Part shown: piece by piece, positions 1-35,261 of the stretch
Layout: the number at the start of each line of letters is the position of its first letter
Position numbering within the stretch: the first letter of the stretch is position 1
IMG/VR virus record: IMGVR_UViG_3300020477_000594
Location: 1-35,261 of that record
Source: a virus
Reading direction: 5' to 3' (one strand)
DNA: 35,261 nt
Program-made: the position numbers and the translations under genes
Notes under the pieces: generated by a model
The model's input: the letters and a program-made list of their open reading frames with translations, nothing else
Told to the model about the DNA's origin: nothing
Database searches by the model: none

Positions 1-648
1 CCAGCCACAATCGGTGTTACGACGACGTTCTCGGCAGGCGTATCGGTCCCGGCAACGGTTACTCCGTCAACAGTCGCTTGTCCGGTAGTAATTGTACCTT
101 CGGTTACTGCCAACTCAATCGTCGTACACGCTGGCATAGAAGTCCCAGCTACCCTCCCCTCACCCACTATCTCAGCGGTTGTTACACCGGCTGCTGTGGC
201 GACTACAGCGACATTCCCCGGCCATTCGCTCTACATCACTATTGATGCGACACCGGGAGTCATTGCAGCTACCGCAACGATGCCTTCTGCAACAGCTAGC
301 GGCAACTTTACATTCGAGGCTTCGACGATTGCGGCAACAACAACAACTGGCGCAGAAGAAATGTACCGTTTAGTAGTAATACCTACTTCAAATATTGTGC
401 CATCGATAGGTAGACGAGAAGATACAAGTCCTGCTGGTTACGCACTAATGCGACATTTCCAACCCGGAGCACGGGGAGATAATATATTTATTGTTAATGG
501 GACAACTGTCCAAGATTATTTACCTGCTGACTGGGCAACAGTTACACGGTGGATATATGGAGGGCACGAAAGTCCGAGAGATTTAACAAGTTCAGAAGAA
601 ACAGTGTTAGTTGCAGCCGGATATTCCTTCAGAGTAGGACCAGAATAA
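1..648 (+). CDS. Tail or adhesin protein, C-terminal part (start outside window)
   Basis: The frame is open from the first base and ends in TAA at 646-648, so this is the 3' part of a longer gene (215 codons visible). The first 75 residues are rich in Thr, Val, Ala, Pro and Ser, with irregular PATVTPSTV / PATLPSPTISAVVTP type repeats, as in beta-rich fibre or adhesin stalks. The last 80 residues are more ordinary and look like a small folded end domain (YRLVVIPTSNIVPSIG onward). The stop overlaps the next ATG by one base (TAATG), so translation is probably coupled. No family is recognised; the structural role is inferred from composition and from the structural genes downstream. An internal ATG at 361 could not by itself explain the open frame to the left. 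Confidence 0.75.
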   Translation, partial: PATIGVTTTFSAGVSVPATVTPSTVACPVVIVPSVTANSIVVHAGIEVPATLPSPTISAVVTPAAVATTATFPGHSLYITIDATPGVIAATATMPSATASGNFTFEASTIAATTTTGAEEMYRLVVIPTSNIVPSIGRREDTSPAGYALMRHFQPGARGDNIFIVNGTTVQDYLPADWATVTRWIYGGHESPRDLTSSEETVLVAAGYSFRVGPE

Positions 649-1058
649 TGCCAATTTATGTTTACCGTTGTCTCGATTGTGGATTGTCACACGAGATTCG
701 TCATGGTTTCGATGAAACTTATGACGGTGTTTGCGATACCTGCAAAGGAGTTGTTCGTAAATACTTCGGTGAAGTACACATCTCTGCCTCAGCTACACCA
801 ACAAGAGGTATGCATGATGGGAAAGCGATTGATTGGTCTGGATCTAAAGTTAAAGAAAGAGAAAAAGAAAGGGATATGGCAGCCTACAAACGCCTCCGAT
901 CTGAAGGTATTCAGCCGAAGAGCATTGACGGCGCTGCCAAAATGGAACGAGAAGCCTCAACCTCTCACGAAATCAAAGCCGGGACGCTTCTTCAAGGGCC
1001 GAAGTCAGAAAAGAAACGCAAAGAACGTGCCCTTAATGACGTTCTTGGGAGTGGCTAA
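648..1058 (+). CDS. FmdB-like zinc ribbon protein
   Basis: 136 residues. The start at 648 overlaps the previous stop (TAATG); a longer reading from 549 would lie wholly inside the upstream gene and is unlikely. The N-terminus MPIYVYRCLDCG and a second CDTC pair (Cys8, Cys11, Cys29, Cys32) make a zinc ribbon typical of the FmdB/CxxC regulatory-protein family, which usually begins MP.Y.Y.C..CG. The rest is charged and Lys/Glu/Arg-rich, probably helical (residues 60-136), with no recognised domain. FmdB-type ribbons are common in phage genomes, often near structural genes, but their role is not settled. The stop overlaps the next start (TAATG at 1056-1060). The fold is seen in the sequence; the function is unknown. 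Confidence 0.8.
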   Translation: MPIYVYRCLDCGLSHEIRHGFDETYDGVCDTCKGVVRKYFGEVHISASATPTRGMHDGKAIDWSGSKVKEREKERDMAAYKRLRSEGIQPKSIDGAAKMEREASTSHEIKAGTLLQGPKSEKKRKERALNDVLGSG

Positions 1059-1951
1059 TGACTGCACAGGCTTGGATTGATGAGACAAGAGACATGCTTT
1101 TGTCTGGTTACGTGGAAGAGTTACTTCTTTTAGCATCCAATATAGGTACTACTTCAGAAACAACCATCGAAATTACAGGTGCAGGTGATTCTGGGATAGT
1201 ACCCGGTGTCATTATTGAAATAGGCATGGAAGCTATGTACGTTAGCGCAGCCGCTGGCTCAACAGTCAGCGTCATTCGTGCGTATGGAGGTTCTACTGCA
1301 ATAACTCACACCGCTGGTGACATCTGTCGTGTATCACCGAAGTTCCCTACTTACAGAATATTTGAAGCACTTAATAATGATCTCCGAGATTTAACTTCTC
1401 CTGATAGCGGGATCTTTCAAATGAAAAGTTTGCAGAGCATTACATACAATGCTGCGAAACAAGGCTATGACCTTACGGGTTTGACAAGTGAAGAAGTTCA
1501 ATCGATTTATTCTGTTACTTATACTGATCCAGTAGTTGTTGAAGCACGTGAGCCAGATATCCGTAAGTGGGAATTGAAGCGTGATAGAGCTACCACTTCA
1601 TTTGCTAGTGGGTTAGCGTTGGTTCTTTATCAACAAGCATTCCCCGGAAAAAAATTAAACATTAGTTATAAATCTCCATTGACATTGTTGACATCTACTG
1701 CAAGCACAAAGGCGTCAACAGGATTAGCTACTACTGCTTATGATTTACCTCCGCTTGGTGCTGCCATCTCATTGATGGTTGGTACTCCTATACGGCGAGA
1801 GTTTATAGATGCACAAGGAAGCTCACGGCGAGCAGAAGAAGTACCACCCGGTGCTATCTCTGCTTCAATGCGAGATCTATGGGGACGTAGAGATAATCGG
1901 ATAGCTGCGGAGGCTGCACGCTTACACGCCATGTACCCACAGAGGTCATAA
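1058..1951 (+). CDS. Phage structural protein, probable neck/tail component
   Basis: 297 residues, start coupled to the upstream stop. Residues 30-90 form a beta-rich module with the pattern ITGAGDSGIVPGVIIEIG...MYVSAAAGSTVSVIRAYGGSTAITHTAGD. This matches a motif often seen in phage structural proteins (a G..I.I..E.M.V ... V.R.Y.GT.A..H..GD pattern). The middle part (100-250) is mixed alpha/beta, and the C-terminus is helical and Arg-rich (residues 255-297). No catalytic motif is visible. Its place between a tail protein and another large structural protein supports a head-tail connector or tail role. This is inferred from pattern and context, not from a firm family match. Confidence 0.7.
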   Translation: MTAQAWIDETRDMLLSGYVEELLLLASNIGTTSETTIEITGAGDSGIVPGVIIEIGMEAMYVSAAAGSTVSVIRAYGGSTAITHTAGDICRVSPKFPTYRIFEALNNDLRDLTSPDSGIFQMKSLQSITYNAAKQGYDLTGLTSEEVQSIYSVTYTDPVVVEAREPDIRKWELKRDRATTSFASGLALVLYQQAFPGKKLNISYKSPLTLLTSTASTKASTGLATTAYDLPPLGAAISLMVGTPIRREFIDAQGSSRRAEEVPPGAISASMRDLWGRRDNRIAAEAARLHAMYPQRS

Positions 1952-1952
1952 C

Positions 1953-3878
1953 GTGGCATTCAACTCTGAGCTTCTACCCGTAGAACTGAACGGTGTTTCC
2001 TACGCAATAGATACAGAAATGTATCGACGCACCACAGTTCCTGTTGCCCGTCAACAACGAGATAACAGTAAAGAGCCGGGAGAAAACACTCTTGATACCA
2101 CAGGTGCATGGGTTAGATCACAAACAGATTGGTCCTATGGTGCAGGCCAACTGTATGTAGATAAAGAAGATTCAGATCGGCGTCGGTTTTATTCATCGCA
2201 AGGCATAGACATTTGGACTAAAGGTCAGATGACTTTGCTACCAACAACAGAAGACGCAGCTTCATCTCAAACGCTAGGCACAGAAGATCTAATAGTTAAA
2301 AGATTCGTAGCTACAGATGGTACTGAATATCTTTATCTTGTATCAGATTCAAACATTCTTTACAGCACTACCGGAGGAGCAAGTTGGGCAACATTCAGCG
2401 TCACGAACAACGTAACCAGCATTACCTCAGATGGGACATCTGTTTATATAGGGCGAGATACCACCAATACACCGCTCACAGCTACGCTAGGAAGCAGCAC
2501 AACATCAGCTTACGGGACAGAAACACCAGACATTCTCGCTGTTGTCGCTGGTCGTATGATCGGTGCAGATGCTAACTCGATTTACGAACTCGATTCTTCA
2601 GGTGCAAAGGTTTCATCCTCATTAGATTTTTCGTTTTCGCTTTCATCAACAACATGGGTTGCAGTAACAGCAGCTTCCAATGGTATCTATGCGGCAGCTA
2701 ACGCTGACAACACAGGCGCTCTCTACTACATAGGGGTTAACAACGCTGACGGGACATTGCGTACCCCAACTATCGCTGCTTCCTTACCTCGGAACGAAAC
2801 CATTAACGCAATTATTTCTTATGCAGGTCTTATAGGTGTAGCCACAAGTGTGGGTTTTCGGTTAGCTTTAATCGATCAAAGCTCATCAGGTCTTACCTTA
2901 GGGCCAGCGATTGACACAGCGGGAGAAGTTTATTCTCTTGAAGCTGATGGCAGATTCATTTGGTTTGGAGCAGACAATGCACAGGTTTACCGTGCAGATC
3001 TATCCAAGTTCACAGAGATACTTGTTCCTGCTTACGCATCAGATCTACAAATGTCAGGCACAGTAGCGGCAGGAGACAAGGTAGTTTCTTTAGCTCGTTT
3101 AAATAACTCTTCTGACCCGAAGCTATTCCTTGCTGTGAACAAAGCTTCAGGGGCTGGTGTCCTTTATAAAGAAAGTTACACCGGGGTAAAGGTATCTTCT
3201 GGAGAACTAATCGCAGGAGAATGTACGTGGTCAACGGTAGTTCCGAAGCTGTTACGGTCAGGTGTCATCGACCTTGACCGTTCACAATATGAGCGATCTA
3301 AAACACCGTATCGTGAATCAGGTACTGACTACACAGACGGGGATAACACCTACACATTGGGTGAAGAAACAACAACTGCCGCAGGAAAGATACGACTTAA
3401 AGCAGTCAATCGACAGAACACTTCTGCTTACATTCCTAGTTCAACAGGTTCTCTAACAACAGGGAATGCAGCTACATTTGTGTTCCCAACTGATGAGTTG
3501 ACAGCAATCTCTTATGATTTAACTGTTGAATTGGAAAGGTCAGCTACAGCTACGACTGTCGCACCTATTTGCCATGACTGGCAGCTAACTGCTGTCGCTG
3601 TGCCACCTCGCATAGACGAAATTATTCTTCCTATCTTTTTAAAACGAGAAGTAAGAACAGCACGAGGCTCTGGCATAAACAAAACTCTTGCAGCTAAAGC
3701 AACCTTCGATAACCTTCGCACATTAATGGACAGAGGTGAAGCGATCACTTATAAAGAAGGTGACCGCACAGATACAGTGACCATTGAAAGATTAGAAATG
3801 CAACCCGAACGTCTATCCGACGACGGTGGCTGGTGGGAAGGTACCCTATTAATTAGGTTATTAACTGTACCTAATTAG
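1953..3878 (+). CDS. Large beta-rich tail protein (propeller-like repeats)
   Basis: 641 residues, GTG start one base after the previous stop. Residues 100-370 contain repeated short beta segments, one with an Asp-box-like turn (SDSNILYSTTGGASW), resembling BNR/propeller blades. The C-terminal 100 residues (from about 540) turn into a compact domain ending in a loop- and Trp-rich stretch (GGWWEGTLLIRLL). No signal peptide is present. It is probably a tail, baseplate or host-contact protein; phage proteins with a propeller-like centre often sit there. The stop codon lies in a small hairpin (3851-3876) just before the SD of the next gene. No specific family is recognised. Confidence 0.7.
   Translation: MAFNSELLPVELNGVSYAIDTEMYRRTTVPVARQQRDNSKEPGENTLDTTGAWVRSQTDWSYGAGQLYVDKEDSDRRRFYSSQGIDIWTKGQMTLLPTTEDAASSQTLGTEDLIVKRFVATDGTEYLYLVSDSNILYSTTGGASWATFSVTNNVTSITSDGTSVYIGRDTTNTPLTATLGSSTTSAYGTETPDILAVVAGRMIGADANSIYELDSSGAKVSSSLDFSFSLSSTTWVAVTAASNGIYAAANADNTGALYYIGVNNADGTLRTPTIAASLPRNETINAIISYAGLIGVATSVGFRLALIDQSSSGLTLGPAIDTAGEVYSLEADGRFIWFGADNAQVYRADLSKFTEILVPAYASDLQMSGTVAAGDKVVSLARLNNSSDPKLFLAVNKASGAGVLYKESYTGVKVSSGELIAGECTWSTVVPKLLRSGVIDLDRSQYERSKTPYRESGTDYTDGDNTYTLGEETTTAAGKIRLKAVNRQNTSAYIPSSTGSLTTGNAATFVFPTDELTAISYDLTVELERSATATTVAPICHDWQLTAVAVPPRIDEIILPIFLKREVRTARGSGINKTLAAKATFDNLRTLMDRGEAITYKEGDRTDTVTIERLEMQPERLSDDGGWWEGTLLIRLLTVPN
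3851..3876. repeat. Inverted repeat at the end of the 641-aa gene
   Basis: AATTAGGT (3851-3858) and ACCTAATT (3869-3876) form an 8-bp stem with a 10-nt loop. The 3' arm runs into the TAG stop (3876-3878) and touches the AGGGAG SD of the exonuclease gene. Ribosomes finishing the upstream gene would melt it, which would couple translation. It is not a terminator because no T-run follows. Confidence 0.4.
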
Positions 3879-3884
3879 GGAGCT

Positions 3885-4640
3885 ATGGCTAAGACTCTGT
3901 TCTTTGACATTGAAACCGCACCAAATCTTAGCTATGTGTGGGGACAATATCAGCAAGACGTGATCGAACACGTTAACGAGTGGTACATGCTGTGCTTCTC
4001 TTACAAATGGGAAGACGAAAAGAAAACGCATGTTGTTTCTTTAACGGATTTCAAACTTTATGACAATGATCCAGAGAATGATCTTCATGTCACTAAAAAA
4101 TTGTGGGAACTATTAGATGCAGCAGACATAGTGATCGGGCACAACTCTGACGCCTTCGATATTAAGAAGGCAAACGCTCGATTCGTTTCACATGGGTTAG
4201 GCCCACCCTCTCATTACCAAACGGTTGACACTTTAAAAATAGCTCGACGCTATTTTAAATTTAATAGCAATAGACTTGGACATCTCGGTGAGCATCTAGG
4301 TCTAGGGAATAAAGAAGCAACAGGAGGCTTCCAAACATGGGCAGGTTGCATGAAGGGTGACGCTAAAGCATGGGCAACTATGAAGAAGTACGCCAAACAA
4401 GATGTGGATTTATTGGTCGATGTCTACGAACGGTTACGACCGTGGGCTACCAGCCATCCGAATAGGAATGTAATAGATGGAACATCATTCGGCTGTCCTA
4501 CTTGCGGAGGTAACGAACTCCAAAAAAGAGGAACAAGAAAAACAAGAACGATGGTCTACCAGACATACCAATGCAAACGTTGCATGTCGTATTGTCGTGA
4601 ACGTTTATCATCCACGCCTGTTAGACCTGAAGTGGTTTAA
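3885..4640 (+). CDS. DEDDy 3'-5' exonuclease (DnaQ-like) with C-terminal zinc ribbon
   Basis: 251 residues, SD AGGGAG 5 nt before ATG. Exo I is FFDIET (Asp8, Glu10), Exo II is GHNSDAFD (Asp92), and Exo III is YAKQD (Tyr169 with Asp173, the Y-x3-D form). This is the full DEDDy set of the RNase H-like exonuclease family that removes nucleotides from 3' ends using two metal ions. After residue 200 comes a separate zinc ribbon (Cys204, Cys207, Cys230, Cys233; CPTC and CKRC), likely for nucleic acid binding. Unusually, it is the last gene of the rightward structural block, not part of the leftward DNA block. Its end overlaps the opposing gene 4637-4807 by 4 nt. Proofreading, recombination or host-DNA degradation are all possible roles. 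Confidence 0.9.
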   Translation: MAKTLFFDIETAPNLSYVWGQYQQDVIEHVNEWYMLCFSYKWEDEKKTHVVSLTDFKLYDNDPENDLHVTKKLWELLDAADIVIGHNSDAFDIKKANARFVSHGLGPPSHYQTVDTLKIARRYFKFNSNRLGHLGEHLGLGNKEATGGFQTWAGCMKGDAKAWATMKKYAKQDVDLLVDVYERLRPWATSHPNRNVIDGTSFGCPTCGGNELQKRGTRKTRTMVYQTYQCKRCMSYCRERLSSTPVRPEVV

Positions 4641-4807
4641 AGATTATAACGAGCAGGCAACTTGTGTTCCGGTTCAGCTACCCAATTCTTAAACCGAGTC
4701 TTGCAAACTTTACATCGACATTTACCAAGCAAATAAGTAGCGATGTACCCGTGCTTGGTAAAATCCTTGCGCTGCCAAACGGTGTGCCCAAGGTCGTCGA
4801 TCTTCAT
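4637..4807 (-). CDS. Small zinc-finger-like protein, 56 aa
   Basis: Short gene found by reading the minus strand: ATG at 4807-4805 overlaps the upstream stop by one base (TAATG) and the frame runs 56 codons to TAA at 4637. The protein begins MKIDDLGHTVWQRKDF and contains a Cys cluster (KCRCKVC, Cys30, Cys32, Cys35), probably metal binding, with a basic patch around it (CKTRFKNW). The last 4 nt overlap, tail to tail, the end of the exonuclease gene on the other strand. It is the last gene of the leftward block. Family unknown. Confidence 0.7.
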   Translation of the reverse strand: MKIDDLGHTVWQRKDFTKHGYIATYLLGKCRCKVCKTRFKNWVAEPEHKLPARYNL

Positions 4808-4977
4808 TAGTAATCTTCTGGATTAGAAGCATCATCCTTAAATAGTTCAGCTACCCGCTGGGCTTCTTCTTTACTGCGAAACCAATCACGGATCTGGCTG
4901 TCACATATCACGGCATATCCTTGGACATTCAAGCCGGGTCCTATTTGTGCAGCTATCTCTTTAACTTTTACATCCAT
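4807..4977 (-). CDS. Small hypothetical protein, 56 aa
   Basis: Starts at MDVKVKEIAAQIGPG. The ATG at 4977 is chosen because GGAG lies 8 nt upstream (GGAGAATAGCG); the ATG nine codons earlier has no SD. The protein is short and mixed alpha/beta: a GYAVICDSQIRDWF strand-turn-helix followed by an acidic tail with EEAQRVAELF. No family recognised. Its stop overlaps the start of 4637-4807, so the two form a coupled pair. Upstream lies a 12-bp hairpin with an anti-SD-like loop (5031-5071), which may affect its translation. Confidence 0.7.
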   Translation of the reverse strand: MDVKVKEIAAQIGPGLNVQGYAVICDSQIRDWFRSKEEAQRVAELFKDDASNPEDY

Positions 4978-5030
4978 CGCTATTCTCCAATCACGATGTC
5001 CCATTTATTTTACCACGGATAGTGGTAGGT

Positions 5031-5071
5031 AGGGTGCCCCGGCGAAAGGAGAGGAAACTCCGAGGCACCCT
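5031..5071 (-). promoter_or_regulatory. Leader hairpin H1 with anti-SD-like loop
   Basis: Arms 5031-5042 and 5060-5071 pair over 12 positions. One pair is C:A on the plus strand but becomes G:U in minus-strand RNA, so the fold is better on the leftward transcript. The 17-nt loop on that RNA includes CUCUCCUUUCG, which is complementary to the AAAGGAG-type SD used by these genes and resembles the 3' tail of 16S rRNA. It lies between gene 5076-5459 and the SD of 4807-4977. There is only a weak T-rich stretch to its right, so it could also be a poor plus-strand terminator. Confidence 0.55.
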
Positions 5072-5075
5072 GACC

Positions 5076-5459
5076 TTATTTTAAAGTCTGGCGTAGCTCT
5101 CGGAGCCGCTTGATATTCTCTTCAAGACTCAACGATTCCTCTTTCATTTCATCTAATTTCTTACGAGTAACTTCGATACTTGCAATGATAGAAGCACGCT
5201 GGTCCTGCTGCGCTACTGCTTTCTCGTCAGCGATGCGCCGCAACGCTGTCTCGAAAGCTCCCTCTGAGAAACCCCATGTGATTTGTAGAGCTTCGTAACA
5301 TTCATGGACTGTCCACCCTGCGCTATGTGCAGTCTCGACAAGATGCCGAATGCGGGCTGGTTTAACACCGAAAGGTTTACGTTCAAGTTCCTTCCACCAA
5401 TGATTCAACATCGTTGTCAGATCCTTGAACTCTTGGTTGAGATACACTACCTCGCCCAT
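5076..5459 (-). CDS. Hypothetical protein with C-terminal coiled coil
   Basis: 127 residues. ATG at 5459 follows a good SD (AAAGGAGAGAATGA). The N-terminal 75 residues look like a small helical DNA- or protein-binding domain (PARIRHLVETAHSAGWTVHECYEAL, helix-turn-helix-like spacing). Residues 88-127 form an amphipathic coiled coil (EVTRKKLDEMKEESLSLEENIKRL). Its first 77 nt overlap the end of the PD-(D/E)XK nuclease gene in another frame, which is long for this genome; the SD and codon-by-codon sense of both frames support both genes. No family match. Confidence 0.75.
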   Translation of the reverse strand: MGEVVYLNQEFKDLTTMLNHWWKELERKPFGVKPARIRHLVETAHSAGWTVHECYEALQITWGFSEGAFETALRRIADEKAVAQQDQRASIIASIEVTRKKLDEMKEESLSLEENIKRLRELRQTLK

Positions 5460-5799
5460 TCATTCTCTCCTTTATTAGCTGTGCAAATGTATGCATTTCC
5501 ATTACTACATATGCACCGCCGGTCCCAAAGTTGCGTCGTTTAACTAGAGCAGCAGCGAATGTAGCATCAGCATTAATCCGTTCTTGCTCTGTTTCTTTCA
5601 TAATTTGAGACAAGGACGAGAGGGCATCCTTCCTGTTTTTGCATTCAAATACAAATTCAGGTAGGTCAAGGCATCGGATATCCCCTACGTCCTTTGTCCC
5701 AGTCAGGGGCAACCGCATGAACTCATGCTTTGTATAGCTTTCGAGAAACCTGACGCATTCAGTTTCCCAAGCTGTCCCCTTCTGTTTGGATTTACTCAT
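5383..5799 (-). CDS. PD-(D/E)XK nuclease, Holliday-junction-resolvase-like
   Basis: 138 residues. The N-terminal half has the order expected of small PD-(D/E)XK enzymes: KGTAWETE (Glu12/Glu14), RLPLTGTKDVGDI (Asp40) and FECKNRK (Glu52-x-Lys54). The spacing and the basic loop match archaeal Hjc-type or phage resolvase-like nucleases that cut branched DNA with a metal ion. The rest is helical with a final Ser/Asp-rich tail. ATG at 5799 has a GGGG SD and overlaps the upstream stop by 8 nt. It is grouped with SSB, the annealing protein and the exonuclease, which suits a role in resolving recombination or packaging intermediates. The family is fairly sure; the exact substrate is inferred. Confidence 0.75.
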   Translation of the reverse strand: MSKSKQKGTAWETECVRFLESYTKHEFMRLPLTGTKDVGDIRCLDLPEFVFECKNRKDALSSLSQIMKETEQERINADATFAAALVKRRNFGTGGAYVVMEMHTFAQLIKERMNGRGSVSQPRVQGSDNDVESLVEGT

Positions 5800-6064
5800 C
5801 AGCCCCAGATTGTCTAGGCAAATACATTTCAGGATCGTCTTCGACCATATCTAAATAACTATTGATTGCTGTTTGCAGTATGTACGATTCCGCTTGCATA
5901 AGTTTATTGTTGTCATCCAACATTCCTGATGGATGATTTTCAAATGCTTCTACCATCCGTAAAGATTGTAGTTCTAAGCGATCTGCAAATTCAGTAGGCA
6001 CAACTACAGTGATAATCCGTAGAGCCTCTGATAATACCGGCACCATGATGCTATCTTCTTCCAT
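5792..6064 (-). CDS. Hypothetical acidic protein, 90 aa
   Basis: 90 residues, start coupled to the SSB stop (TAATG at 6066-6062). Residues 15-45 have a strand followed by an amphipathic helix (RIITVVVPTEFADRLELQSLRMVEAF), and the second half is helical and acidic (DMVEDDPEMY). No cysteines and no known motif. It sits between SSB and a resolvase-like nuclease in one transcription unit, so a helper role in DNA metabolism is possible, but this is only context. Confidence 0.7.
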   Translation of the reverse strand: MEEDSIMVPVLSEALRIITVVVPTEFADRLELQSLRMVEAFENHPSGMLDDNNKLMQAESYILQTAINSYLDMVEDDPEMYLPRQSGADE

Positions 6065-6456
6065 TAGAAGGGTTCCTGATCGTCAGCGAATGCGTCTTGG
6101 ACAGTTTTTACTGCCTCTTTCGCAACACTATCACGATCATTACCCTTTGGATACCAGCGCCAAGATGGTCCGCCTTCGTCTGCATATAGACAAAGCTTGG
6201 TGCGCTTCTCACCTTCTTTACTTTCCCACTCGTCTTGTTTCATGCGTCCGATGAACATCACACGAGAACCTTTAGGTATTTCAGAGATGCGTTCAGCTAA
6301 ATCGCCAAAGCATTTCACATCGAACCAGTGGGTTTCTTTAGTGTCGTCACGACCCGTAGTCACAGCCACAGGCACAGTAACGAATGCGTTACCAGACTTA
6401 CCGTAACGCAGAGTAAGATCCGAGCCGACGTTGCCAGCAATGGAAATATTACTCAT
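6064..6456 (-). CDS. ssb: Single-stranded DNA-binding protein
   Basis: 130 residues from the ATG at 6456 (MSNISIAGNVGSDLTLRY), preceded by GAGG 9 nt upstream. A longer reading from 6510 adds 18 residues not found in SSB proteins. The OB-fold pattern is clear: GNVGSDLTLRYGKSGNAFV, THWFDVKCFGDLAE, and KGSRVMFIGRMK. The protein ends in DDQEPF, the acidic tip that bacterial and phage SSBs use to recruit partner enzymes. It coats single-stranded DNA during replication and recombination. The start overlaps the end of the annealing-protein gene by 8 nt (ATGAGTAA), so the two are probably made together. Confidence 0.95.
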   Translation of the reverse strand: MSNISIAGNVGSDLTLRYGKSGNAFVTVPVAVTTGRDDTKETHWFDVKCFGDLAERISEIPKGSRVMFIGRMKQDEWESKEGEKRTKLCLYADEGGPSWRWYPKGNDRDSVAKEAVKTVQDAFADDQEPF

Positions 6457-6871
6457 CCTTATCTTCCTCTCTTTTGCTAAGAATATTTGCGAGAACATAG
6501 TTCCCGTCATGTTTATGCCAGAGATGTAGACCTAAGCCCAATCTCATTGCACATCTTTTAATTCCATCAGATGCACACGCTTTCAAACGTGCTCCGTCTG
6601 TCTTCCAATTGTTTGGATTTTCGCACTCACCAACCTCTTGTATCGAGGTAGTTCGTCCGTCAACATCAACAGTAAGAGTACAAAGGCAGCCAGTGACAGT
6701 ACCATCAGCATCCCTAATAACGTCATCAATAGAAAAATCATAAGCTCCTAAAATTCCTAAGAGAAATTGTGTAACTATCCCATGCGGAACATAAGCTGCT
6801 GCAAATTTCCCCGGCTTAGTTTCAATGAACTTGTCAGGGAAGGGTACGGCTAGCTTAGTTAGTTGAGTCAT
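6449..6871 (-). CDS. Probable Rad52/ERF-type single-strand annealing protein
   Basis: 140 residues from ATG 6871 (MTQLTKLAVPFPDKFIE), chosen for GGAG 5 nt before it; it overlaps the end of the exonuclease gene by 17 nt. The C-terminal half has the signature of Rad52/ERF/Sak-type annealing proteins: a beta sheet (GCLCTLTVDVDG), then a helix with TDGARLKACASDGIKRCAMR and LGLGLHLW, like the S.A.KR....LG.G.YLY motif of that superfamily. These proteins anneal complementary single strands. The neighbours, a Cas4/RecB-type exonuclease and SSB, make the usual phage recombination trio. It is short compared with many relatives (often 180-220 residues), so some N-terminal elements may be missing. The family is inferred from the motif. 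Confidence 0.7.
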   Translation of the reverse strand: MTQLTKLAVPFPDKFIETKPGKFAAAYVPHGIVTQFLLGILGAYDFSIDDVIRDADGTVTGCLCTLTVDVDGRTTSIQEVGECENPNNWKTDGARLKACASDGIKRCAMRLGLGLHLWHKHDGNYVLANILSKREEDKDE

Positions 6872-7670
6872 AGCTCTCCTTAATTTGTAATACATCTTCG
6901 ACATAAGACACAGTTGGACATACCTCTAGGTGGGGGCAGTACTTACATTCCCAAGGCAACTCTTCCTCTGACTGGAAGGTTCCGTTCCAAGAACTCAATA
7001 AACCTGCCGGTAGCACACCAGTATCTAAAACATTTTGCGCCATCTTCTTGTGTTGTTCCAAGAAATATGTCGTCATCTGGATTAATGATGCGCCTGTATC
7101 ACTGATCTCATCGTGAATGTTGAACACCCATTCATGTATGTCGCCAGCTTTAGCAGAGTCTTTCCATCTACCCGGCGTAGCATCAGTACAGACATACACC
7201 ATGTGGATGTAATGAACATCGAGAGCCAAAGCGTAAGCAGTTGCTTGAAACAAATGCTCTTCTTTAGGCATGTTCTCTTTACGTGCTTTACGAAACCCGT
7301 AGTTACGCATCGTTTTAATCTCTAAGATACGACGCTCTCCACTAGGTGCTGTATACACACCGTCAGTGTGACCAGAAGTTAAAGCGTATGGAATGCTTAC
7401 CGGTACTTCACACTCAAAATCTCTGATTGCATCCTGATCTGTAGCAAATGCATCCTGAATGCAATCGTGCAAGGTGTTACCTATTTCCCTTGCTACGAAA
7501 CCATTGATTGCCTCATCCCCTACATATCTGACAGGCAGTTGAAACCCATCAAAGATTTGTTTCCTGTCACATGAAGTGATGCTAGAAATTCTAAGGAATG
7601 AACCATCAGCAGTTGGCTTAGGTTCAGGTACACGTACAAAATCACGAAGGACTAGCTCTGCAAGACTCAT
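6855..7670 (-). CDS. Cas4/RecB-type PD-(D/E)XK exonuclease with Fe-S cysteines
   Basis: 271 residues, ATG with AGGGAG SD. Catalytic residues in order: GNTLH (His68), SGHTDG (Asp103), ILEIKT (Glu117, Lys119), and QATAYALAL (Gln142, Tyr146). One Cys near the N-terminus (SITSCDRKQ, Cys34) and three near the C-terminus (CKYC...C; Cys242, Cys245, Cys251) fit the four-cysteine iron-sulfur cluster of Cas4/AddB-like nucleases. Such enzymes degrade DNA ends to make single strands for annealing. There is no cas1/cas2 and no CRISPR here, so this is a phage recombination or replication enzyme. It is first in the trio with the annealing protein and SSB. Confidence 0.88.
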   Translation of the reverse strand: MSLAELVLRDFVRVPEPKPTADGSFLRISSITSCDRKQIFDGFQLPVRYVGDEAINGFVAREIGNTLHDCIQDAFATDQDAIRDFECEVPVSIPYALTSGHTDGVYTAPSGERRILEIKTMRNYGFRKARKENMPKEEHLFQATAYALALDVHYIHMVYVCTDATPGRWKDSAKAGDIHEWVFNIHDEISDTGASLIQMTTYFLEQHKKMAQNVLDTGVLPAGLLSSWNGTFQSEEELPWECKYCPHLEVCPTVSYVEDVLQIKESYDSTN

Positions 7671-7696
7671 CGTTCTCCCTTTCTACGTGCAGTCTA

Positions 7697-7837
7697 TCAG
7701 TTCCCTCGGGCCTCATCAATGCGGCGATCCCAATAAAGTGACTCAGCAATCTCTCTAGCTTCGAGCATTTCTTCATACTCTTCGTCACTTAAATCTGCAT
7801 ATGGATCGTCGGGTGGGTCTATTGAGAAGTATTCCAT
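7697..7837 (-). CDS. Small acidic hypothetical protein, 46 aa
   Basis: Short gene found by reading the minus strand: ATG at 7837-7835 overlaps the upstream TGA (TGATG), with AAGGA just before it, and runs 46 codons to TGA at 7697. It starts MEYFSIDPPDDPYADL and is strongly acidic with a helical C-terminal half (EEYEEMLEAREIAESLYWDRR). No known family. Its stop lies 27 bases before the exonuclease start, so it belongs to the same transcript. Confidence 0.7.
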   Translation of the reverse strand: MEYFSIDPPDDPYADLSDEEYEEMLEAREIAESLYWDRRIDEARGN

Positions 7838-8064
7838 CAATCCTTCTTTTGAACAATTAGATAGTCAGAGCCAATACTCGTCCTGATCTTTATCTTTCTG
7901 GCCCGTGCTGCGTTGCACAAATTAATTCTCATGCTTTGTACCTTGCAGCTAAAATCAATATCTTTAGTTAGTTTCCAGATTTGTCCATCCAACCATTGGT
8001 CATATGGATAACCTTCTTCATTCCTAGTCTTACCAAATACATGGTTCTCTAAGACTTCAGCCAT
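7837..8064 (-). CDS. Actinophage-like small hypothetical protein, 75 aa
   Basis: 75 residues, AGGAAAG SD, start coupled to the stop of the upstream gene (TAATG). The pattern W.DGQIWKLTKDIDFSCKVQSMR followed by ...ARARKIKIRTS....YLIVQ resembles a small protein common in actinobacteriophages (W.DG..W.L..G.DF....), but this is from memory of the pattern. It probably folds as a small alpha/beta domain. The function is not known. It also ends in a 1-nt overlap with the next gene, so the three genes around it are tightly coupled. Confidence 0.7.
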   Translation of the reverse strand: MAEVLENHVFGKTRNEEGYPYDQWLDGQIWKLTKDIDFSCKVQSMRINLCNAARARKIKIRTSIGSDYLIVQKKD

Positions 8065-8435
8065 TAATCTTTCCTACTTTCGTAATAATAATCAGCAGTA
8101 GTCCGCCACAAATATTGCGGACCAGCATGACGTTTCTTTCTTTTAGATAACCGAGTCTCTTGACGATGACATCCACCACACACAACAGGCTCAATCAAAC
8201 CAGCCTTCTGTGCTCGCTTCATCAACGGACCAAGTAACCGAGCATTATCTAACTTCACATTCATACACTCCAACACCGCATGTACTTCATCAGTAGTCCA
8301 TGATTTATGCGGTGGTGTAGTGCGACATACCTTAGCTATTGCGTGTTTAGCAGCAAGCTTCTGGGATGGACGAGCCGATGTCTCGACTCGTGCCATCCCA
8401 ATGTCGCGTTGCTGCTTACCTTCAAGCTCCGACAT
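8064..8435 (-). CDS. Hypothetical protein with winged-helix-like core and Cys/His motif
   Basis: 123 residues. The region 30-75 (AIAKVCRTTPPHKSWTTDEVHAVLECMNVKL...LLGPLMKRAQKAGLIEPV) has the helix-turn-helix-wing order of a small DNA-binding domain. It is followed by CGGCHRQE, a likely metal site, and a basic strip (LSKRKKRH). The start at 8435 overlaps the upstream gene by 14 nt but has no clear SD; the Met at 8396 is an alternative but also lacks one. DNA binding, perhaps as a regulator of the leftward genes, is inferred from shape only. Confidence 0.65.
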   Translation of the reverse strand: MSELEGKQQRDIGMARVETSARPSQKLAAKHAIAKVCRTTPPHKSWTTDEVHAVLECMNVKLDNARLLGPLMKRAQKAGLIEPVVCGGCHRQETRLSKRKKRHAGPQYLWRTTADYYYESRKD

Positions 8436-8697
8436 AGCTACGGGCCATGTTGTACAAGGCCTTAGCTACAGCATTAATGAACGCATCATCATCAGGATTA
8501 ACCGTTGTTTCGGAGTTATCCTGCATGTGTTCTCTTATGTAGTAACCGATGTCACTGGTCAATGTGTCTGCAACAATGGCTTCAACATCACCACTGTCTC
8601 GCATCACATCAGCACAGATGTCACCAACGATGTCACAGAACGTGCTGTCATTAGCAAGTTCTCGTGTATCTATTTCTACTGTCGCTTCGATGCTCAA
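8422..8697 (-). CDS. Acidic hypothetical protein, 91 aa
   Basis: 91 residues, excellent SD (AAAGGAGAAATAA ATG). Strongly acidic (DDSTFCDIVGDICADVMRD...), with two Cys close together and a hydrophilic helix. The last 25 residues form an amphipathic helix (DAFINAVAKALYNMARSY). No family found. The gene is headed by the conserved leader AGATCTCAAATAAAGGAGA and by hairpin H2, also seen before the DUF932 gene, so the two are likely controlled in the same way. Confidence 0.7.
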   Translation of the reverse strand: MSIEATVEIDTRELANDSTFCDIVGDICADVMRDSGDVEAIVADTLTSDIGYYIREHMQDNSETTVNPDDDAFINAVAKALYNMARSYVGA

Positions 8698-8703
8698 TTT
8701 ATT

Positions 8704-8722
8704 TCTCCTTTATTTGAGATCT
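8704..8722 (-). repeat. Conserved leader repeat (copy 1)
   Basis: Minus-strand AGATCTCAAATAAAGGAGA (19 nt) is identical to the copy at 9798-9816, upstream of another gene. It contains the SD. A shorter form (AATAAAGGAGA) precedes gene 5076-5459. The match extends well past the SD, so it may be a shared translation enhancer, a processing site or a promoter-proximal leader. Confidence 0.65.
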
Positions 8723-8724
8723 AA

Positions 8725-8769
8725 TGAGATGAGGTAGCACCAAGGAGGGCAAAGTGCTACCCCATCTCA
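8725..8769 (-). promoter_or_regulatory. Leader hairpin H2 with anti-SD-like loop
   Basis: Arms 8725-8740 and 8754-8769. Fifteen pairs are Watson-Crick and the sixteenth is A:C on the plus strand but U:G in minus RNA, so leftward RNA folds perfectly. The 13-nt loop (minus RNA) is UUUGCCCUCCUUG, holding CCUCCUU, complementary to the AAGGAG SD of gene 8422-8697 just downstream. It begins 4 nt after the stop of the DUF932 gene. There is no T-run, so it is not a simple terminator. Confidence 0.65.
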
Positions 8770-8772
8770 GGT

Positions 8773-9792
8773 CTAGTTAGCTACCAGAATCTTGGCAGCT
8801 TTCTCAGTCATGGGTAGTTTCCCGAACATGACGTTGGCTTGGTGCCTACGTGTCCGGTCACGACTGTTAGTTATACCTTTCAAGTGTTTATCTTTTTGTT
8901 CCCACGCTTGGACAGCCATGAGCGCACCCCACTTAGTGTTACGCACACCAGTTATGTCTTCGTCCTCATGGAAACGTTTGTTCAGTGCTTGTCTAGTGTT
9001 AGCCCAACGAGTTCTTTGATTGTAATAACTCTGCATTGATGGTCGTTTACCTACAACTACATCAGTCATCGCTCGTTCCCAAGAGGGATGTTCCCCAATG
9101 AGATCAACAATAAGTTTGTTCCATTCTTCATCAACAAACTCTTGGTTAGCCATCCGCTCAATCTGTGCAGCGTACTGTGTATGACGTTCATAGCCTGCAC
9201 ACAGTTCTTCCACAGCTTCTTGCATCATGCCTTGTGGATCACCCATCTTCTTAAACTTGAAGACAGCGTTCTTATCCAAGACATTCCATTTAAATGTATT
9301 CGCACACACAACAGCAGTTGCAGATTGAGTAGCGATTAAAGGAACTTTCTTGTCGTGACCATTGCCAATGTTAAACATCGACTCGACCTTCGACCAACCC
9401 GGAATATTTATCTCGTCTTTAAATTTAAGAGAGACATAACCAACACCACCGTTGTCGTAAGTACCTACTGATTCGATACTTTCAACTAACCCAGTGTCAA
9501 TCAGTAACCCAGTTAGATCATCAATCATAAAGCGATGCTGAACTATCTGATACTTGGGGCTTACTTCAGCGAAAGCATACGGATAGTTGACCATCTTCAA
9601 GACATCTCTGCCTTCAAGAATCACACCTATCTCATCATGCTCAATATGTAATGGATGTCGAACAACTTCACACCAGTCGAAAGCATCACGAGCTTCTTCC
9701 CAGTTGATATGTCCAACGTTTCCTAACTTATGCCAAGGTGTCACTGAATAGAGTGCGTGCTTGGCGTCTAACGATGTCATCCGATGTGACAT
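8773..9792 (-). CDS. DUF932 family protein (TIGR03299-like)
   Basis: 339 residues, SD AAAGGAGATAAATG. It matches the phage/plasmid-borne DUF932 family: an N-terminal HALYSVTPWHKLGN motif, FVxxR-like parts through ALNKRFHEDEDITG, and the central NIGNGHDKKVPLIATQSATAVVCANTFKW (shown here as shape: a Cys-Ala-Asn-Thr core). The family is found on phages and plasmids, and its biochemical role is not known. The length is typical (about 300-400). It sits between two hairpins (H2 behind it, H3 before it) and may be its own transcription unit. The family call is fairly sure; the function is open. Confidence 0.85.
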   Translation of the reverse strand: MSHRMTSLDAKHALYSVTPWHKLGNVGHINWEEARDAFDWCEVVRHPLHIEHDEIGVILEGRDVLKMVNYPYAFAEVSPKYQIVQHRFMIDDLTGLLIDTGLVESIESVGTYDNGGVGYVSLKFKDEINIPGWSKVESMFNIGNGHDKKVPLIATQSATAVVCANTFKWNVLDKNAVFKFKKMGDPQGMMQEAVEELCAGYERHTQYAAQIERMANQEFVDEEWNKLIVDLIGEHPSWERAMTDVVVGKRPSMQSYYNQRTRWANTRQALNKRFHEDEDITGVRNTKWGALMAVQAWEQKDKHLKGITNSRDRTRRHQANVMFGKLPMTEKAAKILVAN

Positions 9793-9797
9793 TTATC

Positions 9798-9816
9798 TCT
9801 CCTTTATTTGAGATCT
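9798..9816 (-). repeat. Conserved leader repeat (copy 2)
   Basis: Identical to the 19-mer at 8704-8722 (AGATCTCAAATAAAGGAGA on the minus strand). It carries the SD of the DUF932 gene and an AGATCT palindrome. Two unrelated genes with one identical leader, each next to a hairpin, suggests a shared control element. Confidence 0.65.
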
Positions 9817-9819
9817 TCA

Positions 9820-9879
9820 GGAGAGGGGTAAGTGCTTAGAAGGGCTATGCATATCTAAGACAATCCTTATCCCCTCTCC
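9820..9879 (-). promoter_or_regulatory. Leader hairpin H3
   Basis: Arms: GGAGAGGGG(T)AAG (9820-9832) with its complement at 9866-9879, 13 pairs with one bulge. An inner hairpin (9835-9840 with 9854-9859) has an ATGCAT loop. On minus RNA the 3' arm carries CCCCUCUCC close to the SD of the DUF932 gene, so the SD and the 5' arm could compete for it. No T-run. Confidence 0.5.
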
Positions 9880-9887
9880 CTTTCTTA

Positions 9888-9974
9888 TGACCTTTCAGGA
9901 AATATTATACCAACAATAAATCCAAAACCTCCTTCGAGGCTGGATTTATGCGGGATTAAGCCTCCGAAAGGTCA
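9888..9974 (-). other. Nested inverted repeats H4
   Basis: The outer stem is TGACCTTTC (9888-9896) with GAAAGGTCA (9966-9974), 9 bp. The inner stem is 9916-9924 with 9941-9949, 9 bp, capped by CCTC...GAGG (9928-9931, 9936-9939). It starts 8 nt after the stop of gene 9983-10189 (minus reading). Interrupted two-stem RNA; no T-run, so not an obvious terminator. Together with H3 it fills the gap 9793-9982, in which I see no gene. Confidence 0.55.
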
Positions 9975-9982
9975 CGTTCTAT

Positions 9983-10189
9983 TCACTCTTGTTCAAAGAG
10001 TTCGTTCCTCTCACCAAAAGCTTTATCGAGTTCTTCTAAGAACAAGACACAATCTTCTGGTTCGAGAACAGCTTCAGCTACAACCACAATTATGTTACTA
10101 ATCTCCTCACCAGCAGATAAAATTCTGGTTTCAAGTTTTTCAAAGGCTGTATCAACCGCACCTTGTACTTCGTCAAAGACATCAGTCAT
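9983..10189 (-). CDS. Small acidic hypothetical protein, 68 aa
   Basis: 68 residues from MTDVFDEVQGAVDT. This Met is chosen because GGAGAATAACA stands just before it; 21 residues upstream have no SD and would run into the next gene. Strongly acidic (ends FLEELDKAFGERNELFEQE) and mostly helical. No family. It follows a coupled pair of small genes (10192-10341, 10338-10544). Confidence 0.65.
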   Translation of the reverse strand: MTDVFDEVQGAVDTAFEKLETRILSAGEEISNIIVVVAEAVLEPEDCVLFLEELDKAFGERNELFEQE

Positions 10190-10191
10190 TG

Positions 10192-10341
10192 TTATTCTCC
10201 TTTGTGGAAGTGATCCCACATTTTTGTATATGTTTCGATGATATCTATCCACGACATAGCGCCATCATCACCAACACTATGCAAGTAGACAATCAACTGT
10301 TCCAACATTTCTTTAGGCATAGAAATTTGATCAGTATTCAT
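10192..10341 (-). CDS. Small hypothetical protein, 49 aa
   Basis: Short gene found by reading the minus strand: ATG at 10341-10339 overlaps the upstream TGA (ATGA, 4 nt) and runs 49 codons to TAA at 10192. Sequence begins MNTDQISMPKEMLEQL. Helical, no Cys, no known motif. Its end (HFHKGE*) carries the SD for the next gene (AAAGGAGAATAA). Confidence 0.65.
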   Translation of the reverse strand: MNTDQISMPKEMLEQLIVYLHSVGDDGAMSWIDIIETYTKMWDHFHKGE

Positions 10342-10544
10342 ATCAGATCCCCCATATCTCTAGCTTTAAGAACCTGACTCCGAGTTAACGCATCGTCATA
10401 AGCAATGGGAGTATCCCTACTTTTCTTCCGCTTCTTAACTCGTTCTTCTTCTCCATGTATTCGCCATGCATCACGACAATCAACACACCTACAACCATTG
10501 GAATAGTTATAAGCAGAAGGCTTACCTTCACAGCTATCCTTCAC
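10338..10544 (-). CDS. Actinophage-type small protein with C-x-C-x2-C motif
   Basis: 68 residues, GTG start at 10544 (V-K-D-S-C-E-G-K-P-S-A-Y), with AAGGGGA just upstream. The longer ORF from 10613 lacks an SD and overlaps the upstream gene by 80 nt, against 11 nt for this start. Pattern C.GK.SAY....GCRC.DCR.A resembles a small protein family common in actinobacteriophages, probably a zinc site (Cys residues in GCRCVDC). The rest is a basic helix (EERVKKRKKSRD). DNA or RNA binding is possible. Function unknown; the family link is my recall. Confidence 0.7.
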   Translation of the reverse strand: MKDSCEGKPSAYNYSNGCRCVDCRDAWRIHGEEERVKKRKKSRDTPIAYDDALTRSQVLKARDMGDLI

Positions 10545-10842
10545 CCTGTTCCCCTTCAAGCAGATGTATTGCCTTATCGTAAGCACGATCTTGATATGCC
10601 TGCGCTTGCTCATTCAACATATCATCAATATCTAAATCAATACGGTCACGCCATTGCTGCAACTCCGTAATGATTGTCCAGAAAGCTGAATGTCCAAGCT
10701 CTTCCGCCGCACTCATACGATGGTCATCATGGCTGTCATGCCACGACACCGCAGCATCCATCAACTCACTGATCCTATTTGTCAGACCCTGACTCACCGC
10801 TTCCGCAGTTAACAACGGCCTCCTAATGCAGTCATCTATCAC
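10534..10842 (-). CDS. Hypothetical helical protein, 102 aa
   Basis: 102 residues, GTG start at 10842 with AAGGGG 5 nt upstream. All-helical, acidic, His-rich in the middle (SWHDSHDDHRMSAAEELGHSAFW). No clear metal-site spacing and no family. It is the first gene of the unit 10842 to 9983, which follows a terminator (10963-11000) and hairpin (10913-10943), so a new transcript or processed RNA probably starts in 10843-10912. I could not find a convincing -10/-35 pair there. Confidence 0.65.
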   Translation of the reverse strand: MIDDCIRRPLLTAEAVSQGLTNRISELMDAAVSWHDSHDDHRMSAAEELGHSAFWTIITELQQWRDRIDLDIDDMLNEQAQAYQDRAYDKAIHLLEGEQGEG

Positions 10843-10912
10843 GACTACCCCTTTCCTTTTCCTTCGATCCTATTGCAATGGATTGTTAGCTATCTTAATT
10901 TCCCTATCCCTA

Positions 10913-10943
10913 CTCTTCACTTCCCCTCCAAGGAAGTGAAGAG
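10913..10943 (-). promoter_or_regulatory. Perfect 12-bp hairpin H5
   Basis: CTCTTCACTTCC (10913-10924) and GGAAGTGAAGAG (10932-10943), 12 pairs, 7-nt loop. In minus RNA the loop is UUGGAGG, an SD-like sequence; on plus RNA it is CCUCCAA. It lies between the terminator at 10963-11000 and gene 10534-10842. No T-run, so it is not a terminator in either direction. Confidence 0.55.
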
Positions 10944-10962
10944 AAACTATCGGTGGTAGGGC

Positions 10963-11000
10963 AAAAAAAAGCCAGCCGAGGACCGAAGTCCCCGACTGGC
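10963..11000 (-). terminator. Rho-independent terminator (leftward)
   Basis: A GC-rich stem at 10971-11000 (GCCAG(C)CG with CG(A)CTGGC plus the inner GGAC...GTCC around a GAAG-type loop), followed on the minus strand by a run of eight T (10963-10970 read as A on the plus strand). It begins six bases after the stop of gene 11007-11969. It ends the transcript of that gene, so genes to the left would need their own promoter or read-through. Confidence 0.85.
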
Positions 11001-11006
11001 AATTCT

Positions 11007-11969
11007 TTAGCTAAACTCCACAGGCCCACGTTCCTTACGTGACCACCGCTTCGCCGCATTCTCCTCACGCATCAGTCTCCAAGCAGCAGAGTCATTCGTC
11101 TGCGCCTCGGACTGCCCGATCAGTTGGTAACCCTCAGCAGCCTGAGCATGTACCGCTTCCATCATTTCAGGGATGAGAGCTACCTCATCAACCGAGGTAG
11201 GTACACGATGCACCTGATAGAGGTCGTAACGCCCAACCGCTGGTCGCTTAGGTGGTGCATACCTAGACCGACGTTGCGCTGGTTTTTGTGGTCCAAAGAG
11301 AGCCACAATCACGTCAACACCGGGCACCACCCGCCACTCTTCAGTTGAGTACGTTTCACCGTCCTTGGGTGCGATGACCTCACCGGTTTCTTCGTCCACA
11401 GGAGGAACGTTAACCCCGGCGTTGGCCTCATAACCGATCCACAGTTGGTAACCCACCTGCGGTATGTCGGCTGTCTTACCACGACCCGGCTTTAGATCAA
11501 GGAACATCTCAACCATCGGGTATGTCCAATTCTCGTCAAGAATGAGGCCATCGCCCGGTTCTTCGTCCCACGGCTTACGCTCATCGTAATCCTCGGGTAC
11601 CTCGAACGGATTAATAACCCCGTACATCTTGTCCCTATAGACATCCGCCAACAGTCGGGCGTGGTCATCACTCAACTCTGGACCATCATCAGTTGAAGAC
11701 ACGAGATGCATCAGGGACTTATCAGTACCCGTGATACCTTCCATGTCCTCAACGGCCATGAACCATTCCAACGGCCACGACGAGTTACCATCATGCCGTG
11801 CGTTAGTAACGTTAGACAGGAACTTCTGCCTAAAGTTCTCCGCCACAATAGTGTCGTGATAGTTCTGCGGTAACGTACCAATCTCACTCGGATTGAACGC
11901 AGGACGATAACGATCACCTCGTAGTGAAGTGAATGTACTAGCTAAGTTAATTTGTTTCCGATCAGCCAT
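11007..11969 (-). CDS. Hypothetical protein, 320 aa (probable early gene)
   Basis: 320 residues, near-perfect SD (AAAGGAGG). The protein is acidic overall, with an N-terminal part rich in Arg/Asn (LRGDRYRPAFNPSEIG), an acidic middle (PWDEEPGDGLILDENW), and a basic patch (RRSRYAPPKRPAVGRYD). A beta-rich region (GYQLWIGYEANAGVNVPPVDEETGEVI) may be a small barrel. No known family, no catalytic motif. Its strong SD, leader hairpin and clean terminator make it look like a separately controlled, highly expressed gene. Its synonymous choice leans to C and G more than its neighbours. Function unknown. Confidence 0.75.
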   Translation of the reverse strand: MADRKQINLASTFTSLRGDRYRPAFNPSEIGTLPQNYHDTIVAENFRQKFLSNVTNARHDGNSSWPLEWFMAVEDMEGITGTDKSLMHLVSSTDDGPELSDDHARLLADVYRDKMYGVINPFEVPEDYDERKPWDEEPGDGLILDENWTYPMVEMFLDLKPGRGKTADIPQVGYQLWIGYEANAGVNVPPVDEETGEVIAPKDGETYSTEEWRVVPGVDVIVALFGPQKPAQRRSRYAPPKRPAVGRYDLYQVHRVPTSVDEVALIPEMMEAVHAQAAEGYQLIGQSEAQTNDSAAWRLMREENAAKRWSRKERGPVEFS

Positions 11970-11990
11970 GCTGACCCTCCTTTACATTGG

Positions 11991-12050
11991 GACCGATTAG
12001 CCCCCATGACCCACCCACACACGGTGAGTAGGTCAAAGTGTCAATCGGTC
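11991..12050 (-). promoter_or_regulatory. Leader hairpin H6 before the 320-aa gene
   Basis: GACCGATT (11991-11998) pairs with AATCGGTC (12043-12050). Inner GACC (12009-12012) pairs with GGTC (12031-12034), with a CACC/GGTG step. The base begins inside the stop region of gene 12041-12193 and the other end stops a few bases before the AAAGGAGG SD. Two-level stem, no T-run. It may stabilise or insulate the 5' end of the mRNA. Confidence 0.5.
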
Positions 12051-12193
12051 AGGTCCGCTAAGGTCCTATCGTCTACCGACCAGTGAACAACCTTGTCCAC
12101 GATCAGTAAATCCAAGGCCCAAGACCAGCGGTCCTGCTCCACTGTACTACCAACACGATGCAACGGCACCGTTTCCCATTTAACTTTGGACAT
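12041..12193 (-). CDS. Small hypothetical protein, 50 aa
   Basis: 50 residues from MSKVKWETVPLHRVG. A much longer frame (to 12598) runs back through the gene 12357-12683 and lacks an SD, while this Met has a strong one (TAGGAGGGACAGT). Sequence is rich in Trp and Asp (EQDRWSWALDLLIVDKVVHWSVDDR). No family. It lies between the attenuator-like region (12282-12337) and hairpin H6. Confidence 0.6.
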   Translation of the reverse strand: MSKVKWETVPLHRVGSTVEQDRWSWALDLLIVDKVVHWSVDDRTLADLTD

Positions 12194-12281
12194 ACTGTCC
12201 CTCCTATTTTGTAACACCCTTATTCTCTCGATCCGCTCAACTACACGTTGATTCCACTCACGACTAGTCAAGTCACAAGGA

Positions 12282-12305
12282 GAGCGACGTTCGCTTACGT
12301 CGCTC
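12282..12305. repeat. 9-bp hairpin in leader region
   Basis: GAGCGACGT (12282-12290) and ACGTCGCTC (12297-12305), perfect, 6-nt loop. It follows the stop of 12357-12683 and precedes 12041-12193. It is next to the competing AAAGTTTG repeats at 12307-12337, so both may be one folded leader. Confidence 0.5.
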
Positions 12306-12306
12306 C

Positions 12307-12337
12307 AAAAGTTTGAATCCAAACTTTTTAAAGTTTG
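12307..12337. promoter_or_regulatory. Attenuator-like competing stems
   Basis: Three segments alternate: AAAAGTTTG (12307-12315), CAAACTTTT (12320-12328) and AAAGTTTG (12330-12337). The middle one can pair with either neighbour (9 bp or 8 bp) but not both. This is the layout of a transcription attenuator or RNA switch. It lies in the 163-nt gap between gene 12357-12683 and gene 12041-12193. No consensus ligand domain is recognised. Confidence 0.45.
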
Positions 12338-12356
12338 GCCGCCGGAGGCAAAAAAT

Positions 12357-12683
12357 TTATACATCAAATGCCTCCTGTCCATCACATTCAGCCCTATGTC
12401 CACAAACAAGTCTTTCCTCGAACCTGAACTCAGTACTGTTGTAACCCTCTCCCTCGTTCTCTCCAATCTGTACCCAAACAGGAGCCTTAAAGTAAAACCG
12501 AGCTTTCCTAGGCTTAAAACACCAAGCAGTCTCTCCTCGCCAACCCCCAAGCTCCTCAACCTTCCAGTCAAGAAATTTAGGAGCCACGCAATCACCACTA
12601 ATCAACTCCCCCCACTCATCCTTCTCAATCAAAAGTCTCTCCCCCCACTCATCCCACTTCACGCCACTTCTAAACTCAGTCAT
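12357..12683 (-). CDS. Hypothetical protein, 108 aa, first leftward gene
   Basis: 108 residues, SD GGAAAGGGAAGTA before ATG at 12683. The N-terminus repeats WDEWGERLLIEKDEWGELI (two DEWGE.L units). Further on there are Trp/aromatic residues and a Cys-His group near the end (CGHRAECDGQEAFDV). No known family. It is the first gene of the leftward block beside the long non-coding region, a usual place for an early regulator or host-takeover protein, but that is inference. A plus-strand frame over the same bases (12396-12815) is Pro/Ser/Leu-rich noise. Confidence 0.7.
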   Translation of the reverse strand: MTEFRSGVKWDEWGERLLIEKDEWGELISGDCVAPKFLDWKVEELGGWRGETAWCFKPRKARFYFKAPVWVQIGENEGEGYNSTEFRFEERLVCGHRAECDGQEAFDV

Positions 12684-12740
12684 TACTTCCCTTTCCGCCC
12701 TACTTCCCTAAGCGGGCTAAAGCCCTGGAAACGTGAATTT

Positions 12741-12899
12741 GAGTGCTTGTCAAGTACCCCGAAGCTTCACCGGTTTTATGTTACAGAGTCTCCCTTTCTC
12801 TCCTCTGTAACATAAAAGCAATCTCCGCCCGGCACCAACCAACGATCATCAAGAGAGATTGCAGGTGAAGTCGCTTGCGAGGGTACTTTACAAGTGCTT
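12741..12899 (+). ncRNA. Compact three-way-junction RNA domain (predicted)
   Basis: P1: 12741-12759 with 12881-12899, 18 of 19 pairs (three of them G:U on plus-strand RNA). P2: 12765-12771 with 12864-12870, 7 bp. P3: TTTTATGTTACAGAG (12774-12788) with 12803-12817, 15 bp perfect, loop of 14 nt. P4: GCAATCTC (12818-12825) with 12855-12862, 8 bp. Junction linkers are only 2, 0 and 1 nt. The G:U pairs fail (become A:C) on minus RNA, so the plus strand is favoured. It would read away from the leftward genes. No known RNA family is recognised. A DNA function (origin or packaging site) is possible too. Confidence 0.55.
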
Positions 12900-12914
12900 A
12901 AACCCGAAGGGTGG

Positions 12915-13012
12915 CCTTATCCGACGATTGCCTGTTTCTCATTCTCGTTCTCGTTCTCCCTTTCTCGTTCTCGTTCTCCGTTCTCGTTGGCAATCTGCGA
13001 AGTCGGATAAGG
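12915..13012 (+). ncRNA. Iteron hairpin with pyrimidine-repeat loop
   Basis: CCTTATCCGAC (12915-12925) pairs with GTCGGATAAGG (13002-13012), 11 bp. Directly inside, GATTGCC (12926-12932) pairs with GGCAATC (12989-12995), 7 bp, leaving a 6-nt bulge on one side. The 56-nt loop holds eight TTCTC repeats mostly spaced 6 nt (from 12936 to 12985). The 12-mer TCTCCCTTTCTC in this loop (12955-12966) is identical to the loop of P3 in the neighbouring junction (12789-12800). Confidence 0.55.
12936..12986. repeat. Eight TTCTC iterons (TTCTCG type)
   Basis: TTCTC starts at 12936, 12942, 12948, 12954, 12962, 12968, 12974 and 12981, mostly 6 bp apart. On the minus strand this is a purine repeat (CGAGAA). 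Short, regularly spaced repeats inside a hairpin loop could bind a repeat-specific protein, form a triplex-type DNA, or present many single-stranded copies of an SD-complementary sequence in RNA. Confidence 0.75.
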
Positions 13013-13033
13013 ACATTCACGTACCCTCCAAAA

Positions 13034-13107
13034 GGCCCGCCAACCACGAGTGAGATGAGCGACAGCGAAGTACTTTCGGCTTCGCTTTGCCGAAAGTCGA
13101 ACGGGCC
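13034..13107. other. Hairpin with two competing folds
   Basis: Outer GGCCCG (13034-13039) and CGGGCC (13102-13107). Inner fold 1: ACTTTCGGC (13072-13080) with GCCGAAAGT (13089-13097), 9 bp. Fold 2: AGCGAAG (13064-13070) with CTTCGCT (13080-13086), 7 bp. Fold 1 and fold 2 share bases and cannot coexist. Switch-like, but it could be chance within a GC-rich block. Confidence 0.45.
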
Positions 13108-13125
13108 AGCCTATCGCTTATACCA

Positions 13126-13192
13126 GTCAAGGCAGAATAGGCGCATCGCTTCGCGCCCTGACTTGACCACGGCAACACGCCCTTCGTTGCCG
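13126..13192. other. Two further tandem hairpins
   Basis: GTCAAGGCAG (13126-13135) with CTGACTTGAC (13158-13167) pairs at 9 of 10 positions, inside which GGCGC (13140-13144) pairs with GCGCC (13153-13157). Next, CGGCAAC (13170-13176) pairs with GTTGCCG (13186-13192), 7 bp perfect. They follow directly on 13034-13107, giving an almost unbroken chain of stems from 12741 to 13192. No T-run follows either of them. Confidence 0.5.
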
Positions 13193-13317
13193 ACAAAACC
13201 GCACACACCAACACACACACCCTCCTCACCAACCGACACCCAACAACCCCCACCCCACCAACACAACCACTCACAAACACCACCCACCCCCACCACCCAA
13301 ACCTTTAGTCTCCCCAC
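13193..13317. other. Nearly G-free AC-rich tract
   Basis: About 125 nt with only a few G and few T on the plus strand: runs such as CACACACCAACACACACACC and CCACCCACCCCCACCACCC. The minus strand has several GGG runs. Little structure would form in plus RNA or single-stranded plus DNA. The sharp change from the hairpin-rich block to this tract is abrupt. It may be a single-strand loading site, an mRNA or ncRNA linker, or a protein-binding DNA. Confidence 0.7.
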
Positions 13318-13379
13318 CCCCGTGTGGTCAACTGCGTTTGTTTGGTTCGCAAGGGGGTATGTGCCGACCCTCCCCCTTA

Positions 13380-13393
13380 ATAACACGTGTTAT
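13380..13393. promoter_or_regulatory. 14-bp perfect palindrome, possible operator
   Basis: ATAACACGTGTTAT reads the same on both strands, core CACGTG. It lies close to where the composition turns from AC-rich to GT-rich. TTATAC at its right end resembles a -10 element, which would put a repressor or activator site over a promoter, but no -35 fits. A dimeric DNA-binding protein is a fair guess. Confidence 0.45.
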
Positions 13394-13440
13394 ACGGTGT
13401 TTTGGCGTGTTTGGTTCAGTTGTTTGTTTGGTGTGTGGTT
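13394..13440. other. GT-rich tract
   Basis: 47 nt nearly free of C (GTGTTTTGGCGTGTTTGG..., then GTTTGTTTGGTGTGTGG). It mirrors the AC tract on the other side of the palindrome: minus RNA from here is also AC-rich. GGTGTGTG (13430-13437) is the exact complement of CACACACC (13202-13209), so long-range pairing is possible. Confidence 0.6.
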
Positions 13441-13504
13441 TATACCTTGGTTCCTCCGAGTGTTGAGGCCTCTCTTGCCTTGACCTAACCGCTCGTGTTG
13501 GTCG

Positions 13505-13562
13505 CTCCGTGCCCCCCCTGTGGGCCGTCGTGTCTGGACACGGAGTCAGATGCCCCTCTGAC
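13505..13562. other. Two small hairpins before the rightward genes
   Basis: CTCCGTG (13505-13511) with CACGGAG (13539-13545), 7 bp, and GTCAGA (13545-13550) with TCTGAC (13557-13562), 6 bp with a TGCCCC loop. Downstream, GAACCG (13571-13576) can pair with CGGTTC (13612-13617). They lie in the leader of the rightward operon. I checked for a tRNA and could not fold a cloverleaf. Confidence 0.4.
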
Positions 13563-13648
13563 GGGCGATCGAACCGTTGTTAGCGGCGAGTGCGTTTGTA
13601 CTGTATCATGTCGGTTCTGGGGGTTCACTCAATTTTTGGAGTTTTTTG

Positions 13649-13774
13649 ATGGCTGAAAAGAAAATGATTGTGGAGAGGGAGCGTTCCCAGATTGAAGCTG
13701 AAGAGATTTGGCGTTTGATGCGTGGTGATGGCAATCAGTCTCGTATCAATGACGGGAAACTCGCACCTTCGTAG
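13649..13774 (+). CDS. Small hypothetical protein, 41 aa
   Basis: 41 residues from MAEKKMIVERERSQ. The Met at 13649 is chosen because GGAG lies 8 nt upstream; the frame also reads further left without an SD. The sequence is charged and helical (ERSQIEAEEIWRLMRGDG). First gene of the rightward block. It ends 6 nt before the next ATG. Function unknown; size and place fit an accessory or regulatory protein. Confidence 0.65.
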   Translation: MAEKKMIVERERSQIEAEEIWRLMRGDGNQSRINDGKLAPS

Positions 13775-13780
13775 ATTGTT

Positions 13781-14056
13781 ATGACAATTGAGGATGTTGC
13801 TGAAAAGGCGGACATCTGGTCTGAAGCAATCAAGAAGATTGTTAAGGCTATTACTGCGGCGGCTGTCGCTTTAGGTACTGCTATTGCTGCGTTGTTGGCG
13901 TGGTGGCCTTCTAGTGCGCCGCCTGAGCCTGAACCTGTTTTGGGTGGTATGGGGTATGGTCCACAATGTTCGCAACTTTACAATACAATCGACCACACAT
14001 GGACTGAATCCCAGTGGACTGTGTGGGAGAGTCTTAAAAGAGACATGAATTGCTAA
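13781..14056 (+). CDS. Small membrane protein, 91 aa (holin-like candidate)
   Basis: One clear hydrophobic helix at about residues 20-43 (KKIVKAITAAAVALGTAIAALLAWW) after a charged N-terminus, then a Pro-rich linker and an acidic/aromatic tail with Cys. This is a single-pass membrane protein. No family match. Next to a second membrane protein and near the terminase, it could take part in lysis, but there is no endolysin in view to support a lysis cassette. The ATG has a weak SD; the stop overlaps the next start (TAATG). Confidence 0.6.
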   Translation: MTIEDVAEKADIWSEAIKKIVKAITAAAVALGTAIAALLAWWPSSAPPEPEPVLGGMGYGPQCSQLYNTIDHTWTESQWTVWESLKRDMNC

Positions 14057-14499
14057 TGGCTGAAGATATCGAAAACGATTTTAAACAAATAAAGGTTTCA
14101 CGTTTAACACTGGGCCTCATAATGTCCGTAGCTGTAACTTCTGGGGTTATTGTGTGGAACGCCGCCCAAGTAGCGGGTCGAATAGGCGAACTTGAAGACA
14201 CCGTGAACCGGGTCGAGCAAGATATGGGCGAACTCACACTTGAAACGGACCCCACGATCCTTATCAGACTTGATTCTTTAGAGAAAAAAATCGATGAGCT
14301 TGCCGATATGGAGGGTTTGGACGAAATAGATGAGCGTTTAGAGAATATTGAAACGTGGATAGAGGAACTCGACCGGGATTCCGGTGAGGAGTTTCGTTGG
14401 GAAATAGACGACCTACATCATCGTTCATGGGCTTTGGAGGAAACACTTCGGAGTCGTGAATGGGGGAATGAGATGCTGCGAGAATTTTTGGGATGGTAA
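14056..14499 (+). CDS. Membrane-anchored coiled-coil protein, 147 aa
   Basis: 147 residues from MAEDIENDFKQ at 14056; the stop of the previous gene overlaps this ATG. One hydrophobic helix lies at about residues 18-37 (TLGLIMSVAVTSGVIVW), and then a long acidic coiled coil from about residue 45 to 120 (IGELEDTVNRVEQDMGEL..., DSLEKKIDELADM...). Such a shape (N-terminal anchor, coiled-coil ectodomain) is seen in inner-membrane spanin-like or scaffold proteins. No family match; role inferred from shape only. It ends just before the GTG of a Cys-rich gene. Confidence 0.65.
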   Translation: MAEDIENDFKQIKVSRLTLGLIMSVAVTSGVIVWNAAQVAGRIGELEDTVNRVEQDMGELTLETDPTILIRLDSLEKKIDELADMEGLDEIDERLENIETWIEELDRDSGEEFRWEIDDLHHRSWALEETLRSREWGNEMLREFLGW

Positions 14500-14502
14500 A
14501 AC

Positions 14503-14778
14503 GTGGTGATCTATGGGTGCGACTGTGAAGGGGAAGAATGTGTTTGCCATTTTTACCATTATGACTGCGCCTGTGACCATTGTCCCGACTGTGCTGACGA
14601 CTGCTTTTGTTTCGAATATGCCGAAATGATTGATGAAATGGAACCTCTAACTCTTATGGAAGTATTTGAACAGAACCCTGAATTGATGGGTGAGCGAACA
14701 GATCTTGATCCTTTCGAGGACGACGAAATAATTGAATGTGATTTAGAAAATCCAGATATTTGTGAATCTTGCCAATAA
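14503..14778 (+). CDS. Very cysteine-rich acidic protein, 91 aa
   Basis: GTG start at 14503 (a second GTG at 14506 is possible); SD weak. Ten cysteines fall in the first 36 residues (C6, C8, C13, C15, C22, C24, C27, C30, C34, C36; MVIYGCDCEGEECVCHFYHY...), with His and Asp between them. Three more Cys lie near the end (C79, C87, C90). The rest is strongly acidic (DLDPFEDDEIIECD). The first part could bind two or more metal ions, in a zinc-finger or metallothionein-like manner. No known family. It is four bases after a membrane coiled-coil gene and nine before the terminase. Confidence 0.7.
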   Translation: MVIYGCDCEGEECVCHFYHYDCACDHCPDCADDCFCFEYAEMIDEMEPLTLMEVFEQNPELMGERTDLDPFEDDEIIECDLENPDICESCQ

Positions 14779-14787
14779 GGGGCTGCT

Positions 14788-16719
14788 ATGCCATCAGGGA
14801 AAGCAATAACTGTAGAGAAATGGGCGGATTATCAAGCTCTTCGCCGTCAAGGGAAGTCGCTTTATGCCGCAGCAAAAGAATGCGACATTTCCTACCACGC
14901 TTGCCGAGACGCAGAAGGGGGCAAAGCTCCGAGAAATTTCATCGCCGCCCAAGAAGCGCTGGGGCAAACAATCCAGCCAGAGGTGCCTCAATATGATGAC
15001 CTTTGTCCTGAGGCGCAGGCTGCGTATGACAATATCGAAATCTTTGCCAAAAGGTATTTCGGCATTATTTTACAACCGTGGCAGATTGAAGCAACCGAAC
15101 GGATCATGGGTCTGCTCGAAACAGAATACGAAGAGTATGTAGTTATCAACGCCCCACCGGGTACAGGTAAATCCACGTTTTTTGCGAAAGTTTTACCTGC
15201 GTGGGCTACAGTTCGGAACCGTGCCATTCGTGGCATGATCGGGTCTTCTACGCAGCGTTTGGCTGAGTGGTATTGCCGCAGGTTGCGTGCCGAGTTAGAT
15301 CGAGCGCATCCGGTTAGAGCCGAATTAAACGATGTTCGTTTAAATTTGGCGGTTGACGCCGAGGCCACGCTGCAAGAAGACTTCGGAATGTTTAAACCAG
15401 ACTCGTCAGAGATCTGGCGTGCCGAAGCATTCACTGTGTTACAGAAAGATGACACACCGCTATCGCAGAAAGAACCTACATGGTCCGCATTCGGTATGGA
15501 CTCCGGGTTCCTTGGTGGTCGCTTTGACCTAGTTATCTGGGACGACGTATACGACCCTCGCAAAATGAGATCCGCTGAAGCCCGAGAAGATATGCGAAGA
15601 TGGTGGGATGAAGTGGCTGAAACTCGGCTCGAACCCGGTGGATTACTCGTATTACAAGGACAGCGAATGTCCGCTGATGACATTTACCGATACGCACTTG
15701 ATAAAGTTGCGCCCCCGGACGACTACGAACTCGAAGAATTCGATCCAGAAGATGCTCCAGAAGAGTGGCGTAAATATCATCACCTCAAATATCAGGCGCA
15801 TTATGACGAAATTTGTTCAGGTGATCCCGAAGAACACAAGCCCAGCGGGAAACCTTGGCCTGAAGGATGTCTCCTATATCCGAGGCGGCTACCGTGGCGA
15901 CGATTACGGCATATCAAAGCACAAACGCCAGATAGATTCGAAGTTCTTTATCAGCAGTCGGATGTAAACCCGGCCAATGTTCTAGTAGACCCTCTCTGGG
16001 TAAGCGGAGGACAAGGAAAAGATGGGGTACATCACCCCGGATGTTGGGATGATGACCGGGATTTATGGGAATTACCCGCAAATGTTGGCGGCGAAATGTT
16101 TGTTATCGCTACCGCCGACCCCTCTCCAGCAAACTTTTGGGCTATCCAATGTTGGGCTTACAACCCACAAACAGAGTTTCGCTACCTTTTAGAGTCATAT
16201 CGACGTAAGATGGATGCACCGTCCTTTTTGGACTGGAGCCATGAACAACAACGATTCACCGGTATAGCCGAAGAATGGTGGCAAATAAGCAACGATATGG
16301 GGCACCCGATTACTCATTGGGTTATCGAAGCTAACGCTGCACAGAAATTCATTCTCCAGTACGACCATTTCCGACGCTGGGCGGCATTACGAAATGTTCA
16401 ACTTATTCCGCATTACACGCATTCTAAAAATAAAGGCGACCCGAAATACGGGGTGCAAATGCTTGCTCCGATATGGCGTGTTGGCCGAGTGCGTTTGCCC
16501 GGTAAGCAGAACACTGAAGCAAGACCTCATTCGTTACTTCTCGTCAACGAAGTAACACGCTGGAATGCTGAAGGTACCGGTGCCAGAACAGATGACTGCG
16601 TTATGGCACAATGGTTTCTCGAACATAATTTAGAGAAACTTTACATGCCGACTACAATTAACAATCGACAGTGGCGTCCGACTTGGCTCACGGGTGACGC
16701 CGAACTTTTGGCGAGGTAA
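14788..16719 (+). CDS. terL: Terminase large subunit with N-terminal HTH
   Basis: 643 residues, SD AAGGGG. Residues 8-43 form a helix-turn-helix-like segment (VEKWADYQALRRQGKSLYAAAKECDISYHACRDAEGG). ATPase: Walker A NAPPGTGKST (121-130), Walker B DLVIWDD (247-253), and a coupling motif LQGQRMS. The C-terminal RNase H-like nuclease has ATADPSP (Asp444), WVIEAN (Glu514) and RTDDCVMA (Asp602/603). The enzyme cuts concatemers and pumps DNA through the portal. No separate small subunit is visible in the window, so the N-terminal HTH may do its DNA recognition. The portal follows directly (2-nt gap). Confidence 0.95.
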   Translation: MPSGKAITVEKWADYQALRRQGKSLYAAAKECDISYHACRDAEGGKAPRNFIAAQEALGQTIQPEVPQYDDLCPEAQAAYDNIEIFAKRYFGIILQPWQIEATERIMGLLETEYEEYVVINAPPGTGKSTFFAKVLPAWATVRNRAIRGMIGSSTQRLAEWYCRRLRAELDRAHPVRAELNDVRLNLAVDAEATLQEDFGMFKPDSSEIWRAEAFTVLQKDDTPLSQKEPTWSAFGMDSGFLGGRFDLVIWDDVYDPRKMRSAEAREDMRRWWDEVAETRLEPGGLLVLQGQRMSADDIYRYALDKVAPPDDYELEEFDPEDAPEEWRKYHHLKYQAHYDEICSGDPEEHKPSGKPWPEGCLLYPRRLPWRRLRHIKAQTPDRFEVLYQQSDVNPANVLVDPLWVSGGQGKDGVHHPGCWDDDRDLWELPANVGGEMFVIATADPSPANFWAIQCWAYNPQTEFRYLLESYRRKMDAPSFLDWSHEQQRFTGIAEEWWQISNDMGHPITHWVIEANAAQKFILQYDHFRRWAALRNVQLIPHYTHSKNKGDPKYGVQMLAPIWRVGRVRLPGKQNTEARPHSLLLVNEVTRWNAEGTGARTDDCVMAQWFLEHNLEKLYMPTTINNRQWRPTWLTGDAELLAR

Positions 16720-16721
16720 GA

Positions 16722-18491
16722 GTGAAATCCGTAGAAGAAATTATTAGTTTATATACGGCACGATCTCGTACCAATGATAGCGCCAAAGCAAAAATGCGTG
16801 AACTGCGAGATTACTATAACGGCGATGTTGTTATTCCTCTACCAGAATTAAACAGTGACGAAAAATCTGCTGTCGCTAACCTTCTTGGGCAAGGCTTAGA
16901 CCAAACAGCGATGCGTATCGCATCGACAAGCCCCGATATTTATTGTCCGCCAGTAGACACACGCACTAAACGAGCACGAGAAAACGCTGATATACGTCGC
17001 AAAGCTCTGTTTGGGTTTTGGGAAAACAGCCGAATGGATCTCCAATTGGCGAAACGGGCACGTCATCTCATAGGTTACGCCAGCACATGCACACATCTAA
17101 GGTTCGACAGAAAGATTGGGGCACCTACATGGCATGTCCGTGACCCATTAACTACCTATCCAGCAACAATGTTGGGGGTAGATGATGTTCGGCCAAGGGA
17201 CGTTATCTTTGCTTACGAGCGTCAACTCGGGTGGATACGCCAAATGTATCCAGAAGCAGCACGGCAATTCGGTGGAGATGGCACAGCTACAGAAGATACA
17301 AGTCTTCAGCTAATCGAATACGTTGATGCCGAAGAACAAGTTCTTATCGGTATGCGTACTGTTACACCTAAATCATTACCTTTCATGTCACCAGTTAGCT
17401 CCGGTGAAGCAAAACAAATCATTGTTGAATTAGAACGGATACCTAATCCACTTGGGCAAACCCCAGTTGTTTGTGCACAAAGAATCAGTCTCGATAATGC
17501 ACAAGGACAATTCGACGGCATCCTCGGCATGTACCAAATGCAAGCACGATTGATGGCCTTAGAAGTTATAGCTGTCCAAAAAGGTGTATTCCCCGACACA
17601 TATCTCATAGGTCGGGCCGGAGAAACACCACAAATTGTAAACCCAGCCGACGGTTTAACCGGCGAAGTTGGTGTTGTTCGAGGTGGAGATCTTCGAGATA
17701 TACAAACCCAGCCGGGTTATATGACAAACCCAGCTATTGACAGGTTGGAACGGGCACAACGTTTAACTGCTGGAATCCCACAAGAATTTGGTGGCGAATC
17801 AACTTCCAATATTCGGACAGGGCGACGAGGCGAAGCCGTTCTTTCGGCTGTCGTTGACTTCACGGTACAAGAAGCACAACGAATAATGGCCCGGTCGCTG
17901 CAAGAAGAAAACCGTTTAGCCATAGATCTTTGCAAGGCATACGCTGGTGGACGTAAACGTAGCTTTTATGTCAGCACCAAAAACGCCAAAGGCGCAGTTG
18001 ACTACGTGCCCAACGAAAACTTTGACAGCAACGACAACGTAGTTTCCTACTCACACCCCGGTGCAGATATCAACAATTTAGTAATCGGCGGCGGGCAACG
18101 AGTCGGGATGGGAACAATGTCGAAGCGTTCGTTTATGGCTATCGACCCGCTTGTAGAAGATCCCGAGTTTGAACACGACACGGTAATAGCTGAACAATTA
18201 GAACAAGCACTTCTTTCTTCTGTGCAACAACAAGCTTCAGAAGGTGTTATTCCCGCTGGTGACTTAGCTCGAATTATGGAATTAGTAAAGAACGACCAAA
18301 TGGAACTGGCTGAAGCTGTCGAAAAAGTGCAACGTGAAGCGCAAGAAAGACAGGCAGAAGTAATGCCAGCAGGTTCCCCAGAGACAATGCCGGGGCTAGC
18401 AGCCCCCGGAATGGGAGCAGAAGCTATGGCCGCTATGCCGCCTGAACCTGCAACGCCGCAATCACTTGAAGAATTAGTGGCGGCGCTGTAA
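16722..18491 (+). CDS. Portal protein
   Basis: 589 residues, GTG start with GAGG just upstream, right after the terminase. Portal-like features: an N-terminal Tyr/Asp/Asn segment (MRELRDYYNGDVVIPLPELNS), a Trp/Pro-rich part (HVRDPLTTYPATML), a long central helix region (GQFDGILGMYQMQARLMALEVIAVQKG), then IPQEFGGESTSNIRTGRRGEAVLSAVVD as the clip/stem, and a C-terminal Ala/Met/Pro-rich tail. Length is typical. The portal is the DNA channel at one corner of the capsid and binds the terminase. The stop overlaps the next start (TAATG). Confidence 0.88.
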   Translation: MKSVEEIISLYTARSRTNDSAKAKMRELRDYYNGDVVIPLPELNSDEKSAVANLLGQGLDQTAMRIASTSPDIYCPPVDTRTKRARENADIRRKALFGFWENSRMDLQLAKRARHLIGYASTCTHLRFDRKIGAPTWHVRDPLTTYPATMLGVDDVRPRDVIFAYERQLGWIRQMYPEAARQFGGDGTATEDTSLQLIEYVDAEEQVLIGMRTVTPKSLPFMSPVSSGEAKQIIVELERIPNPLGQTPVVCAQRISLDNAQGQFDGILGMYQMQARLMALEVIAVQKGVFPDTYLIGRAGETPQIVNPADGLTGEVGVVRGGDLRDIQTQPGYMTNPAIDRLERAQRLTAGIPQEFGGESTSNIRTGRRGEAVLSAVVDFTVQEAQRIMARSLQEENRLAIDLCKAYAGGRKRSFYVSTKNAKGAVDYVPNENFDSNDNVVSYSHPGADINNLVIGGGQRVGMGTMSKRSFMAIDPLVEDPEFEHDTVIAEQLEQALLSSVQQQASEGVIPAGDLARIMELVKNDQMELAEAVEKVQREAQERQAEVMPAGSPETMPGLAAPGMGAEAMAAMPPEPATPQSLEELVAAL

Positions 18492-18889
18492 TGCCACGTA
18501 AAGGTAAAGGTTCCAAAACTCAACCAGTCCAGACAGCAACCGGTCAAACATATGGTGAAGCTGGAGTTCAAGAACAAGCACAAGAAATCGTGCCGTTGCC
18601 CCAAGTCATCGATGCTGAAATAGTAGAGCCTGCTCCTCGAACCGGTGCACAACCGGGGGTTATGGGTAGTCCCTTCAGGCAAACAGAGTTCCCAAATGAA
18701 TCTGTGATGACAGGAGCAAATTATTCTCAGGCAGCCGGTCCTCCGCTTTCAGCAGGACGGGCACAACAATTGCCAAGGTTTTTGCACATAATGGGTGCTT
18801 TAGCTAATAACCCCTACGCAGATGACGGAATGAAAGAAATAGTCCGTCGAATGGAACAATTCGTACCACCATCACCTAGAGCACGATGA
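18491..18889 (+). CDS. Small structural-region protein, 132 aa
   Basis: 132 residues, coupled to the portal stop. The first 90 residues are low-complexity (Gln/Ala/Pro/Gly) and basic at the start (MPRKGKGSKTQ). The last 35 form a small helical domain (QLPRFLHIMGALANNPYADDGMKEIVRRMEQFV). It overlaps the giant gene start by 4 nt (ATGA). Between portal and giant protein it may be an adaptor or chaperone for that protein, but this is inferred from place. No family match. Confidence 0.65.
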   Translation: MPRKGKGSKTQPVQTATGQTYGEAGVQEQAQEIVPLPQVIDAEIVEPAPRTGAQPGVMGSPFRQTEFPNESVMTGANYSQAAGPPLSAGRAQQLPRFLHIMGALANNPYADDGMKEIVRRMEQFVPPSPRAR

Positions 18890-21800
18890 GTTTCGGTAGC
18901 CGGGTCTGGAAGATATTCCGCAATGTCCCTGATATAGGGATACAAGCTGCGGACTTTTTTGTTGATGGCATCAGCGCATTGGGGGATGACGAGTTTGGTG
19001 TTGTCGAAGGTTTCATAGAATCGTGGGAAGATAATGTTTTAGGGAAACCTTCTGGCACAGGGACAGGTGAACGAAGCATTATCGGTGCGACCTTAGGGCC
19101 GCAAGGTATTGTTGGCGCAACTGTAGAAGCAGTACCCGAAGGTGTAAGAGAAGCAGTAGGAAGTGACCACTGGAACTTAATGCTCAGTGGATTAGATTTT
19201 ACATGGACATATGGGGTTGCCCGTCCAGTTGCGACTCTTGCCACTATCGCCAACATAAACGCACTTAGTTTTCAACAAAGCAAATATTTGCAAGCTATCC
19301 GCTCCGGGGAAGTAGATCCCCGTGTAGCAAGCATGAATGGTTGGCTCCCGTTTAATCATCGGACATTTGATCCGACGACGTGGCGTGAAGCATGGAATTT
19401 GACACAGCATCGATCACCCGGTCAAGCAGCGACGCTGGCGCTAAACGGTGTAAATATTTACAGTCCTGAAGAACTCGCAGAGTTCAAAGAAACAAATATG
19501 TATTACATAACGTCTGGGGTTCTGGACGCTGGGTTAGCTGTTGCGGCTGATCCAACTTATTTAGGAGCGAAAGCTGCACGGTTGCGTGTTCTTAATAGAC
19601 GAGCACGAAACCTTTACGACGAATCAGGTGGTTCGATTACTAGCGTCGGACCATATTTAGAAGATGGTGTTGTGCGCCCCGGATTGTTTGGCGAACGGCC
19701 TTACATGGAACCGTTTATCCAAACACAGCGTCCGGCAGCACAGCGAGAATCAATTGTTTTGCGGACACCAAGCCGCAGAGATATTCGCATTGGGGGCGAA
19801 AAGTTACACAACTGGATATTGGAACACGAAGCACCCGCATTAACACGGTTGCTTGGTGGAAGTGTCACAGATATGTTGACTATTCCGGGCGGCAGAAAAG
19901 TGGGAGATCCGGGCCGTGTACGTGACGAACTTTTCTTTGAAAACTATTCGTATAAACCTAAATGGATGGATGACCAACCATCCACAATGGATGAAACATT
20001 AACAAGCTACGTCGATGAAGCAGAGCGAATTAAAACAATATTCGACGATGAATTAGAGTCTGCATTAAACAACGGAGATATCCCTCTTCACGTGATAGGC
20101 ACAGGTGAAGCAAGCCTTGATCCTAAATGGGGTCTTCTCCCAGAGAACTACATTTGGGATTTAAACCCGGACAGTGTAGGTACTAAACAATGGCAGACTT
20201 TCGAAGACTCCACCCGAGCAGTCATTGACGATTTCCAAATTGCATTTGACAGTTTTGAAGAAACTCTCGCAAGCGGGGATCTCTGGACTGCTGCAAGTTT
20301 TGGGGAAGGCAAAGGACTATTCGACGGTGAAACGTTAGAACGGCTTCCCGAAAAAATAAGCCACATGATTCAGGATTATGGGCCTCTAGCGGAAGCTTTG
20401 GACGAGGCTGGCAGAAAAGCCAATGCCTCTGATCCTAGAGGTTTGTGGACAGTTTTGCGAAGCTTGGATGAATTCATCGAGGACACACTTGGTGTTTACA
20501 CTGACAGATTCAGTATTGATCCCACTAGTGATTTAGGCAGAGCATTACCTGAGCAATACCATCTATTAGCTGACGATCTTTATTCTTTGCGTGGACGCTT
20601 TAGAAATCTTTTGATTGAAAAGCCTTTGGCGGTACGTGCAAGAGAAGCGCTGAAACGCGCCAATGAAGAAGTACCTCCCTTTGACAGCCCAACTGAGCAA
20701 CTTGTTCGCAATAGTGGCTTCACAATGGCCTTACAAAATCTAATCGACTCTCATCGATCAGCAACCAGAACAAATCTCGTAGATGAACTAAACAATCTTA
20801 TTGAACGCTCTTTAAACGAAATAGATGGTAGCGAAAACTATGCAATAAATAATCTCTGGAATGCGCTCCACCCCGGACGGGCAAGTGCGGGATCTCGAAC
20901 ATTCAGAGAATTAATTGAACGGTTGGACGAACAGTTCCCCGGTATGGGTTGGGATGATTTCCTTGATAACGATTACCTAAGAGATGTTTTACGAAGACAA
21001 GCTGGGGGGGACGAAGATGCTCGTCGTCCATTTGATTGGTCTGAGTTCGCGGACGGTTGGCCTATTGAGGAAGGAAGACAAGAACGGTGGGCTATATATG
21101 TAGATCAAGCAACTACCGTCATAGAGGATTTACTTGACCGACAACGGAATACAGCACCGCTAAGAGATGCTGATACCCCTAATCCCTACGCAGATTTTGA
21201 ACAACGTATAGAACAAGTACGGCAAGTTATCGAAGACATTGTTGTTGAAGGTGCGATTGAAAGACGATTCGATGGTCCTGAAGATCGCGTAAATCTTTGG
21301 GGTCCAGAAGAGTTCGCAGCAATGCAATCAGGGTTTAATTATTTAGTCGCTGCCACAGACGAAATGATAGATGATTTCGTTAGAGCGGCAGTTCCTAATG
21401 AACTTTTAGAAATGCAAGACATATACCAAGATTCTCTTGCTAGCCAATCAGCTTTAATGGGGTTGGCTAGTTCAATGAGTCCAGATGATTGGAATCGATA
21501 TGTCGATGAACTCTACGGCAAAGATCGTTGGGCTGGGGCAAGAGGGTCATATCACACTGAAAAGTTTTTAGATCGTTTAACTCTACGTTTGTTTAAAGAG
21601 TTGCCTACATGGGGACCGTTCTATAAGGCATTGCCCAAAGACCAGCTTTGGCAGCGAGCACAAATATATGCACGTGTGGCTAATGGTGGTCCTGTAGATA
21701 GTTCTTCTTGGCTTCCTTATTACAATCTTATTCGTTTAGAAAAAGGAAACCCTGCTGTTAAAGCAGCGATGACAGAACAAGCAAAAGACTTTTCCTACAT

Positions 21801-24800
21801 TTGGTCTTTGTTGCGAGATATCGAAGCACCTGTTATCAGAACAAGAGAAAGAGGTGTTTTCGGTTCCGAAATCAGAAGTGTTTACGACAAAGATGTAACT
21901 GTTGATCCCATCGATAAATCCGTTACAGAATTCCGAACCGACATACTAAATATGTCTTATGACGAACCCGGATTAATAGTTCCCACTTATCCTCGGAACA
22001 TTGATGAAACAGCCAAACTTGCTGATGAAGGCATCGACAGATATATAGACCGTGGCAACGAACCGGGTGACCAAACTACTTATTCCTTGCCAACTTCAAT
22101 GAGAATTAGGCATAACCAAGAAAGAGCTACCGTTCACTGGCACTTTAGAGAAATTCGTCATGCACGACAAAACATTCTTGCGCTTGAAGAACAAATTCGG
22201 AAACGCAAATTCGATGAGAAAGTAAGAAAAGAAGATAAAATCTATCAACGTGATGAAGGGTTCAGCCTTTTGGATGAGGCCGTCGAGATTTTAGACGACC
22301 CGGAAGGTCCACATTTTGACCCTATTTCTAAAGCAAATGCTGAACGGTTACGTCTAACCCTTAAAGCTAAAGAAGCAGCCCACGCTCTTTATATCAAAAA
22401 CTATTTGTTTAGCCCACGTGCTTTAGCCCAAATGGCTGAAGTCCAAGGAAAGCGGGTTATCGAAGATTTAATGAATGAAGTCTTCGAAGCGAACGGAATG
22501 TGGGTTCAACCAGAAGCAGGACCGAATTCTCCAGCTTGGGCTTGGTCACAACTTGGAGCAGATGTATCAGAAGAAGCTTTACGTCAAGCTGGCGACATAA
22601 TTGAAAACTATGAACACGTGATGTTCGACCATACTTTAGGTCGAGAAATGGGTTTGACTGAGTTCCAAGATATGTTCCCAAGCCCACCTCCAGCAAGAGG
22701 ATTTGTTCGTGAGAGCGCAACTGATCTTATAGATTTTGCTGGGTTCGATCCGAATAGCCCCTATATGGAATTGATCGACCGCATTTCGGAAATGGATAGA
22801 TTTCCTTGGCAAGCAGTCTTAGGATTAGATGACGCATTAGTCGGAATGCTGGTTAAAACCTACGAACGTATTCCACCTATCGGATTTAAAGAAGATATAG
22901 CTACGGATGTTTTGCAGACAAGAACTGCTCCATTCGACGATCCAGTTCCCGAAATGCTTAGTTCTCCTGAAGCTCATTCTTTAGTCGCAGATCAAATAAT
23001 AGAAGCTGCGATGGCCCCGTTGAATCCTGCATTAGCTAAAGCTTTGCCGTCTGCCCCATCGACAAGGACAGGAGTGCTAGCGAAAACTTTGTTTAGCAAA
23101 TCAGGGCCGTTAGCAGGTCCGATGAATAGTCGCTTCGTTAGGCTGTTCTCGGAAAAAATTCCTCATGGAGTTATAAACGTCCATGACCGGAGTACCGTTG
23201 CTGGGCAACTTGAAGTTATGTTCCGTGAATTAGGACGCATCAATCTTTTAGTGCCTCCCGGCATGGGCAGACGTGAGAGAAAAGCAACGCTAAAGAACGC
23301 TGCGCCTGATACACCCCGACGTTTAGCTAGCGGTGAAGATTTTACGCTTCTTGATCTTGCGATTATGACCTACAAAGGTACGCCAGAACTTCCAGAACCG
23401 GCTCCTCGGAATCGGATAGAAGCAGAGCAACGTGTTGATGATCTAATGATCGACTTTCTTAATTCCTATGGGGATGAATTAGCAGTCAAAATTGATCGTC
23501 TTAATGAAGCGGCTCTTAACGGTGCAATAAACGCAGTAACTCCTCACCCAATATTTAAAGATGTTGATTGGGGAAGTGCCGGTGTTTCGGCTGCAATGAA
23601 AGGAATACTTCGAGGCGATATTGATGCAGCTAAACGTTTATTAGAAGATGCAGCAGAACACACAGAACGACGATACGGGAATAGTGATTTCACTGAAGTA
23701 GTAATTCCCGAATTGGGTGGGACAACATTTATTTATAAACCAATGTCTCCATCACAAATGCGGCAAACATTAGTGATGCCTCGGTGGGATAAATTCGAAC
23801 GCCTTTTCCAAGTTCTTCAAGGCGATATAAAAACTATTATTGGACCCAACGGAGAAAACCTAGATGTTTCTGTTAGCGCCAGAAATGCAATAGTTAGAGC
23901 GACACGTCGTGAAGCATTAACAATGTGGAAGCGTCATACGCTTCTGACTCCACGTTGGCAAATGGTAGTTAACACAGATTCGCAACTACGCAATGTTGCA
24001 CATTTAGGGGCTGCGATGGCGTTAGGGCGTCTTGGCGCATCGTTTGATGAATTACGTGTTCGCTGGCTTCGTAAAGCTGGGGTAGATATAAACGCTGTTG
24101 TAGCCGACAAACTCGTTGAGCAGTTGCCGGATTCGCTTACAGGGGCAGGTTGGGTTCAGCAAGTTGACTTTTATAAACGATCACATGATGAAGGTGTGGT
24201 GGGATTTGAAAGAACAATAGAAGAGTTTGTCGCTGATGCTATTGGAGAAGAGTATGCAAATAAGCGTGCGAATATAAGAACTCTTGCTATGACTGGATCA
24301 GGTTGGTTCTTTGGTGGTCCGGTAGGCGCTGCTGCTGCCGCTGGCCTTTACACAACATACAGTCGAGACAGTTTAACAAAACTTGCACGTCGCCAATTAG
24401 CTGATACATACGGTGTGGCTTTGCGAGCAGAAGCATTGGATCTGGTTGAACGTGCAAACAGACTAGATATTTCAGAATTTATGCGGGCGCAATATCCTGA
24501 CATTCCGCAGTATGCGCTTGACGAAGTAGCAGAGGTAAAAAGTGAACATTGGATAGCCCGAGATGCTACATACAATGATTGGATTAACGAAGCAGGTACA
24601 ACAGAATCTTGGATGTACAGGCGGCTGCTAGAAGATGAAGGCTTAATCGATGCAGAACATATAGCCCATCGTATAAATTGGCAGCTTCTCCAAGAACTAG
24701 GTGCGCGTCAAAGAGGCGAATACTATTTCGACAAGCTGGATCATACCCCAGTTTCTGACGAAGCTCTTAGAAATCTGCGTGCTATCACCAGATCACGATC

Positions 24801-27800
24801 TGACGGTAGTCGTGGTGACCAATTCAGGATAGAAGACATCCGTAATACTGAGGTATACACGAGAAGCTCGTATTTAACTCAACTTATTATTCAACACAGG
24901 TTTAACCAGCTAGCTGATGCTAATGGTGTTATCACTTGGGAACGGTCAACACGCCGGTCGTCGTCGCCTTCAAGAATGCCAGAGTTGGGGTTCTTCATTA
25001 GAGCAGAAGATGTAACTCAGATACTTGATACGCAAGGTTCGTTAAAGAATCTGGCAGAACAGTTGCAAACCACAATTAAAGATCGCAACGAAGTCGCTCG
25101 ACTATTAGCCACTCGTGCCGAAATTGTAAATGACTATCAAACTAAAATTGTTGGTGACGCAAAGTTAGACCCCAGCATGGAGAAACCAATCTCTATGCTT
25201 GAAGAGGCAGGAGAGATCTTAAGCGAGTGGGGTTACGGGTCAACACAAGTTGGTTCAACACGTGTAGATAAAGCATTTGGCAATACTCCACAGCAACAAG
25301 AAATTTGGCGACGTGGAATATCAGCTAATCCAATGGCAAGAGCGCAACTTGACGCTGAAGCTGATGTGCAAAGACGTTTTGAAAAATTCCAAGGCGCTCA
25401 CCAATACGACATACTGAACCAATACGAAGAAGCTAATTTTTCTAAAGCGTATGACGATTTCTTAATCCGCCATGTAATTCCACAGGATCTCGATAAAACA
25501 AATCTCGCTCAACAATTGTGGGCAAAAGTATTTTCGGAAACAGAAAGAGTGGGGGGATACGATGCTGACGAAATTGTTAAGTGGATGCGTGCCAATAATG
25601 TGCAAGAACTTCTTCCTGAAGAATGGCACGGGTTCGATCGAGGAATTGGGGATGGGCTTTACGAATTAGCAGTAAAAATGGGGTACGAAGCAAACAGTAT
25701 CTTGCCAAGTTCCGTAGATGTTTTCGATGAAGCAAGACGATCTCTGATACAAGGCACTCCCATTTCGTGGAATGTTGAAGTAGCTGCTGGTATCAGAAAG
25801 TTAAACCAACGGCACGAAGATTTTTGGATTTTATATAAGCAACTTGATAAGCAATACCGACAAGCAACAGGTTCTCGCTATTACCCCGACGAATTTTTTG
25901 AAGATCTATTTGGACCAAATAGAATCGAAGGTCCACGGTGGGTTGATGATTCTGATATAAGAGAAACCCCATTTAGGATGAGCGACTCAGGTCGTAAATG
26001 GGAAGACGTAGTTAGCTGGGACTCCATAAGACAAAATCTCCGTGGCCCCAGCACACTAGAAATTTTCCAACACTCATGGAATGAGACTGTTGCGAAATCT
26101 GTTGCTGGTGAGTCTCAGAATGTTTTAATTGCCCGCACGTTAAGCACAGACATAATCGAACAGATGCGGAGAACCGCTGTTTCCGATAGTTGGGATAACC
26201 TTCGCTCATTAACAGATTATGAAAAAGCCAAGCGTAAATCTGATCTAAGAGGTCAATACACTTGGGAATCTAACGGCATAGGCGACTTCGGTAAAGTCGT
26301 TACCGATTCTTCCTTTATCGATGCTCTGCAAAGCAAAAATATTATTGACCGATACAAAGGTTTGCTTGACGGCATCTTTGAAAATCTGACAATGGTCGAA
26401 GATTATCTTTCACGAGGCACTCTTTACGAAAGCATTTACACACGTGAAATCTTTGAAAATCTTCAGCTATATCGCTTAGACGATGCAGAAGGTGTCAACT
26501 ATCGAATTAGCCCCGAAGCTCTTAAAGGTGTAGTTAACAAAACAAGAGCTAGTGCTCTTCAACAAACTAAAGATGTTCTTTACGATTTGGCTAACCGTTC
26601 AAAGTTTGAAGAATTAGTTGGAGAAATCTCCCCGTTCTTTGGAGCGTGGCAGGAAGTTACAACACGATGGTTTGGTATAGCTGCTGAAAACCCAGTGTTT
26701 GTTTTCAGAATGTTGAAACTTTGGACTGTAGCAACAGCCGAAGATGAAAACGGACAAAGTATTTTGATGGTTCAGCTACCTGATGTCTTTGATTCAGAAA
26801 TTGACACAAAGTTCTTTGGTTCACACAAACTCTTTGGCAGTCTTTCTGTAGCTTCTCAAATGCCAATCGATTTAAATCTGCGTTCAGCTTCGTTAATCGG
26901 TGGCTTTGCGGGAACCGGGCCGATAGTTTCGTTCGCTGCAAGTGAACTTGCGATTGAAAATCCTGACATTTATGAGTCTCTCGATTTTCTGTTCCCTTAC
27001 GGTTTAGTAGAAGGAGGCAATGCACTTGAACGGTACGCTGCTGCTCATACACCTTCTTGGATAAAGAGCGCTGCATCAGTCGCTGGTCTTGACACTGACC
27101 GGAGAGCAGCAACAGCGGCGAGAGTGCTGCAAGATATTCTTGCTGAACAGTACATACAAGGGAATGTTCTACCTAATTCTGAAGCAGGGGCTAGACGGCT
27201 ACTCGATGAAGTAGAACGTCGAACCAAAATGATTTACTCGATGAGGATGCTTCGGTCTTTGGCAGTACCAGTTTCCTATCAACAACAGTCACCGTATTGG
27301 CCGATCCTTTCAGAGTTTTGGCGTACCGAAAAAGAATATGGTGATGAAGTAGCCGATCTTTGGTTGATGGAAAACCATCCAGAGCTTTGGTCAGCTACAG
27401 CACGGCGGACACTTGCTGATGGGGTTATAGCTGGATCGCTTGAAGGACATCGTTACTACGAAGATCACAAAGCTATGGCTACGGAATATCCTGAATTGGG
27501 AGCGTTTATAACCGGCGAAGTCGGAGCTATAGATGTGCAGTTTGCGTACAACAAAGCGGTTGCACAGATAGAACGACAAGAAGGCCGACGTGACACTCTG
27601 ACACCTGACGATTTCTTACATGAAGCAGGATCTAATTTAGGATGGAGAGAGTACCGGGTATTCCGCAATTCGTTGACTAATGAATTAAACAAGCGGATGC
27701 AAGCCGGTGGTTCGGGGAGCCTTAACGCACAATCAAACTTTGATTTGTGGAATCAACGACGGAATTTCGTTACAGAACTATCTCGCAAAAATCCAATGTG

Positions 27801-28173
27801 GGCCAGTGAGTTTAACAAGATTGGTGATCCGGTTACACAGAAGAAAATTTTGGAAGGCTTCAGGTTAATAGTTGAAGATGAAGCGTTTGCTTACCGTCCA
27901 GAAATTCCCCTTATCCAACGTTATTTGCAGTTACATGACGGTATAGCTCAAAGTCTTTTAGCACGAGCCGCAGCCACCGGCAACCGCTCATATTTGAGAC
28001 TTTCTTATACAAGAAATCAAGATCTTTCACGTCAATGGGAAATCGGAGTTTTGCAACTCTTGACGTTCCCAGACTTTGGAAATATATACGACAGGTACTT
28101 TAGTAATATCGAAAGTGTGAATACTTCTAATCTTTCTCAATTTGCGCCTGCGACATTAAGGACAGGTGACTGA
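18886..28173 (+). CDS. Giant virion-associated protein, 3,095 aa
   Basis: One continuous frame, more than a quarter of the window. Start coupled to the upstream stop (ATGA). Mostly helical and acidic, with no signal peptide. A Gly/Ala-rich hydrophobic segment (1803-1822) may cross or touch a membrane. Near 1686-1703 there is LLTPRWQ...N...RN and near 2582-2595 SPFFGAWQE...RW, both like motifs I associate with very large phage internal proteins, though I cannot name a family. No RNA polymerase motif set or peptidase motif was recognised. Position (between portal and the transglycosylase-like gene) suggests an ejection or internal protein. For comparison, N4 virion RNA polymerase is near 3,500 residues and T7 gp16 about 1,300. 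Confidence 0.8.
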   Translation: MSFGSRVWKIFRNVPDIGIQAADFFVDGISALGDDEFGVVEGFIESWEDNVLGKPSGTGTGERSIIGATLGPQGIVGATVEAVPEGVREAVGSDHWNLMLSGLDFTWTYGVARPVATLATIANINALSFQQSKYLQAIRSGEVDPRVASMNGWLPFNHRTFDPTTWREAWNLTQHRSPGQAATLALNGVNIYSPEELAEFKETNMYYITSGVLDAGLAVAADPTYLGAKAARLRVLNRRARNLYDESGGSITSVGPYLEDGVVRPGLFGERPYMEPFIQTQRPAAQRESIVLRTPSRRDIRIGGEKLHNWILEHEAPALTRLLGGSVTDMLTIPGGRKVGDPGRVRDELFFENYSYKPKWMDDQPSTMDETLTSYVDEAERIKTIFDDELESALNNGDIPLHVIGTGEASLDPKWGLLPENYIWDLNPDSVGTKQWQTFEDSTRAVIDDFQIAFDSFEETLASGDLWTAASFGEGKGLFDGETLERLPEKISHMIQDYGPLAEALDEAGRKANASDPRGLWTVLRSLDEFIEDTLGVYTDRFSIDPTSDLGRALPEQYHLLADDLYSLRGRFRNLLIEKPLAVRAREALKRANEEVPPFDSPTEQLVRNSGFTMALQNLIDSHRSATRTNLVDELNNLIERSLNEIDGSENYAINNLWNALHPGRASAGSRTFRELIERLDEQFPGMGWDDFLDNDYLRDVLRRQAGGDEDARRPFDWSEFADGWPIEEGRQERWAIYVDQATTVIEDLLDRQRNTAPLRDADTPNPYADFEQRIEQVRQVIEDIVVEGAIERRFDGPEDRVNLWGPEEFAAMQSGFNYLVAATDEMIDDFVRAAVPNELLEMQDIYQDSLASQSALMGLASSMSPDDWNRYVDELYGKDRWAGARGSYHTEKFLDRLTLRLFKELPTWGPFYKALPKDQLWQRAQIYARVANGGPVDSSSWLPYYNLIRLEKGNPAVKAAMTEQAKDFSYIWSLLRDIEAPVIRTRERGVFGSEIRSVYDKDVTVDPIDKSVTEFRTDILNMSYDEPGLIVPTYPRNIDETAKLADEGIDRYIDRGNEPGDQTTYSLPTSMRIRHNQERATVHWHFREIRHARQNILALEEQIRKRKFDEKVRKEDKIYQRDEGFSLLDEAVEILDDPEGPHFDPISKANAERLRLTLKAKEAAHALYIKNYLFSPRALAQMAEVQGKRVIEDLMNEVFEANGMWVQPEAGPNSPAWAWSQLGADVSEEALRQAGDIIENYEHVMFDHTLGREMGLTEFQDMFPSPPPARGFVRESATDLIDFAGFDPNSPYMELIDRISEMDRFPWQAVLGLDDALVGMLVKTYERIPPIGFKEDIATDVLQTRTAPFDDPVPEMLSSPEAHSLVADQIIEAAMAPLNPALAKALPSAPSTRTGVLAKTLFSKSGPLAGPMNSRFVRLFSEKIPHGVINVHDRSTVAGQLEVMFRELGRINLLVPPGMGRRERKATLKNAAPDTPRRLASGEDFTLLDLAIMTYKGTPELPEPAPRNRIEAEQRVDDLMIDFLNSYGDELAVKIDRLNEAALNGAINAVTPHPIFKDVDWGSAGVSAAMKGILRGDIDAAKRLLEDAAEHTERRYGNSDFTEVVIPELGGTTFIYKPMSPSQMRQTLVMPRWDKFERLFQVLQGDIKTIIGPNGENLDVSVSARNAIVRATRREALTMWKRHTLLTPRWQMVVNTDSQLRNVAHLGAAMALGRLGASFDELRVRWLRKAGVDINAVVADKLVEQLPDSLTGAGWVQQVDFYKRSHDEGVVGFERTIEEFVADAIGEEYANKRANIRTLAMTGSGWFFGGPVGAAAAAGLYTTYSRDSLTKLARRQLADTYGVALRAEALDLVERANRLDISEFMRAQYPDIPQYALDEVAEVKSEHWIARDATYNDWINEAGTTESWMYRRLLEDEGLIDAEHIAHRINWQLLQELGARQRGEYYFDKLDHTPVSDEALRNLRAITRSRSDGSRGDQFRIEDIRNTEVYTRSSYLTQLIIQHRFNQLADANGVITWERSTRRSSSPSRMPELGFFIRAEDVTQILDTQGSLKNLAEQLQTTIKDRNEVARLLATRAEIVNDYQTKIVGDAKLDPSMEKPISMLEEAGEILSEWGYGSTQVGSTRVDKAFGNTPQQQEIWRRGISANPMARAQLDAEADVQRRFEKFQGAHQYDILNQYEEANFSKAYDDFLIRHVIPQDLDKTNLAQQLWAKVFSETERVGGYDADEIVKWMRANNVQELLPEEWHGFDRGIGDGLYELAVKMGYEANSILPSSVDVFDEARRSLIQGTPISWNVEVAAGIRKLNQRHEDFWILYKQLDKQYRQATGSRYYPDEFFEDLFGPNRIEGPRWVDDSDIRETPFRMSDSGRKWEDVVSWDSIRQNLRGPSTLEIFQHSWNETVAKSVAGESQNVLIARTLSTDIIEQMRRTAVSDSWDNLRSLTDYEKAKRKSDLRGQYTWESNGIGDFGKVVTDSSFIDALQSKNIIDRYKGLLDGIFENLTMVEDYLSRGTLYESIYTREIFENLQLYRLDDAEGVNYRISPEALKGVVNKTRASALQQTKDVLYDLANRSKFEELVGEISPFFGAWQEVTTRWFGIAAENPVFVFRMLKLWTVATAEDENGQSILMVQLPDVFDSEIDTKFFGSHKLFGSLSVASQMPIDLNLRSASLIGGFAGTGPIVSFAASELAIENPDIYESLDFLFPYGLVEGGNALERYAAAHTPSWIKSAASVAGLDTDRRAATAARVLQDILAEQYIQGNVLPNSEAGARRLLDEVERRTKMIYSMRMLRSLAVPVSYQQQSPYWPILSEFWRTEKEYGDEVADLWLMENHPELWSATARRTLADGVIAGSLEGHRYYEDHKAMATEYPELGAFITGEVGAIDVQFAYNKAVAQIERQEGRRDTLTPDDFLHEAGSNLGWREYRVFRNSLTNELNKRMQAGGSGSLNAQSNFDLWNQRRNFVTELSRKNPMWASEFNKIGDPVTQKKILEGFRLIVEDEAFAYRPEIPLIQRYLQLHDGIAQSLLARAAATGNRSYLRLSYTRNQDLSRQWEIGVLQLLTFPDFGNIYDRYFSNIESVNTSNLSQFAPATLRTGD

Positions 28174-29441
28174 TGTCATTCTTAGGAAGACTAAGTGACG
28201 TATTGGCAGAAGTGCCTTTACCTCCGAATCTCAATGCGGGACCGCTCGCTTTAAAGGTTTATCAAGAGTACATTTTGCCGAACTTGTCTGATGAAGAAAA
28301 AGAAAGGTTTGATCCCGACGCAGATTCTTTATCTCAGATAGAACAAGGAACAGATCCGCAGCAAGGAAACTCCGGGGGGAGAGGAGCAGCCGAGATTGCG
28401 GAATGGCTTGAAGGTCGAGTTGCTGATGGTCAAATAACCCCAGAAGAAGCACAAGCTTTGTTGATGGGCGCTGTACCACCAGCTAGTCCTCCTCGAAATG
28501 AAGCTCTAATTACTGATATAGAGTTTGTTAATCAGCCGGGAGGGGGAGATATTGTTTCAACTGGCTTTGATCCCCTTGGCCGCAGCGGTTCTATGTTTAT
28601 GCAAGGTGTTGTCCCAGCGGGAACACTTGGGTTAAAAGATCAACCATATTTTGGTGTTTTCGCACCGGGATTCAGTCTCGAAAGTGATGAACTGATGATC
28701 GGAACGGCAACCAAAATAGATAGAGACATGGAACAAAAAGGTTTTGAGTTTCGTCGAATGGTTGAAGAAGACCGACCGTTCACTATTAAAGATGGGTTGA
28801 ATCTTTACGATCAACAATCTCCCAGAGCGCAAAGATTGATTGCTGAAAGTCTTGTGCCAACGATGATGAAAGATCCTAATTTAAGGAAACTAATAATGAG
28901 TACCCCGGAGTTGATATACGACCGGGATTCTGTATTCATTGCATTATCAACTATTCAAGAAGATGCTGCTTATCAAGCAAGTTTGTTGAAAGATCACCCT
29001 ATGTCCACTGGGTTTGAAACTCTGGATATGATTCCGGCTTTGACGGAAGCAGAGCTTGGGTTTGAAGACCCTTGGGACTCGGGACAATTCGGTGAGAATC
29101 GTCGAGCTATGTCAATGAAAGATCTAACAGATTATTTGTTTGATGAAGCTGTTGCTTTAGGTGCGGTAAAGACTGTTACGAAAGAATACAGTGATGCTCT
29201 TGCGGAAAGCGTTTACCGAGAGTTGACTGGTCGTGCCCCGGATGAGGCTTTCTTTGTGTTAGCAGATACGTGGACTAGAGAAGTTCAAATGGATAAAGGA
29301 ATGTCTGGGCAAGGTGCTGCATCGCAAGCAGAATATTCAGCGAGATATGTGAGTGGGATCGAAGAAGAGTATGGAGATGAAATTGCTGAAAGTAATCAAA
29401 GAACCGCACGGTCTTCTTTGCTGAGAGCTATGCAAAGGTAA
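28173..29441 (+). CDS. Hypothetical internal virion protein, 422 aa
   Basis: 422 residues, coupled to the giant gene (TGATG). N-terminal part is amphipathic (MSFLGRLSDVLAEVPLPPNL), then a Gly/Ser/Gln-rich linker (about 50-70), an acidic helical core with a short EFRRMVEEDRPFTIKDGLN stretch, and a final helical domain (350-422). No catalytic motif. Placed with the giant protein and the lytic protein, it is probably part of the same internal complex. No family match. Confidence 0.65.
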   Translation: MSFLGRLSDVLAEVPLPPNLNAGPLALKVYQEYILPNLSDEEKERFDPDADSLSQIEQGTDPQQGNSGGRGAAEIAEWLEGRVADGQITPEEAQALLMGAVPPASPPRNEALITDIEFVNQPGGGDIVSTGFDPLGRSGSMFMQGVVPAGTLGLKDQPYFGVFAPGFSLESDELMIGTATKIDRDMEQKGFEFRRMVEEDRPFTIKDGLNLYDQQSPRAQRLIAESLVPTMMKDPNLRKLIMSTPELIYDRDSVFIALSTIQEDAAYQASLLKDHPMSTGFETLDMIPALTEAELGFEDPWDSGQFGENRRAMSMKDLTDYLFDEAVALGAVKTVTKEYSDALAESVYRELTGRAPDEAFFVLADTWTREVQMDKGMSGQGAASQAEYSARYVSGIEEEYGDEIAESNQRTARSSLLRAMQR

Positions 29442-29444
29442 ACA

Positions 29445-31244
29445 ATGCCAGAAGTACTTGCTACGCCAGAAGAGATACTTGAAGCAGTTTCCTCTATTCC
29501 GGGGATATATGACAACGAACCGGTAGATCTTATTGCTTTAGCTTTTCTTGAAGCAAACAATTTTCTGGATGCTCAAAATTATGATTTTGATGATGACTAT
29601 TTTAGAGCGACTGGGAAAAGCCGAGGGTTAAAGAGTGCGAACGCAGTAGATAGATCTTACGGGATATGGCAAATTAACTTTCTCCCTGAATATGGCGCAA
29701 AAAGAGCAGCCAAAATCAACAATCGAATGGGGGATGGAGGGGAAGAATATTTAAAAACTGAAAAAATCCGAGGGGTAGATGTAGTTACCAAAGAATCATT
29801 GGATGAGTTTTTTAGTGCGAAGCACGGTAAAGAAGAGTTGTTCAGACGCAATCTGATTGCTCTTTCTTCTGTGTGGAGTCCCGGCGATAACTTTGGTGCT
29901 TGGTCTACTCACCCTGATTACACCGTAGAACTTGGAGAACAAGACCGCATAAATCGGGACAGAAAATTTGAAGAAGCTCATCAGTCTGCTAAAGAACTAT
30001 ACGAAACAATAAACCCTCCCTTTGTTCCTTCGGAAGAATACCTAGCATTAGAAGAAGAATTATTAAAAGCCGAAACTGAAGAAGAAGAAAACCGTATTAA
30101 AGGTTTGATGGGTGAAGAATACAACCGCATTAAACCTTTTGAGTTCATTAACCGTGAAGATCGTCCTTTAATAAACCGTGAAACTACCCCTAAGTTATAC
30201 AACCAAGATCGGGTAGTTACCCTTGACATGCATGGGACAGGCAGAGGCATACCCATACAACTAGCGAATAAGAGAACAAATATGGCTACAGATCCTGAAG
30301 GCATAATGCCTCCTGAATATAAAGACAAAGTAGCGGCTGGCATTTGGGGTTGGATTGGCAACAACGATGCTTTAACTATCGATGGTGTTCACATAATCGA
30401 TATCATCACTGATCCAGAACAATACGGTGAGTTGATACCGGGTACTCCTGACTACGACGAATGGGTATTCGGTTTACTTGCTCAAACAGAGTATTACCAA
30501 AACAATTGGGAAGACCGTGCGGAACGGGATCTTGAATGGTATACCGAAGGGCAACACGAAGCATGGTCAGAACGACGGCGTAGCCTAGTTGAAACAGAAT
30601 TAGATTTAATTGAAGGTTTTATAGCTGAAGCACAGCTTGATTGGACTGACGATCAAATTTTACAAGCAGCAAAATTTGCGTGGCTCAATGGTTGGGACGT
30701 AAACGACATACGTGAGTTCCTTATTTCAGGGGAACTTGGAGATGAATCGTTTGCTGGAGATTTAATCGACTTTGATGATGAAGCTATACCGGGAACTCTT
30801 CAAAATATTGGGCGTCAGGAAATCACAAAAACGTATAATGACTATTTTGTTGAACCAACTGAAAGAGACATTGAAGATTGGGCAACTCAGATGTTCTTGT
30901 CGAAAGACGGTGGCGACACAGAGTTAGAACAGTTAAAAGATTTCTTGCGCGAACAAGCTGCTGATTTATATCCGGGTCACGCTGATCGGATTCTTGCTGG
31001 CCGTACACCTTTAGCAATATTGGGTGCTTACGAAACAGTTTTCCAATCAGTTATGGGTTATAAACCACAGTGGGTAGGGCAACACAGAGAATTAGCAGTC
31101 GATGTTCTTGGTCGCAATGACACGGCGACAGGGTTTGCTAGGTATTTACGAGGGACAGAAGAATACGATGGAACTACTAATGCCGTTAATAAAGCGTTTA
31201 GCACAGTTAGTAATTTGAATCGGTTAATGACAGGAGTCGGCTGA
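29445..31244 (+). CDS. Virion lytic transglycosylase-like protein, 599 aa
   Basis: Residues 25-160 match the soluble lytic transglycosylase/lysozyme fold: an ALAFLEANNF helix with a catalytic Glu (Glu36), SYGIWQINF (71-79; the G..QIN signature), and a NFGAWSTHPDY tail (149-159). Enzymes of this type cut the glycan strand of peptidoglycan. In phages, a virion-bound one opens a local hole for DNA entry. Residues 160-599 are a long acidic helical region (e.g. LALEEELLKAETEEEENRIK) without known motif. Start 3 nt after the upstream stop with AAAGG before it; stop overlaps the next ATG. Role in entry rather than host lysis is inferred from the neighbours. Confidence 0.8.
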   Translation: MPEVLATPEEILEAVSSIPGIYDNEPVDLIALAFLEANNFLDAQNYDFDDDYFRATGKSRGLKSANAVDRSYGIWQINFLPEYGAKRAAKINNRMGDGGEEYLKTEKIRGVDVVTKESLDEFFSAKHGKEELFRRNLIALSSVWSPGDNFGAWSTHPDYTVELGEQDRINRDRKFEEAHQSAKELYETINPPFVPSEEYLALEEELLKAETEEEENRIKGLMGEEYNRIKPFEFINREDRPLINRETTPKLYNQDRVVTLDMHGTGRGIPIQLANKRTNMATDPEGIMPPEYKDKVAAGIWGWIGNNDALTIDGVHIIDIITDPEQYGELIPGTPDYDEWVFGLLAQTEYYQNNWEDRAERDLEWYTEGQHEAWSERRRSLVETELDLIEGFIAEAQLDWTDDQILQAAKFAWLNGWDVNDIREFLISGELGDESFAGDLIDFDDEAIPGTLQNIGRQEITKTYNDYFVEPTERDIEDWATQMFLSKDGGDTELEQLKDFLREQAADLYPGHADRILAGRTPLAILGAYETVFQSVMGYKPQWVGQHRELAVDVLGRNDTATGFARYLRGTEEYDGTTNAVNKAFSTVSNLNRLMTGVG

Positions 31245-32557
31245 TGGCTTTTATAGACCCAGAGTTTTATGGGGGCAGTACACTCCAAGACGAAATCAAT
31301 AAGCGACGTGACCGAGCTAAACGGGAAGCTGGTACTGGTGTCGATATGGAATCCTCTCTTGGGGTTCCTATAACTAGTGGTATAACTCCTCCGTCTAATA
31401 CCGGCTCCAACGGTTCCAATGGTTCCAATGGTTCCGATGAAGATGATGGTGCTGGTGATGTTCCACCGCCAATGGATTGGGAAGCTATACGTCTGACTTG
31501 CGAAAGAGATGGCGGGACGTTTCATTGGGATGAGGAAACACAAACAGGATGGTGCCAAACTAAATCTGGCGGAGGGGACGACGGCGACGATGGCGACAAC
31601 GGTGGGATGAGTGATTGGATTGGCTACCAAAAAGAATTAAGCCAAATGAGTGCTCGTGCCACTATCGAAGGATACTTGGGACGGTTCGGTCTTACAGGTC
31701 TTAGCGATTGGGTACACCAAAACATCACTGATGGTGTAACGGCTGAAGGAATGCTCACTCAACTGCGTTACGGGCAATCAGATGTTCCTCAATATCTTGA
31801 AGATGGGACACGAAACCCTCTTTATGTGCCACCAAATGTGAGAGACACCTACGACAATAGGTTCCCCGGAATGCTAATGCGTAGAGATAACCGTTTAGCT
31901 CCTATAACTGAAGCAGATTACATAGATTTGGAACGTGGTTATTACCAAATAGCTTCAGCAGCAGGGTTGCCTTCTACCTTTTTAGATTCACAAGCATTCC
32001 CTATGGATGGGAAAATGCAAACAGGTGTGACACAACTCATTGGACATGATGTTTCCTTAGCAGAATGGCGGACTCGTGTAACTTCAGCAGAAGAAGCCAG
32101 CCGCACAGCCAACGCTCCAGTACGTGACATACTTGTTAAACAGTATGGCTTTACAGAAGGTGACATTACAGCGGCTTTCTTAGACCCCGCTGCTGCTATC
32201 AGTATTGTTGAAGCTAGACGTAACCTTGGGGCTGCTGGTTTAATGGCAGAATCAGGTCGTGTATTAGGCACAAACCAAAGGTTCAGTAGAGGTTTGTCTG
32301 ATGCTTTACAAGAAATGGATGTGCAAAGACGAGAAATCGCAGCACGTACCTCACCAATTGCTGGGTTGTCTAAAGGTATCTTTAGTTCTGAAGGGTTAAG
32401 CGGCACCCAATTGGGTGAAGCAGCATTCGGAATTAACACAGATAGCCAAACAAAGATGCGTCGTGAGCGAGAACGTCGTGAACGGCAATTTGGTGGACGA
32501 ACAAATACCCTTGCTTCAGGCCAAGGTATGCGTGGTATAACCACTACCAGTACTTGA
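31244..32557 (+). CDS. Hypothetical virion protein with SNG and GDDGD repeats, 437 aa
   Basis: 437 residues, start coupled to the upstream stop. Residues 50-75 hold a (SNG) tandem repeat, coded by repeated GGTTCCAAT (31411-31437), then a Pro/Asp-rich piece, then a Cys pair (TCERDGGTF...GWCQTK), and a Gly/Asp-rich loop (GGGDDGDDGDNGG). The rest is a globular, mixed domain (WIGYQKELSQMSARATIEGYLGRFGLTG...). Linkers like these join domains in virion proteins. No family. The stop codon overlaps a promoter-like sequence for the scaffold/capsid genes. Confidence 0.65.
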   Translation: MAFIDPEFYGGSTLQDEINKRRDRAKREAGTGVDMESSLGVPITSGITPPSNTGSNGSNGSNGSDEDDGAGDVPPPMDWEAIRLTCERDGGTFHWDEETQTGWCQTKSGGGDDGDDGDNGGMSDWIGYQKELSQMSARATIEGYLGRFGLTGLSDWVHQNITDGVTAEGMLTQLRYGQSDVPQYLEDGTRNPLYVPPNVRDTYDNRFPGMLMRRDNRLAPITEADYIDLERGYYQIASAAGLPSTFLDSQAFPMDGKMQTGVTQLIGHDVSLAEWRTRVTSAEEASRTANAPVRDILVKQYGFTEGDITAAFLDPAAAISIVEARRNLGAAGLMAESGRVLGTNQRFSRGLSDALQEMDVQRREIAARTSPIAGLSKGIFSSEGLSGTQLGEAAFGINTDSQTKMRRERERRERQFGGRTNTLASGQGMRGITTTST

Positions 32558-32582
32558 CATAAAGATTCTTTGCATTTAATCT
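32554..32582 (+). promoter_or_regulatory. Possible promoter before scaffold and capsid genes
   Basis: TTGACA (overlapping the TGA stop of the previous gene) followed after 17 nt by TAATCT, which keeps the most conserved T, A and final T of a -10 box. The next 90 nt have no gene and a small CACCC/GGGTG hairpin. A promoter here would add extra transcription of the scaffold and capsid genes, which need many copies. The -10 is weak. Confidence 0.45.
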
Positions 32583-32673
32583 ATTATTTGTTGGCCCCGG
32601 AAGGGCGAGCTAACAATACGACTTCCACCCGAGGTTCCACCGACGAGGGTGTGTAAAGATAGGTGAGTGACAT
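32583..32673 (+). promoter_or_regulatory. Leader of scaffold gene with small hairpin
   Basis: Between the likely promoter and the scaffold start. CACCC near 32626 and GGGTG near 32648 can pair, and TTCCACC occurs twice in it. The SD AGGTGAG is just before the ATG. No ORF. It may stabilise the capsid mRNA. Confidence 0.35.
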
Positions 32674-33150
32674 ATGACAGATTCCGACTCCACTGGTTAC
32701 AGTGATGCAGGTTCTGACAGTTCAACTGAATCGAAACCTAATTGGCGACGTGATTTAGAAAATCGTTTAAAGGACGCTGAAGCGAGAGCAACAGCAGCCG
32801 AAAAACGTGCTTCTTCCTATGAACGTCAAGATACTTTCCGTTCTGCGGGAATTGATCTTAGCGATCCACGTGCTAAGTATTTCGTGAAGGGTTATGAGGG
32901 AGAACTCGATGTGGAAGCTATCCGTATGGAAGCTGAAGCTGCCGGGTTCTTAGGTGCTGATGCACCACCAATTAATTCAGCAGTTTCTGACGATACGTTG
33001 GTAGCTGAACAACGGATACAAGCAGCCGGGGAAGGTGGAGATCCAGTGTCACCTATAGATCTCGAAGCTCGTATTAAAGCGACAACAAATACAGATGAGT
33101 TGCGTGCTTTGATGGAGTCTGAAGGCGTTCTTTGGGGAGCTAGCCAGTAA
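32674..33150 (+). CDS. Scaffolding protein
   Basis: 158 residues, SD AGGTGAG. Very hydrophilic, with an acidic Ser/Asp-rich N-terminus (MTDSDSTGYSDAGSDSS), then a Lys/Glu/Ala-rich coiled coil (RRDLENRLKDAEARATAAEKRASSYERQDTF), and a short folded C-terminus. This composition, and its place just before the major capsid gene, are typical of phage head scaffolds that guide shell assembly and are then removed. No protease is seen nearby. Role inferred from pattern and place. Confidence 0.82.
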   Translation: MTDSDSTGYSDAGSDSSTESKPNWRRDLENRLKDAEARATAAEKRASSYERQDTFRSAGIDLSDPRAKYFVKGYEGELDVEAIRMEAEAAGFLGADAPPINSAVSDDTLVAEQRIQAAGEGGDPVSPIDLEARIKATTNTDELRALMESEGVLWGASQ

Positions 33151-33194
33151 TCTGTAACTCTTAGCCATCGGAGTCCCTACTAAGGACTTCTAGA

Positions 33195-34139
33195 GTGGCA
33201 ACACCTACAGTAACAACCTCAACGCTTGACGATCAGGTAAAAACGGCGTTCGATCAGGTTGCGTATTTCGCTTTGCGTTCGCAACCGTTGTTCGAAATGA
33301 TCGCTGATGTCAGGTCAACAGCCCAGAGCCATAACGGTTCGGGCGTACAATTCACGTTCTACGCTGACATGGCACAAGCAACATCGGCACTTACCGAAAA
33401 TGCTGATGTAACTGCCGTTGCGTTGACAGATAGCGCAGTAACCGTAACTCTTGCTGAGTACGGCAACGCTGTTATCACCAGCGCTAAGGTCCGTGGAACC
33501 TCATTCCTAAACGTGGACGCTGATGCGGCCAACATTGTTGGCTACAACATGGCTGACTCGCTCGACAAAATCGTTTCCGACGTAGTAAACGGCGGTTCAA
33601 ACGTAACGTATGTCGGTCAAACAAGCCGTGGCGCTATCACAGCTACCGATAACTACACCGCTGCCGAAGGTCGGAAGGCCGTCGCACAGCTTCGTGGACG
33701 TAACGCTCCGGGTTGGGAAAACGGTAACTACATGGCGATCATTCACCCTGACGTTTCTTACGATCTTCGTGGAGACACAGCGGTAACTGACGTCATTCAA
33801 TACCAGCTATACCAAGAAGGCGCACCGATCCGTGCAGGTTCAATCGGCACCTTCAATGGCATCGAATACATTGAAAACCCCCGTGCAGGTCTAATCGCCG
33901 ACGGTGGTTCAAGTACTGTCGATGTTTACCAAACCCTAATTGTTGGCCGTCAGTTCGCTGCTAAAGCGTTCTCTCGTGCAGCAGGATTTGGTCCTGACCC
34001 AAGCATTGTTGTTGGTCCTGTGACTGACACTCTGCGTCGGTTCAATCCCATTGGGTGGTACCACCTCGTTGGCTATGGCCGCTTCCGTGAGGAATGCGGA
34101 CAACGTGTGGAATCATCATCCAGCATTGGAGATAACTAA
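33195..34139 (+). CDS. Major capsid protein, N4-gp56 family (HK97 fold)
   Basis: 314 residues, GTG start, AAGGA 8 nt upstream; a small AGTCC/GGACT hairpin stands just before it. Pattern fits N4-gp56 capsid proteins: an N-terminal helix with QVAYFALRSQPLFEMIADV, VQFTFYADM, then AIIHPDVSYDLRGD, and GSIGTFNGIEYIENPRAG, ending FNPIGWYHLVGYGRFRE. It forms the shell by HK97-like packing. Length is typical (about 300-400). It is followed by a strong hairpin (34155-34203). Confidence 0.9.
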   Translation: MATPTVTTSTLDDQVKTAFDQVAYFALRSQPLFEMIADVRSTAQSHNGSGVQFTFYADMAQATSALTENADVTAVALTDSAVTVTLAEYGNAVITSAKVRGTSFLNVDADAANIVGYNMADSLDKIVSDVVNGGSNVTYVGQTSRGAITATDNYTAAEGRKAVAQLRGRNAPGWENGNYMAIIHPDVSYDLRGDTAVTDVIQYQLYQEGAPIRAGSIGTFNGIEYIENPRAGLIADGGSSTVDVYQTLIVGRQFAAKAFSRAAGFGPDPSIVVGPVTDTLRRFNPIGWYHLVGYGRFREECGQRVESSSSIGDN

Positions 34140-34154
34140 TAGTTAGCTCCCCAT

Positions 34155-34203
34155 AGGAGTGGGGGACCGGGTTTTCCCCCTTTCCCCGGTCCCCCGCACT
34201 CCT
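34155..34203 (+). terminator. Strong hairpin after the capsid gene
   Basis: AGGAGT-GGGGG-ACCGGG (34155-34171, one arm) pairs with CCCGGT-CCCCC and ACTCCT (34185-34195, 34198-34203), 17 bp with a two-base bulge. It has the shape of a terminator or mRNA-stabilising stem but no T-run follows, so it may protect the capsid mRNA or stop transcription only partly. Confidence 0.5.
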
Positions 34204-34220
34204 CTGCTATCATTCAAATC

Positions 34221-34322
34221 ATGCCTATCGTTGATGGAAAGAAGTATCCTTATACCGCTAAAGGTAAAAAGGCTGCTGCCGCCGCAAGGAAAAAGAAAAA
34301 AAATGCAAAAACCAAACGGTGA
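34221..34322 (+). CDS. Basic mini-protein, 33 aa
   Basis: Begins MPIVDGKKYPYTAKGKKAA and ends in a Lys-rich helix (ARKKKKNAKTKR), stop TGA at 34320-34322. The GKK.PYTAKGK pattern resembles tiny proteins I know from phage head modules, where they may bind nucleic acid or neutralise DNA. There is no clear SD; ATG is preceded by AT-rich sequence. A second small frame (34303-34374) overlaps its end. Short, so the call is from pattern only. Confidence 0.55.
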   Translation: MPIVDGKKYPYTAKGKKAAAAARKKKKNAKTKR

Positions 34323-34374
34323 TGTAACGATCAGGCCCAAACCGATCCAAGGAACAGGTTCTACTAATGGCTAG
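34303..34374 (+). CDS. Possible 23-aa peptide
   Basis: ATG at 34303 with AAGGA upstream in the Lys-rich codons, 23 codons (MQKPNGDVTIRPKPIQGTG...), TAG overlapping the next ATG by 8 nt (ATGGCTAG). It may only serve to couple translation of the two genes. Weak evidence. Confidence 0.3.
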   Translation: MQKPNGDVTIRPKPIQGTGSTNG

Positions 34375-34804
34375 TGGTCTTTACGTTGAGACTTTCGAAG
34401 CTGCGTTTAAGAACGATCTCGCTCTCGACATGGATAATGACACGTTCAAGTGCATGTTGGTGACAGCTTCTTACACACCAAACTTTGAAACTCACACAAA
34501 TAAATCAGATGTATCAAATGAAGTTTCAGGTACTGGTTATACAGCCGGTGGCGAGACTCTTACTAGTGTCGCAATGACTAGTAGTTCTGATGGAACGGGC
34601 ACAATTAAATGGGATGCAGATGACGTATCGTGGACTAGTTCTACGTTGTCGAATGTACGAGCCGGAGTTATCTACGATGACTCGGTGACGGACGACCGTC
34701 TGATCGCATACATAGATTTTGGGGGAGATTTCAGCACAACGTCAGGCACATTCCAGATTCAATGGAATGCGTCTGGTATTTTCACCCTTGATCTGGTTCC
34801 GTAG
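34367..34804 (+). CDS. Phage structural protein, head decoration or tail-like
   Basis: 145 residues (MASGLYVETFEAAFKNDLALDMDND...). A compact beta-rich protein with Thr/Ser/Gly strands (TFKCMLVTASYTPNFETHTN, GGETLTSVAMTSSSDGTGTIKWDADDVSW, LIAYIDFGGDFSTTSGTFQIQW). This composition and the repeated strands are common in small capsid-decoration and tail-tube-like proteins. It is located right after the capsid genes. It has no visible catalytic site. The role (decoration or tail) is inferred from fold and place. Confidence 0.7.
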   Translation: MASGLYVETFEAAFKNDLALDMDNDTFKCMLVTASYTPNFETHTNKSDVSNEVSGTGYTAGGETLTSVAMTSSSDGTGTIKWDADDVSWTSSTLSNVRAGVIYDDSVTDDRLIAYIDFGGDFSTTSGTFQIQWNASGIFTLDLVP

Positions 34805-34812
34805 GAGCAATA

Positions 34813-35261
34813 ATGCCAAGTTCAAATTATCCAACATCTCTTGATACAACCTCAACGCAGGTAACTCCAGCGTCTACTACTGACTTGGATGCGTCAGGTT
34901 ACGAACACGATCAGGTGCATGGTGCTGCTTCTACTGCTTTGATTGCTTTAGAAACTAAACTAGGTATTAGTGCTTCGCCTGCTGCTTCAGCGTCAACAAA
35001 CGCTTTCTTAGAGCACAGTGGTACTGGCACGACAGCGTGGACTAACACTTTGACAGGTGCGACGATTGCTGGTGCGACTCTTTCTGGTGCCATTACTGGC
35101 GCAGACCAGATCATGTCAGCGGTTACCCATAAGGACTATTCCGAAACGGTGTATGCCGGTGGTAACACTGGTGCTGCTCCAGCGATTGATGAAGCTAATG
35201 GCAACACTCAAACTTGGACGCTAGATAATAACGCTACGTTTGCTTTGCCAGCGGATTCTGG
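34813..35261 (+). CDS. Tail fibre or virion protein, N-terminal part
   Basis: ATG at 34813 after TAGGAG; the frame stays open to the end of the window, so only the first 149 residues are seen. The N-terminus MPSSNYPTSLDTTSTQVTPA and the following DLDASGYEHDQVHGAASTALIALETKLGI are of the pattern found at the start of many phage fibre or collar proteins (helix with D.VN..A...IE..LG). Then comes a low-complexity Thr/Ala/Gly part (TLTGATIAGATLSGAITGAD). Truncated only by the window edge. Confidence 0.7.
   Translation, partial: MPSSNYPTSLDTTSTQVTPASTTDLDASGYEHDQVHGAASTALIALETKLGISASPAASASTNAFLEHSGTGTTAWTNTLTGATIAGATLSGAITGADQIMSAVTHKDYSETVYAGGNTGAAPAIDEANGNTQTWTLDNNATFALPADS

Follow-up and report, generated by a model that had tools for sequence, protein, structure and literature searches.

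A candidate large structured RNA of lineage-variable architecture in a fixed intergenic slot of related phages

GOLLD and ROOL are ornate phage RNAs that are each built on a conserved core, and we know of no established function for either. In GOLLD, a conserved 3' region and a variable 5' region belong to one transcript. Both classes are frequently, if not universally, associated with tRNA islands, and both form multimeric cages made of RNA only. Another phage RNA, the packaging RNA of phi29, is organized around a compact three-way junction.

The DNA considered here, called the window below, is a linear virus record of 35,261 bases from a marine phage. The original prediction had picked out a gene-free run of hairpins at 12741-13192, likened it in scale to GOLLD and ROOL while recognizing neither, and proposed a new structured RNA. 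Our best reading is that the element is a lineage-variable ornate phage RNA, GOLLD- and ROOL-like in anatomy and a member of neither class. The structure, its covariation, its recurrence in relatives and the absence of an Rfam match have all held; that the molecule is RNA is what we infer. At the gathering level no Rfam family, GOLLD and ROOL included, matched the window or ten relatives, and at E <= 5 no GOLLD, ROOL, other large-RNA or phi29-type packaging RNA family appeared across 12200-13700. Matches at E <= 5 that fell on perfect hairpins were set aside as chance microRNA and snoRNA hits, plus one sub-threshold lncRNA.

The slot and the fold of its occupant

The element lies between two blocks of genes. 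To its left, leftward genes serve recombination and DNA metabolism and include a RusA-like resolvase, a single-strand annealing protein and an exonuclease; to its right is a rightward late block, an operon of about 20 kb that includes the large terminase subunit (14788-16719, + strand; phrog_38, E 5e-48). The first leftward gene (12357-12683, - strand) encodes 108 amino acids of unassigned function, and its ORF is 59% conserved in the relatives L002 and L016 (relatives are cited by locus label). The first late ORF, of 41 amino acids, occupies 13649-13774 on the + strand, its start codon being read from the sequence. Between them, over 12684-13648, a conserved reading frame is absent, and ORFs running across it resemble those of relatives only over short stretches or where similarity of the DNA suffices as explanation, which agrees with its description as gene-free. 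ARAGORN found no tRNA or tmRNA in the 35-kb window. Far to the right, a 3095-aa ORF (18886-28173) has no Pfam match, and its C terminus weakly matches a PHROG of unknown function.

Over 12700-13220 the + strand folds to -178.4 kcal/mol, compared with a mean of -140.2 kcal/mol for shuffled sequences (z -6.3), and none of 100 dinucleotide shuffles, a control suggested with the original prediction, did as well; the run of stems at 12741-13192 is thus present as described and exceeds chance. The same segment gives z -7.5 with DNA parameters and z -2.6 on the minus strand. The extent and shape needed revision. The element starts at 12712, and its first 330 nt make a nested domain instead of a chain, closed by two stems that had been missed, Pout (12712-12718 with 13034-13040) and P0 (12731-12737 with 13016-13022). 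This domain holds a three-way junction and a stem termed P5, and three single hairpins follow it. Pout consists of 6 Watson-Crick pairs and 1 G.U in the window and L002; its 3' arm, AAAAGGCCCG, is conserved in L002 and L015, and the aligned L018 stretch reads AAAAGGCC. One of the stems first proposed, GGCCCG at 13034-13039 with CGGGCC near 13103, can form and competes with the longer Pout, which is favoured because it appears in the minimum-energy RNA fold and because L015 has an equivalent stem of 13 bp.

All stems are given as they fold on the + strand. P1 (12738-12759 with 12881-12902) pairs at 21 of 22 positions, three as G.U, and shows one double change in L002. P2 (12762-12771 with 12864-12876) is interrupted by a 3-nt bulge, its two parts being 12766-12771/12864-12869 and 12762-12765/12873-12876, and its sequence is replaced in L002 (TCCGC/GCGGA). 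The P3 hairpin (12774-12817) has 15 perfect pairs (12774-12788/12803-12817) and a 14-nt loop, and contains a TGTTAC..GTAACA motif; a similar motif occurs in L015, L010, L011, L019 and L080. P4 (12818-12862) has 8 pairs (12818-12825/12855-12862); its counterparts in L018 and L015 are longer stems of other sequence. Linkers of 2, 0 and 1 nt join P2, P3 and P4, and the compact three-way junction of the original prediction was verified on the sequence.

A small CCC-GAA-GGG hairpin (12903-12911), read directly, keeps its stem in L002 and L018 while its loop varies. P5 (12915-13012) comprises 11 pairs (12915-12925/13002-13012) and 7 pairs (12926-12932/12989-12995), with a 6-nt bulge (12996-13001) that reads TGCGAA in the window and TTCGAA in L002 and L018. 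The loop of P5 (12933-12988) carries TTCTCG-like repeats in the window, whereas L002 has an additional hairpin in its place. Of the three single hairpins, ACTTTCGG/CCGAAAGT (13072-13097) occurs in both the RNA and the DNA-parameter folds, and GTCAAG../..CTTGAC (13126-13167) and CGGCAAC/GTTGCCG (13170-13192) occur in the RNA fold. A C/A-rich linker almost devoid of G then extends over 13193-13300.

Only four window-type sequences exist, one of them (L018) truncated, and covariation was judged with shuffles, slides and random placement; the carriers of this type are L002 (with its near-twin L016), L018 and L015. When the window, L002 and L018 were aligned by sequence only and the stems were taken from the window, covariation was found: 14 pairs have changed on both sides and 94.4% of cells are paired, which none of 500 shuffles reached, and sliding controls on the same alignment gave 0-2 double-changed pairs. 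The comparison with L002 gives 12 double changes, never matched in 20,000 random placements of its substitutions. P0 is one compensatory example (ACGTGAA/TTCACGT in the window, ACGCAAA/TTTGCGT in L002), and P5 is another, with CCTTATCCGAC/GTCGGATAAGG replaced by TCACATCCGAG/CTCGGATGTGA and double-sided changes at 9 of its 18 pairs among the three sequences; the one-sided bulge between its two covarying parts is conserved as TKCGAA. The strongly diverged L015 retains, besides its 13-bp Pout, a P3 of 16 bp in which TTTTATGTTACA is likewise present. A covariance model of the three-way junction (R2) matched, beyond its own two sequences, only L018 and L015, and missed the other subtypes. Covariation above sequence-only expectation, a general criterion for structured RNA, was found both for the element and for the late-leader RNA described below.

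Relatives and the strand of the fold

Relatives were collected through the terminase protein. BLAST of the slot region against phage and plasmid records gave no match, and two extra scans, one for window-type elements and one for the pair of promoter-like elements described below, returned only contigs already known. No host could be assigned from genome matches, the single one being to a metagenome bin labelled Gammaproteobacteria, a match that could result from faulty binning. At 12305-12349 the window has a small pseudoknot-like module with CCGCCGGAGGC behind it, which occurs again in L002 (2850-2903 and 3745-3792), L018 (430-471) and L081 (3190-3236); by eye, compensatory changes preserve its second stem between L002/L081 and L018.

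Where sequence coverage of the slot suffices, most close relatives are seen to carry a strongly folded element there, many with z of -5 to -25 over 500-780 nt (L010 -13, L019 -14, L011 -11, L112 -25, L015 -7, L081 -11); the folds of L102, L099 and L018 are less clear. Architecture varies by lineage, from hairpin chains to multi-branched domains to a 300-pair rod. L010, L011, L019 and L104 have multi-branched domains with long covarying helices of their own, and L104 differs from L011 by an inserted module, a single-stem expansion that by analogy resembles the expansion segments of other RNAs. Long rods or giant inverted repeats fill the slot in L085, L095 and L112, the last as a 299-pair hairpin (2835-3575, z -25). 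Element sequence turns over where terminases are 84-95% identical, and at a terminase identity of about 70% the element occurs only patchily among relatives.

Several further features of the rods were noted. The left arm of the L112 rod has one-sided bulges of 4-5 nt every ~8-12 pairs, and its right arm, by eye, resembles an inverted copy of the adjacent leftward gene. A TTG-start ORF of L112 (2679-3206) was considered as that gene and rejected, its frame differing from the one similar to other phages. In L112, L085, L095 and L099 the left arms, again by eye, overlap the start of the leftward gene for a WAEW-like protein, a candidate reading frame. Moreover, 17 of 31 close-relative contigs end in the roughly 3 kb that precede the terminase gene, in or close to the ornate element and the late leader, and others end 12-20 kb away. 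The cluster near the element may mark either assembly breaks at hairpins or a physical genome end.

Both strands of the slot fold well, yet z is weaker on the - strand in most loci. When internal G.U pairs were counted by the same procedure on both strands, 13 clearly structured loci gave 62 on the + strand and 13 on the - strand. Over all 19 loci tested the ratio was 89:48 and not unanimous: five less clearly structured loci showed no + preference (27:35), and L026 had none on either strand. The L112 rod alone has 28 G.U against 3 A.C, and G.U accounts for 3% (window) to 13% (L015) of + strand pairs. That said, the strand evidence is graded moderate, because the 13 loci were chosen by judgement after the counts had been seen, because they are related, and because G.U and A.C counted without filtering across entire upstream segments show no asymmetry, which appears only with well-supported helices. 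At that strength, the asymmetry points to selection on a folded + strand. Folds of single-stranded DNA would also favour G.T over A.C, with the same sign as RNA.

A conserved RNA heading the late genes

Beyond the linker are two promoter-like elements, ACC..AGACTA (13306-13328, - strand), conserved in many relatives, and TGCCGA..TATACG (13362-13396, + strand), which in relatives stands at a near-fixed distance from the first, usually 55-57 bp. Judged by position and conservation, the pair looks like divergent promoters. If it is, late RNA would begin at about 13396 and the variable element would either be transcribed separately or belong to a leftward leader. A search for a + strand promoter left of Pout gave no significant site, and such a promoter for the element would have to sit within the leftward gene. 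Sigma-70 promoters and intrinsic terminators showed no excess over shuffles; no terminator lies within the element, and a plain terminator array was rejected on that ground.

In the nearest phages, conservation over 13396-13608 (+ strand) exceeds that of the surrounding coding sequence, and an alignment of 25 phages defines this block, with a sharp end at TGTATCAT, as the conserved leader of the late operon. Its core (13498-13586, + strand), about 300 bp downstream of the variable element, folds as a second structured RNA. A covariance model of this RNA (R1) matches 50 of the 55 loci searched, upstream of the terminase gene in loci fetched by terminase; copies elsewhere include L002 4066-4160 and L037 5366-5457, among others. 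Double-sided changes affect 12 of 18 pairs, 97.4% of cells are paired, and there are 171 double-change cells against 52 in shuffles, counted on an alignment fitted to R1; the unfitted alignment A3 gives the same picture. Within a short P1 lie a P2 that is long and variable and a hairpin whose loop reads YTYTRAC; another hairpin follows, the loops of both hairpins being 7 nt. The thermodynamic z is about 0, so folding energy alone would have missed this RNA. Rfam contained no match to it. Its position suggests that it is the leader of the late operon, and it is a candidate antitermination or regulatory leader.

Candidate functions and known systems

Our tentative preference, at somewhat less than even confidence, is for a large structured noncoding RNA of the + strand, from about 12712 to 13192 and possibly longer, that works through its folded shape. 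The slot between the leftward and late blocks would hold an occupant rebuilt in each lineage as stems are added, replaced or lengthened, and the shape would act during infection, either as a GOLLD- or ROOL-like RNA scaffold or as a decoy that draws off a host factor involved in RNA binding or defence; a decoy would account for the rapid turnover. Transcription of the element, its action as RNA rather than as single-stranded DNA, and a scaffold or decoy role are what we infer. A more doubtful but quite possible extension is that these phages carry a new kind of RNA locus, a fixed slot in which even close relatives have exchanged one architecture of a large, ornate + strand RNA for another, beside a conserved new late-leader RNA, as if the elaborate fold itself, not any particular sequence, were selected there. 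A fast-changing ornate RNA in a fixed slot would supply naturally occurring variants for learning which property is under selection: shape, size or binding partner.

Among the alternatives, a replication origin ranks highest, and we regard it as unlikely. The element could be RNA-primed, through a ColE1-like initiator RNA, or could supply + strand hairpins for single-strand initiation, with its fast change reflecting selection against incompatibility. Phage origins based on noncoding RNA exist and have been proposed for some mycobacterial prophages (PMC7157519), but those cases have to do with maintaining a prophage, and the protein searches made here recognised no partition genes. The slot is central and intergenic, between divergent gene blocks and at the minimum of cumulative GC skew, as an origin would lead one to expect, although the skew is confounded by divergent transcription, and neither iterons nor an initiator gene were seen. 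Hairpins of single-stranded DNA would likewise prefer G.T to A.C; long nested, multi-branched folds and stem-by-stem expansion, however, are commoner in RNAs. The original prediction had named a DNA element for origin or packaging as its other option, which now appears the less likely one, even if the G.T preference and the skew minimum fit it. Next, and seemingly improbable, is that the element forms the structured 5' leader for the leftward operon, with - strand transcription starting at the promoter-like element near 13300 and the leader controlling the first leftward genes. Transcription from the conserved ACC..AGACTA would run through the other strand of the element, which in the window stops about 30 nt short of the leftward start codon, and the arms in L112, L085, L095 and L099 that by eye overlap the leftward gene would suit such a leader; yet the 62:13 count of internal G.U favours the opposite strand, the three G.U of P1 become A.C on the - strand, and the - strand z is the weaker in most loci.

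Less probable again is a functionless DNA-level by-product: a fragile site where inverted repeats have been made and kept perfect, either by template switching or by correction of one arm against the other. Entire helices swapped at once, the giant inverted repeats of L112, L085 and L095, a G.U share that is low and alike on both strands in several loci, and the ending of more than half of the close contigs near the element would all be natural outcomes of such events. Wobble pairs are nevertheless strand-asymmetric, an unpaired bulge and pieces of sequence are conserved across diverged elements, and nearly all close relatives keep the element in a compact genome. Last in rank, and very improbable, is a packaging signal or packaging RNA by the terminase genes, with a pRNA-like three-way junction. 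The terminase gene is about 1.6 kb downstream and the 0-3 kb before it hold a cluster of contig ends, but these cluster 12-20 kb away too, and clustering can be an assembly effect; no Rfam family matched, and the sequence turnover is hard to square with terminases that are 84-95% identical.

A structured noncoding RNA thus remains our preferred reading, and it shares traits with several known systems. Like the prophage origins of the mycobacteriophages Alma and LadyBird, the element spans 400-500 bp of noncoding DNA whose place in the genome is fixed; theirs are backed by deletion and plasmid replication, whereas the element here is known from its sequence. It has the compact three-way junction of the phi29 packaging RNA but is much larger, matches no Rfam family and does not lie in a phi29-type genome. 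With ROOL it would share large size, a multi-branched form, a phage origin and an unknown function, but it matches no ROOL covariance model, and its architecture is lineage-specific where ROOL has a conserved fold. With GOLLD it would share the character of a large phage RNA of many stems; it differs in having no covariance-model match, no accompanying tRNAs in the window and no conserved core within the variable element. Here the variable element is followed by the conserved RNA at 13498-13586, and the two may be separate transcripts, where GOLLD joins its conserved and variable regions in one.

Follow-up and report, generated by a model that had tools for sequence, protein, structure and literature searches.

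A giant cysteine-free protein encoded between portal and capsid genes is probably packed in the virion of a short-tailed phage and ejected

In phage N4, the virion RNA polymerase passes as beads on a string through a channel of about 35 Å, and how several copies of about 380 kDa each do so is an open problem (PMC12633501). Virion RNA polymerases of the N4 type carry a fused metallopeptidase with an HExxH motif (PMC5512222). The phages of cluster BF are podoviruses; in one of them, Destructrice, the tail measures 16 nm and a tape measure could not be identified (PMC13097060). In the Microbacterium phage Burro, a virion band of about 250 kDa has been attributed to gp27 or part of it (PMC7302621). 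Here we describe a 3,095-residue protein from an environmental phage sequence and compare it with these and other systems. Gene order and composition suggest, at a probability of roughly three in four, that it is packed inside a short-tailed virion as an ejection protein.

The window that we analysed is an entire IMG/VR record of 35,261 bases, which is linear and probably a fragment. The genes around the giant open reading frame (ORF) follow a late order from terminase to capsid, and the gene features of the window are as follows (coordinates, strand, assignment).

8773-9792, - strand, DUF932 gene (1.1e-21)
14788..16719, + strand, terminase large subunit (TerL; phrog_38 match)
16722..18491, + strand, portal (by its position and its resemblance to the syntenic ct2KA10 gene)
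18491..18889, + strand, 132-aa protein without cysteine, encoded after the portal and before the giant
18886..28173, + strand, giant ORF (3,095 aa, ATG start, no internal stop, no cysteine)
28173..29441, + strand, 422-aa cysteine-free cassette protein
29445..31244, + strand, 599-aa cysteine-free protein resembling wall hydrolases (family of Immanuel3 gp11 and gp12)
31244..32557, + strand, 437-aa protein, homologue of Immanuel3 gp13 (phrog_8424)
32674..33150, + strand, probable scaffold, 158 aa, cysteine-free (by position)
33195..34139, + strand, N4-gp56-type major capsid protein (MCP; TIGR04387, 3e-36; phrog_1357)

The unbroken frame between portal and capsid genes that the preliminary description reported is borne out by the ORF call, by substitution rates and by intact homologues. 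For 3,095 random codons, the probability of meeting no stop is about 10^-64.5. Compared with the copy in L002, which is 86% identical, dN is 0.086 and dS is 0.452 over 3,064 codons (dN/dS 0.19); given this ratio and the improbable length of the open frame, the giant is a gene under purifying selection. By region, dN/dS is 0.07–0.08 in residues 1291–1890 and 2461–3095 and 0.39 in residues 401–890. Other IMG/VR contigs encode full-length homologues with the frame intact, of 3,106 aa (L002 and L004), 3,166 aa (L083) and 2,858–2,875 aa (L024, L084 and L089), as well as shorter forms. At one further locus (L077:7046-11977) the giant ORF is broken into four frames, by frameshifts or sequencing errors.

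The same gene order recurs in all 12 related IMG/VR contigs examined, in which the giants have 2,012–3,166 residues; taken over all the complete ones, the range is 2,007–3,166 residues. At the syntenic place, the cluster BF Streptomyces podophages Immanuel3, WRightOn, FlowerPower and Abafar encode a protein of 1,635–1,648 residues, followed by genes for an NlpC/P60 peptidase and an SLT glycosylase. The neighbours named in the preliminary description also stand: the capsid protein is of the N4-gp56 type, and the transglycosylase-like protein is the 599-aa one. This protein has no Pfam match of its own, but iterative searching groups it with Immanuel3 gp12 (SLT, 2.5e-5) and gp11 (NlpC/P60, 3.6e-30) as a single family.

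The giant is a long variant of PHROG 10618, a widespread and uncharacterised family whose function has so far been filed as unknown. It matches phrog_10618 at E=8.5e-16 in two stretches, the best at residues 2786–3080, and the same profile finds its relatives L098 (2.4e-70) and L085 (1.8e-17). Against Immanuel3 gp09, blastp gives 4e-16 over residues 2508–3095, and hhalign puts the homology at 99%. Two alignment-based scans of viral contigs (63 and 23 loci) yielded the family set of 77 distinct ORFs, some of them partial. We compared long and short forms by profiles, leaving the truncated long ORFs L012 and L013 out of the short set; MAFFT alignment of full-length long and short forms was unreliable in the middle. 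Residues 2507–3073 of the long form correspond to 997–1592 of the short form (E 6.5e-19). Near the N terminus, residues 162–235 match 129–235 less strongly (78%, slice 1–300; reversed and shuffled controls both below 1%). The family falls into the following regions of the giant.

18886..19635, + strand, N-terminal conserved module, residues 1–250 (162–235 match short forms)
20086..21555, + strand, variable segment, residues 401–890
22756..24555, + strand, conserved core, residues 1291–1890 (dN/dS 0.08)
25036..28170, + strand, C-terminal conserved region, residues 2051–3095 (2507–3073 homologous to Immanuel3 gp09; helical in a low-confidence model)
26632..26655, + strand, PFFGAWQE motif, residues 2583–2590, one of the stretches best conserved across the family

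Direct alignment of the giant to the short form covers only residues 162–235 and 2222/2507–3073. The 2,756-aa protein of L028 bridges the two: its residues 1377–2744 align to short-form 280–1594 (E=9e-66) and its residues 110–232 to 96–248, which implies an insertion of about 1,100 residues behind its N-terminal module. The 2,007–2,012-residue versions in L085 and L087 retain residues 1–248, 1282–1891 and 2051–3083 of the giant and have no counterpart of residues 401–800. That absence and the L028 insertion together indicate that the extra length is optional and, as judged from the alignments, the family core does not exceed about 2,000 residues. A syntenic 1,764-aa protein in ct2KA10 (L007:8727-16931) is a marginal case, with a profile probability of 34% against the short forms and about 1% against the long forms; the gp13-like protein that follows it carries a long Gly-Thr repeat. 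Scanning bacterial and archaeal genomes for the FFGAWQE pattern gave 89 pattern matches and no relative, and a PDB sequence search with the giant gave no match.

The model predicted for residues 2036–3095 is nearly all helix, at low confidence (mean pLDDT 66, pTM 0.41). Foldseek searches with this model found nothing below E 0.12 in the PDB and eight matches below 0.001 in BFVD, including a protein of Streptomyces phage Manuel (E=4e-12), the rest being noise. The N-terminal half, modelled on L085, reached a pLDDT of 56, too weak for structure search or interpretation. Two glycine-rich hydrophobic stretches, at residues 65–83 and 111–129, score below the usual transmembrane values and could enter a membrane.

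The host points to Actinomycetota, on the basis of the Streptomyces hosts of the isolated relatives and a WhiB gene in the L098 contig (G013:C1:35260-35454, - strand), whose giant has 2,756 aa; the 35,261-base window itself has no WhiB gene. Besides the DUF932 gene, the early region carries genes for SSB, RNase H-like and PD-(D/E)XK nuclease proteins. Where the leftward gene block gives way to the rightward one, positions 12000–14000 have a GC content of up to 0.51, a switch in the sign of GC skew and no convincing genes, and are possibly a control or origin region.

The giant contains no cysteine in 3,095 residues. Its family has 12 in 137,597 residues, with none in 68 of the 77 ORFs, counts that are not independent because family members share ancestry. 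The cassette partners are similar: 0 of 8,453 residues in the 132-aa family, 0 of 6,988 in the 422-aa family, 0 of 13,303 in the gp10 family and 2 of 24,367 in the 437-aa/gp13 family. At the same loci, cysteine makes up 0.90% of TerL, 0.53% of portal and 0.33% of MCP residues. With its 68 tryptophan TGG codons, the giant shows no avoidance of TGN codons. At the rate of the portal and MCP of the window it would be expected to hold 17 cysteines (P(0)=4e-8), and at the rate of ejected proteins 1.2 (P(0)=0.29). In the wall-hydrolase family, 44 of 47 cysteines lie in [DN]C[SA][GAS], the kind of motif that forms NlpC/P60 active sites (for example, L005:12251-13567).

Near-absence of cysteine is a criterion calibrated in this analysis rather than an established one, using hand-chosen phages in which ejected or internal status is known or annotated. 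The ejected or internal proteins of T7, P22, N4, phiKMV and epsilon15 contain 5 cysteines in 12,674 residues (0.04%), and the other virion proteins of these five phages 100 in 14,795 (0.68%). There are also none in phiEco32 gp22–gp26 (2,796 residues, gp26 partial) or LUZ24 gp50–gp53 (1,999 residues), for which individual ejection roles are assumed. T4 Alt, a proven injected protein, is an exception, with 3 cysteines in 682 residues. Scaffold proteins also lack cysteine, though they are not ejected; the signature thus marks internal virion proteins and not ejection alone. Akoni gp31 (L006:17984-31447) and Burro gp27 (L011:9189-22664), of about 4,490 aa each, have no cysteine. Cysteine is unmentioned in the N4 structure preprint (PMC12633501) and in a 2022 review (PMC8954989); older literature was outside our scope and we claim no priority.

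Could the giant be a virion RNA polymerase like N4 gp50 that has diverged past recognition? The two proteins are alike in several respects: both are giant and cysteine-free, they are of similar size, and both are encoded in the neighbourhood of an N4-gp56-type capsid gene and beside other cysteine-free proteins (gp51 and gp52 in N4). It might also be counted in favour of a polymerase that no other RNA_pol family match appeared in the related contigs, a search made uninformative by a control that also gave no match. However, N4 gp50, run identically to the giant, matches four Pfam domains of the virion polymerase (PF21894, PF21769, PF21867 and PF21624; 1.7e-97 to 1e-21) and phrog_2206, whereas the giant has no Pfam, NCBIfam or PHROG match to a virion RNA polymerase, and its relatives L096 and L098 show none of those Pfam domains or phrog_2206. 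The profile of the giant family scores 0.4% against N4 gp50, at the level of a reversed control, and comparisons with gp51 and gp52 are also near the reversed-control level. Neither a T7-type polymerase motif set nor a DxDxD metal motif was found in the giant, in agreement with the earlier reading that no complete set is present. Furthermore, the middle of the protein, where the polymerase lies in N4, is largely hypervariable or missing in close relatives. We consider a polymerase practically ruled out, with only a few chances in a hundred left for a highly diverged one. A polyvalent early effector, in which several injected enzyme domains act on the host, is very improbable. Such proteins are giant, encoded late and injected (PMC5512222), and effector cargo could reside in the variable middle. 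Against this, a Pfam search of the giant that allowed E values up to 1 gave no domain, NCBIfam and PHROG gave no enzyme family, and neither an HExxH nor a Walker A motif is present; L096 and L098 likewise lack a Pfam enzyme match.

Two further alternatives concern the assembly of the particle. The giant may be a core or scaffold-like protein that helps to assemble the head and is not ejected into the cell, as its position near the scaffold and capsid genes and the absence of cysteine in scaffolds would allow. We regard this as unlikely: every contig examined has a distinct scaffold gene, the giant is far longer than any scaffold, and it is partnered by wall hydrolases, whose activity fits a role in entry. 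That it is the tail tape measure of a long-tailed phage is harder still to credit. It is long, helical and cysteine-free, as is T4 gp29 with respect to cysteine (0 Cys), yet its gene precedes that of the capsid and sits between those for portal and scaffold, and the syntenic isolated relatives are short-tailed.

An internal virion protein that is ejected through a short tail is the reading that we prefer. The podophage gene order, the cysteine signature and the absence of a virion polymerase domain all support the injected internal protein proposed in the preliminary description, and from them we infer packaging and injection. A trait of ejection proteins, a late cassette with partners and a wall hydrolase, is present. 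The closest likeness is to Immanuel3 gp09 and its cluster BF (Beephvirinae) homologues, which share with the giant the C-terminal region of about 570 residues, an N-terminal stretch (HRSPGQA ... ADPxYLGAKAA), the same place in the gene order and the lack of cysteine; these homologues have 1,550–1,722 residues rather than 3,095, and most of what the giant has beyond them falls in the stretch that separates its N-terminal module from its C-terminal region. T7 gp15/gp16 and P22 gp16/gp20 likewise belong to late cassettes of cysteine-free internal proteins that include a peptidoglycan hydrolase. The cassette of the giant differs in that the hydrolase is a separate protein, and the giant is more than twice the length of T7 gp16; profile comparison with the T7 proteins detected no homology (hhalign no higher than 1.4%, close to the controls). 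The EK-cluster proteins Akoni gp31 and Burro gp27, both of Microbacterium phages, are also giant cysteine-free proteins of actinophage podoviruses, but their genes lie upstream of the portal gene and that of the giant downstream; hhalign gives 0.1–3.8% against the giant family (reversed controls, 0.2–0.5%) and 100% for Akoni versus Burro. N4 gp50 differs in the polymerase domain and the metallopeptidase HExxH motif, which the giant lacks, as it lacks detectable homology to gp50. By analogy, the giant may work like T7 gp16 or the non-polymerase parts of N4 gp50, without demonstrable common descent.

If so, the protein would be packed in the head near the portal and would leave through the short tail, either unfolded or as beads on a string. 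Partner hydrolases would open the wall first, and the glycine-rich hydrophobic N terminus and the helical C terminus of the giant may then help to form a path through the cell envelope. The variable middle may serve as a flexible spacer or carry cargo particular to a lineage. Cysteine may be excluded because any disulphides or thiol adducts arising during exit would block passage or refolding. We give even odds to a broader proposal: that cysteine exclusion is a general and selected trait of proteins that exit through short tails, that nearly only catalytic cysteines survive in them, that sequence alone can identify ejected proteins, and that unrelated giants (PHROG 10618, N4 gp50, Akoni gp31 and Burro gp27) share this composition through convergence.

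With this reading, PHROG 10618, a family filed as of unknown function, gains a likely function class. From one related phage to another, the protein can grow or shrink by about 1,000 residues while the remaining cassette is unchanged. The cysteine rule, which has been calibrated on proven ejection proteins, offers a simple sequence test and would make the question of which virion proteins enter the cell testable over thousands of phages. Avoiding cysteine would keep disulphides from forming along an oxidising exit path, and this would offer a concrete clue to how such proteins pass.
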